From Sipunculus nudus (lineage: Eukaryota; Annelida; Sipuncula; Golfingiida; Sipunculidae): 64,000 bases of DNA. The notes beneath the pieces were generated by a model. The model saw only the letters and a program-made list of their open reading frames with translations, was not told the DNA's origin and made no database searches. Within the stretch, counting starts at the first letter, position 1. Each line of letters starts with the position of its first letter. Location of the stretch: assembly GCA_026874595.1 (NCBI GenBank), contig CM049316.1:57049676-57113675 (forward strand), read 5' to 3'. Position numbers and translations under genes: made by a program. This document shows, piece after piece, positions 1-64,000 of this stretch.

Positions 1-2223
1 AGGCTTTATTTTTGTATTTTGTTGTATATCACATTTTACCTTTTGCTAGGGACCGATCGTGGCTGCCAAAAGATGAGGCTTTGTCCTGAGAATCAGTCCA
101 TATGTTAAATGGGCGCTGGTCATGACCCCACTTTAAAAAGGCTGCCTTTTCTCACCCATATATGCACATGTAAAACTGGTGCGTCAAATATTTTTTTAGT
201 TATCTCCAAAGATCGCAAGGATTGTCGGGTACAGTCGGTGGTGGCAGTGCAAATGTAATACAACAATTGTATCCCATACCTATTGTCTGCGGATACTGTG
301 ATTCAACAAATAAATGAAATTGGTGTGAAAATGGTTGTCTTTATTTAACATGTATGTCGTTTAAAAAATCAAGAGCCGATTACATGAGTATATGAAAAAT
401 ATATATTGTTTTCTTAACAAGCTTTCAGAACACGCAAAAACAGTAAAAGTATCTATGGTGCATTTTTCACGATATATTACTTTTGTTTTCACTACAGTTT
501 ACCACAATAAACCGCAGGAAAGTTTTAATCAGCCCAGTAGCTTATACAGATGGGAGGAAAGATCCAGGCTTCCTGTCATACAATGTATGATGATACCTCG
601 TGTATAGGTTCGACCATATATTCACACATGCTACAGTGGAATATCTTACTTCCATATTTTCATATGTCCTGGAAAGACAAATTTATCCAAATCTCTCAAT
701 CGACTCCTCCCAATGGACAATTCGTTTTGACAAACTGTAAAACAAAACGAAAGCCTTTTTTTAACATACATTAATTCTAATCAAGTTGTAATGAACAGTA
801 TCTTTAAATCCCTTAAGGCGACAGAATATGCTTGAGGGAATTCAGGGAAAGTCCCACTGATCATAACCCTCAATTGTTTGTCTAATTTCGTTCACACCTC
901 GATAGGTTACTATGACAAATTATCTTCAATTTTCTTGTATATGTCGCCATGGAATGAGGGAGGCGAAACGTTTGTAACTGTAGAACAGAAATTGCCATAG
1001 AAATTGCCAATTGCTATAGCTCGGCATGACCCAAGGTCAGTTCAACCATAAAAAAAATAAATCTATACTCTTACTTCAGAAGATACAGAGATGAATTACC
1101 TATAAGATAATTCCGTCAAATTTTTATTAATATTAAAACTAAAATACTCTCATTTCAAATTAAATATGATAAATATTAGAATATTTGGCAGTTGTAAAGA
1201 GACTGCCTGTTTCTGCTAATTCACAGAGGCATGACCTACGTCTGGCATAGAATATCTCCTGACGTGTGAATCCTTGAAATTTCTGGCCTAAGAGATGAAA
1301 TAGCAGCCGAATATATTGGCAATATCGCCTTTTGAATAGGTCATGTCGTGGTCTCTACCTGTTGATATACCCTAGTTCATGTTAAATGGATAATGGGAAT
1401 CAGGATGAAAGAAAATGGAATACGGGTGTTGTTTACTTAGAATGGACGATACACAAAAAAAAATGGTTGTAGCTAGCATAATGAGTCTTGTGTACTAGAT
1501 AGAACAATTAAATGTTATTGACATGCAACATTTCAGGCCAACACATAGAACCAATCCTTGGACATGTTTATGGACGGAGGCCTCGTAAAGGCAATTACAG
1601 TTGCCGCTATTTTGGACGAAATAACATTTCCTAGATCTTTGGCCATGTAAAATACTGGCCGATTCTTCAAATCACTCATGAGGCATGTGCATAGATGGAC
1701 GTTACGCAAGATTAACTGAAGGTGGCGACACTATCCTGGTATACGGGAAAGCTATCGAAGATGCATTAAGATTATAATGACAAGCAGCATTTCAGACCGA
1801 TACCTCAAACAATGAGATATATGCATATGTACGCTACTCAAAAGCCACTCTTAGTGGCGCCAACAGTCTCGTGACTGAAAACGCTATCCAAGGTGTATGT
1901 CAAGCCACTTCACTCACTTTTGAAAAATAAGTGATTTTCATTGTGTAGGAGAAAACTGTCCATGACGTATGGACATGCAACATTTGAGAACGATACAACT
2001 CTTGGAACGTGTGCGACATTCAAGTAAACAGACACAAGGATAGACGCCCAAAACAGTCAGGAGGTCCTACCGAATCGGCTAGGCACCAGTTACCGTTTGA
2101 TGATGACAGGTTTCGGAAAATACCGTCCAGCGGTTTGAGAGTTCTTAGGAAGCTACAGCTGTAGCAAATTACTGAGCATTATCACAGGTAAACGTGATTA
2201 GGGATCAGACATAAAAAATATAC
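1..2223. other. Intergenic DNA, no gene recognised
   Basis: I see no coding region, RNA gene or clear repeat family here. Short ORFs at 392-607 and 550-774 have no recognisable motif and lie in AT-rich sequence. If the exon at 2224-2371 belongs to a working gene, its downstream terminal exon should lie in this stretch or beyond the left edge; I could not identify it. Confidence 0.5.
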
Positions 2224-2371
2224 CTGCTGAAGCTCACGTCGAGTGGTTGCTTTGATCTGAAGGCCAAGCTCTCTTCGAATGACAGCTTTCAATTGCTGCG
2301 GATCCATAATGCCAGCTGGGTCCACATTATGTTTGTTGATAATGCTGATAATGTATTTCTTGTACGGTTTG
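2224..2371 (-). CDS. Orphan HOIP/RNF31-type LDD exon
   Basis: A 148-nt exon candidate on the minus strand, with acceptor CTCCACAG before 2371 and donor GTATAT after 2224. It starts in phase 2 and ends in phase 0. It encodes about 49 residues starting KPYKKYIISIINKHN, then VDPAGIMDPQQLKAVIRREL. This matches exon 12 of the HOIP-like gene at 54860-63817 (EPYTMYLLRLI, IDPAYVMTPEQLK, RREF), with about 15 of 35 positions identical and the same starting phase. It also resembles the region of HOIP after the LCQAHY motif. Unlike exon 12 it has a donor instead of a stop, so a further exon should follow to the left. No other exon of such a gene is visible between 2.4 and 54.8 kb. It may be a relic of a tandem paralogue, or a distant alternative 3' exon of the gene at 55-64 kb. 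Confidence 0.6.
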
Positions 2372-2399
2372 CTGTGGAGATTCAGGGATTTGGAAATTT

Positions 2400-3400
2400 T
2401 AGTGCAGGGGTGTATTGCGATAAAAAGACGAACACAGACATATATAATTATAATGTAGATAAACATCATACTGGATATATATTTCATTGACAAATCAAAT
2501 AAATTATAAATATGGGTGAATTCCAATGTCGTGTTAAATTATGTAACCTTGTTTAAGGTGGGAACAATTGTTTTTATTGTTTTTATATTTCATTGTCGCA
2601 ACAGCGAAGAACCATTTTACTTCATCTAAACATTTACACAGAACTGTTCCGTTACAAGGCAAAGTGAAGCAACAAACCAAAGCCATATCATGTCGTTGCT
2701 TGTATTTTCCCCAGCAACCACTTTAGTTTAACAACCACGCCTTCCTGCCTCCATGTTTACCCATTCAGTGTAATCCTTATAATGCAACCTTCGTTTCTGT
2801 CGAAGCATATGCAAAACATGAACATGATTTCAATCAAATATGATTTTTTAAACACTTATCGCATGAATTTCACCGTTCTCTAATAATAAGGATTTCATTT
2901 TGTAAAGAAGAGTTTATTTAAAAAAGGACATGGCTACTGGCCAGTTACAAGGCTACAGTACCGTATTTAAAAATAAATCAACGTTCATATGAATCTGACA
3001 GCAAAACAATTTTCTATCATTCTGCAGGCTCAATGAAAAACTGCAAGACCATCACGCAGAGCTAGTGTAACACTGTCTTTGTTTGTCTGGTTAAAGCATA
3101 ACATATGATGGTCTAAGGAAAATAAACGGTTCCTAAGGCAACAAGAGCCAATGCTGTTATACTGCTACTTGTTAGTCTAAAAAACATCAAACATGTATGC
3201 AAAAATTCCAGATTGCATTATACCATGAAGACAAGTGGCACATGGACATCACACTCAGCTAAATTTGACATACAGGCGATGCATGTAATAACTATGAATG
3301 TTATGACCTGGTAAAAAATATTTGATAAGGAACTTGAACAAAGGATCGAGTGACTTACAGAATAGTCAAAATCATGCATTTTGTCCATAGGCCTCAGACA
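2400..3400. other. No gene or clear repeat seen
   Basis: AT-rich sequence with stop codons in all frames. Nothing recognisable. Confidence 0.45.
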
Positions 3401-4420
3401 ATAGTATATAGCGACCTGTAATATTTCTATGAAGGTTTTACCAGGAAGTACTTAGCTGCTATGTTTATATGTCCAACTGCTACGATTTTTGTCAATCTAA
3501 CTAATAGGGTGTTAAATGTTCATACAAAATAGGTCACATTGATCTTATACAAGGTTTCCAAGAATATTTTACAGGCCCTCCCTGGATTTTATTTAAATTA
3601 GAAATTTTTGGAACCAACTGCTAGGCTTTGTGCCCGTCTGAGAATAGATTGTTTAAACATGTTCTTTCACAGCCCACGGGATATATTTACAGGTTTTCAA
3701 GGAATTTTTAGAAGGACCTCCCTTGGTCTTAATCAAATTAGAAGTTTCCATATCCAACTAACAAATTGTAGAAAAATAACATATAGAGTGCTTATAAATA
3801 ATGTTCTCTCACATATCTTGCAGAATATAGGTCACAGTGACCTTATTTCGATTGTCCAAGGAGACATAACAATGGCCTCCATATGCAATAAGTAAGACGT
3901 TTCTGGTTTCAACAGTTAAAATTTAGACAATGTCTGACTTTCTGGTGCTAATCTAAGTTGTTGAAGGAGATATGCTAAAAACCTCCTTGAGCTTAAAAGT
4001 TAGCAGGTTCTAGGTCCATCAGTTATGATTTTTGCCCATCTGACTTTCACAGTATTGAAATCATATTTTATTTCCTATAGCTCACATACCATAGATCACA
4101 GTGACCTAATTTGATCAGGATTCAAAAAGAAACTTGCCAGAGACTTCTCTCAATGATACGTTAGAAGAATCCAAGGCTTATTTGTTCCAAGTCTGTCTGG
4201 GAGCAGAAATTTAAAAAAAAAAGTTTTAGGCCAGTAACTAATCACCATGACCTAATTCCAGGTTTCAAAGGAGCTCTACTAAGGAACTCTCCAGATGTGC
4301 AGTTAGAAGTTTCTAGGTCTTACGGTTACGAATGACGCACAAAGCGTGATCGTTAAGGCTCAGATGACTTACAGTCAGCTTAGCTGAAAAAGCTAAGATA
4401 AACATGCATAGCAAATTTAA
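3400..4420 (+). repeat. Mollusc-type dispersed repeat, degenerate sub-copies
   Basis: Several diverged blocks of roughly 200 bp follow one another. Each has a 'aggtttccaaggag' segment, a 'gacctccct' segment, 'ttagaagtttctaggtc' and a 'GTCACAGTGACC' segment. The block ends near 4340-4400 with 'gcgtgatcgttaaggctcag' and 'cagctgagct'-like sequence. The same family recurs at 27130-28900 and 58400-58600. A perfect AGGTCACAGTGACCT inverted repeat lies at 3829-3843, and a one-mismatch version at 4094-4106. The short plus-strand ORF at 3608-3895 lies inside the repeat and is not a gene. Confidence 0.65.
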
Positions 4421-4439
4421 AGACATTCTGTGCATTGAT

Positions 4440-5330
4440 TAGTCTGAAACTGTTGTTTACATGGGATGTTGTAACTAACGGAGTGACTGGAGCGACATTT
4501 CATAACTGTCAGGTCATATTAATGAAGACCCATTTAACACAATCAAGATAACATTTTCTGGAATTACAGAAATACTTTGCCTGATACTTTCAGTGTGATG
4601 ATCGAAGGTAAAATAGGTTAAAATGGCAAAATGGTTAAAAAAAGCAAAATGCGATAGGTTAAAAATTTGATATAAATGAGGCCAGTCATAAAATAAGCAC
4701 ACCAAGTTGAAGGATCCTTCTGAAACCGTTGCTGCGAAAGATGCATGACGGCTGTAATCAGACAGTTACAAAATGGACATTATAATGCCTAATATAAGAA
4801 ATTAAAATACAGCTGACACCACCAGTCACCACAAGCTCTGTAAGCTGTCCACATTCAACATCCAAACAGGACACATGCACAATTTCTGTGATATGAAAGT
4901 TTTATAAAACAAGAAAGATGCGTTAAAACTTATGTCTTCACTATTTTTGTTCAACTAATTAAGCATGCCTTTTTTTTCAGTATAATACTTGAACCCAATG
5001 CTGAGAAACACAATAACTGCAATTTGTCAGAGAACTAAGTACAGCTGACACCAGTCTTGTTCAAACTAATTATTTATGATAAATGAGCATAAGTTTTAGT
5101 TTCAGTGCAATTCATCAAGCCATCGCTGAGAAAATGAGATGTCTGCTGTAATTTGATAGTCTTTAAGAAAATGAAATATGAATGCGAAATGAGAAAAGTA
5201 CAGGTGGCGCCAATCCTAATAAAACAATCATAATTACTGCAATATTGTGTGAAAACTTGTTTAAAATTTGAAAGACTGAACAACTTTCAGTAACATTCCT
5301 TGCCGATTTAAAAACAGTCAATTTAGATAG
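4440..5330. repeat. Degenerate copies of the GGTGGCGCC-containing dispersed repeat
   Basis: Three loose repeats of a segment with 'cagctgacacca' or 'caggtggcgccaa', 'aataactgcaat' and 'acttatg' blocks lie at about 4800, 5040 and 5200. They resemble the intron repeat at 57900-58350 and parts of 27460-28480. Copies are too diverged to delimit by eye. Confidence 0.4.
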
Positions 5331-5444
5331 GCGGGGAACTGTCGGTTTTCGGTAGCGGCCTGTAGTTAGGCTTATGGGACTTTTCGATTTTTCGCAGGCA
5401 GTTTCTCATTAGTGCCGGGGGGGGGGGGGGGCTGGAAGCTTTGG

Positions 5445-8400
5445 CAGCCTGTACTACCCTAAAAAAATTGGGAGGGGATAAAATTTATAGAAGCATCGCA
5501 TTAATGTTAAGGTTGCAGGCAGGGGGAGTGAAATGAGAGCGGCCAGCCACAGGGCCCCCATGAATCGCACGCGCAAATAGCAGCTATTTGCAACCCTAAA
5601 AAATTTAGGAGGGGGTAAAATTTCTGGTAGCATCGCATTGAGAGTTAAGATTGCCGCAAGGGAGAGTGGACATGAGTGCGGGCAGACAGAGGGGCCCCCA
5701 TGAATCGCACGCGCAAATAGCAGCTATTTGCTACCCTAAAAAATTTAGGAGGGGGTAAAATTTCTGGTAGCATCGCATTGAGAGTTAAGATTGCTGCCAG
5801 AGGGAGTGGACAAGAGACAGGACTGCCACAGGGGCCCTATGAATCGCACGCGCAAATAGCAGCTATTTGCTACCATAAAAGTCCTCAAGACTGCCGCCAG
5901 AGGGAGAGGAGAATTCAGCGGCCTGGCAGAGAGGTCCCCACGAGTCGCAAGCACAAATAACAGCTATTTGCTACCATAAAATATGTCAAGACTGTCACCA
6001 GGGGGAGTGGACATGAGAGTGGACAGACAGAGGGTTCCCCATGAGTCGCACGCGCAAATCGCAGCTATTTGCTACCCTAAAAAATTAGGAGGGGGAAAAA
6101 TTTATAGTAGCATTGCATTGAGGGTTAAGACTGCCGCCAGGGGGAGTGGACATGAGAGCGGGCAGGCAGAGGGGCCCCCATGAATTGCACGCGCAAATAG
6201 CAGCTATTTGCTACCCTAAAAAATTTAGGAGGGGGTATAATTTCTGGGAGCATCGCATTGAGTTAAGATTGCCGCCAGGGGGAGTGGACTAGAGACAGTA
6301 CTACCACAGGGGCCCCATGAATCGCACGCGCAAATAGCAACTTTTTGCTACCCCAAAACTTTAGGAGGGGTTAAATATGTAGTAGCATCGCATGGAGTGT
6401 TAAGACTAGCCAGGGGGAGTGTACATAAGAGCGGGCAGACAGAAGGTCCCCATGAATCGCACGCGCAAATAGCAGCTATTAGCGACCCTAAAAAAATTTA
6501 GGAGTGGGTAAAATTTCTGGTAGCATCGCATTGAGAGTTAAGATTGCCGCCAGGGGGAGTGGTCTAGAGACAGGACTGCCACAGGGGCCCCATGAATCGC
6601 ACGCGCAAATAGCTGCTATTTGCTACCCTAAAAAAATTAGGAGGGAGTAAAATAATAGTAGCACGCATGGAGTGTTAAGACTGCCACCAGGGGGAGTGGA
6701 GATCTCAAAGCCTGCCACAGGGGCCCAATAAATCGCACGCGCAAATAGCAGCTATTTGCTACCATAAAAGTTGTCAAGACTGCCGCCAGGGGGAGGGGAG
6801 ATCTCAGCGGCCTGACAGAGGGGTCCCCACGAGTCGCAAGCGCAAATCGCAGCTATTTGCTACCATAAAATTAGTCAAGACTGCCACCAGGGGGAGGGGA
6901 CATGAGATTGGACAGACAGAGGGGCCCCCATGAGTCGCACGTGCAAATAGCAGCTATTTGCTACCCTAAAAAATTAGGAGGAGGTAAAATTTATAGTAGC
7001 ATTGCATTCAGCGTTATGACTGCCGCCAGGGAGAGTGGACATGAGTGTGGGCAGGTAGAGGGGCCCCCATGAATCGCACGCGCAAATAGCAGCTATTTGC
7101 TACCCTAAAAAATTTAGGAGGGGGTAAAATTTCTGGTAGCATTTCCTATTGAGAGATAAGATTGCCGCCAGGGGGAGTGGACTAGAGACAGGACTACCAC
7201 AGGGGCCCCATGAATCGCACGCGCAAATAACAGCTATTTGCAACCCTAAAAAATTTAGGAGGGGTTAAATATGTAGTAGCATCGCTTTGAGTGTTTCCTA
7301 TTGAGAGATAAGATTGCCGCCAGGGGGAGTGTACATGAGAGCGGCCTGACAGAGAGGCCCCATTGAGTCTCAAGCGCAAATAGCAGCTATTTGCTACCTT
7401 TAAACGTGCCAAAACTGCCGCCAGGAGGAATGGACACAGAGAGGCTGCAAGAGGGTGCCCCATGAATCGCACGCGCTAATAGCAGCTATTTGCTACCTTA
7501 AAATGTGCCAAGACTGCCGCCAGGGGGAGTGGTTATGAATGTGGCCTGACAGGGAGGCCCCCATGAGTCACAAGCGCAAATAGCAGCTATTTGCTACCAT
7601 AAAAGTGTCAAGACTGCCGCCAGGGGGAGTAAATATCAGAGGGGGCTGCCAGAAGCCGAGGGGGTCCCATGAATCGCACGCGCAAATAGCAGCTATTTGC
7701 TACCTTAAAATGTGTCAAGACTGCCGCCAGGGGGAGTGGTTATGGGAGTGGCCTGACAGGGAGGCCCCCATGAGTCGCAAGCGCAAATAGCAGCTATTTG
7801 CTACCATAAAATGTGTTAAGACTGCCGCCAGGGGGAGTAGAAATCAGAGCGGGCTGCCAGAGGCCGAAGTGGCCCCATGAATCGCACGCGCAAATAGAAG
7901 CTATTTGCTACCTTAAAATGTGCCAAGACTGCCGCCAGGGGGAGTGGTTATGAGAGTGGCCTGACAGGGAGGACCCCATGAGTCGCAAGCGCAAATAGCA
8001 GCTATTTGCTACCATAAAATGTGTTAAGACTGCCGCAAGGGGGAGTAGATATCAGAGCGGGCTGCCGAGGCCGAGGGGGCCGCATAAATAAAACGCGCAA
8101 ATATCAGCTATTTGCTACCTTTAAAGGTGCCAAGACTGCCGCCAGGGGGAGTGGTTATGAGAGCGGCCTGACAGTGAGGCCCCCATGAAACGCAAGCGGA
8201 AATAGCAGCAATTTGCTACCATAAAAGTGTCAAGACTGCCGCCAGGGGGAGTAGAAATCAGAGCGGGCTGCCAGAGGCCGGGGGGGGGGCATAATTAAAA
8301 CGCGCAAATAGCAGCTATTTGCTACCTTTAAACGTGCCAAGACTGCCGCCAGGGGTGTGGTTATGGGAGCGGCTTGAAAGAGAGGCCCCCATGAGTCGCA

Positions 8401-9722
8401 AGCGCAAATAGCAGCTATTTGCTACCATAAAATGTGTTAAGACTGCCGCCAGGGGGAGTAGAAATCTTAGCGGGCTGCCAGAGGCCGAAGTGGCCCCATG
8501 AATCGCACGCGCAAATAGCAGCTATTTGCTACCTTAAAATGTGCCAAGACTGCCGCCAGGGGGAGTGGTTATGAGAGTGGCCAGACAGGGAGGACCCCAT
8601 GAGTCGCAAGCGCAAATAGCAGCTATTTGCTACCATAAAATGTGTTAAGACTGCCGCAAGGGGGAGTAGATATCAGAGCGGGCTGCCGAAGCCGAGGGGG
8701 GCGCATTATTAAATGGGGCAAATAGCAGCTATTTGCTACCTTTAAAGGTGCCAAGACTGCCGCCAGGGGGAGTGGTTATAAGAGTGGACTGACAGGGTGG
8801 ACCCCGTGAGTCGCAAGCGCAAATAGCAGCTATTTGCTACCATAAAATGTGTTAAGACTGCCGCCAGGGGGAGTAGAAATCAGAGCGGGCTGCCAGAGGC
8901 CGGGGGGGCCCCATAACTAAAACGCGCAAATAGCAGCTATTTGCTACCATAAAAGTGTCAAGACTGCCGCCAAGGGGAGTAGATATCAGAGCGGGCTGCC
9001 AGAGGCCGAAGGGGCCCCATGAATCGCACGCGCAAATATCAGCTATTTGCTACCTTTAAAGGTGCCAAGACTGCCGCCACAGGGAGTGGTTATGAGAGCG
9101 GCCTGAGAGAGAGGCCCCCATGAGTCGCAAGCGCAAATAGCAGCTATTTGCTATACCATAAAAGTGTAAAGACTGCCGCCAGGGGGAGTAGATATCAGAG
9201 CGGGCTGCCAGAGGCCGAAGGGGCCCCATGAATCGCACGCGCAAATAGCAGCTATTTGCTACCTTTAAAGGTGCCAAGACTGCCGCCAGGGGGAGTGGAT
9301 ATGAAAGCGGCCTGACAGAGAGGCCCCCATGAGTCGCAAGGGCTAATAGCAGCAATTTGCTACCATACCATAGTGTCCAGACTGCCGCCTGGGGTAGTGG
9401 ATATCATAGCAGGCTGCCAGAGAGGTCCCAGTGAATCGCACGCGCAAATAGCAGCTATTTGCTACTATGAAAAGTATCATATCTGCCGCCAAGGGGGAGT
9501 AGATATGAGAGCGGCCTGCCAGAGGGGCCTCATGCGTCGCACGCGCAAATAGCTGCTATTTGCTAACATAAAAAGTGACAAGACTGCCGCCTGGGGAAGT
9601 GGATATCAGAGCGCGCTGCCAGAGAGTTCCGATGAATTGCCCGCGCAAATAGCAGGTATTTGCTACCATAAAAAAAGTGTCAGGTATTTGCTACCATAAA
9701 AAGTGTCAAGACTGCCGCTACG
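5445..9722 (+). repeat. Satellite array 1 (100/107/139-bp units with palindromic core)
   Basis: Tandem units share 'gaatcgcacgcgcaaatag' and 'agtcgcaagcgcaaatag' variants, then GCAAATAGCAGCTATTTGC, 'taccataaaa' and CTGCCGCCAGGGGGAGTGG. Left of about 7.3 kb many units are about 139 bp because they carry an extra segment of about 40 bp ('ttaggagggggtaaaatt' to 'gcatcgcattgag'). To the right, units alternate between 100 and 107 bp: successive GCCGCC starts at 8138, 8238, 8345, 8445, 8552 and 8653. The two types differ in flank, 'ggttatgagagtggcctgacag' type versus 'agaaatcagagcgggctgcc' type. That gives a dimer of about 207 bp. Small ORFs here are by-products of the repeat. Confidence 0.95.
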
Positions 9723-9739
9723 GGCAATTTCCCGCCTAT

Positions 9740-12700
9740 CTTCAGTAAGTGCGTTTCACAGGTCTCCTAATATATCCGTATATATGTAACCCTAACCCTT
9801 CGGGCATTGAATACTACAGAGCGTGACACTAGTGACATTTTACAAGATGTCCTTATGGTATATCCGTGAAATGGGTTACCCTAAGCCTTCGGACATGAAA
9901 TACCTCAGTAAGTGTTTGTCCCTATTAATATATGATATATCCGGGATACGGGTTACCCTAACCCTTAGGGCATGAAATACTCCAGTAAGTGTTTCTCACT
10001 AGTGAAATATGCTCCTTCGAGCATGAAATACTCCTGTAATATTTGTCACGATTAATATATGCTAAATCTGGGATCCGAGTTAACCTAACACTTCGGACAT
10101 GAAATACTCCAGTAAGTGTTTGTCACTAATAATATATGGTATATCCTGGATACGGGTTACCCTAACCTTTCTGACATGAAATACTCCAGTAATTGTTTGT
10201 CATTATTAATATGTGTTATATCCGGGATACATGTTAACCTAATACTTCGGACATGAAATACTCCAGTAAGTGTTTGTCACTAATAATATGGTATATCCTG
10301 TATACGGGTTACCCTGACCCTTCGGACATGAAATACTCCAGTAAGTGTTTGTCACTTTTAATATGTGCTATATCCGGGATACGGGTTACCCTAACCTTTC
10401 GGCATGAAATACTCGAGTTAGTGTTTGTCACTATTAATATTTGCCATGTCCGGGATACGTGTTACCCTAACACTTCGGACATGAAATACTCCAGTAAGTA
10501 TTTGTCACTATTAATATATGCTATATCCGGGATACGGGTAACCCTAACACTTCGAGCATGAAATAATCCAGTAAGTGTTTGAAACCCTTCGGGCATGAAA
10601 TACTCCAATAAGTGTTTTTCAATAATAATATATGCTTTATCCGGGATACGAGTTACCCTTAAAATTTGTACATAAAATACTCCAATTAGTGTTTGTCACT
10701 ATTAAAATATGCTATATCCAGGATACGGGTTACCCTAACCCTTCGGGCTAGAAATATTCCAGTGAGTGTTTGTCACTATTAACATATGCTATATCCGGGA
10801 TACGGGTTGCCCTAACCCTTCGGGCATGAAATACTCCAGTAAGTGTTTGTCACTTATAATATATGCTATATCCGGAATACGGGTTACCCTAACCCTTCGG
10901 ACATGACATGCCCTTGTAAGTGTTTGTCACTATTAATATATGTTCTATCCGGGATACGGGTTTCCCTAACCCTTTGTGCATGAAATACCCCAGTAGGTGT
11001 TTGTCTCTATTAATATATGCTACATCCGGGATACGGGTTACCCTAACCCTTTGGGCATGAAATATTCCAGTAATGTTTGTCACTATTAAAATATGCTGTA
11101 TCCAGGATACGGGTTACCCTAACCCTTCGGGCATGAAATACTCCAGTGAGTGTTTGTCACTTTTAACATATGCTTTATCCGGGATACGGGTTACCCTAAC
11201 CCTTCGGGCATGAAATACTCCTGCAAGTGTTTGTCACTATTCATATATGATATATATAGGATAAGGGTTACCCTAACCCTTCGGGCATAAAATACCCCAG
11301 TAAGTGTATGTCACTATTAATGTATGCTATATCCGGGATACGGGTTACCCTAACACTTCGAGCATGAAATAATCCAGTAAGTGTTTGAAACCCTTCGGGC
11401 AGGAAATACTCCAATAACTGTTTTTCAATATTAATATATCCTTTATCCGGGATACGAGTTACCCTTACACTTTGTACATGAAATACTCCAATTAGTGTTT
11501 GTCACTATAAATATATGGTATATCCGGGTTAGGGTTTAGGTTTACCCTTCGGGAATGAAATTTTCCATAAGTGTTTGTCACTCTTAATATATGCTATATC
11601 CGGGATACGGGTTACCCTAACCCTTTGGGCATGAAATATTCCAGTAATGTTTGTCACTATTAATATATGCTATATCCGGGATACGGGTTACCCTAACCCT
11701 TCAGGTATGACTTACTCCTATAAGTGTTTGTCACTATTAATATATGCTGTATCCGGGATACGGGTTACCCTAACCCTTTGGGCATGAAATATTCCAGTAA
11801 TGTTTGTAACTATTAATATATGCTATATCCAGGATACGGGTTACCCTAACCCTTCGGGCATGAAATACCTCAGTGAGTGTTTGTAACTATTAACATATGC
11901 TAAATCCGGGATACGGGTTACACTAACCCTTAATTCGGGCATGAAATACTCCAGTAAGTGTTTGTCACTTATAATATATGCTATATCCGGAATACGGGTT
12001 ACCCTAACCCTTCGGGCATGACATGCCCCTGTAAGTGTTTGTCACTAATAATATGGTATATCCTGTATACGGGTTACCCAGACCCTTCGGACATGAAATA
12101 CTCCAGTAAGTGTTTGTCACTATTAATATATGCTCTATCCAGGATAAGGGTTCCCTAACCCTCGGGCGTGAAATACTCCTGTAAGTGTTTGTCACTAAAT
12201 ATATATGCTATATCCAGGATACGGGTTACCCTAACCCTTTGGGCATGAAATACTCCAGTAGGTGTTTGCAATATTAATATATGCTATATCCGGGGTACGG
12301 GTTACTCTAACCCTTAGGACATGAAATACTCCAGTATATCTTAGTCACTATCAGTATATGCTTTATCCGGGATATGAGTCACCCTTACACTTTGTACATG
12401 AAATATTCCAATAAGTGTTTGTCCCTATTGATATATATGCTATATCCGGGATACGGGTTACCCTAACCCTTCAGGCATGACTTACTCCAGTAAGTGTTTG
12501 TCACTTTTAATATATGCTATATCCGGTATACGGGTTACCCTGGCCTTCGGACATGAAATATTCCAGTAATGTTTGTCACTATTTATATATGCTATATCCG
12601 GGATATGGGTTACCCTTACCCTTCAGGCATGACTTACTCCTATAAGTGTTTGTCACTATTAATATATGCTATATCTAGGATACGGGTTACCCTAACCCTT

Positions 12701-15700
12701 CGGGCATGAAACACTCCAGTAAGTGTTTGTCACTTATAATATATGCCATATCGGAATACGGGTTACCCTAACCCTTCGGGCATGACATACCCCTTTTAAT
12801 GTTTGTCACTATCACTGTATGCTCTATCCAGGATAAGGGTTTCCTAACCCTCGGGCGTGAAATACTCCTGTAAGTGTTTGTCACTATTCATATATGCTAT
12901 ATCCGATAAAAGGGGTTACCCTAACCGTTCGGATATGAAATACTACAGTAAGTGTATGTCACTATTAATGTATGCTATATCTGAGATACCGGTTACCTTA
13001 ACCCTTCGGGCATGAAATACTACAGTACGTGTTTGCCACTATGAATATATGCTATATCCAGGATACGAGTTACCGTAACCCTTCGGGCATGAAATACTCA
13101 AATAAGTGTTTGTCGTTATTATTATATGCTAAATCCAGGTAGGTGTTTGTCACTATTAATATATGCTATATCCGGGATACGGGTTACCTTAACCCTTCGG
13201 GCAGGAAATACTCCAGTAAGTGTTTGTCAATATTATTATATGCTAAATTCAGGATACGGGTTACCCTAACACATTGGGCATGAAATACTCCAGTAGGTGT
13301 TTGTCACTATTAATATATGCTACATCCGGGATACGGTTTACCCTAACCCTTTGTGTATGGAAAACCCCAGTTAGTGTGTTTTTCCAATAATAATTGATAT
13401 ATCTGGGATACGGGTTACCCTAACCCTTCGGGTATGAAATACTCCAGTAAGTGTTTGTCATTATTAATATATGGTATATCTAGGATACGGGTTACCTAAC
13501 CCTTGGGCGTGAAATACTCCTGTAAGTGTTTGTCACTATTCATATATGCTATATCCTGGATAAGGGTTACCATAACCCTTCGGGCATAAAATACCCCAGT
13601 AAGTGTTTGTCACTATTCATATATGCTATATCCTGGATAAGGGTTACCCTAACCCTTCGGGCATGAAATACTCCAGTAAGTGTTTGTCACTATAAATATA
13701 TGCTATATCCGGAATACGGGTTACCCTAACCCTTCGGGTATAAATACTCCAGTAAGTGTATGTCACTATTATTGTATGCTATATCCTGGAAACGGGTTAC
13801 CCTAACCCTTCGGGTATGAAATACTCCAGTAAGTGTTTGTCATTATTAATATATGGTATATCTAGGATACTGGTTACCTAACCCTTTGGGCAAGAAATAC
13901 TCCAGTAAGTGTTTGTCACTATTAATATATGCTATATCCGGGATACGGGTTACCCTAACCCTTCAGGTATGACTTACTCCTATAAGTGTTTGTCACTATT
14001 AATATATGCTATATCCAGGATACGGGTTACTCTAACCCTTCGGGCATGAAATACTTCAGTGAGTGTTTGTCACTATTAACATATGCTATATCCGGGATAC
14101 GGGTTACCCTAACCCTTAATTCGGGCATGAAATACTCCAGTAGGTGTTTGTCACTATTAATATATGCTATATCCAGGATACAGTTTCCCCTAACCCTTTG
14201 TGTATGAAAATCCAAAGTAAGTGTGTGTTAGTATAAATATATGATATATCTGGGATACGGGGATCCATAACCCTTCTCGCATGAAATACCCTAATATGTA
14301 TTTGTTACATTTAATGAAAGCTAATCCGGGATATGGGTTACCCTTACCATTCTGGCATAAAATACTCCAGTAAGTGTTTGTCACTATTAAAATATATGCT
14401 ATATCAGGAACAAGGGTTACCCTAACCTATTTTGCATGAAATACTGCAGTAGGTCTTTGTCACTATTAATATATGCTACATCTGGGATACTGGTTACCCT
14501 AATCCTTCGAGCGTGATATACACCAGCAAGTGTTTGTCACTTATAATATATGCCATACTCGGAATACGGGTTGCCCTAACCCTTCGGGCATGACATACCC
14601 CTTTAAGTGTTTGTCACTATAAATATATGGTATATCCAGGATATGGGTTAGGTTTTCCCTCCGGGAATGAAATATTCCAGTAAGTGTTTGTCCCTTTTAA
14701 TATATGCTATATCCGGGAAACGGGTTACCCTAACCCTCCTTCAGGCATGACTTACTCCTATAAATGTTTGTCGCTATTAATATATGGTATATCTAGAATA
14801 CGGGTTACCCTAACCCTTCGGGCATCAAATACTCCAGTTGGTGTTTGTCACTATTAATATATGCTATATCCGGGATACGGGTTACCCTAACCCTTCGGTC
14901 ATGAAAAACTCCAGTAAGTGTTTGTCACTTATAATATATGCCATATCCGGAGTACGGGTTAACCTAACTCTTCTGGCATAAAATAACCCCATAAGTGTTT
15001 GTCACTATTAATATATGCTATATCCGGGAAACGGGTTACCCTAACCCTTCGGGCATGAAATACTCCACAAAATGTTTGTCATTATTATTATGTGCTATAT
15101 CTGGGGTAACGGCATGAAATACTCCAGTGAGTGTTTGTCACTTTTAATATATGCTATATCCGGGATACGGGTTACCCTAACCCTTCGGGCATGAAATACT
15201 CCAGTAAGTGTTTTTCACTTATAATATATGCAATATCCGGAAAACAGGTTACCCTAACCCTTCGGACATGACATACCCCTTTAAGTGTTTGTCACTATTA
15301 ATATATGCTCTATCCGGGATAAGGGTTCCCTAACCCTCGGGCGTGAAATACTCCTTTAAGGGTTTGTCACTATTCATATATTCTATATCCAAGATAAGAG
15401 TTACCCTAAACCTTCGGGCATAAAATACCCCCGTATTTGTCCCTATTAATATATGCTATATCCGGGATTCGGGTTAGCCTAACCCTTCGGGCATGAAATA
15501 CTCCATTAAGTGTTTGTCACTTATAATATATGCAATATCCGGAAAACGGGTTACCCTAACCCTTCGGGCATGACATACAACTTTAAGTGTTTGTCACTTT
15601 TAATATATGCTCTATCCAGGGTAAAGGTTCCCTATCACTCGGGCGTGAAATACTCCAGTAAGTGTTTGTCACTATTCATATATGCTATATCCAGGATGCG

Positions 15701-18700
15701 GGTTAGCCAAACCCTTTGGGCATGAGATACTCCAGTAGGTGTTTGTCATTATTAATATATGCTATATCCGGGATACGGGTTCCCTAACCCTTCGGGCATG
15801 AAATACTCCAGTAAGTGTTTGTCACTTATAATATATGCAATATCCGGAAAACGGGTTACCCTAACCCTTCGGGCATGACATGCAACTTTAAGAGTTTGTC
15901 ACTATTAATATATGCTCTATCCAGGATAAGGGTTCCCTATCACTCGGGCGTGAAATACTCCAGTAAGTGTTTGTCACTATTCATATATGCTATATCCAGG
16001 ATACTGGTTACCCTAACCCTTTGTGCATGAAATACTCCAGTAGGTGTTTGTCATAATTAATATATGCTATATCCGGGATACGGGTTACCCTAACCCTTCG
16101 GGCTTGAATTACTCCAGTAGGTGTTTGTCACTATTAATATATGCTATATTCAGGATACGGGTTACCCTAACCCTTCGGGCATAAAATACTCCAGTGAGTG
16201 TTTGTCCCTATTAATATATGCTATATCCGGGATACGGGTTACCCTAACCTTTCAGACATGACTTACTCCTATAAATGTTTGTCGCTATTAATATATGCTA
16301 TATCTAGGATACGGGTTACCCTAACCCTTCATGCATGAAATACTCCAGTGGGTATTTGTCACTATTAATATATGCTTTATCCGGGATACGGGTACCCTAA
16401 CCCGTAGGGCATTAAATACTCCAGTTAGTGATTGTCACTTATAATATATGCAATATCCGGAAAACGGGTTACCCTAACCCTCTGGCCATGACATACAACT
16501 TTATTACATTGTCACTATTAATATAAGCTCTATCCGGGATAAGGGTTCCCTAACCCTCGGGCGTGAAATACTCCTTTAAGGGTTTGTCACTATTCATATA
16601 TGCTATATCCAAGATAAGGGTTACGCTAACCCTTCGAGCATAAAATACCCCCGTGTTTGTCACTATTAATGTATGCTATATCCGGGATACGGGTTACCCT
16701 AACCTTTCGGGCATGAAATACTCCAGTAAGTGTTTGTCACTTATAATATATGCAATATCCGGAAAACTGGTTACCCTAACCCTTCGGGCATGACATACCA
16801 CTTTAAGTGTTTGTCACTATTAATATATGCTCTATCCACGATAAGGGTTCCCTATCACTCGTGCGTGAAATACTCCAGTAAGTGTTTGTCACTATTCATA
16901 TATGCTATATCCAGGATACGAGTTACCCTAACCCTTTGTGCATGAAATACTCCAGTAGGTGTTTGTCATTATTAATATATGCTATATCCGGGATACGGGT
17001 TACCCTAACCCTTCGGACATGAAATACTCCAGTAAGCGTTTGTCACTTATAATATATGCAATATCCGGAAAACGGGTTACCCTAACCCTTCGGGCATGAC
17101 ATAAAACTTTACGTGTTTGTCACTATTAATATATGCTCTATCCAGGATAAGTGTACCTATCACTCGGGCGTGAAATACTCCAGTAAGTGTTTGTCACTAT
17201 TCATATATGCTATATTCAGGATACGGGTTACCCTAACCCTTTGGGCATGAAATACTCCAGTAGGTGTTTGTCAGTATTAATATATGCTATATCCGGGATA
17301 CGGGTACCCTAACCCTTCGGGCTTGAAATACTCCAGTAGGTGTTTGTCACTATTAATATATGCTATATTCAGGATACGGGTTACCCTAACCCTTCGGGCA
17401 TGAAATACTCCAGTGAGTGTATGTCCCTTTTAATATATGCTATATCCGGGATACGGGTTACCCTAACCTTTCAGGCATGACTTACTCCTATAAATGTTTG
17501 TCTTTATTAATATATGCTATATCTAGGATACGGGTTACCTTAACCCTTCATGCATGAAATACTCCAGTGGGTATTTGTCACTATTAATATATGCTTTATC
17601 CGGGATACGGGTACCCTAACCCGTCGGGCATGAAATACTCCAGTAAGTGATTGTCGCTTATAATATATGCAATATCCGGAAAACGGGTTACCCTAACCCT
17701 TCGGGCATGACATACAACTTTAAGTGTTTGTCACTATTAATATATGCTCTATCCAGGGTAAGGGTTCCCTATCACTCGGGCGTGAAATACTCCAGTAAGT
17801 GTTTGTCACTATTCATATATGCTATATCCAGGATGCGGGTTACCCTAACCCTTTGGGCATGAGATACTCCAGTAGGTTTTTGTCATTATTAATATATGCT
17901 ATATCCGGGATACGGGTTACCCTAACCCTTCGGGCATGAAATACTCCAGTAAGTGTTTGTCACTTATAATATATGCTATATCCGGAAAACGGGTCACCCT
18001 AACCCTTCGGGCATGACATGCAACTTTAAGAGTTTGTCACTATTAATATATGCTCTATCCAGGATAAGGGTTCCCTATCACTCGGGCGTGAAATACTCCA
18101 GTAAGTGTTTGTCACTATTCATATATGCTATATCCAGGATACGGGTTACCCTAACCCTTTGTGCATGAAATACTCCAGTAGGTGTTTGTCATTATTAATA
18201 TATGCTATATCCGGGATACGGGTTACCCTAACCCTTCGGGCTTGAAATATTCCAGTAGGTGTTTGTCACTATTAATATATGCTATATTCAGGATACGGGT
18301 TACCCTAACCCTTCGGGCATGAAATACTCTAGTGAGTGTTTGTCCCTATTAATATATGCTATATCCGGGATACGGGTTACCCTAACCTTTCAGACATGAC
18401 TTACTCCTATAAATGTTTGTCGCTATTAATATATGCTATATCTAGGATACGGGTTACCCTAACCCTTCATGCATGAAATACTCCAGTGGGTATTTGTCAC
18501 TATTAATATATGCTTTATCCGGGATACGGGTACCCTAACCCGTAGGGCATGAAATACTCCAGTTAGTGATTGTCACTTATAATATATGCAATATCCGGAA
18601 AACGGGTTACCCTAACCCTTTGGCCATGACATACAACTTTATTACATTGTCACTATTAATATATGCTCTATCCGGGATAAGGGTTCCCTAACCCTCGGGC

Positions 18701-19690
18701 GTGAAATACTCCTTTAAGGGTTTGTCACTATTCATATATGCTATATCCAAGATAAGGGTTACCCTAACCCTTCGGGCATAAAATACCCCCGTGTTTGTCG
18801 CTATTAATGTATGCTATATCCGGGATACGGGTTACCCTAACCTTTCGGGCATGAAATACTCCAGTAAGTGTTTGTCACTTATAATATATGCAATATCCGG
18901 AAAACTGGTTACCCTAACCCTTCGGGCATGACATACAACTTTAAGTGTTTGTCACTATTAATATATGCTCTATCCAGGATAAGGGTTCCTAACACTCGGG
19001 CGTGAAATACTCCAGTAAGTGTTTGTCACTATTCATATATGCTATATTCAGGATACGGGTTACCCTAACCCTTTTGGCATGAAATACTCCAGTAGTTGTT
19101 TGTCAGTATTAATATATGCTATATCCGGGATACGGGTACCCTAACCCTTCGGGCTTGAAATACTCCAGTAGGTGTTTGTCACTTTTAATATATGCTATAT
19201 TCAGGATACGGGTTACCCTAACCCTTCGGGCATGAAATACTCCAGTGAATGTTTGTCTTTATTAATATATGCTGTATCTAGGATACGGGTTACCTTAACC
19301 CTTCATGCATGAAATACTCCAGTGGGTATTTGTCACTATTAATATATGCTTTATCCGGGATACGGGTACCCTAACCCGTCGGGCATGAAATACTCCAGTA
19401 AGTGATTGTCGCTTATAATATATGCAATATCCGGAAAACGGGTTACCCTAACCCTTTGGGCATGACATACAACTTTATGTGTTTGTCACTATTAATATAT
19501 ACTCCATCCAGGATAAGGGTTCCGTAACCCTTCGGGCATGAAAAACTCCAGTTTTTGTCACTTATAATATATGCCATATCTGGAGAACAGGTTACCCTAA
19601 TCCTTCGGGCATGACATACTCCTTTAAGTGTTTGTCACTATTAATATATGCTATATCCGGGAAACGGGTTACCCTAACCCTTCGGGTATG
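9740..19690 (+). repeat. Satellite array 2 (76-bp unit with telomere-like motif)
   Basis: About 130 tandem copies of a 76-bp unit. In order the unit reads ATGAAATACTCCAGTAAG, TGTTTGTCACTATTAATATA, TGCTATATCCGGGATAC, GGGTTACCCTAACCCTTCGG. It contains CCCTAACCC, 1.5 copies of the metazoan telomere repeat in CCCTAA orientation, embedded in the inverted repeat GGGTTA-CCC-TAACCC. The next bases, CCCTTCGGG, can also fold back. It abuts array 1 with almost no spacer (9722-9740). All ORFs inside are repeat artefacts. Variant units such as 'aatatccggaaaacggg' and 'gcgtgaaatactcc' recur in order towards the right end. Confidence 0.97.
15500..19690 (+). repeat. Higher-order repeat (about 2,137 bp) in satellite array 2
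   Basis: Specific variant monomers recur at a fixed distance. The block at 15510 recurs at 17647 (2,137 bp), that at 15815 at 17953 (2,138 bp), and the 'acttactcctataaatg' variant at 16261 recurs at 18399 (2,138 bp). This equals 28 monomers of 76 bp. A shorter 12-monomer spacing (915-917 bp) separates 15815, 16730 and 17647. The pattern indicates unequal exchange or block duplication more recent than the monomer array. Confidence 0.85.
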
Positions 19691-20713
19691 AAATATGGTT
19701 GTTGCAAGAGGCAGTACATGCTAGGAACACCCATGTTCAAATCACATTGGGGTGATGACAGAGCAGTAGCATTGATCCAGGGCATTATAAAATGTCTCTC
19801 CTGAGAATGTTGAATGTAGCCTTATCTTATGGGCCAAGAATAACCAATAATTTTGGTACTGACTTTGGAACATTATTAAGCACAATTTTGGTATCTAAGC
19901 CCATCTTCAATAAAAGGGATATTAAACTAAGTGCATCACACAGGAGTCATGTTTCAAGTTGTCCATAATGTAACACGTAGTGAACCCATCTGCAATATAT
20001 TAGCCTTGTATGCATATGATTTTTGCAAAACACAAACTGTACAGAAAGATTTCTTACATCATGAATGTAATCTGTTGTAAATTGTCTCAATTGGATAGAG
20101 AATTGGGCATCTGTTGACAATAATAAGCAAAAAAAAAATAAATAAATAAAAATCTGTCTTTAAAAAAGTGGAGTAATTAAATAAAACTATCCTAGGATCA
20201 GAAGGACACGTCAGAGAAACACTGTATTATTAGGTGTTTGTATAAGCGGCATAATATAACACCCTATTGTTGTGGATATGTGGTTAGTGTGAGGATGTAA
20301 ATATAGTTTGGGGGGGGGGGGGTTCAAGCCAAGAAATAGAGCAAATAATTTTTATGGATACTGTGGCAACTGCCAAGGCAAAAACATCTTACTATTTAAA
20401 AAAAAGATGAGTTACTGCTATATGTGTTGGTGGAAGTGATGTAAAGAAACTTATGAATATTTTTAACCATTGTATGTGTTAATATAAATGGAGCGGGTCA
20501 TGTACTGTATATATTACAGACATTTATATCATTGGCCCTATGAAGAAGTCAAAAACATGGCAGGGAGATTGCATAAGTCATGATGATAATGAGTATAAAA
20601 ATTGAATGAGGTCTGTATGTAAAATAAAAGTTTAAAGAAGGGGATGCCAGTTGAGTTTTTTTAGCACAATAAATATTTAGCAATTGATGAACTGCAAAAA
20701 TTGTATTTGGGCA
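19691..20713. other. Unique spacer between satellite segments
   Basis: Non-repetitive, AT-rich sequence with a G run near 20310-20321 and an A-rich stretch near 20130. No coding region recognised. It interrupts the 76-bp satellite, which resumes in degenerate form at about 20714. Confidence 0.5.
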
Positions 20714-21360
20714 ATAATATACGCTTTATACGGTTATGGGTTACCCTAACCCTTCAGACAAGAAATAACCAATGTGTTTATCACTGTTAATATATGGTAT
20801 CTTACAGACAGGGTGACCCTTAGTCTTCGACATAAAATATTAGAGATATTGTTAGTAACTATTAATATATGCCCTTCAAGGATACAGGTAACCTTACCTA
20901 CGGACATGAAATACTCCAGTCAGTGCTCCTCACTGGTGATATATGCTATATCCGGGATATAGGTTACTCAAACCCTTCTGTCATTAAATACTCCAGTAAG
21001 TGTTGTTCACTATTAAAATGTGCTGAATCTAGGATATGGGTTACCTGAACCCTTTATGCATGTATACTGGAGTGTTTGTCACTATTAATATATGCTAAAT
21101 GCAAGATACGGGTTAACCTCCGCCTTCAAACTTGAATTACTCCAATAAGTCTTTTTAACTAATAATAAATGGTATATCTGGGATACGGTTTACCCTAACC
21201 CTTCAAATTTTAAATCACCAATCAGACTATACTCCAGGAAGTATTAATATAAGGTATATCTGGGATACGGGTTACCCTAACCCTTCAGGTGTGAATACTC
21301 CAGTAAGTCTTTGTCACTATTAATATATGCTACATCCAGGCTACAGGATACCTTAATATT
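20714..21360 (+). repeat. Degenerate outlying copies of the 76-bp satellite
   Basis: About eight diverged units keep 'gggttaccctaaccctt', 'tgtttgtcactattaatata' and 'tatccgggata' elements, but with many substitutions and small indels. This is the eroded edge expected outside a homogenised array. Confidence 0.85.
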
Positions 21361-21596
21361 TTAATATAACATGTAGAGACATAGATGGAACGGACAACAG
21401 CAATGCAATGAAGTAAGAGAAGTGAACAGCAAATGCATCACACATGAATCAGTGACTTTATATTATAAATATAAACATATAGAATTTCTGCGAGATATAA
21501 ATTATTATAGAGTAATGCATAAGTACCTGAAATCAGGACATTAGAATGAAATCTGGACAGTTCTAATCCTGAAAGTGTTGGATGTTCATCAGAATT

Positions 21597-21893
21597 AGAA
21601 CTAATGCTAATCACCAAATATGAATTAATGGAGAAAGTTTTACAGACAAACATGTGACCAACCCCAAAATAAATGTGCAATATTGTGTATAAACAGAAGA
21701 TTCATATAAGAACGATTCTGACATAAACGTAATATTTGCACTCTGTCATGATATTTATACCGGTGCAAGGACTTCAGATTACGCCCCCCCCCCCTCTCAG
21801 GTTACCCCCCATTAATCTGAAATCGATTTCAGATTACCCCCGGGGGTAGCCTGAACCTGATTTCAGGTTACCCCCCTACATTTCAGATTGTCC
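21597..21893. repeat. C-run/palindrome repeat, copy 1
   Basis: About 295 bp, nearly identical to 25273-25563. The shared start is 'agaactaatgct' and the shared end is 'cccccct' plus 'catttca'. It contains a C run at about 21783-21796. It also holds a perfect 24-bp palindrome built from TAATCTGAAATC and its complement, GATTTCAGATTA, followed by ACCCCCGGGGGT. The copy at 25273 sits inside a LINE coding region, which shows that this block moves as a unit. Confidence 0.8.
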
Positions 21894-21899
21894 CCCTCA

Positions 21900-22495
21900 C
21901 CGATCAAGCTGATATGATTACTTTTTGTGTAAGTAGCTAGGAGCTCACCGCTCCAAATATATATTTATTTACAACATCCTCATCTGGCTGGTGATATAGT
22001 GGTCAGCTCTGTCGGGCCGTACATGGGTCTCTCTGTCCGTAACCTCTTCGTAACACGTATTATCTCAAAACGTTACTCACATCCCATTTTAATTAACTTG
22101 GCAGGTGTATTCATTTATAATTGCAGGCACTTTGTAAGATAGAAACTAGGGCTGTATCAATATATCGAAATATCGATACGAATCGATACGCGACATCGAT
22201 ACGATAACCGAAATGTGTTGCATGCTGTATCGGTCGTATCGATGTAAAACATTGATTGCTAACGAATAGGGATATGAATCAAAGTTCAAATATAACCTTG
22301 ATGATTTATAAAAATAAATGCATTGTATATTTGTTGTTTTGCCTTTAACGACTTGATTAGAAATGTTTATACGCATGCACGTCAGTACTTCAATGAAAAG
22401 CAGGTGCATGTAAGCGATAATAGGAAAATGATACAAGGTACATTCACGTCTATATCCTATATATGTGTGTGTGGGTGTGACACTTAATCGCTTTA
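21900..22495. other. Possible DNA-transposon end with TATCGATA-rich sequence
   Basis: From about 22149 'agggctgtatcaatatatcg' is followed by dense CGATAC/GTATCG inverted motifs up to about 22245. Such termini are common on invertebrate DNA transposons, but I did not find the partner end or a target duplication. The rest of the stretch shows nothing recognisable. The 127-aa minus ORF at 22146-22529 runs through this repeat and is not credible. Confidence 0.3.
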
Positions 22496-22497
22496 TG

Positions 22498-22901
22498 ATA
22501 CAGTGAAACCGCGGGTTGCAGGCGGACACCTCACGGACACATTTTGGGCCGACGGAGCGTTTTTACTACTTTTTAAACCCCATTAAGGCCAGGCCACACC
22601 GAACGCTGCCCTGCGCCGCAAAGCGCTGCAAATAAACGGCTGAGCACTTTTGCGGCGCTGCAAAGCGGAGAAAGTTGAACTTTTATCAGCTTTGTTTTGA
22701 CGGGCTGTAACATATAATTAAGGTTTAATATTAAAGGAAAAATACCGGTGTTTATGGTTGATAAAATCCAATACTTGAGTCTCCGACATGTTGCCGCAGC
22801 CGGACTTCCTGGGCCCGACTCCCTCTGGGGCGGACACCCCGCTACAACGAACAAATTGTCCAGTTCCCGTGAATGTCTTCCCCAGAGGGGTTTCACTGTA
22901 T
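22498..22901. mobile_element. MITE, pogo/Tigger-like terminal inverted repeats
   Basis: The left end reads TACAGTGAAACC (from 22498) and the right end GGTTTCACTGTA (to about 22901), a 12-bp terminal inverted repeat at a TA dinucleotide. Subterminal 'GGCGGACACC' occurs on both sides in opposite orientation context. Length is about 404 bp with no transposase. CAGTGAAACC ends with TA target duplication are typical of the pogo branch of Tc1/mariner. Inside lies a GC-rich block, 'ggccaggccacaccgaacg', that resembles another transposon terminus, so a nested insertion is possible. Confidence 0.65.
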
Positions 22902-22989
22902 ATCATTTATCTCTTTTTTTTATTATTTTCGCAGTCAGTAATAGGTTACTTGAAACTCCCAAGTTTCACATCAGACGTGAAATAAATGG

Positions 22990-23247
22990 TTGAAGCCTGG
23001 GGACGAATTCTGTTCACACACGAGATTGACTCACTCCAAAAAAGCTATAAGAATTATCACAAATAGCAAATACAATGCCAACAGTGAACCGATTGTTAAA
23101 TTATTAAAAATCCTAAAAATTAACGACATCTTCAGACTAAATATATTAAAATTTGACTATAATTTCTGCCATGAATCAGTTTCAAAATATTTACAAATAT
23201 TTAATTTTTCAACAAGGACTATGACACACGAACGAAACGAGAATTAG
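22990..23247 (+). pseudogene. LINE reverse transcriptase 3' fragment
   Basis: Conceptual translation gives KKAIRIITNSKYNANSEP, then LKILKINDIFRLNILKF and a later TRTMTHERNEN stretch. That is the region after the RT fingers and palm in CR1/Jockey-like non-LTR retrotransposons. The upstream 'WGRILFTHEIDSLQK' part is in another frame, so there is a frameshift near 23040. It is a dead fragment with no visible EN or catalytic RT motif. Confidence 0.7.
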
Positions 23248-23249
23248 TC

Positions 23250-24345
23250 TAAGCCATAAAAAATTAGCTTTTACCAATAACAAACTATAATTTCAGTAAT
23301 TCAAGTTGTAAATCTTCCCAGTTTGTTGCCAATTTCCTCATTAAAACATATAGTCTCAAATATTAAGAATGTATAATCATTTAACCACCATATTTATGTA
23401 CATTTTCTCTCTCTCTCTCCATGTTTCATGCACAGGGGGCTGTTGTGTCGGCGCATTAAAATCCTTAACAACAGTCCCTAGACATAATAAAAACAAAAAT
23501 ATTGACAAACATATTGAATATATTTAGTATGGATGCTTTACTTTTATGTCTAAAAAAATATTCTCTCTCTCACTCTATCTCTCTCTCTCACTAATGGATT
23601 CAGCGGTCTAAAATTAAAAAATTATTAATAATCAGTGGCTTTGGAACACTAAAATAAATATATTTTATAGGTTAAACATTGATTTATGTTAAAATAAAAG
23701 AAGGAAAACCATTCAAGTGGGCAACTACAACATAGAGACACGACATATTAAAATTACATATAACACGCGATAAATTATGTATAAATTGTTCTTCTACCAT
23801 GACAAAACACGGGACTTTTTATGTCATATTTTTATAATTTAAATTCGTCAAAATTTCCTCCGATCGTTTTTTAGCGGGTTTTTTATTTTGTCTTTCCAAA
23901 AAGGTAATTGTTTCGAATAAAAACCAAAATAAACTGTCTACCATTTTTTCCATGTACAAACCTAATGTCCGACTTCAACGACCTCACTAAACAAGCCAGG
24001 AAGATAGCTGCAGTATGCTTGCCAGTTGCCGTACTTCATGATCACGAAAGATAGCATTTAAATTATGGATGTATTATCATACCCAGTTAATGTGCAAGAC
24101 TGTATGTTTCATTAATAGTTGGTGTATATATAATTTTAAACGGAGAGAGAATGTTTTGTACCTTTTGTTTTACAGGTGTAATGAAAATTTGATGATAATA
24201 ATTATCATCGCTATTTTTTCTATTGTTATTATTATAAAAAGTAGTAGTACTAGTAGAAGTAGTTGTTGTTTATTTTTGTTTGGTTTTAGGTTACTTAAGG
24301 TAATGTAGTTAAGATAAGCATCTAAATAATCATAATTAATCAATT
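23250..24345. other. AT-rich DNA, no gene recognised
   Basis: Contains CT microsatellite tracts at about 23408-23420 and 23562-23592. No coding region recognised. Confidence 0.45.
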
Positions 24346-24455
24346 GGGGGGGGGGGGGGTAATCTGAAATTGGAGGGGGTAATCTGAAATCGATTTCAGA
24401 TTACCCCCCCCCCCCCCCCCGATAATCTGAACGGGGGGTAATTTGAAATCGGTAC
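24346..24455. repeat. G/C-run palindrome module, inverted arrangement
   Basis: G run at about 24346-24358, then two AATCTGAAAT repeats, and a perfect palindrome GGGGGTAATCTGAAATC / GATTTCAGATTACCCCC (34 bp). This is followed by a C run of about 18, 'gataatctgaacgggggg' and 'taatttgaaatc'. The same words occur at 21784-21893 and 25450-25563. Confidence 0.75.
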
Positions 24456-24509
24456 ATCAATTTAAAGGGGGTCACGTAAGCCGACTTCTATGCCTCGACC
24501 AGTATAGAA

Positions 24510-25972
24510 GCAAGTAGAATGCTTCAGAAGAACAGGGTCTCTGTTTAAATTTATTGAAAGCTTCTTAACTAATTGTAAACAATGCGTAGTTCTAGAGGGC
24601 TCAGAGTCAAATAGTTAATATATATATATATATTTTCAGGTGTGCCGCAGGGTTCAATACTGGGACTACTCTTGTTTATTGTTTATGTTAGCGATATTGA
24701 ATTGCACATGAAAAATAATATTAAAATGTAAGCTGATGACACCTGTATATATTCTGTTACTGACAACCCGGACGATTCAGAAGATCCTCTCAACAGTGAC
24801 TTGCAGCGCTTGAGCCAGTGGGCTTAGAAATGGCATTTACAAATGAACCCAACGAAAACTAAAGTTATATGTTTGTCAAGTAAAAATCGTACAATACTCA
24901 TCCACTGCTGTATTTTGATGACGTCAAACTGAATGACATGACCAGCGTAAAACACCTCGGGGATATACTAACAAAAGACTTGTCATTGTTCGAACAAAAT
25001 AATAATTTTTGGTCTTAAAACTTCCAAAAAATGCCATTTTAAAATATTATAAATTCAACATGACTATGAAAATACTGGAACGGTTGTACAAAACAATGTT
25101 TCTTGCTGTTTTAGAATACGGGTCACAAGTATATAAGAGCTGCAAAGCGAAAGAAACTAATCAAGTAGAAAGCATACAGAGAAGAGCCGCACGTATCTGC
25201 ACCGGCGCTTTAATCACAACTACTCGAACAAAATGTAGGATGAGCTGCATTGGCCTCAACAGTCCTAACTAGAACTAATGCTATTCACCAAATATGAATT
25301 AATGGAGAAAGTTTTACAGACAAACATGTGACCAACCCCAAAATAAATGTGCAATATTGTGTATAAACAGAAGATTCATATAAGAACGATTCTGACATTA
25401 ACGTAATATTTGCACTCTGTCATGATATTTATACCGGTGCAAGGACTTCAGATTACGCCCCCCCCCCCCTCCCTCTCAGGTTACCCCCCATTAATCTGAA
25501 ATCGATTTCAGATTACCCCCGGGGGTAGCCTGAACCTGATTTCAGGTTACCCCCCTGCATTTCAAGAAGAGATTTCGAAATATTTCTCACATTTTCAAAA
25601 ATGGTCAATAAGCTATCGCCAATTTACTAGAGGAAACTAATTCCAGGGGGCGCGACGATTCCAACTCTTATAATCTACGAAATAAAAACAACACATTGTA
25701 CCACCTATTCTAAAAGAACAATAAAAAATCTTTTTTGCCAAGTTCGTGTAAAATATGGAATAAATTGCCCATTGAAATAAGAAAGATTAATTGTTTTAAT
25801 TTTTTCGAGCGCGCCCTGAAAATTAATTTATTCAAAACCAAGAAACCAGGAGGCACATGTTTCTATTTTTCCGTCAGAAAAGAAGAGATAATTATCAATA
25901 GATGCGAAGCTTGTCCCATGACTCAGTACGTACTTATTGAAAACCAGGAAAACGGAGAGCCCAATATGTAAC
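24510..25972 (+). pseudogene. LINE reverse transcriptase remnant, interrupted
   Basis: In order: FIESFLTNCKQ (before the palm), a (TA)n interruption, then SGVPQGSILG (RT motif), LLFIVYVSDI, ADDT (catalytic box, its Tyr codon replaced by a stop), LQMNPTKTKV and VLEYGSQVYKSCK. Next come IQRRAARICTGA and, after an insertion at 25273-25563, YNLRNKNN and WNKLPIEIR. This is the order seen in CR1/Jockey-group RTs. Several stops and frameshifts make it a pseudogene. Only RT and C-terminal parts are present. The tail after 25860 is not recognised. Confidence 0.8.
25273..25563. repeat. C-run/palindrome repeat, copy 2, inserted in LINE
   Basis: Near-identical to 21597-21893, including the C run (about 25457-25470) and the 24-bp palindrome. 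It splits the LINE between IQRRAARICTGA and YNLRNKNN, so its boundaries are those of an insertion of about 290 bp. No obvious long terminal inverted repeats or target duplication is visible. Confidence 0.8.
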
Positions 25973-27129
25973 TGTATACTGCAGCTGAAGTAAAGCACGC
26001 AACACTATTTATTACAATGTTCAAGGTACACCCGAAATCGATCCGACATGTTCATGTTCATTGAAACAGCATTTGACGAAGAAAAATACGATGTAAATTT
26101 CTGTATAAGACTTGACCCTACAACTAAAACTGAAAACGAAAATATGAGAATTCCCGCATCAGACTTTCAAAGAGATAAGATACGCATAGCCTTAACACGG
26201 TTTATTATACACAAACAAAACTTTTTTAAGTGATACAATGTATATATACCAGAGTGCCTCACTACTTATATCTTGAACCCGCTTCTAGTGCAGAATATAG
26301 TAAACGGTTATCCTGCTATATTGTTTTCACGTCAGTTAATGTTTAGTCATTCTGTAAGATTATTTGTCGCCTATATTATGTTGTATATATTTTAGCACGT
26401 GCATATATGTCACCTTATGCTTAAAAGTCACCTTATGCGTATATGTTTATATGTTGTGATCGTCATTGTTAACATGTTATACATGCTTACAGAAGAGCAT
26501 GTCTATTAGCCAATGGCTACTTTGTAATCCTGTTAATATAAATATGTTCAAACCACGAAGATTTGAGAAGGGCGACAAAGTTTTTGTTTTTCAAAATTGA
26601 ATATTAATACATCATTAGTTATTGAATAAAAAAAATGCAATGAACTGTAGCATATATTGTTCAAGATAAAAACGTATTTCAGTGTATTCTTCGAAATTCT
26701 GAAATTTCACTGGTTAAAGAGTGATTGTTCGACTTGGGTTAGTATTTCTAACCTACGGCGTTATATTAAGGGCATGGGTTTTTTTGTCCATGTATATTTA
26801 AACACTGCTAATATTCATCTTCAGTTGAACTGGCTTGTTCATTTCATCATTAAGCGGCTCCGCAGAAGATATGCACAGATCTGAGCTGGAAGCTCCTCAT
26901 TTTTTGTTTTATTTAACGAAAAGAGTTCATTCATTAGTTCCTTCATTGCAAACTTTGTTTCCACACTATATAAAAAAGTATGTGTAAATATAAGGTAATT
27001 AATTTTGAAGATCTTCACCCTGAAATTCGATTTCAGCAGGACCTGATGAGACACCCTGTGATGAATATGCATTCAAAGAATCATAGGTTGTTCAGTTTCT
27101 TGAGCTTTTGTATCATTTTTTAATTATTC
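25973..27129. other. AT-rich DNA, no gene recognised
   Basis: The ORF at 26048-26233 directly follows the LINE remnant and might be part of its tail, but it has no recognisable motif. The remainder shows no supported feature. Confidence 0.4.
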
Positions 27130-28900
27130 TGGGGGGTACTTCGGAGCCTAATAGCTCGGAGGATATGGGTAACAGAGCCCTAATTTCAGGTTTCCAAGGA
27201 GATTTTTTATGGACCTCCCAGGATGTAAAGTGAGAAGATTCCAGGCCAAGCGGTTACGATTTGTGCGTGGTTAACGGACAGACGGACGGACAAAGACTGA
27301 TCACTACAGTTCAGATGACTTTCAGTCAGCTGAGCTAAAAACTCATGGAGGTCCATAAAACATCTTCTTGGAAACCTGAAATTAGGTCACTGTGACCAAC
27401 ATGCTCAGAGCTATTGGGCTCGAAAGTACCCCGCCCCCCCCCCCCGAATAATAAAAAAAATTGGATACAAAATCTCCAGTATCTGAATTACTTATGCATT
27501 GATTGCTATGATTCTTTCCATGCATATCGATCATGGAATGTTTCATCATTTTCTGAAATCTGATGGCTCCACCTGTACTTTTTTTCTAATTTTTACGCAT
27601 TTTTTTCTCTATTTTTTTATCTTCAGATACAGTAGTCCGTCTGTAAACAGGGCACAAACCGTAACCGTTAGTCACAGAAACTTCTAACTGTACATCCATG
27701 GAGGTCCTAGGCAAACCTCCTTGGAAACATGAAATTAGGCCACGTTGACAGATATTTTGCGAACTACAGGCTGAAAACATGATATTGAGCACCAAGTCAG
27801 ACAGACGGGGCACAAATTGTATCCGATGGGCTAAGAATCTTCTCACGTTACATTCATGGAGGTCCTTGGAAACTTGAAATTGGGTCATGACCAATATCCT
27901 CCGAGGTATGGGGCTCGAAAGTACATCCAGTGTAACTAAAAAATTGATACAAAAGCTCAGTATCTAAATAACTAATCCATTGATTGCCATGATTCTTTCC
28001 ATGCACATTGACCATGCAGTGTTTCATCATTTCCTGAAGACTGGTGGTACCACCTGTATTTTTTCTATTTTTGATACCTTGAGATGAGCAGTCCGCCCAT
28101 TAACAAGGAACAAATTGTAAACGTTAGACCTAGAAACTACTGTACATCCAAGAATGCCCTAGGTAAATCTCCTTGGGATCCGGAAATCAGGTCATGGTAA
28201 CCTATATTTTGTGAACTACAGGTGGACAACATGGCTTTTAGAACCCAGTCTGTCAGACGGGGCACAAATTGTATCCATTTGGCCTATAATTATCTAACAA
28301 AACATGCAGGCAGGTGTGAATCGAAAGTAAACACCCAAGAATAAATAAAAATTTGATACAAAAGCTCCAGTATATGAATAAATAATTTATAGATTGCCAT
28401 GATTCTTTCTATGCATATTGATCACGGAATGTTTCATCAGTTCCTTAAGACTTGTAGTGCCACTTTCATTTTGTCAGATGTTTGTGCCATTTTCTCTGGT
28501 TTTGAGATGTTCAAATTAAGCATTCCGACCATTAGCAGGGCACAAACCGTGACCGGTAGACCTAAACACTTCTAGCTGTACATCCAGAAGGTCCTAGGCA
28601 AATCTCCTTGGAAACCTGACATAAGGTCATGGTTAGCAATATTTTGTGAACTACGGGCCAGGAACATGATTATGAGCATCCAGAGAGTCAGACGGGGCAC
28701 AAATTGTATCCATTTGGCCTAGAAACTTCTAACATAACATTCAGGGAGGTCCTTGGTAAATCTGCATGGAAACATGAAATAAGGTCATAGTGACCTATAT
28801 TACTAGCCAAAAACATTTTGAGCACCAAGACAGTCAGACGGGGTACACGACTTTATTGTTGTACCTCGAATCTTGTCTTGACATCCAGGGACGACCTTCA
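27130..28900 (+). repeat. Mollusc-type dispersed repeat, three or more tandem copies
   Basis: A segment with 'ttgatacaaaagctc', 'cagtat', 'attgattgccatgattcttt' and 'ccatgcatattgatcat' recurs at about 27464, 27943 and 28353 (spacing 479 and 410 bp). Between copies lie 'aggtcctaggcaaatctcctt', 'ggaaacctgaaattaggtca' and 'gacggggcacaaattgtat' blocks. Perfect GGTCAnnnTGACC sites occur at 27385-27397 and 28783-28795. The family is related to 3400-4420 and, inverted, to 57900-58600. Confidence 0.75.
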
Positions 28901-29660
28901 AAAAATTGCATGGTCATTTTTAGCCAATCTGACTGCATACAAAATAGATTTCATGGGATTAGCTGATCATATATATTATGAAACTTTTTGTTAATTCTTA
29001 AGTGCTTTAATTGCTACAGTTGAAGAGGGAAGCCCCCTACAAAATGAGGCTTTCAGATGATAAAATTCCTTTTGTGAACGACTTCCTGGCCTGCTGAGTG
29101 TCATGACCCATGGATCACTTGTTATGATCTGTATATACATCTTTCTGTTTGACTGTCTGTTTCTCTCGCTCTTTGTGTATGTTTGATGTTTAAAGATTAG
29201 TTAGGCCCAATGTATATAATGATATTAAACATAATATATTAACATAGATCAGAGACAATATATATATGGGCACAAATATTTAAACGGATACGATAGACAT
29301 AAATGTATAGATAGTCACATGGAATGAAGGACGGGGGGTTTGATATTTTTTTATGTAAAATTATGGTTACATATTACTTATATATACTTATGAACTAACA
29401 CGTGTCCTGTGGCATATTACAGTGGGACTTCTGGAGAATGACGATAGTGGCACCCTAGCCTTTTACCGCTCGAGGCGGTCGTAAAAATTGCCGCCCCTCT
29501 AGCAAACTATTACAAAACTTATGAAAACATATCACGTCAGCTTTTAGATGACAACAACGCAATTATATCGCTGAATTCATAAGCAGGAAATTTTTCGCAA
29601 AGTCACCTTTTGCTGTAAATCAAAAGATCGCTCTTCAGACAAGTATGAAGTGCATAGAAA
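28901..29660. other. Flank left of the tandem duplication
   Basis: No gene or repeat family recognised. The duplicated unit begins at about 29661 with 'aaaataaattgtaataag'. Confidence 0.5.
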
Positions 29661-30903
29661 AAAATAAATTGTAATAAGAAAAAAATACACTGAAGGATGC
29701 GCATATTATGTGTTAACTTAATTTTTCCTGTACACACAATGCTAAGCTTAAACTCAACATCGTAAAACTTCATTTGGTAGGTGTTATTCAATTCTCCAAG
29801 CATATAAACACATTGTCACTTCAATAGTCCTACCCGTTACAATCGCAAAGCATATAAATATATTCATTTAAGAATTAGTGATAATGCTATGCATTTTTCG
29901 CAGTTTTATTTATGATCTAATACTTATTTGTTAGTCAATAAAGTATTTAATTATATTTCAAGTAATTACATCATTGAATGAAATATTACATACTGCTTAA
30001 TTTACTTAAAATGATTTGACAAATCATACAACAATTGCTTGTAGGTAGTGGATCGTGCGGTTAAACGGTTATAAACAGTACAAGCAAACATATCTTTATT
30101 TCAGTATGCACTCTAAAAAGGAACACTGGTACTTGATACGAGTAATGAACGTTTGGCATATAGCTGCCACGGTGATCCATAGATTTATATTTGAAACGAA
30201 ATTACATCTGCCATCTTAAAGATGAAGTAGCGCCTGCTTAGGTCTGGGTTTTATAGATAAAATGTTCAGGTCATATTACCATGAAAATAGTATAACCAGT
30301 GGTAAAGCAAAAGACAAGAGAAATGTGGGTAGTACTCATATGTTAAAGATAGTCTAAACGTTTTTATTTTAACGAGGCTGTTGTAAGAATATGGGGAATC
30401 ATTGAAAAAGGGCATTATATAAGTTATTTCAGTTTTTTTAAATATCATGATATTTAGGTGTCATGAGTGGAAATTCTTTATACATTCCAAGGAAAGAGCA
30501 ACAGAATTCGTCATAACAATTTCTGCACATGTGTAAAAGCGACACCCCTCCCCAAATAGGGGGCATTGGTCTTCTGGCCGGGGTTATCCATGGTTAATGG
30601 CCTATACTGCATGATTTCCGTAAACGTGGACTATCTGGAATGCACGTCTTTCTAGATTGGTCATTGCAAGACCGCTGATCTGATAAATAATAACAACAAA
30701 TCTGTATTTCATCTTGCGCAGATTGCCTATATTTAGAGAGACTGTTCGCGAATTATTTGATTGGTTCCATTGCCCAGTTTATAATTCCTAAAATAATTGA
30801 AATGTAGGAACACATAAATTTTAACACCAATCTTTCAAAAAAGGTCTGAGTAGTAATTTCAAATTTGTACTTTTGAGGAATTCCTCATGACACTTCATTA
30901 TAC

Positions 30904-31389
30904 TGTAACATTCTTGCCCTTTGATCTGGCAAGGGGTGGGGCATCAACACTGATTGACAGTCAATATAGAGATGCCCCATAGCCAATCACAGGCAGCTAA
31001 GGACTTCGCCCTCTGCCCCTCTGGGATAAAATCCCCTTGCCCTGGCAATTCCAGGCTCTCTTGGATCATCAAGCAGTGGACCCCCTGTGCCTGCCCTCTG
31101 TGGCAGGCAGAGGGTATATGGCTTCTTTTTCACCTTGGGGTTGGTTTTACGACAGTGTCGGCTACCCAGGTGAAGAGCCACCCACTTCGAAAGAGCAGTC
31201 CTTTTATCTTGCCTGGTAATTATCTTTCTGTTTCATTTATAAGTTCCAATAATAATATGCAGTCCTGATAATTTGAAGGGTTAGGCTCTAAATTTTATTC
31301 CAGTAAAAATGTGTTATTTTATCTCTATTAATTGTGCGAGTGCATGTTGCCCAAGCCCAATTTCCTCCCAGAATAAATAAGCAGCTACA
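30904..31389 (+). repeat. 5' LTR (in duplication copy 1)
   Basis: 486 bp, beginning TGTAACATTCTTGCCC and ending GCAGCTACA. It holds a CCAAT-like site ('atagccaatcac'), a TATA-like 'gggtatatggc' and a poly(A) signal AATAAATAA close to the 3' end. It is preceded by ATAC, the target duplication inherited with the copied flank. ORFs on both strands (30954-31268, 30987-31181) are internal to the LTR and also occur in the other copies. Confidence 0.85.
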
Positions 31390-31404
31390 TCTGGCGAGCG
31401 ATAC
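31390..31404 (+). promoter_or_regulatory. Probable primer-binding site
   Basis: Two bases after the LTR the internal region begins TGGCGAGCGATAC. A PBS starting TGG next to the 5' LTR pairs with a tRNA 3' CCA end. I cannot name the tRNA. The same sequence follows the LTR of copy 2 at about 37937. Confidence 0.5.
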
Positions 31405-34118
31405 TTTTCAGCTGTTACTTACAGCTAATTCTGGTTTTTTTAGCATCAGTATATACTTAAGGGGCTTAGGTTGTAAAATTCAGATAAATAAGCGATCTAT
31501 TCAAATAGAAACATAGTAACAGCTTTAAAAATGCCTAGGTTCCATTTCTTAAGGAAGTTCCTTTTATTCAGTGCCTTTACTAAGTGAACTAGAATAGGGT
31601 CTGTTTAAAAATGTAGGCCCGTCTCTGTTTAGAGAACAATGCGCGTTTTTTTTTACCTGAAAAGGATAGTATTACTTTAGATTCCTTTTGATAAACTATT
31701 ATAGTAATTTGCTCTTCTTTGGTTATGAAGCAGTGTATACATTATAGAACAGCGTATGCTTCAAATAATCATCTATTAAATTCAAAATCATTTTTAGGCA
31801 TACAGTAATCCCACAATATTGAACCTTTATCTGTATAATTTACAGTAAATACCATGGCCATAGGGAATTTTCATTGAAAATAAACATGACATACTATTTT
31901 TACATTCTTATGAAATGAATGCCTTAATATCATTATATTTCTAATTACTTCAATCTTATGTGACACTAAATCCCTCGGTGTATAACTTGAATTGTGTGTT
32001 CTCACTAGGAGCTTATATAAAGAAAAAAATAAAATAAAAAAGTGTATAATAAGTATGTATATAAAATATGTGTGACTAAAAATTAACGCAAGAGAAGTAA
32101 CAGGTGCTGTATGTACCATTATGTGATGTGTGTAAAACTGTAACACGCATATTATTACATTAGGCATAAGCGTTATCCGCAAATATTTAATGCCTCCCAT
32201 GTAAACAGCCAGGCAACTAGTGCCTGCAATTGTATACACGTCATATTTTACTTTTAATGAATGACTTTTTATTTGCAAAAGAAAATTAATCATCCTACCA
32301 GATAACTTGTTTATGAAAATGTTCAGGGCTTGATCTAAATTAGCTGGATAATACTGAAATAAAGAGTAACAGCTCAAACTTTTATTATGCGTGGCTGTCT
32401 CTTGAATAAATGTAACATAGCTTCTATTTTGTAAATATGTATAGATGGAAGCGTAGACTTGACCATATGTATACTGTTTACCTGTGAATGTACTTTGTTA
32501 GAAACATTAGTTAAATACTTGATTACAGTCTAAATTGGATTGTCAGTTAAAATATTTTATAAGCCTTCGCTTTGTGTTATTGTAAAAATCCTAAATTCAG
32601 TTATCTTTCTGTTGAAACCAAATGGGTTTCTTGTGTAAAATTTAGCCTACATGCTGTTTTTAAACAAGGCTTTAATTCCTTTAACTTACATAGTGGGCTG
32701 AGAAATTCTTATATTTAAAATAAATTGCTTTGCCAAGTTGACATTGAGAAATGTTACAAAATACCATTCGCCAGCTTGTTAGGCTGTTAGCCTGTTGTAT
32801 ATGCATCATTCAAAATATGAACATTCAACGGTAACTCTGACCATGGGTTTACCATGTCTCATGACATAATCCCCAGCTTGACAAACAGCATGTACCCTCA
32901 TGTCAACCCCTGGTGCCTCTGTATATATCATCACGCACCGATCCCTATCTAAAATTTATGGCAAAACCAAAAGGCCATGCCCAAGGGACATTGCATCACA
33001 AAGGGCTGAAGACCTATCACCCCCATGCAGGTGTTAGAGTTATACATTATCACAGGGCTTACCTGTCATCTTATTTATCTCCCTGTAAGTCGTTAAAACA
33101 GACCGGACACTGGCCGGTGATTTAATCCCTGTGCCCCATATGGGGTTATATAACATCCCATGAGGCAGATATTTCAAACAGACTAGCACAGATTTCTTAA
33201 CACCACCTACAGGTACGTGTGTTAAGCGGATTATACACCTGGTCACGAAGTCATGTGAATGTATTATTCCAGTCATCACCTTGTATATCCAACATATGGT
33301 CTTCATCTTTTTTACCTTGCTCTAAATAATGTTATTAATATTAATTATTATACTTATAATATGTGAAGTCAATATAACTTAATTAGTTGGGCCTATTGTT
33401 CTGTTGGTTTCTCTTACATACCAAATTGATGCAAGCTAATAGTGTTATGGTGTTTATGGTTAGCCTTTAGGTAATCTTAATTATTTGCTACAATTACTTT
33501 TGAATTCGGATGTTTAACATATAACCAATTAAAAAGATCAGTACTTAATAATTTAGTTCAATCTTTTTAATAGAAATTTAGAAATTCTCAGAGGATTGCC
33601 TCTGAGGCATGCTCATATTTTATTTACACTTTGACTAAATTTATTTGTTGATTTTGGATTTTTTTTTGTTTAATTTTAAAACAAATGTAGACTATTAACT
33701 CAAAGTTATTTAAACTTTTCACAAACCTATACTTATTAATTCCATTTGAATTATAACATTCTTACTTTAAAATGAAACTTTTACAAACTTAGTTATTTTC
33801 AATTATAGTGATTAACATTTATAACTCTACTTGATTAGACAAATTCAGAAGTAAATAGTATGATACTTATAAATTTAATTAAAAGCATTTCATTCTGCCT
33901 CACATACTGCTGGACTAGATATGCATGAGTATTACTTTGAATTTCTCTGGTGAAATTAACTACCTATAGGCTGGATGTAACATGTCTAACACACCTGGAA
34001 GGTTTTTTATTGGTATCCTATTTGCCTAGATCTCAGTATCTGGCATAGAACCATTTATTCTGCCTCAACCTTGAGAGTTTTACTAGTCGCTTTTTAGGGG
34101 TTCATATCCCGGCATTAT
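31405..34118. other. Retrotransposon internal region without gag-pol
   Basis: AT-rich with no gag, protease, RT, RNase H or integrase motif in any frame. The 168-aa minus ORF at 31871-32377 is hydrophobic and AT-rich. Its copy-2 partner is shortened to 163 aa by an indel, so it is unlikely to be selected. This makes the element non-autonomous (LARD-like). Confidence 0.6.
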
Positions 34119-34508
34119 ATGTGCTTTTCCTGGTTGAGTTTGCTATTTAGTTTAGCATATAAGGGCATAAAATATATACCAGTTGCCTTGGGTGATACCC
34201 GGCGTGGTTTTCCCTTCTATGCAGTGTTTTGTGCTGGCAAAGTTCTCAGTCGCTTTTTAGGAGATGTTCTCCGGCATGGAAACAATTTTTGCCAAGTGTA
34301 TGTGGTGTCTGACATGCTGCATGTCTGCCTTGTGGGTTTTGCGTATCGCCTAGAGAGTTCTCGATTTTGGCAGGGTACCACCTTTCACCTAGAGTATTTG
34401 TATCTGGTATGGTGGCGCCACTTGCATAGGATTGTACCTGTCATCATATCTAAACCTGGCTATAACATCAACCAGCACAAATTTGTTTCTCTTAAGTATT
34501 CGGAGTAA
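34119..34508 (+). CDS. Hypothetical 129-aa ORF in LTR-element internal region
   Basis: Starts MCFSWLSLLF and ends NQHKFVSLKYSE. It has a hydrophobic N-terminus and no recognised domain. The copy at 40628-41017 is the same length and differs by one residue (Leu versus Phe before HRIV). Because the duplication is recent, this conservation says little about selection. It may be chance. Confidence 0.25.
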   Translation: MCFSWLSLLFSLAYKGIKYIPVALGDTRRGFPFYAVFCAGKVLSRFLGDVLRHGNNFCQVYVVSDMLHVCLVGFAYRLESSRFWQGTTFHLEYLYLVWWRHLHRIVPVIISKPGYNINQHKFVSLKYSE

Positions 34509-36200
34509 TTAAAACAAATTAGATCAATGTGCATACCTAACACACCAGTTAATCTGGCATCACTCATTTAGAAGCTTAACTTGTTTAATTAGGTTAATTT
34601 CATTGAAATCCTATCAATAATATTAAAAGGTGAGCAACACACCAAAATACTAAACATGTTGAATAAATACACGAATAAAATGAATAAATTAGCTGACTTC
34701 AAGTTCATGTCCACTCTATATTGCATTTAAGAGTAATGATAATTTAATATAAATAACAAACCACATATACATTGCTGGATGGGTAGAACATTTATTTTTG
34801 TACCCAAAATACATATTTCACTGCGGATTCGAGTTAAGAAATGTTAATGTTGTGGTGTAAATCTGAGTACTACAAATCAAGTTAGCCATTACACATAATC
34901 TGAATCTAAAGAGCTTGATAAAAAAGAAATAAATAATGATTATAATCAGAATGATAATAGTCTTGATGATAAAATAATGATGAATAAAAATATAAACTGT
35001 AAACTGTAAATGCTAGAAACAGATTAAAGAAAGAAATTCTCATTATTCAAATAAACTAATGAATAGGTAACTAACCCTGATATCTAATTTGAATGTCATA
35101 TTTACAGTTACTTGTAGGGTTATAAACAACTCTGATTTAACAAATTCTTGGGCAGCACTGCTTTCCATTTTCCCTAAATTAAAGTCATGTATAGATGTTG
35201 TATATTACAGGTATACTTTCTTTAACTGATTAAAACAACTGTGCAGTCGTTAAATTATTTGAAAGTATTATTTCATGCATTACTATACTTAAGTTCACCT
35301 GTAATAATATAAGGTCATCTTACATTTAGCAAAGAAATTTCGCTGTTACCTGATTATTATTACTTGGTCAGTTGTAGTTCGTATTTTAGTGAGAGGGCAT
35401 GTTTCAGCCAAGCGGGGCTTAAAATACCGTCTAGATTTTGAGGCCAAACAGGGCACAGAAAAAATACTGATTATAAAAAGCTTACCTGAGGGTAATGCAT
35501 ATACGTCTTAACACTGATCAGACGATGATGCAGTGTGCGAGTGAATCTCGCTGTATTATTAGACCCGTGGTCGAAATATTAATTAGCCCAGTGAGGGGGC
35601 ATGTTTCAGCCAGGCGGGGCTTTAAATGAATACCGTTACAGTTGTGAGGCCATGCAGACAGGGCACAAAGAAAATACTGTCCATTTAATCTGATACGTTG
35701 GTTACTTTTGCCAATCTTGTATCTTTGGGCTATACACGGATTGGGGACCATAGTTACCCCTAGTTTTATATACTCCACATAAAACGGAGAAATAAGCCCG
35801 GATTATGCCTATTGGAGGGTCCCTTTATGTAACCGTTGTCAAGTTTATTTAATCATGTATAGTTGAAAACTTAGATCAAGTGTTTAACTGTTTTAATGTT
35901 TTACCAAGGGGCCGCTTATCAGCATTCTTTATGTTTCATTATGTATAAATTTTTGTGAGTTTTTTTTTTAAATAGTCATGTCTAGGTAATTGTCGCAAAA
36001 ATTATACTTGTGTCATCAGGACAGATACTGCCGCTGTTGTATTCTATTTTCAAAGGCTCAATTTTTGCATGAACCAGTTGTCAGCCATCAGTGCAGCCTT
36101 CCCAGTGTGGTCCGGCTCAGCTCTTCTGCGACAGCAATCTGAACCTGAGTTAACACACCACTACAGCCAGATATTGGACGCTTTTATAAATGCAGAACAC
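34509..36200. other. Retrotransposon internal region, no gene
   Basis: Includes a short internal repeat, 'catgtttcagccaagcgggg' at about 35398 and 'catgtttcagccaggcgggg' at about 35600. Each is followed by 'gaggcca' and 'cagggcaca'. No protein-coding region recognised. Confidence 0.5.
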
Positions 36201-37448
36201 CAAAATAAATTGTAATAAGAAAAAAATACACTGAAGGATGCGCAGATTATGTGTTAACTTAATTTTTCCTGTACACACAATGCTAAGCTTTAACTCAACA
36301 TCGTAAAACTTCATTTGGTAGGTGTTATTCAATTCTCCAAGCATATAAACACATTGTCACTTCAATAGTCCTACCCGTTACAATCGCAAAGCATATAAAT
36401 ACATTCATTTAAGAATTAGTGATCATGCTTTGCATTTTTTCGCAGTTTTATTTATGATCTAATAATTATTTGTTAGTCAATAAAGTATTAAATTATATTT
36501 CAAGTAATTACATCATTGAATGATATATTACATACTGCTTAATTTACTTAAAATGATTTGACAAATCATACAACAATTGCTTATAGGTAGTGGATCGTGC
36601 GGTTAAACGGTTAAAAACAGTACAAGCAAACAGATCTTTATTTCAGTATGCACTCTAAAAAGGAACACTGGTACTTGATACGAGTAATGAACGTTTGGCA
36701 TATAGCTGCTACGGTGATCCATAGATTTATATTTGAAACGAAATTACATCTGCCATCTTAAAGATGAAGTAGCGCCTGCTTAGGTCTGGGTTTTATAAAT
36801 AAAATGTTCAGGTCATATTACCATGAAAATAGTATAACCAGTGGTAAAGCAAAAGACACAAGAGAAATGTGGGTAGTACTCATATGTTAAAGATAGTCTA
36901 AACGTTTTTATTTTAACGAGGCTGTTGTAAGAATATGGGGAATAATTGAAAAAGGGCATTATATAAGTTATTTCAGTTTTTTTTAAATATCATGATATTT
37001 AGGTGTCATGAGTGGAAATTCTTTATACATTCCAAGGAAAGAGCAACAGAATTCGTCATAACAATTTATGCACATGTGTAAAAGCGACACCCCTCCCCAA
37101 ATAGGGGGCATTGGTCTTCTCGCCGGGTTTATCCATGGTTAATGGCCTATACTGCATGATTTCCGTAAACGTGGACTATCTGGAATGCACGTCTTTCTAG
37201 ATTGGTCATTGCAAGACCGCTGATCTGAAAAATAATAACAACAAATCTGTATTTCATCTTGCGCAGATTGCCTATATTTAGAGAGAGTGTTCGCGAATTA
37301 TTTGATTGGTTCCATTTCCCAGTTTATAATTCCTAAAATAATTGAAATGTAGGAACACATAAATTTTAACACCAATCTTTCAAAAAAGGTCAAAGTAGTA
37401 ATTTCAAATTTGTACTTTTGAGGAATTCCTCATGACACTTCATTATAC

Positions 37449-37934
37449 TGTAACATTCTTGCCCTTTGACCTGGCAAGGGGTGGGGCATCAACACTGATT
37501 GACAGTCAATATAGAGATGCCCCATAGCCAATCACAGGCAGCTAAGGACTTCGCCCTCTGCCCCTCTGGGATAAAATCCCCTTGCCCTGGCAATTCCAGG
37601 CTCTCTTGGATCATCAAGCAGTGGACCCCCTATGCCTGCCCTCTGTGGCAGGCAGAGGGTATATGGCTTCTTTTTCACCTTGGGGTTGGTTTTACGACAG
37701 TGTCGGCTACCCAGGTGAAGAGCCACCAACTTCGAAAGAGCAGTCCTTTTATCTTGCCTGGTAAGTATCTTTCTGTTTCATTTATAAGTTCCAATAATAA
37801 TATGCAGTCCTGATAATTTGAAGGGTTAGGCTCTAAATTTTATTCCAGTAAAAATGTGTTATTTTATCTCTATTAATTGTGCGAGTGCATGTTGCCCAAG
37901 CCCAATTTCCTCCCAGGATAAATAAGCAGCTACA
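37449..37934 (+). repeat. 5' LTR
   Basis: 486 bp, nearly identical to 30904-31389, TGTAAC to GCAGCTACA. The LTR and its 5' flank (ATAC) were duplicated together with the 6.5-kb unit. Confidence 0.87.
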
Positions 37935-40627
37935 TCTGGCGAGCGATACTTTTCAGCTGTTACTTACAGCTAGGAGACGAATTCTGGTAAAAAAAATTGC
38001 TTATTTTGAGTTAATTCTGTTTTTTTTAGCATCAGTATATACTTAAGGGGCTTAGGTTGTAAAATTCAGATAAATAAGCGATCTATTCAAATAGAAACAT
38101 AGTAACAGCTTTAAAAATGCCTAGGTTCCATTTCTTAAGGAAGTTCCTTTTATTCAGTGCCTTTACTAAGTGAACTAGAATAGGGTCTGTTTAAAAATGT
38201 AGGCCCGTCTCTGTTTAAAGAACAATGCGTGTTTTTTTTTACCTGAAAAGGATAGTATTACTTTAGATTCCTTTTGATAAACTATTATAGTAATTTGCTC
38301 TTCTTTGGTTATGAAGCAGTGTATACATTATAGAACAGCGTATGCTTCAAATAATCATCTATTAAATTCAAAATCATTTTTAGGCATACAGTAATCCCAC
38401 AATATTGAACCTTTATCTGTATAATTTACAGTAAATACCATGGCCATAGGGAATTTTCATTGTAGATAAACATGTCATACTATTTTTACATTCTTATGAA
38501 ATGAATGCCTTAATATCATTATATTTCTAATTACTTCAATCTTATGTGAAACTAAATCCCTCGGTGTATAACTTGAATTGTGTGTTCTCACTAGGAGCTT
38601 ATATAAAGAAAAAAATAAAATAAAAAAGTGTATAATAAGTATGTATATAAAATATGTGTGACTAAAAATTAACGCAAGAGAAGTAACAGGGGCTGTATGT
38701 ACCATTATGTGATGTGTGTAAAACTGTAACACGCATCTTATTATTACATTAGGCATAAGCGTTATCCGCAAATATTTAATGCCTCCCATGTAAACAGCCA
38801 GGCAACTAGTGCCTGCAATTGAATACACGTCATATTTTACTTTTAATGAATGACTTTTTATTTGCAAAAGAAAATTAATCATCCTACCAGATAACTTGTT
38901 TATGAAAATGTTCAGGGCTTGATCTAAATTAGCTGGATAATACTGAAATAAAGAGTAACAGCTCAAACTTTTATTATGCGTGGCTGTCTCTTGAATAAAT
39001 GTAACATAGCTTCTATTTTGTAAATATGTATAGATGGAAGCGTAGACTTGACCATATGTATACTGTTTACCTGTGAATGTACTTTGTTAGAAACATAAGT
39101 TAAATACTTGATTACAGTCTAAATTGAATTGTCAGTTAAAATATTTTATAAGCCTTCTCTTTGTGTTATTGTAAAAATCCTAAATTCAGTTATCTTTATA
39201 TTGAAACCAAATGGGTTTCTTGTGTAAAATTTAGCCTACATGCTGTTTTTAAACAAGGCTTTAATTCCTTTAACTTACATAGTGGGCTGAGAAATACTTA
39301 AATTTAAAATAAATTGCTTTGCCAAGTTGACATTGAGAAATGTTACAAAATACCATTCGCCAGCTTGTTAGGCTGTTAGCCTGTTGTATATGCATCATTC
39401 AAAATATGAACATTCAACGGTCACTCTGACCATGGGTTTACCATGTCTCATGACATAATCCCCAGCTGGACAAAACCAAAAGGCCATGCCCAAGGGCTAT
39501 TGCATCACAAAGGGCTGAAGACCTATCACCCCCATGCAGGTGTTACAGTTATCCATTATCACAGGGCTTACCTGTCATCTTATTTATCTCCCTGTAAGTC
39601 GTTAAAACAGACCGGACACTGGCCGGTGATTTAATCCCTGTGCCCCATATGGGGTTATATAACATCCCATGAGGCTGATATTTCAAACAGACTAGCACAG
39701 ATTTCTTAACACCACCTACAGGTACTTGTGTTAAGCGGATTATACACCTGGTCACGAAGTCATGTGAATGTATTATTCCAGTCATCACCTTGTATATCCA
39801 ACATATGGTCTTCATCTTTTTTACCTTGCTCTAAATAATGTTATTAATATTAATTATTATACTTATAATATGTGAAGTCAATATAACTTAATTAGTTGGG
39901 CCTATTGTTCTGTTGGTTTCTCTTACATACCAAATTGATGCTAGCTAATAGTGTTATGGTGTTTATGGTTTGCCTTTAGGTAATCTTAATTATTTGCTAC
40001 AATTAATTTTGAATTCGGATGTTTAACATATAACCAATTAAAAAGATCAGTACTTAATAATTTAGTTCAATCTTTTTAATAGAAATTTAGAAATTCTCAG
40101 AGGATTGCCTCTGAGGCATGCTCATATTTTATTTACACTTTGACTAAATTTATTTGTTGATTTGGGATTTTTTTTCGTTTAATTTTAAAACAAATGTAGA
40201 CTATTAACTCAAAGTTATTTAAACTTTTCACAAACCTATACTTATTAATTACATTTGAATTATAACATTCTTATTTTAAAATGAAACTTTTACAAACTTA
40301 GTTATTTTCAATTATAGTGATTAACATTTATAACTCTACTTGATTAGACAAATTCAGAAGTAAATAGTATGATACTTATAAATTTAATTAAAAGCATTTC
40401 ATTCTGCCTCACATACTGCTGGACTAGATATGCATGAGTATTACTTTGAATTTCTCTGGTGAAATTAACTACCTATAGGCTGGATGTAACATGTCTGACA
40501 CACCTGGAAGGTTTTTTATTGGTATCCTATTTGCCTAGATCTCAGTATCTGGCATAGTACCATTTATTCTGCCTCAACCTTGAGAGTTTTACTAGTCGCT
40601 TTTTAGGGGTTCATATCCCGGCATTGT

Positions 40628-41017
40628 ATGTGCTTTTCCTGGTTGAGTTTGCTATTTAGTTTAGCATATAAGGGCATAAAATATATACCAGTTGCCTTGG
40701 GTGATACCCGGCGTGGTTTTCCCTTCTATGCAGTGTTTTGTGCTGGCAAAGTTCTCAGTCGCTTTTTAGGAGATGTTCTCCGGCATGGAAACAATTTTTG
40801 CCAAGTGTATGTGGTGTCTGACATGCTGCATGTCTGCCTTGTGGGTTTTGCGTATCGCCTAGAGAGTTCTCGATTTTGGCAGGGTACCACCTTTCACCTA
40901 GAGTATTTGTATCTGGTATGGTGGCGCCACTTTCATAGGATTGTACCTGTCATCATATCTAAACCTGGCTATAACATCAACCAGCACAAATTTGTTTCTC
41001 TTAAGTATTCGGAGTAA
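40628..41017 (+). CDS. Hypothetical 129-aa ORF, duplication copy 2
   Basis: Paralogue of 34119-34508 with one amino-acid difference. No domain recognised. Possibly a chance ORF in the retrotransposon internal region. Confidence 0.25.
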   Translation: MCFSWLSLLFSLAYKGIKYIPVALGDTRRGFPFYAVFCAGKVLSRFLGDVLRHGNNFCQVYVVSDMLHVCLVGFAYRLESSRFWQGTTFHLEYLYLVWWRHFHRIVPVIISKPGYNINQHKFVSLKYSE

Positions 41018-43182
41018 TTAAAACAAATTAGATCAATGTGCATACCTAACACACCAGTTAATCTGGCATCACTCATTTAGAAGCTTAACTTGTTTAATTA
41101 GGTTAATTTCATTGAAATCCTATCAATAATATTAAAAGGTGAGCAACACACACAAATACTTAACATGTTGAATAAATACACGAATAAAATGAATAAATAA
41201 GCTGACTTCAAGTTCATGTCCACTCTATATTGCATTTAAGAGTAATGATAATTTAATATAAATAACAAACCACATATACATTGCTGGATGGGTAGAACAT
41301 TTATTTTTGTACCCAAAATACATATTTCACTGCGGATTCGAGTTAAGAAATGTTAATGTTGTGGTGTCAATCTGAGTACTACAAATCAAGTTAGCCATTA
41401 CACATAATCTGAATCTAAAGAGCTTGATAAAAAAGAAATAAATAATGATAATAATCAGAATGATAATAGTCTTCATGATAAAATAATGATGTATAAAAAA
41501 ATAAACTGGAAACTGTAAATGCTAGAAACAGATTAAAGAAAGAAATTCTCATTATTCAAATAAACTAATGAATAGGTAACTAACACTGATATCTAATTTG
41601 AATGTCATATTTACAGATACTTGTAGGGTTATAAACAACTCTGATTTAACAAAATTCTTGGGCAGCACTGCTTTCCGTTTTCCCTAAATTAAAGTCATGT
41701 ATAGATGTTGTATATTACAGGTATACTTTCTTTAACTGATTAAAACAACTGTGCAGTCGTTAAATTATTTGAAAGTATTATTTCATGCATTACTATACTT
41801 AAGTTCACCTGTAATAATATAAGGTCATCTTACATTTAGCAAAGAAATTTCGCTGTTACCTGATTATTATTACTTGGTCAGTTGTAGTTCGTATTTTAGT
41901 GAGAGGGCATGTTTCAGCCAAGCGGGGCTTAAAATACCGTCTAGATTTTGAGGCCAAACAGGGCACAGAAAAAATACTGATTATAAAAAGCTTACCTGAG
42001 GGTAATGCATATACGTCTTAACACTGATCAGATGATGATGCAGTGTGCGAGTGAATCTCGCTGTATTATTAGACCTGTGGTCGAAATATTAATTAGCCCA
42101 GTGAGGGGGCATGTTTCAGCCAGGCGGGGCTTTAAATGAATACCGTTACAGTTGTGAGGCCATGCAGACAGGGCACAAAGAAAATACTGTCCATTTAATC
42201 TGATACGTTGGTTACTTTTGCCAATCTTGTATCTTTGGGCTATACACGGATTGGGGACCATAGTTACCCCTAGTTTTATATACTCCACATAAAACGGAGA
42301 AATAAGCCCGGATTATGCCTATTGGAGGGTCCCTTTATGTAACCGTTGTCAAGTTTATTTAATCATGTATAGTTGAAAACTTAGATCAAGTGTTTAACTG
42401 TTTTAATGTTTTACCAAGGGGCCGCTTATCAGCATTCTTTATGTTTCATTATGTATAAATTTTTGTGAGTTTTTTTTTAAATAGTCATGTCTAGGTAATT
42501 GTCGCAAAAATTATACTTGTGTCATAAGGACAGATACTGCCGCTGTTGTATTCTATTTTCAAAGGCTCAATTTTTGCATGAACCAGTTGTCAGCCATCAG
42601 TGCAGCCTTCCCAGTGTGGTCCGGCTCAGCTCTTCTGCGACAGCAATCTGAACCTGAGTTAACACACCACTACAGCCAGATATTGGACGCTTTTATAAAT
42701 GCAGAACACCTTTAGTTAATACTGAGGCCTGTTGTGCCACCAACTGGACTGATATGTCATTAAAACCTATATGGCCACCTGGCTCACTAATGGACTATAA
42801 CATGTAACAACTTATTGTACCTGGTGCATGTTGAATTTCAGTGATGTGTCTTTGAACGTTTTATAATGTTTCTGAATGTCCAATAAAAATTACACAATCC
42901 CTGAACTTTCAAAACAACTATTAGACTGCAAAGTCCCTAATCACTGGAGGTACTGTGTGGGGGGAGAACACTCCCTACCCGCTGTTGTAGCATTGGATAA
43001 ACCTACCTCCCCCTCCCAACATGGGAGTTAGGGGTTGGGTCGCCGGCTAACAGCCTATACACAGCCTGCCAGCCATGTTTTGGTCATATAAGAAACAAAC
43101 AAAAACAAATTCTCCTCTCCACAGGCTAGATATCATGACTGCTATCGCAAAATTTTCCACTCTAGTGTAAAATTTTCCCTAT

Positions 43183-43194
43183 AGGGGGGAAGGA
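43183..43194 (+). promoter_or_regulatory. Polypurine tract of LTR element
   Basis: AGGGGGGAAGGA lies directly before TGTAACATT, the first bases of the 3' LTR. This is the expected site for plus-strand priming and supports the LTR-element reading of the region. Confidence 0.75.
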
Positions 43195-43389
43195 TGTAAC
43201 ATTATAATAAATAATATAATATAATAAATAGTTTATTCAAGTATAAAGGCCTCCGGCCCATAGAACCATAAAATCAACATAACATCACTTAACATGATAA
43301 TTTGTGGTGCTTAACCTTGGCGATGCACATGCGTTAAAAGTCAACTGAAATAAATTGGTACAAGAAGGTAATAAATAAAAATAGTTTTA

Positions 43390-43900
43390 AAAATATTCCA
43401 ACAGTTTGCAAATGTGTGTGTAAGGCTTACATATATGAATAAATGAAAAACATTATAACGTGTCCTGGATAACAATGAACTCTTAGCTAACACACATGTA
43501 CAGGGCGGAATACAAACAAAGACGCTGAAATCGCAAGGCAGTGTAAGTGCTGCCATCTACCATCAGATAAGTGTATCAACTAGACTTAATCTTAATTTTG
43601 GAAATACACATGCATTATAAATCAACTAATATTACAATTTTATATAACAGCTTGTCACAAAACGAATAAAACAAAAAAAAAATAAGAAGAAGAAGAAATT
43701 CCAACAGTTCGTATATCCGTGTGTAAGACTTACAATACACCAGTAAATGGAAATAACATTGTTACGCGTACTGAAAACAATTTATGAACTCTTTACAATG
43801 ACATATGACATTTTATCAACACATGCTGAAACTGCTTGGTAATGTAAGTGCTGCCATCTATAATGAGATAAGTGTATCAACTCCATTTATCTCTAACCAC
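43390..43900 (-). repeat. Internal duplication in LINE 3' UTR
   Basis: 'attccaacagtttgcaaatg' near 43395 recurs as 'attccaacagttcgtatatc' near 43697. Both are followed by 'taagtgctgccatcta' and 'agataagtgtatcaact', an offset of about 300 bp. Repeated 3' UTR blocks are common in LINEs. Confidence 0.6.
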
Positions 43901-44171
43901 TTATGAAGTAAATAAGAAACATGAGACTCAAGGATTATTATATAACAGCCCAAATAGGTAGCAGATTTGTAAAACAAATCTACTACATTATAAATGTAGG
44001 AAACATACAATAAATAGATGTGAATATATATCACCAGAAGTATGTTTTTAAATAATAATTTTTCAGTTTGAGTTCTTATTATTGGATAGTGATTTGTGCA
44101 TGTAACCATTCATGGCTAGATTATTTCAGTTTTAAAATTTGAGCAAGTGTTTTTCATATATCAGCACAGTG

Positions 44172-47142
44172 TTACCCTAATCCTTGGTTAATATACAGGT
44201 CTCTTTTTCTGAAAGAGTAGTGTATATACATTGCCAAGTTATTCAAAGCATAGACATTTTTGCATGACATAAGATGAATAAAATTTTCTTTGTTTCTTCC
44301 AACAATATATTCACTTAAAAACTTTCTCCTTAAACATGCATATAAATTACATTCCATTATAAAATGAAATTCATCTTCAATAACACTTATTCCTTCGTTA
44401 AAACAAAAGATACATATACGTTCTGATTCAGAGATTTTATGCCTTCTACCAGTCTCTATTTCAAGATCATGGAGTGAGCATCTTAATCTAGTTAAACTCT
44501 GCCTGTGTTTCACATTTGGCACACAAGACAGATATTTTTTCAGTTTCTAGTAAGGATTTATATTGTATATAAGTTTGTAACCTTTTATTTTTTGTCATTT
44601 GTTGCTGCCATTCTTGTAAACAAATATCATGAGCTCGCTGTTCAAATACTTTGAGGAATACATCAACATCATCAACATCTTGGACAATCCAAATACAACC
44701 AAATCCATAGGAATAAATTAAATTTTTCACCTGTGTTGCCCAATTTCTTCGGCCAACTGCATCCAACTGATATAAACAGTAGTAAGCTTGCTTCACAAGC
44801 CTACTGTCTGGCATGTGTAATATTTTCATCCAATATTTTATCAATTTTATAATACAATATAATTTAACTGGAAGTCTTCCACATTCACCCAAGACAGCAG
44901 CGTTTGGTGCTGATGAATTCAGCTTAAGCAGAAACTTGCAAAATTTAGTTTGTACTCTTTCTATATCATTACATTTACCTCCTCCCCATATTTCACTTCC
45001 ATATGTCAGTACAGGCATTACCATTGTATCAAAGATATGAAATAGTTGAGAGATTGATGTAGATTTATAATTATTAGAATATTTCTTTATTAAACCTATT
45101 GCTTTCTGTGCTTGATTTGCCTGGTATTTGTGACATTTAGACCATTTAGCAAAACTAGAGAAAATTGTACCAAGATATTTATAAGAACTAATAGTTTCGA
45201 TATTACAATTCATAAATTTCCATTTCTCACATTTTCTCAACTTCCCACTATTCCTAAATACAACCACCTTTGTTTTTCCTAGATTCAAGTTCATGTTAAA
45301 TGTTTGACAGAAACATTCTAAAGTATTTATGTGCTTTTGGAGATTCCCGACTGTGTCTGCCAACAAAACAATATCATCCGCATACATAAGCATATGGAGA
45401 TTTGGTGCATCTTCTGTTAAAGATATACCTTGCTACCCAGATTCATGAATCAGATTGTATAGTTCATTCATAAAAATAATAAAGAGAGTGGGACTGATCA
45501 TACACCCTTGTCTGGTCCCAATCTCACATTGAAAGTAATCAGACAGGCCTGTTTCTGATAAAACACATGATTGTAGTTGAGTATACATTGAATTGATAAT
45601 GTTCAGAAAGTTTCCTGTTACACCATTTTTTTGTAAAACACACATCAATAAATTATGTCTAATGCTGTCGAAAGCCCTGGAAAAATCAACAAATAATGCA
45701 TAAACTCTGCCTCGTGGTTTTGTAATGTATTTTTGTATAGTGGTCATAAGAATAAACATGTTATCAGTAGTACTACGGTTCCGCCTGAATACTGCTTGTT
45801 CCTCCACAAGTATGTTCTCACTTTCAGCCCATTTTACCAACCTGTTATTTAATATTTTACAGAAAATTTTCCCTAAACAGTTTAATAATGAAATTCCTCT
45901 ATAGTTATTAATATCACACCTGTCACCATTTTTGTAAAGAGGAATAATGATTGCCTGTGCCCAGTTTTTTAGGATATATTCCACAACTAAGGATTTCATT
46001 AAATAATACTACCAACATGTCCTGAAGGTTATCAACATTATCTTTGTACAACTCTGCAACCAGCCCATCTGGTCCAGGTGCTTTGTTATTTTTCATTTCC
46101 CGTATCACCTTTGTTATTTCAAAAGAGGTTATTCTTTTATTCAGTTCTGATTCTTGAGAACTTTCATGTGCATCCATGTTTGGTATAAATAATTCTGTGA
46201 CATGTTCAGAAGTATTATTTGAGTAGTTTTTATCAGTATACAACTGTTTAAAATGCTGATACCATTCCAGTTTTGATATGTTGTTTCTGTGATTAATGTA
46301 CCCTCTGATGCGTTTCATTGTTTGCCACATTTCCTTAGTTGATTGACATCTCAACAAGTTCTCTTTTATTTTCCTCTCGTGTATTTCTTTCTTTTTAGCA
46401 CACAGATTTTTGAATACCTTTTTCTTTTCTCTATATACATTTAAGTCGGCTTGTTTGTTTGAAAGTCTGTATTTGTTTAATGATTTGTACTTTTCATGTT
46501 TGGACATTTTGCACTCATGATCCCACTATTTTGGCTGTGTTCCTAATTTCACTGCCCCACTGTTTTTTTTTCTTGTATGTACATTTTGCAACATGTTGCA
46601 AAAGTAACATAATTATGTCAGCTGCAATGGTAGGGTTTTGATTAACATTTAAATAAAATTGATCCACAAAATTTGACACATTATCATCATCTTCCCATGC
46701 AAACTGATTTGTTTTCTGTTCTCTGTATTGTATCCATGGGTTTTCTATAATGGCTTCATCCCCTGTGGACAGCCCCCTTTCTCTCCTAGTACACAGATAA
46801 GATGATATAGGGAAATGATCAGACAGATCCATATTTAAGACCTCAAACTTAGTAGAAGAGGTAAACATATCAGTACTAACAATAATATAGTCAATGATGC
46901 TCTTTCCAATTCTTGAGCAGAATGTATATTCCCCTTGCTGGTCAGAATCGAATCTACCATTTAATATGCATATATTTAAAACAAAACAAAGTTCTTGCAG
47001 GGATTTACCAAACTTATTAACTATTTGGTCTTTACTTTTTCTTTCTCTTATTAAAGAAATATCATTAGATTCAAACCATGGGAAAGAGTCATTATCACCA
47101 GTCAGAACATCCTGTAGATATCCCATTCTTGCATTAATGCAA
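44172..47142 (-). pseudogene. LINE endonuclease-reverse transcriptase ORF, broken
   Basis: Read from 47142 leftwards: endonuclease C-terminal half (NARMGYLQDVL, SIIDYIIVS, LSDHFPISSYL); linker and RT start in 46507-45923 (NNKAPGPDGL); RT in 45999-45433 (IIPLYKNGDR, NYRGISLLN, ALFVDFSRAFDSI, GTRQGCMISPTLF). The catalytic box YADDIVLL is in 45393-44488, which continues with NLGKTKVVVF, YKYLG and VLTYGSEIW. The C-terminal module in 44522-44172 has ICIFCF...FHFIMEC, a CCHC-type pattern. Frameshifts at about 46510, 45960, 45410 and 44500 inactivate it. The catalytic residues FVDF and YADD are intact. The clade is not assigned with confidence. Confidence 0.85.
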
Positions 47143-47580
47143 GATGTAACATTCTTGCCCTTTGACCTGGCAAGGGGTGGGGCATCAACACTGACTTCGC
47201 CCTCTGCCCCTCTGGGATAAAACCCCCTTGCCCTGGCAATTCCAGGCTCTCTTGGATCATCGAGCAGTGGACCCCCTATGCCTGCCCTCTGTGGCAATCA
47301 GAGGGTATATGGCTTCTTTTTCACCTTGGGGTTGGTTTTACGAAAGTGTCGGCTACCCAGGTGAAGAGCCACCCACTTCCAAAGAGCAGTCCTATTATCT
47401 AGCCTGGTAAGTATATTTCTGTTTCATTTATAAGTTCCGATAATAATATGCAGTCCTGATAATTTGAAGGGTAAGGCTCTAAATTTTATTCCAGTAAAAA
47501 TGTGTTATTTTATCTCTTTTAATTGTGCGAGTGCATGTTGCCCAAGCCCAATTTCCTCCCAGAATAAATAAGCAGCTGCA

Positions 47581-47948
47581 ATACTATTTCGCCGAAATGC
47601 CGTCCCTAACATATGCCACCCGGGGCGGACCCCCCCCCGCCCCCCCCCCCATACCCCCCTCCCCCCCCCCCCCCCCTTCCTCCTTAGGTACGCCATTTAA
47701 TGACGTTATTGGGGATACCCTTGTACGATGTTCTGTGTAGGCGGAGTTCCGACCTCGCCATATTCAAGCGGAGTTCTGAAATCGCAGCAAAGCGCATTTT
47801 CCATGTCCGAAATGAGAGGAAACACTTTTATTTATGATACTTTAGTTCCAACCTTATCGATATCCGGACCAGTGGAAACACAGATTAAAGGTACGGTCAG
47901 TATTTTACCATCTACACCGCAACTGCTGCCTATAATAATAATAATAAT

Positions 47949-47992
<44 letters not shown>

Positions 47993-48799
47993 ACGGAACC
48001 TAATATAAATAGATCATGTATGCGTGATGAACACAAATTTTGTAATGGAGATAATATAATATCAGATTCTGTAACACTAGGCAGCGTGAAATGTCTAGGG
48101 GAATGAATAAAGAAGTCAGTGGTTTTTTTGTTAACAAATAACTATAATTTATTCTTAAAACAACCCTAACAATACAATACACTAAATCAATACAATTATA
48201 CAGTAAAACAGCGGTATAGCAACAAGTCAATACAATCTCACAGAAAATAATGTGCACAGTACCTGGATACCAACACCTTCACCGAGATAAGTTCTTTAAA
48301 TGTATACTCTCGGAGAATGACTGTCCAGTGTAAAGCTCTTGTAACAACCAAGAAAGTAAACTGAAGTCCAAATGCACAAAATCCAGGAGAGAGTCTTTGA
48401 AAATCTATAATTCCCGCATTAGTCAGATAAGGTCCTAGAAACTGACACGCGCTTCTGCGTCCGCTGGAATCTTCTCTGCTCTGTCTCTCTGCCTGGTTCT
48501 AAAACACAGCCCCCTTATTTACCTTCACACCCCAAGCCGAGAATTTTCCACTTCTCGAACAGTCTATAAGATCTTGCACAACACAGTAAACACGTGTTTT
48601 AGGAATTCTCCAGAAAAACCGCGCTGTGTATCTCTAAATACCAGGCTCATCACGTGATCGCGGCCAGGCGTGAAAACCCAAGGCTTACATGACAACGAGA
48701 GCTCAACCAGTACGGATTAATCATAGAATGTAATACGCGGCAAGACACGAGTGCCACAACAGGAGTTACGCCCGTGTCACACAACTAAGAGAGCACCTG

Positions 48800-48803
<4 letters not shown>
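47581..48803. other. Low-complexity and unassigned DNA
   Basis: Long C runs at about 47626-47682, an (AAT)n/(AT)n tract at about 47936-47988, then about 800 bp without a recognised gene or repeat. The stretch starting 'ttgttacggaaccta' at 47987 could be an element terminus, but no partner end was found. Confidence 0.45.

Positions 48804-48852
<49 letters not shown>
48804..48852. repeat. (TA)n microsatellite at Penelope 3' end
   Basis: About 24 TA dinucleotides directly abut the element's 3' terminus ('ctggagaaaaac'). The upstream partial copy has the same arrangement at 50706-50788, so the tract is associated with the element end. Confidence 0.85.
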
Positions 48853-48854
<2 letters not shown>

Positions 48855-49600
48855 CTCTGGAGAAAAACAACACTTAATTCACAACAGTCTGTTTCACGGG
48901 GTGCGACCCGATCATCAGGTGAATGTGGTTAGAATGAAGCTAACGGCGTGGTTTGGAAAGCCGAGACTTTACGAGATTACGAGATTATGCTTTGTGCGAT
49001 TCGGGTCGGGGGGGGGGGACATGTGAAAGACTGACACTGATCCTATTGTCCTCGGGTGCACAATAGGATTGGTCGGGGTACACGTGCGAGACTGGAACAA
49101 AACAGGACTGGGCAAAGAGGTTATTTAAGTTGCAAATTTTATAAATAATACAAAGATAATACCAGGAAGCTCAATTAGCATATTGAACTGATTTCTAATA
49201 GGGTCCTGGAAGCAGTGAACATATCAGTAGTATATATATGATAAAAATATGATATGATAGAAATATACAAGGCAAATATACAAATATAAAATATAAAAGG
49301 CAAATATACTATATTATACATACCAAATGCAATCTACTCGGTAAACTCACCATGATGTAGTGGTAACGCCATGTCCCTCATCACTGCAGAGCAGTGAGAG
49401 AACAACTGCCTGAACAGGTCTGCCCAGCGGATCCTCGTTGGCGGGGGGGGGGGGGGGGGGGGGTTAAGGGGGCACGCTAAAAATAGGTACGAATGCTAGG
49501 TTTTAAAATATTTCAGGGTGAATTTGTTTTGATGGCGGCACTTGGAGAGAATTTCAGCTCTTGAGTTCAACAATGATCCAGGGGGGGGGGGGGGGGGGGG
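48853..49600 (-). repeat. Penelope pseudo-LTR-like repeat, downstream copy
   Basis: Shared with 50789-51440: 'ctggagaaaaacaaca', the hammerhead region, 'aagctaacgg', 'tttacgagattacgagatta', 'cacaataggattggtcgggg' and the final ORF segment (SLLNSRAEILSKCRHQNK). This copy carries about 96 bp near 49350-49445 that the other lacks, and G runs at about 49009-49018, 49442-49463 and 49580-49602. Confidence 0.85.
48869..48930 (-). ncRNA. Hammerhead ribozyme (type I, short stem III), copy A
   Basis: The minus strand shows CTGATGA at 48918-48912. Stem II is CGGG (48910-48907) with CCCG (48900-48897) and a 6-nt loop, followed by GAAA at 48895-48892. Stem III is ACA/TGT (48892-48890 with 48886-48884) with a GAC loop, preceding U at 48883. 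Stem I pairs AUUCAC (48924-48919) with GUGAAU (48882-48877), and a second CAC/GUG helix lies beyond a UAA bulge. Predicted cleavage is between 48883 and 48882, after GUU. All core nucleotides fit the consensus. The 10.1/11.1 pair is U-U instead of G-C. Confidence 0.82.
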
Positions 49601-50680
49601 GGGCGTAGCTATAAGTAGCTTTTCAGACAAGCAGAGATCACACTTCCTAGTCCCACAGAAGTAAGGTGCTGCCTTGGCAGATATTTCCCAGGAGAGCTTG
49701 TAATTGATATTGTTGTCTTTTAGTGACCAAATATGTTTAGACAGTTCAGTATTTTTAGCGTGGGATCTGTTCCGAAAGGATTGCTTGTGGTTATTGTATC
49801 TTGTCTTGAAGTCACCTTCAGTACACCCTATGTAGTGTTTCACGTCATTGTCTGTTATAACTGTTGCCTTATAGACAATGCATTTCAGCTGACATTGACC
49901 ATTCATAGGACATTTGTCTTTTTTACGGCAGTTACATTGTTTGTGAGGTACATTCACAGCATTGTCAGTATTTAAAACCTTCATATTATGTTTGCTGACC
50001 AGGTTAGCCATGTTGGGTAGACAGCTATAGCTAATTTTCAAATTGTTCCTGTTGAATAACCTGTGGTACCTGTGATGTTGAGGGAAGTGTTTTTCAACTA
50101 GTTTCATGAATTGTCTGCCAATGTTGGTTTTTACATGACGGCTGTAGGGTGGATTAAACCATATTATTTTCCTTTTCCTGTTTCTTTTACTTTTCACTGT
50201 GGGTTCAACATATTTTAAGCTTTCTGAGAAACCGCTTTTCGCTAAAGCTTTGTCATACATGGGTTTGGCTTTCATAAATAGCTCTTTATTGCAGGAGTTG
50301 TCAGATACACGTTTGCTGATCATCATAGGTATCTGCCTAATGATAGCTGGGGGGTGATTGGATTGTGCGTGGATATAGAGAGGTTCATTGTTCGGTTTTC
50401 TGTAAGGGTAGAAGATGTCATTTTGGAGGTCAAATGTTACGTCTAAGAAATCTGTGCAGGTCAGGTTAGTTTCAATGATTATCTTTAACCCAACATTGGA
50501 AAAGAGTTTGATCATTTTCTTACGGGTGCTGTCTGCTTTGGGTCCAGATATGTTTGGGAAACAACCTAAACCGTCATCACGATACAGGCCTAGAGCATTT
50601 TCACCAAATTCCTTTTTCAACATATCTAGGATGTATAAACCAACAATTTCGCATAATTCAGCGCCATCAAAGTTTCCCAT
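49496..50680 (-). CDS. Penelope-like RT (C-terminal part) with GIY-YIG endonuclease
   Basis: 394 aa from the first Met. The frame is open a few codons further upstream, to the (TA)n junction, so the protein is N-terminally truncated. RT remnant: DVTMGNFDGAE and the catalytic box LYRDDGLG (residues 32-39), then FLDVTFDLQND, PYRKPNNEPLYIH and SNHPPAIIRQIP. A Cys-rich segment CNCRKKDKCPMNGQC lies near residue 250. The GIY-YIG nuclease follows: IVYKATV, HYIGCTEGDFKTRYNNH and ELSKHIW, with CDLCLSEKL after it. This RT-GIY-YIG order is the canonical EN+ Penelope-like architecture. A homopolymer encodes eight prolines near residue 359. Without the RT fingers it is presumably inactive. Confidence 0.85.
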   Translation of the reverse strand: MGNFDGAELCEIVGLYILDMLKKEFGENALGLYRDDGLGCFPNISGPKADSTRKKMIKLFSNVGLKIIIETNLTCTDFLDVTFDLQNDIFYPYRKPNNEPLYIHAQSNHPPAIIRQIPMMISKRVSDNSCNKELFMKAKPMYDKALAKSGFSESLKYVEPTVKSKRNRKRKIIWFNPPYSRHVKTNIGRQFMKLVEKHFPQHHRYHRLFNRNNLKISYSCLPNMANLVSKHNMKVLNTDNAVNVPHKQCNCRKKDKCPMNGQCQLKCIVYKATVITDNDVKHYIGCTEGDFKTRYNNHKQSFRNRSHAKNTELSKHIWSLKDNNINYKLSWEISAKAAPYFCGTRKCDLCLSEKLLIATPPPPPPPPGSLLNSRAEILSKCRHQNKFTLKYFKT

Positions 50681-50705
50681 GGTGACGTCAAAACTAGTAT
50701 GATCT

Positions 50706-50715
50706 TATATATATA

Positions 50716-50788
<73 letters not shown>
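50706..50788. repeat. (TA)n tail between the two Penelope copies
   Basis: About 40 TA units. On the minus strand it lies between the hammerhead-bearing 3' end of the upstream copy and the truncated RT ORF of the downstream copy. Confidence 0.9.
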
Positions 50789-50789
<1 letters not shown>

Positions 50790-51440
50790 TGGAGAAAAAC
50801 AACATTGTAAATTCACAACAGTCCGTTTCACGGGATGCGACCCGATCATCAGGAGAATGTGGTTCGAATGAAGCTAACGGTGTGGTTTGAAAAGCCGAGA
50901 CTTTACGAGATTACGAGATTATGCTTTGTGCGATTCGGGTCGGGGGGGGGACATGTGAAAGACTGACACTGATCCTATTGTCCGATCGGGGGCACAATAG
51001 GGTTGGTCGGGGTACACGTGCGATATTTGAACGTTACAGGGTAAAGCGGTTTGTTGTTGTTTTAGTGTTTATATTTAATACAAAGATATTTGACCAGGAT
51101 GCACAATTAGCGTAGTAGCTGATTTCTAATAGGGTCCTGGGTATACAGTGAATATTTCAGTAGTATACACATATGATATAAAATACACATATACTATGAA
51201 ATACACAATATAAAAGGCAAATATACAATATAAAAGGCAAATATACTATACTCATACCAAGTTGACTCGACTCGATAAACTCACCATAGGGGGGGGGGGG
51301 GGGGTGAGCGGGCACGTTGAATATATGTACGGATGCTAGGTTTTCAAAACATTTCAGAGTGAATTTGTTTTGATGGCGGCACTTTGAGAGAATTTCAGCT
51401 CTTGAGTTCAACAATGATCCAGAGGGGGGGGGGGGGGAGC
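50789..51440 (-). repeat. Penelope pseudo-LTR-like repeat, upstream copy
   Basis: Homologous to 48853-49600 (see that entry). It includes the last codons of the ORF (SLLNSRAEILSKCRHQNKFTLK) and G runs at about 51289-51304 and 51424-51437. The match ends at the G run near 51437; the sequence to the right is not recognised. Confidence 0.82.
50803..50864 (-). ncRNA. Hammerhead ribozyme, copy B
   Basis: CTGATGA at 50852-50846, stem II CGGG/CCCG with loop TCGCAT, then GAAA. Stem III is ACG/TGT with one G-U pair and loop GAC. The cleavage-site U is at 50817 and cleavage is predicted between 50817 and 50816. Stem I is weaker than in copy A: AUUCUC against GUGAAU has one U-U mismatch. The core is intact. 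The two predicted cut sites are 1,934 nt apart. Confidence 0.75.
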
Positions 51441-51742
51441 CTTCCTTTAGCATGTTAAGTTCAGTGTTTTTTTTTAAATCATCCGCTACAACTGTATCAT
51501 TTACACACAGAAAAATGTGCTTGAATAGGAGCAGCAGTAAATGGGTATATGGTATATATTTCAATGACTGGTAATGATAAATATGGAGTGGGGGGGGGGG
51601 GGGGGGGGGTTAATCCACTTATCTTTGACTAGATTTTAATATCTGATCATCTGTTTCAATTTCATTGTAGGCTAATGCCAATAATGAAACAAAATAGTAT
51701 GATAGCAGCTATAGTCTGTGATGTGGCGTAAGACCGATATTT

Positions 51743-51780
<38 letters not shown>

Positions 51781-54736
51781 AGATCTTCAGGATCATGTGC
51801 TGAAAGCCCCTTAAACGAGACAAGTCCGTCGCCGATCAATATTTGCCCAACACAAAGTCAAAAACATTTATTACGTGCTTGGAGGCAGTCACCTGTGTAC
51901 CCATTATAACAACGCTACACGAAGAAGTCCTTCGTTCCAGGTCTCTCTACTGATCATAAAGTAAATAGACCCTGCCATTCGCTGTTGTAAGGATTAGTAT
52001 TCACATATTCAAAGGCTCAGCAAGAGGCGCCACCGTGCGTCTGTCTCTCTTTCCATCGCACTTTCCCCCTTCCATTCTTGCAGTTTTGCAGACACGTGCT
52101 TCATTCACTTATTCGGACCGGCGTAAAGTGTGTATTATCATTGCAAGATGTGATTTAGTTTTCCAGGTCTTTGACTTTAAAGACATATGAGATTTACAGT
52201 TACCGTATGAAGATTTCCAATGAAAATTACAACCGAATAACAAGCCCCGTAATCTCTTCTTCCTAGTTTTTATAAGTGACTCCTGTGGGCTTTTATTTTG
52301 TCGAGTAGCCTATAACACGACAAGGTACATTTGATGCCTATAGGGTTTTGATACACCTGCCCCTGAACCCTCTACGTGGAAAGCTCGAACGCATTCTACA
52401 CAGCACGTCAGTGGGCAGTGAGCGTCAATTTTTCTTCAATTTTTTAATACTATTTATTGATATTTATTTCATTTGCAACATATAAATATATACCCCCATC
52501 CCCCCTATTTTGACGCTCCTGTAAGTGAGGGGGGATTATGATCTTTGCACTTTGGCCTGTGGTACGCGACGTGTTTCAAAGCGTATTTGTCAGACATTTT
52601 TAAGGAATTCTATGTTGACAATACTCCTAAATCAGCAAGCACTCCCTCGTTTCTATCTACCCTCTGATATACGAGGGCAACATATACATGTACCAGTATA
52701 CTTATATACAGGTCCCTATTTGTTTGTCTGCCTGACTGATCGCAGAAAATAGTATTGGTTATTATATAAGTCTAAGTTTGAACAGTCAATTTCTTTTTTA
52801 AATGCATCTATATCTACACTATGTATTAGGAATTTAGAAAAATATGTGAGGTCACTCCCATATTTGAACCTGTTTTAATCAAGATTCATCTCGACCTTCA
52901 CAAAAAATTCACATGTAGGCCTATATAAATCCATCAATCAATATGTCAATTCGGAGATATATTAATATAATACGAACAGATACAGTCAACAAATATTCCT
53001 TGTTTCATATCTATATTTGAGATAACCACCAGTAGTCCTTATACTTCATAAAGATAAATCTGATTTCCAGACGCGGATCCGGGGTTGGGTGGAGTGAGGG
53101 GTTAGAAGTCGAGAAATTCCGCCCATGCTCTGGGCTTGTATTTTTCCACCAAGCAACTGTAATGAATTATGGCACAACAATTCACACAGTACTCTAAATA
53201 CACTGTTTATCATATCACACTATATTATTCTAGGCCTATATATTATTATAATTTTGTAGTTGACTCCCGTCAGCGTTTGCAGTGGCCCATAACATTGCGT
53301 GGCTCATTCCAACATATATGTCATTACTCACTCCGACACAAAGGTGACAGGGGATAATGTGATTGGCCGTGTTTGTGCGTGCACCTGAGCCATACATGTT
53401 CTGTTCAAGAAGTTCTGAAACTGTTAAGATTCAATTATGTGGAAGGAAAGGCCATCAGCTAAAGAAGTAAAATTATCATTTTTTGACCGATCGGTGAAAT
53501 TAATATGCGGACCTTGTTCCAGATTATTCTATATTCGCCCCTCTCCCCTTCTGTCTCATGTCCCTTTCTGTACAACATCTAAAAAATAAATTAATTTGCC
53601 TCAAAGCGTAATCACTTCCTAAGTCAAACTTTCGTAAAAATCAATCGAAAACCTGAGATACCTTGTAAGGACACGGAAGGCACCTGATTTAATAGGCTAT
53701 CGTAAGTAACTGACGTTGTCTCGTAACGTCTGTGTCATCGAAGCTGAGAATAATAACATGTCATAGTGACATGCTGCCCCCGCACGTTTTCGCTATAATG
53801 GACAGGGGCAGCCCTAACATTATTCTATATGAAGGGAGTGTCAAAGGTTCCTAGGTTGGTTCTTGAATATTCTGTTCAGTAGAATCGATTGAGCCCACGG
53901 GCCCTTTCGCATCTTGTATATTTTAATTAGATATTTTGCATAATTATGAGCTAAATAAATCTTTCGCCGATATTGCCGAGGGTAGAAAATGTGAGGTTAG
54001 GTTAATATAGTAAGGGCTTTAATGTGTGTGTGTGTGTGTGTGTGTGTGTGGGAGGGGGGAGGGGTCTTGGGCTATCCAACCATTACAAAAGGAAATTTCG
54101 CTCTAGATCAAAACTTTTTTTAAGTCTTTATTGATTAACAATGCTATTTAACATAAAGGACATAAAGCAGATGAATGCCAGAGTCTTATAATCCATGGGA
54201 GTCGGTGCTATCTACCATACATAAAGAAAAATAATGAAAGTGATGCAAGCCGCATTTTCTTTTTTGTGCCACCTTTAATGAGCGGATAGATATCTTTTGT
54301 GATGGATTACATAACAGGAAAATCTCTAATGAAGGATTCAAGTTCTCATTTGCACCATCGATAAAATACAATAAATATATAAAGTGTATAATAAAAATGA
54401 AATATTTTTGTCCCTGTTTTTGTCTCCAGCAGTTCTATATTGAGTAGTTTCAAACATGAGCATCTGCTGTTTCGTGCTCGTTGACTTAACACCATATGGA
54501 TATCACAATCAATCATTTGCGAGTTTATTGATAAGCTTAAAATAATTAACCAAGGCGGCATTGATGCAGTCTTAATTGACTCTCTGGTCATCTATTGGAA
54601 TGGGACTCCTGACCGCCTAATGTAATGGGAACTTAGTTAGGACGAACTGCAAAGAAAAAGGAATCTATCAAATCGAATTTAATTCGTGTTAACTCACTTG
54701 CAATTAAATTAGCAGATTGTACATTTCCGAAATTTT
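51441..54736. other. Intergenic DNA, no gene recognised
   Basis: Contains a G run at about 51590-51609, (TG)n at about 51747-51776 and 54024-54050, and otherwise AT-rich unique-looking sequence. Short ORFs at 52525-52752 and 53169-53357 have no recognised motif. Confidence 0.5.
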
Positions 54737-54742
54737 TTTATT
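54737..54742 (-). terminator. Candidate poly(A) signal of the HOIP-like gene
   Basis: AATAAA on the minus strand, about 118 nt after the stop codon at 54860-54862. This is a reasonable 3' UTR length. Confidence 0.55.
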
Positions 54743-54859
54743 AACATTATATATGACAACAAGTTTATACATATATATTGTTAAACGGAGCGTCCTTGAT
54801 GTGTCATATGCACCATTTTAACTATTTACTTAAAACATTATATGACCAAAAGCTGAGAG

Positions 54860-56303
54860 TTAACTTGCCTCCTGTAAATAGTCTTCGGCTATATCCCGTG
54901 GTTCCCTGTTAAATTCTCTTCTCAGAATTACTTTCAGCTGTTCAGGTGTCATTACATATGCAGGATCTATCCCGTTGTCCTTTATAAGCCTCAACAGGTA
55001 CATAGTGTAAGGCTCACTGAAAATCAATCAGACATTGGTTCTGTAACTCAAGGTTATATAAGATAGAATGCTACGAAAATCTAGTTGTGAATTATCGTAT
55101 ACAGCTCTTCAATGTCCAGTCGCATCAACAAGCAACCTGTTTCACTTCTTTTAGATAAACAATAATGCACTTTAAAGCCATTGACTGGAACCCAGCTATG
55201 TAGCTTGGAGTTATCTACGTCACAGTAAATTCAGGGGCAAGTCCAGGATATTGGAAAGGGGAGGGTCAAGGAAGACTGAAAGAAGACCTAAAAAGAGTTC
55301 CTCTGGTCAGGAAGGAGGAGGTCATGGTCGCAAAATTTGGTTTGAAACCCTTAAAAAAAGGTTGTTTCGGCTCAATAAAAGAAAGGAACGGGTCTTGATC
55401 CCCCCCCCCCCCCCCCCCCCCGGATCCACTACTGGTTATAGGTTAATCGTACCAAGGAGCTGATACAGCCTTGTAGATCGGTGTAATGCACTAACTCAAT
55501 TTTGCAAATCGGAGTTAAGAACTGACACTGTGATGCAGTTGGGTTGTATGCAGTCTCAGATTTGTAGTTCGGAGTTGCAAATTGACACAGTTGCGAAAGG
55601 GGTACACAGTGGCAAGGTTTCGTTACTGAGCATTACACATTGACATGGATGTGAAGTTCGTATTAAACATTGAGTAGCTGTAATTGCGACACAGAGAGCA
55701 AGTACATTGGCGTGTCTGTGGTGACAAATGCGTTTACTCACCACAGTTGAGTCCCTTTCACAGCTTCATCTTTTAGAACATCCTGATTACAGCCACGCGT
55801 CTTAGCCTCATGTTCCAACCAATCTACGTACCCAAGATGCTTCACTTTGTTTTTCTGTTTAAATGTATCATTTTATGTAAATATTTTCATGCCACAGCGA
55901 GGAAACAACATGATAAAGATATGTTTTCTTCAGAGTACATGCTTCCTTCATAAATTGCATAACAAAATTATGTAATTTCGATGTACATATTTTGAATCCA
56001 CGCCTATGAAAATACAAGACACATCAGGACGGTTAATGAACGACATAAAAGTGCGTCCTTCGAATTAAAGCATCAGCACTTGAATATGAGATAATACCAG
56101 TATTTATTTATTACAAGCATATGTTATTCATATTCAGCGTAGGATATTCCATTCAGCGTAAATTACCTTATCTTCAGCAAGAAACTTACTTTCAAAAATG
56201 CTCTTATCTTTTTACGAGGACTCTTCCTAGCGTAGAAGATACAGTCACGTGGGTGGTGACAATGGGGATCCTTGGAGCAGTCAGCCGTCTTGGTGCAGCC
56301 CTG

Positions 56304-56370
<67 letters not shown>

Positions 56371-59300
56371 AATTTCACTTTACTTGACAGAAATTTTAGT
56401 GTTGATGTTGACTGATCCTACCAATTCAGTGAACGTGAAATTATTCTGATTTTACAATGAATTTGGTAGTACCATATCTAAATATCATGGAAATATTTGA
56501 TGAAATATTTGGTATTGAGTTTGTGCAACTGGATATGGATATGAATATGTTTGGCCTGTTTACCTGAACATAAGGCCCGTAACATCCATCACAGAACTGG
56601 AATGAGCAGGAGAAACACCTCCGCTGGGAGAAGGCTCCAAGATTAATGTCACATACCGAATCGCACTTCGGACAGTCTTAAATTAAGATAGTATTGTTAC
56701 TTGAGACAGATTCACAGATTTCAAAGATGAAGCATTTTCTTGAAACAAAGGAATAAAAGTACTTATCAGTTTTCATCATTTGCACAACATCCTAAAGGTG
56801 AATACATTTATTTTATCTCTATTTCTTTGACGTGATTCTGGTCAGCAAATGAGTGTTAACTGGACTACTTAAATCGTCTCATGTCTTGCAAATGTGAAGT
56901 AACTGAAATCTTTTGCGAGTCGGTTCTGGTTGCAGTTATTAAACATCAAACAAAACAATCCTTTTGGAGTAAAGTCTTTTTTAAACAAATGACTTCATGG
57001 CAACATGAATGTAATATTTTAGGGCATACATATGTTATCATCCTTCAGTGTTTTCGGGACGTCTGTTTGATGATCAGCTCCGTTTACCTGTCAGAAATAG
57101 AAGAGGACAACCACTGAAACATTAGATAACTGAGATATGATAATCTATATATGAAAAATACAGTAACAAAGAAAAGTAAAACTGAAAAAGACTTTTTTTA
57201 TCACTAAAAGCTTTCTAAAATTGCTTTTATACGAACTTATTGATAGCAAGTGACACTATCATTCATTTATCAATAAAACACTACAAAATATATGAATATG
57301 ACTATTTTCATATAACTTTTCCAGTAAGGATATTTGCTTCGTGCTTGTTCTCTGATAATAGGAGATTCCATATAGTGAACAATGTTTAAATATATAAGCC
57401 CTGAAATTTTAAAACATACATATCAGGAAATAGTGGGCGCCTATATTATTAATACTTGCGGTGCTTTGGGAATAGTGTTTTATCATTTTGTTGATGCAAT
57501 ACTTGAGTCTTAAATTCTCATAATATATAAATGTACATACAGTTTTAAATAATTGATATATCATTTTTATAAAAATCACGAAATATCTTCCCTTTTCCGA
57601 GTTAATTCACGCAGGTATGAAAAACATCAGTTCACCTCACATTCACTGCGAAATTTCTCTACACCAGGGACATTGATGCCAGATTCTTCCACGGAAGATA
57701 GATCAGTTTCATTCACAGGATTCCTGTCGTTATCATTCTGGTATCCTGACTTTGTGGGGACCGTTTTCCCAATGATGGAGTTGTAGCACATCAGGCAGAT
57801 ATTTGTAGTACCAGGGTTCATGAAGGTACATGTAGGACATTCCCTCTCTGTCGTGCTGTCGTTTGTATTTTGTGGAACCTAATGATATAAAATGAAACAG
57901 CGTTTAAAAAAAATACAGGGGAAAATGCGTCAAAAGAAAATAAGTACTGATGAAATATAAACAAATAATATAATGATTTAGGACACAGGAAGAAACCACA
58001 ACTATAAAACAAACGATTGCTGTCATCTGATGGCCTCATAAATGGAGGAAAATGTGAGTAAAAATAAAAAAAAACAGGTGGCGCCACTAGTCTCTAGAAA
58101 CTCATGAAACTATTCATGATCAGTGAACACACGAGGATTTTAGGACACCAGATGAAACTCGGTCTGTTGAGAAACAGGTACCACTGATGTTTTTTTATTG
58201 CAGTTTAAAAATATGGACAAAATTCATAAAATAAACAGAACAAAATATAGGTGGCGCCACCAGACTCTAGCAACTGATAAAAATGCACATGACCAATAAG
58301 CAAGACACAAAATATGGCAATCCATGCGTTAACTATTGAGATACTGAAGCTTTTTTGATAAAATTTTTAATTATTATTGATTGCACAAACAAGCCCTTAA
58401 ACCTGGAGAAAATGGGTCGCAGTAACCTGATATCAGGTTTCCATGGAAAATTTCGAAAAAGACCCTTGGATTTTAATTTAAATGTTTCTAGGTCAAATTG
58501 TTACGATTTGTGGCCTTTTAACGGACAACTAGTCTGGCCGTCCTGATGGGCGACGGACAAAGCGGGATAGATGTACCTTAGATTTATAATCAGCTGAGCT
58601 AAAAACTGACAGAAGAAAAAGTTACTTCCTATTTGACCAATTGTACAAAAACAGTGAATGTCTATGATTGGTTTTAAGAGAAAGTCTTGTCTGTAAACAT
58701 ACGGTTTCCCCTAGATCACTGTGATTCTTGTTGGTTTCCAGACTGTTGAAGCACATGTTGCAGACTGTGTCCTTGGGGGAGCTCAGAAAAGTACAAACTG
58801 GACATAAGACAGTTCCCTCCTTTACACCTGGCATCTGGAAACAATACTGATTACATGACACTTATTATTGAAAAACTTTCTTGTAATGCTTCACTATTCC
58901 AGTTATTCTTGGTTACTTCGTTAGGTGCCACCGTTAATGCTAAAAACATTCAATTTTAACAAACCAAAAACTACAAGTAATAATGGATTATTTCATTAGT
59001 AAATGCAACTTAACTGATATTGAAGTATAAAAGCGTTTGATAAAAAATGCGTAGAACGTAAATAAACCTCTAAACCAAATAAGCGTGTTGGTTGGTAATT
59101 TGGTTGACTAGGTTTCACAAACCTCAGTTTTATGACCTGGAGCTGCTGGTGAGTCTAGTGGTTCGGCACATGATATACATAGCTCCGCATCTGAGAGATT
59201 GATGAACTGACAATGTTGACACCTAAGTTCGTTTTCCATCCAGCTGTCACTTAATTCCTGAAGCATATAAATCAGCATTTACCTCTTTAGAATATTTACA

Positions 59301-62300
59301 CTGCCTTTTCCGACACTCAATTATATCAGGTGTATTTTACATTTACCTTCTTACAAAACCAAACCGTTGTTTCACGAAATGTAATATAATTACTTCTCAG
59401 TGCTACGTACTCCATCTGTCACAACGTGTAAAAACGGAACAAGACCCGCTTTTTATCTTTAAAATTTATTAAATAGTTACCGGGTTCAGGTCAGAATTCC
59501 CTTCCTCGCCAATTTGTTTCACTCCTGAGGTTTCAGAGGTAGGTGTATTTGACCAAGAGTTATATGACAAGGCGCTGTCTTGCTCAGAGACCTGCGATAT
59601 AGGCCCATCGGCAGGATCACTTGACCCACGATCACCTGTTTCGGTAAAATACGGCAAAGATGTCCCTGTTACATCTGGCACGGACGAAACTGGCTCGGAA
59701 ACTTGTGTTACAGGGGCACACTTTAAGGTAGGAATATTTGCCAAACACACATGTGGTACGTGGGCACCAGTCTCAGATGTGGCAGAAGAAGCAGGTTTTG
59801 GAACACTGTCAACAGGGTCACAATGAATGCTATCGACAATATCACATTGCTCAGAAGCACGGGAAGCTACATGAGCAGGAATACGAGAACCTAGATCTTC
59901 TGAATCAGACTGATTTACTCCAGTAGAATATAACTCGGGAGCATGTGAACCAGAATCCGGAGCAACCTTTGCACAATAATCCTGTTGAGCAGAATAAGCC
60001 TCGCCAGGAACACGTGACACGGGATTAAATGGCAAAGGAGCACGTGGCAAAGGATCAGCCATTACGTGACCACTAGTTTCAGGATCAGCTGCCTCGAGAA
60101 CAGTTGGTCCGGGATCCCCTGTAACTGGAACATGTACCACGGGATCATGTGACTCAAACACACGGGATCCATGTTCAGTTAATTCAGAACCAATTGAAAA
60201 AGTATGAACCTTCTCAAGAATATAAGACTCCTGAACCAATGTCAGAGGCAAATGCACAAGAGGATCAACTGATACAGGGGCAGGAGGCAAAGGATCATCT
60301 GCTTCGGATTCACGTGACACAGTATCAACTGACTTTGGAACATGTGTGAAAATCGCATCCTGCCTTTGGTCATGGGGCATCCTGACGTCTTCTTTGACAG
60401 GATCTTGGTATTTAGAATATGTCTCAGTTGTATTTTGCAGCTGAACCTCTTGAGCATGCTCAGGACAAGCTGTTTTTCCATACTTTGGGTCCATATAGTC
60501 TGTGCTGACAGCTTTGGAAGATAAGTGGCTGGTACCATGAAGTACAGTTCTTTTTGGTCTGAAGATAAACATGACTTTCATTCCTATATTAATGTTACAG
60601 TTTGCTAATCTGATCAGATAAAATTCATGTTACTTCATAAAACGAATTCGGTTGGATACAAACAAAAATTCAAAATCTCAAACCCTTTGATGTGATAAGA
60701 AGGAAGGAACACACACCATACTCACACACACACATATATATATATATTTATTCGATTTTATTATGATAATGCTCATCAAACAATTACTCATTCATTCTCT
60801 GCGGATTGTAGCTATAGCAAATCACTTACTGATAATGTAAAGGTACCAGGCGGCAAATCATGTCATGCATTACATGGTTTCCATTCAGGAAGCAGCACAG
60901 TTCAGCCCGAGCCAGAAACAGTTCTCCTAATAATTCCGTATTTTCGCCCTCCAGACTCAATGTCGCTTCCTGGTGGAGAAGACCTTCTGATGCTTCAATA
61001 CTATATCCAAAGAGGTTCAGTATTTTCATATGTCCCTATATTGAATGAAAATGTATATTTCATATTTTTAAAACAACACTGATGTTAGTATCAAGTTTAA
61101 TTCTATATTTCAATCCTAAAAATTTGCAGGGTTCTCAGCAGTTCATATAAACACATTTTGCGTTATTTCCTGATGTATTTTGAAAAACCAAGGGTATTTA
61201 TTCTCATATTCCTTGACTTTTCCCCTGGCTGGGAAAATGGAAACTCTTATTCCAGAATTAAAAATGTGTGAAACCTGAGCTCATGCATGAAAACTATACG
61301 TTTTACCTGAATTGTCATCAAATACGTCAGATAAGAATGATCCGCGAAGCTTATATAATCCCACATCTTTTTCCGCTCATCTTCCGGTTTCATTAAGTCA
61401 AGACCAATGGAGTACAAGTAATCCAGTGCTGCCAAGAGCCGTTGTCCCCAGTCAGAAGTCTGGAACGAGCAGATCTTCTTTATCTCAATTTGACCCAATC
61501 ATGGATACATGTAGGTAAATCGAGTAGTGAGCAGTGACGGTTTATTTGGTGATAATAAATGCATAAGCTATACAGGCTGGGAATCCGCGCCGGAGTACCG
61601 GAATATGCCGGCAATATCCGTGGAGGGCCGGCAAAATGGTGGCTTTTATTGCCCTATGTACGCTATGAATGAATGCATGAATGAATGAACATACATATTC
61701 TGGGAAACAAAGACTCAGGCTCGTATATTCCACTCATTCATACACAGTGGCGTCATTTATCTTCAAGGGAGGGGGGATGACTCGCAGGATCGTGAGGTGA
61801 CTCGCAATCGGGGGGGGGGGGGGGGATGGGGGGGGGGGGATAGGCGTTGAGGGTAGTCAAAATTTGGATAAAACAGACATATACATATATACCTTTAACT
61901 GTCCGTGTGGCATATCAAATGTATTTCAATTAAGTATAAGGTTTTAAAAAATAAGGTATATGTTAAGTCTAAACCATTTAGATATTAATATTTCATTCTA
62001 AACTTATAAATGGAACCAAAGTCTATAATTCTATTTATTTATATATTTCTTTTGAAATATACAAATATTATTTTCTGAAAAGTGGGGGGATGATTACATT
62101 GACCATCCCCCTTTGCCAAAAAGTTGGGGGGGGGGATATATACCCCCATCCCCCCCCCTTTATTGACACCCCTGTTCATATACACACAAACACACACACA
62201 TACATATATATATATATACACGTCATTCCTTTCATTATACAACACATTTGGGGAAATGTTGATGACCATGATAGTGATCATCATACATGATGATATACAC

Positions 62301-63817
62301 CAATTAAATAAGAGCAACTGCCTTTACAGAACACTTTACACTTATATCTCTTTTGCCAGATATCCACGCGTCCCGTATTTCTTTGAATTTTGGAAGTCTC
62401 ATAAATAGGTGAGAAAATTGGTAAAAAGTAGAAAATATATACGTTTAGCAGCTGATGAAACTGCCATGCTCAATAAACAAAGGAAGGTAAAAGGTAATCC
62501 CTGCATTAATTTATCAGGTACCGGATCATTTGCATCCAATTTATCATGTTGTTTATTGGTGGTTAATTCACATTATAATTATGTTACCACAATTTTATTT
62601 ACAGATGAATTCTTAGCCATCATACAGTCCAGATATGTATGCAGTATCTTCTCTTTTTGTTCAAAATAAAATTAACATCAAGGTGTTTCGTATAAATTCC
62701 ACCTATACAACTATCCATCATTGAGAGGAACGTAGTTATTAAGTGTTTTATAGAGAAATTTTCCAAGATGAGTATGAAAGTTACTTTTGTATATTCCATT
62801 ATAAACTAGTTTCCATTTCACCTCGATAGTATTTTCTCGGTTTCTGTTATACCACACTTTCTGAACTGTGAACGTGTATATATTTCTATCATTTTAAAAG
62901 TATCCAATGCCTTTAAACTATGCACAGTTACAACACTGTCAACTTCATATCCTTCATCCTGTAATTTTGTATACTCTTTAGGCTATAAACCCGTCTCTCA
63001 AAGTTTTTGGAATGGCCTGTTTTAATGCTATCAAAAATATCAAAATATCTGATATATGTGATTCATAATGCATTCTTCTCATGAATTTTTTCATATGCTG
63101 TCTGTCCATGGATCCTTGGGGGGTTGGGGGATATTAGGTAGCCCTCTAACCCTGAGCCCGCAGGGTCTGCTTACCCCCCCCCCCCCCCCAAACATACCAC
63201 CTGGATCCGGCTCTATAGATCAGATGACTTGAGGTCATGATGCAGTTGGGCTAAAAGGAGGTATCCGGTAGAATTCTACGCGCAAACACGCAGAATACAT
63301 CACTGCATTCGAAAAAAAAAACAAAAGTTATGAGATCAATTCAGGTGTAGGGAGGTATTTGTGACAAATGGAACATCTTACCTTGGCATTCTGTTTTATC
63401 AGATTTTCGATGTCTAAGACCAAATACTTTTTTCGTAAGGAAACTCGTAGTCCAAGAAAACGGTCTGGGTTGTCTGGCGCCAATCGAAGACGAAGTTTAC
63501 ACACAACCGTTGTTCTAATTTCTCGCGCGTTCTGAAAAGAATTGTTTCAGAATTGAATAAAATAACTACCCGAAGATGCTGCTCAAACTATCCTGTTCAA
63601 AGGCTGTGCCGGGAACTACAACTGTAATACTGCACCATTCGAACAAAGTCGAATATTATATTTTATGAATCAAATTGAAGTTACCCGAATTTCAATTCTT
63701 GTGACTTTATCCTGATGAATATCCTGTATTGAATTTATTCCCTCTAAAACTGAAATAGTAGAGATAATACCTGCATATATCGTATACTCTTACCTTCAGG
63801 TCCTGTTCGGACTCCAT
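54860..63817 (-). CDS. RNF31-like: HOIP/RNF31-like protein lacking UBA-RING1-IBR (12 exons)
   Basis: Exons in order: 63817-63794, 63531-63382, 61459-61307, 61035-60830, 60558-59481, 59257-59123, 58834-58703, 57878-57641, 56676-56564, 56300-56190, 55854-55742, 55016-54860. All junctions are GT-AG and phases agree, giving 869 aa. The start is ATGG after CACC. Residues 9-178 match the HOIP N-terminus and PUB domain (YLVLDIENLIKQNA; LNLFGYSIEASEGL; LFLARAELCCFLN). Residues 179-537 form one large low-complexity exon rich in DP and VP. Residues 538-705 hold three NZF fingers (CQHC..CISC, CPVC..CNMC, CPTC..CLMC), two with the ubiquitin-contacting TF pair. Residues 707-743 are RING2-like. HHPRDCIFYARK (exon 10) and residues 781-869 match the HOIP C-terminus and LDD. 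HOIP makes linear ubiquitin chains in LUBAC. Here UBA, RING1 and IBR are not found and the catalytic Cys is Phe. Confidence 0.85.
56308..56368. repeat. (TA)n microsatellite at splice acceptor of exon 10
   Basis: About 30 TA units on the gene's intron side, ending about 7 nt before the acceptor CACACCAG|GGC (56300). It occupies the place of the polypyrimidine tract. Overlapping ORFs of repeated Ile-Tyr are artefacts. Confidence 0.9.
56564..56676 (-). other. RING2-like exon without the catalytic cysteine
   Basis: Encodes CPKC (707-710), CDINLGAF (714-721), C726, C729, C734 and CDGCY-type ligands, aligning without gaps to HOIP RING2. HOIP's catalytic Cys (885 in human) lies 11 residues after the CPKC motif; here that position is Phe721. 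The HOIP His two residues later is Gln723. The exon begins in the frame needed if exon 8 uses the donor T|GTGAGG at 57641. The other donor, GAG|GTGAAC at 57636, shifts the frame and leads to a stop in exon 10. Confidence 0.8.
57900..58610 (-). repeat. Mollusc-type dispersed repeat in intron 7
   Basis: On the minus strand it shows the same blocks as 27460-28480: 'cttcagtatctcaatag', 'atggattgccat', 'tggtcatgtgcat' and 'ctggtggcgccacctat'. On the plus strand, 58400-58600 has 'taacctgatatcaggtttcc', 'tttctaggtcaaattgtta' and 'gacggacaaagcgggat'. It lies wholly within the intron between exons 7 and 8. Confidence 0.65.
61460..63381 (-). other. Intron 2 with G/C runs and unassigned sequence
   Basis: Contains G runs at about 61811-61840, G/C runs at 62087-62158, a CA/TA microsatellite at about 62185-62220 and a C run at about 63173-63189. 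Between 62700 and 62980 the minus strand has an open stretch (KLQDEGYEV, VVTVHSLKALDTF) that may be a transposon relic; I cannot name it. Confidence 0.5.
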
Positions 63818-64000
63818 GGTGTAGGCCTACCCCTGGCAGTCTGATGAAATAGGTTCAGTAGCTAGAATCAGCTAATCACTTAGCTTCAACAGAAACATAC
63901 AGTTTACTGATAGGTTGACCGGAGGAAAACAAATTGTGAGGGAAACAAAATCCTATTAATATATTCGCAAAGAGGACCTAAAATTCCCCTTGTGTCAATT
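63818..64000 (-). promoter_or_regulatory. 5' flank of the HOIP-like gene
   Basis: Upstream of the ATG. No TATA box or clear core promoter element is identified. The start context CACCATGG is a strong translation context. Confidence 0.35.

Follow-up and report, generated by a model that had tools for sequence, protein, structure and literature searches.

A Predicted HOIP-Derived Pseudo-Ligase Family in Sipunculus nudus

SHARPIN is a LUBAC-related protein without an RBR ligase core, and it is related to HOIL-1L rather than to HOIP, with neither a PUB domain nor a RING2-LDD. The UBA domain of HOIP is the known contact for HOIL-1L and SHARPIN. PMC8245127 describes LUBAC, of which HOIP is the catalytic subunit, as the only known linear-ubiquitin ligase. 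In Drosophila, short isoforms of the HOIP orthologue LUBEL are reported to be made without the RBR, and an adapter role for these products was suggested by the authors (PMC5090701). A TRIAD-less isoform of HOIL1 is reported for Aplysia, for which one HOIP gene is listed (PMC9334734). No report of a HOIP pseudo-ligase or of an expanded RNF31 family was found in the open-licence PMC literature. In this report, we describe a gene from a 64-kb stretch of S. nudus DNA (the window) that, judged by homology, clearly descends from HOIP/RNF31. The gene belongs to a HOIP-derived family that is very probably inactive at the old catalytic site and maintained by selection.

Gene model and domain content

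The window gene is found on the minus strand (63817–54860) and consists of 12 exons that together encode 869 amino acids in 2610 nt with no internal stop. Its 11 introns are all GT-AG and of compatible phase (Table 1). The 12 phase-compatible exons and the phenylalanine at position 721 proposed in an earlier note on this DNA were thus reproduced. That note had also placed a 1-kb AT-rich intron at 56677–57635. The intron is present and AT-rich, but its limits were determined to be 57640–56677 (964 bp), with exon 8 ending at 57641 (donor GAAT/GTGAGG, phase 1) and exon 9 starting at 56676. None of 2000 first-order Markov sequences with the make-up of exon 5 stayed open in any frame, and none of 2000 generated for the whole coding sequence was open in frame; the intact reading of the gene is therefore beyond chance.

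The protein was found to contain a PUB domain, three zinc fingers, a RING2, and a probable LDD. In a phmmer search of the PDB, the RING2-LDD matched human RNF31 with an E value of 1.2e-10 and the PUB domain matched the human RNF31 PUB with an E value of 4.6e-8; RNF31 was the sole significant solved relative for both ends of the protein. For the three zinc fingers by themselves the matches were weak, with a best E value of 0.12 (RBCK1 NZF). The PDB search was more telling than Pfam, where only sub-threshold domains were obtained. The LDD family PF18091 scored 22.4 bits with the C-terminal piece and 17.8 bits with the whole protein, against a cut-off of 23, and the Pfam PUB family did not match the protein, although its PUB domain matches human RNF31. 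Three NZF domains had been proposed for this protein; this holds for exons 7 and 8, which contain the T, F, and M residues of the T-F/Φ motif (as given in PMC9294000), but exon 6 does not, and by position it corresponds to the plain ZF of HOIP. The 64-kb window was scanned against Rfam and for tRNA genes without a match. Searches for related loci returned five stretches that fit a pattern and no relatives among genome contigs, and no match among viral contigs.

Table 1. Features of the window gene and of a neighboring decayed copy (window positions)
Feature	Positions	Strand	Basis or remark
Exon 1 (MESEQDLK)	63794..63817	(-)	Start context ACC ATG G; GT donor, phase 0
Exon 2, N-terminal PUB portion	63382..63531	(-)	Gene model and PUB match
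Exon 3, PUB core with altered PIM pocket (Asp98 = human Asn102)	61307..61459	(-)	Gene model, PUB match, residue alignment
Exon 4, C-terminal PUB portion	60830..61035	(-)	Gene model and PUB match
Exon 5, long Ser/Pro/Val-rich linker, single open frame	59481..60558	(-)	Gene model, Markov test
Exon 6, zinc finger at HOIP ZF position, without T-F/Φ motif	59123..59257	(-)	Pfam and gene model
Exon 7, NZF-like finger with T-F/Φ (CPVCTF...CNMC)	58703..58834	(-)	Below Pfam cut-off; motif as given in PMC9294000
Exon 8, NZF with T-F/Φ (CPTCTF...CLMC) and linker	57641..57878	(-)	Phase-1 donor
Intron 8, expected place of HOIP UBA-RING1-IBR exons	56677..57640	(-)	70% A+T, none found
Exon 9, RING2 core: Phe721 at Cys885, Gln723 at His887	56564..56676	(-)	Homology search, residue alignment
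Exon 10, RING2 second half and LDD start (CHHPRDC), Lys769 at Asp936	56190..56300	(-)	Homology search, residue alignment
Exon 11, LDD	55742..55854	(-)	Gene model, RING2-LDD match
Exon 12, LDD C-terminus and stop	54860..55016	(-)	AATAAA 117 nt downstream
Remnant of the last (LDD) exon from another cluster member	2224..2370	(-)	Pfam E3_UbLigase_RBR, 24.4 bits versus cut-off of 23
Exon-11-like remnant, in-frame TAA at 2730-2728	2707..2799	(-)	Weak alone (E 0.42); order, strand, acceptor

RING2 catalytic residues in the tandem cluster

Alignment of the window protein with human HOIP places Phe721 at Cys885, Gln723 at His887, and Lys769 at Asp936, which bears out the earlier reading of Phe721 for the active-site cysteine and of Gln for the nearby His. 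The C885A and H887A variants of human HOIP are described as inactive (PMC3730226), and alanine at Arg935/Asp936 is reported to abolish linear ubiquitination (PMC7125101). At least 13 RING2 exons of the same kind were found in a tandem cluster at C11:56.95–57.36 Mb; the RING2 exon of copy D (57.0435–57.0468 Mb) is too degenerate for alignment and was excluded from every count. Position 885 is Phe in 12 of the 13 exons, Leu in one, and Cys in none, and none has His at position 887. All 13 share a new Arg888, encoded by four codons (CGG, CGT, AGA, and AGG), and a new Cys878, and Phe885 is encoded by both TTC and TTT. Both Cys885 and His887 were present in all 11 RING2 exons read from RING1-bearing loci on C11 and C16, a set that excludes the HOIP-like exons at 18.90 and 19.04–19.05 Mb. 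Asp936 was found in 1 of the 13 cluster copies versus all 10 RING1-bearing relatives for which the next exon was read.

The 13 cluster exons form one clade (SH-aLRT 97.1, UFBoot 99), and thus have a single origin, in a tree that assumes each RING2 exon to belong with the closest following exon (57.249 with 57.244 Mb and 57.181 with 57.178 Mb). The motif proposed for this clade, F-x-[QED]-R-x-C in RING2 together with Cys878, is present in the window gene, and Leu replaces Phe in one of the 13 members. Since Cys878 also occurs in two further copies without Cys885 (19.176 and 57.385 Mb) as well as throughout the clade, the invariant Cys878 and Arg888 could form another active or ligand site, and the protein would then not be dead; the human RING2-LDD alone is reported to retain some activity with UbcH5C (PMC6963773). 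However, His887 is replaced in all 13 exons, no E2-binding RING1 was found, and an extra zinc ligand or structural cysteine is a simpler role for Cys878. We consider such relocated chemistry very improbable.

Absence of RING1, IBR, and UBA and the evidence for selection

A human RING1-IBR query against the window gave nothing convincing (best E value of 1.1), and the best value with a RING1 query from the same species was 0.15. A human RING2-LDD query against the same window found exons 9, 10, and 12 with E values of 5e-6, 7e-4, and 0.012, respectively. The three minus-strand frames of intron 8 matched no Pfam family, and the HOIP-type UBA (PF16678) was found in neither the protein nor intron 8. 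Of the domains described as missing by the earlier note, RING1 and IBR were thus not found in a search of the whole window, at a scale where RING2 is detectable, and UBA was not found in intron 8. Four RING1/IBR queries were positive at three control loci, with E values from 1e-6 to 1e-42 (the last being a self-match). In the window gene and the copies at 56.954 and 57.016 Mb, A, and B, the 5 of 13 cluster members that this local test covers, none of the four gave a value better than 0.008, and that match contains a stop.

At the genome scale, 26 matches were obtained with a human RING1-IBR-RING2 query, 14 of them in RING1/IBR, 18 with a RING1-IBR query from the same species, and 7 with UBA_HOIP; none of these is found between 56.3 and 57.4 Mb. 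This absence is weaker than that from the local tests because the human query also missed the RING2 exons of the cluster itself. The search for a complete RNF31 suggested in the earlier note identified complete-looking genes at C11:16.6, C11:66.4, and C16:27.56 Mb, the call on C16 resting on domains other than PUB and LDD. An OTULIN-type gene is present in the same genome.

The window contains a 6.5-kb tandem duplication (98–100% identity) and large satellites, which are error-prone for assemblies, and the RING1, IBR, and UBA exons might be real but absent from the assembled intron. We find this barely credible. The window, searched for an assembly gap in intron 8, holds no N; RING1/IBR went likewise undetected in the 56.954, 57.016, A, and B copies; the matches to exons 8 and 9 lie just roughly 0.8 kb apart in copy A and 0.6 kb apart in copy B; and the RING2 residues are altered in every one of the 13 copies. 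The splice models tried around exon 8 in copies B, 56.954, and 57.016 remain incomplete, and a PUB exon was not recognized in the stretch examined for the 56.954 copy.

Selection was assessed among 11 cluster copies, a set that leaves out 57.181 and 57.204. In all 55 pairs pN was smaller than pS, and the dN/dS check proposed in the earlier note thus gave purifying selection among the paralogues. For exons 9–12 of the window gene and the 56.954-Mb copy, dS and dN were determined to be 0.66 and 0.23, respectively (Fisher p of 1e-6). The dN/dS ratio relative to the nearest copy is ~0.35, in a comparison of paralogues that mixes lineages.

Decayed copies are found nearby. In the copy at 57.016 Mb, exon 3 contains a stop and Cys930 is replaced by Arg, a PUB exon at 57.190 Mb (perhaps from the 57.181 copy) contains a stop, and the CPxC start is missing from the aligned stretch of copy 57.204. 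Within the window, the decayed last exons at 2799–2224 of the minus strand were missed by the earlier note; by eye, the LDD remnant resembles copy B. Such copies at 57.016 and 57.190 Mb and in the window would fit a neutral relic, in which the window gene is a decaying, functionless partial tandem duplicate of RNF31. This is very improbable, however, given 869 open codons with every splice site intact, the pN/pS and dN/dS results, and the preservation of Arg888 and Phe through synonymous change. Neither a broken frame nor a lack of purifying selection, the marks of a processed or decayed pseudogene, was found for the window gene. The earlier reading of a pseudo-E3 is strengthened, since the same loss is common to a clade of paralogues under purifying selection.

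Binding surfaces, proposed role, and comparison with known systems

Six human PUB residues that touch or line the PIM pocket for OTULIN (Ile78, Tyr82, Asn85, Tyr94, Asn102, and Val104) were compared, and all are changed in the window protein. The N102D variant of human HOIP is reported to abolish OTULIN binding and N102A to abolish SPATA2 recruitment (PMC4017264, PMC5009064). Position 102 in PUB exon 3 is Asp in 8 of 12 aligned cluster copies, including the window gene, and Asn in both RING1-bearing loci read. The binding of OTULIN and SPATA2 that had been envisaged for this PUB domain is thus unsupported. Of these six residues, five are kept in the 16.6-Mb gene and three in the 66.4-Mb gene, so a changed pocket alone is no marker of a dead copy. 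The NZF domains had been expected to bind ubiquitin or NEMO. Ubiquitin binding through the two fingers with the T-F/Φ motif is plausible from their sequences, but the NEMO-contacting residues of human NZF1, Glu374-Arg375-Pro376-Arg377 (PMC9294000), are FNSL in exon 7, the positional equivalent. We take the zinc-ligand positions of the HOIP LDD to be 969, 986, 998, and 1001. Only 998 aligns with Cys, with another Cys near 969, and the LDD of the window protein may be partly unfolded since these positions are mostly changed.

A dominant-negative LUBAC subunit, which would join the active complex through PUB and LDD contacts and block it, is rather unlikely. In its favor, PUB and RING2-LDD are retained, and the genome also carries an OTULIN-type gene and HOIP-type genes whose catalytic residues are kept. 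Against it, the UBA contact for HOIL-1L/SHARPIN was not found, the PUB pocket is changed, and NZF1 does not keep the residues that contact NEMO.

For the HOIP-derived family maintained by selection, we propose that the block of UBA, RING1, and IBR exons between the NZF exons and the RING2 exon was lost from an ancestral copy of HOIP. The catalytic center G-G-C-M-H would have been replaced by x-G-x-F-x-[QED]-R with retention of the RING2 cysteine frame, and the altered copy would then have multiplied within the cluster under selection. The proteins are predicted to fold and to form no ubiquitin thioester at the ancestral site; docking of OTULIN or SPATA2 would not occur as it does in human HOIP, and ubiquitin would be bound via the two NZFs. 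As an adaptor or decoy, a role that we put forward tentatively and at somewhat less than an even chance, such a protein would read ubiquitin chains and restrain or redirect signals from the active HOIP-type genes. The role would probably be in immunity, for which the tandem expansion and the known roles of HOIP are the only hints. It is distinctly unlikely that the cluster encodes fast-evolving ubiquitin readers in which a new conserved functional site (Phe885, Arg888, and Cys878) has arisen from the old active site, serving as a peptide or ubiquitin pocket or with Cys878 as a nucleophile without RING1.

A multigene family with the outer domains of HOIP and its RING2 frame, in which the nucleophile is replaced by a new conserved residue, would amount to a naturally occurring pseudo-ligase system and offers a direct test of the roles of PUB, NZF, and LDD without catalysis. 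Copies with catalytic residues are found at 18.7–19.2 Mb on the same chromosome as the dead copies at 57 Mb, which suggests that linear-ubiquitin signaling was elaborated by duplication in both directions.

The window gene resembles SHARPIN as a LUBAC relative without the RBR ligase core, but SHARPIN is kin to HOIL-1L and has no PUB or RING2-LDD. The short LUBEL isoforms come from an active gene rather than from distinct genes in which the catalytic Cys is replaced, and LUBEL is without PUB. The TRIAD-less HOIL1 of Aplysia is likewise a case of RBR loss in an invertebrate LUBAC relative, but it is an isoform, and of HOIL1 rather than HOIP. From HOIP itself the window gene differs in that UBA, RING1, and IBR were not found, Cys885, His887, and Asp936 are replaced by Phe, Gln, and Lys, the PIM pocket is altered, and exon 5 is long and Ser/Pro-rich. 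It shares with HOIP/RNF31 the PUB domain, a ZF and two NZF domains, the RING2 cysteine frame, CHHPRDC, the LDD end, and the domain order, and both the window gene and the HOIP-type gene at 16.6 Mb have a RING2 exon with a phase-1 start.

Structure and catalytic residues of the window gene

The window gene, a homologue of HOIP/RNF31, was found to comprise 12 exons with GT donors and AG acceptors, encoding 869 residues in 2610 nt. The frame-keeping donor of exon 8 is GAAT/GTGAGG (57641/57640), and AATAAA lies 117 nt downstream of the stop. Exon 5 (1078 nt), the linker between PUB (exons 2-4) and the zinc fingers (exons 6-8), has a single open frame; the remaining two contain 31 and 11 stops, and 0 of 2000 simulated sequences of equal dinucleotide make-up stayed open. 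A phmmer comparison of the full protein with the PDB returned 12 distinct sequences at E ≤1, every one RNF31, with E values of 1.2e-10 for RING2-LDD (exons 9-12) and 4.1e-7 for PUB (4.6e-8 using the PUB piece alone). Identity to the human protein is 23/57 over RING2 positions 871-930 and 39/122 in PUB. The zinc fingers gave weak PDB matches on their own and are like those of HOIP in order and number (ZF, NZF, NZF).

Relative to human HOIP, Cys885 is replaced by Phe, His887 by Gln, and Asp936 by Lys; Gln896 and Arg935 are retained. The human C885A and H887A variants were inactive and Q896A was not (PMC3730226); changing Arg935 and Asp936 to Ala abrogated linear ubiquitination (PMC7125101). The earlier note had placed Phe721 (window-gene numbering) at the former catalytic position and had seen no RING1, IBR, or UBA exon in intron 8. 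The 12-exon spliced translation confirms the first observation, and searches of the window, intron 8, the protein, and the genome bear out the second.

With a human RING1-IBR query nothing convincing was found in the window (best E 1.1); human RING2-LDD detected exons 9, 10, and 12. The minus-strand frames of intron 8 matched no Pfam family, and UBA_HOIP did not match the window protein. In a local test with four RING1/IBR queries, three control loci were matched with E values from 1e-6 down to 1e-42, the lowest being a self-match. For the window the best value was 0.15, and copies A (57.131), B (57.152), and 57.016 gave 0.09, 0.047, and 0.11 at best, copies being named by Mb position on C11. 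Copy 56.954 gave 0.008 in a match interrupted by a stop, and the best matches in D (57.0435-57.0468; 5.5e-4), 57.385 (0.016), and 19.176 (0.004) were their RING2 exons. Genome-wide searches with human RING1-IBR-RING2, own-species RING1-IBR, and UBA_HOIP placed nothing at 56.3-57.4 Mb of C11; since the human query at this scale also missed the diverged RING2 exons of the cluster, the local test counts more. A phase-1 start of the RING2 exon is common to the window gene, copies A, B, 56.954, and 57.016, and the 16.6-Mb gene, which would fit the loss of an exon block. Loss of RING1 alone is no proof of inactivity because human RING2-LDD retains some activity with UbcH5C (PMC6963773); the missing nucleophile makes the stronger case.

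The cluster and its active-type relatives

The window RING2-LDD matched at least 30 places in the genome, all but one at C11:56.953-57.357 Mb; a second query gave at least 35 matches, of which at least 13 are RING2 exons from the same stretch of C11. All 16 places hit by the LDD profile are on C11. Among the 13 cluster exons read, position 885 is Phe in 12 and Leu in one (56.999), and position 887 is Gln, Glu, or Asp. Cys878, Leu882, and Arg888 are invariant, with Arg888 encoded by CGG, CGT, AGA, or AGG and Phe885 by TTC or TTT. Copy D was too degenerate to be counted. The family is probably larger than 13, because PUB or RING2-half exon matches also occur outside the core cluster.

Cys885 and His887 are kept in all 11 RING2 exons at C11:16.612, C11:66.414, C16:27.564, and C11:18.71-19.18 Mb (eight exons). 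RING1 matches fall in the same regions, for 19.033 about 11 kb upstream. Genome matches numbered 26 for human RING1-IBR-RING2 (14 in RING1/IBR), 18 for own-species RING1-IBR, and 7 for UBA_HOIP (C11 16.6, 18.7-19.05, and 66.4 Mb; C16:27.59 Mb). Asp936 is present in one of the 13 cluster copies (57.181) versus 10/10 RING1-bearing relatives with the next exon read.

In a tree of RING2 and the next exon (27 rows, 77 columns, LG+G4), the 13 copies form one clade (SH-aLRT 97.1, UFBoot 99); many other nodes are weak. Two further copies lacking Cys885, 19.176 (Asp) and 57.385 (Lys, with His887 retained), both have Cys878 and join this clade at weak support (80.1/68); convincing RING1 was not found in the stretches around them.

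Features of the window (C11:57049676-57113675; genome, 1.43 Gb) and HOIP-like loci on C11
Feature	Position	Strand	Remarks
Window gene	window 63817-54860	-	
HOIP-like remnant, last two exons of another cluster member	window 2799-2224	-	Stop in exon-11-like part
Two large satellite arrays, adjoining	window 5454-9673 and 9886-19695		Units ~101-140 bp, and ~77 bp
6.5-kb tandem duplication	window 29661-36201 and 36202-42710		98-100% identity in listed blocks; recent, or assembly duplicate
Third copy of 300-bp part of duplication	window 47193		
LINE-like element, by eye	window 44175-47297	-	314-aa piece matched reverse transcriptase (Pfam)
402-aa open frame	window 49499-50704	-	Penelope-like RT/GIY-YIG appearance by eye; no Pfam match
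Cluster RING2 exons read	56.954, 56.999, 57.016, 57.106 (window), 57.131 (A), 57.152 (B), 57.181, 57.218, 57.232, 57.249, 57.282, 57.357 Mb		
Cluster RING2 exon read	57.204 Mb	+	
PUB or RING2-half exon matches beyond core cluster	56.305, 56.352, 56.834, 56.845, 56.897 Mb		
Second expansion	18.70-19.19 Mb		Among exons read, eight RING2 exons with intact Cys/His and RING1 nearby; dead copy (GGDNM) inside, at 19.176 Mb

Selection and binding interfaces

Across 11 copies, pN was lower than pS in the RING2 exon in 55/55 pairs (median 0.31 versus 0.75). Ungapped matches in exons 9-12 of the window gene and 56.954 gave dN 0.23 and dS 0.66 (75 non-synonymous differences at 382 sites, 47 synonymous at 107; Fisher p 1e-6); the dN/dS check suggested earlier yields a purifying pattern. 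Decay was found in 57.016 (stop in exon 3, Cys930 to Arg), in a PUB exon with a stop at 57.190 Mb, and in the window remnant. By eye the last exon of the remnant resembles copy B, and it scores above the Pfam cut-off for E3_UbLigase_RBR, a threshold that the main gene narrowly missed.

The earlier note had also advised looking for a second, complete RNF31. The 16.6-Mb gene, with matches for PUB, NZF, UBA, RING1, IBR, RING2, and LDD, is likely the RNF31 orthologue, and an OTULIN-type peptidase was located on C14. Binding of OTULIN, which that note gave as known for PUB, is not supported for the window gene: 6/6 residues named for the human PIM pocket are changed, including Asn102 to Asp, a change that abolishes OTULIN binding in human HOIP (PMC4017264). 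Position 102 is Asp in 8 of the 12 cluster PUB exons aligned there (window gene, A, six others), Ser in two (B, 57.375), and Asn in two outlying ones (56.305, 56.352); 57.016 has a gap and was dropped. Asn102 is present in the 16.6- and 66.4-Mb genes, which keep 5/6 pocket residues and only three (Ile78, Tyr82, Asn102), respectively.

As for the zinc fingers, the NEMO part of the proposed binding is not supported, since the contacts of human NZF1, which follow its last Cys (PMC9294000), are not conserved. Ubiquitin binding stands as a prediction: exons 7 and 8 retain the T, F, and hydrophobic Φ residues of the NZF motif, and on sequence grounds this is the sole compared HOIP contact expected to remain.

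Inactivity at the old site and retention by selection are well supported for the cluster proteins at the sequence level, in keeping with the pseudo-E3 proposed before; their role is inferred. The preferred reading is a HOIP-derived pseudo-ligase family that would bind ubiquitin chains, its members perhaps serving as adaptors or decoys. No description of such a family was found in the open-licence PMC literature. SHARPIN is a further precedent, alongside RBR-less products of LUBEL and Aplysia HOIL1. These products are described in PMC5090701 for LUBEL and PMC9334734 for Aplysia HOIL1.
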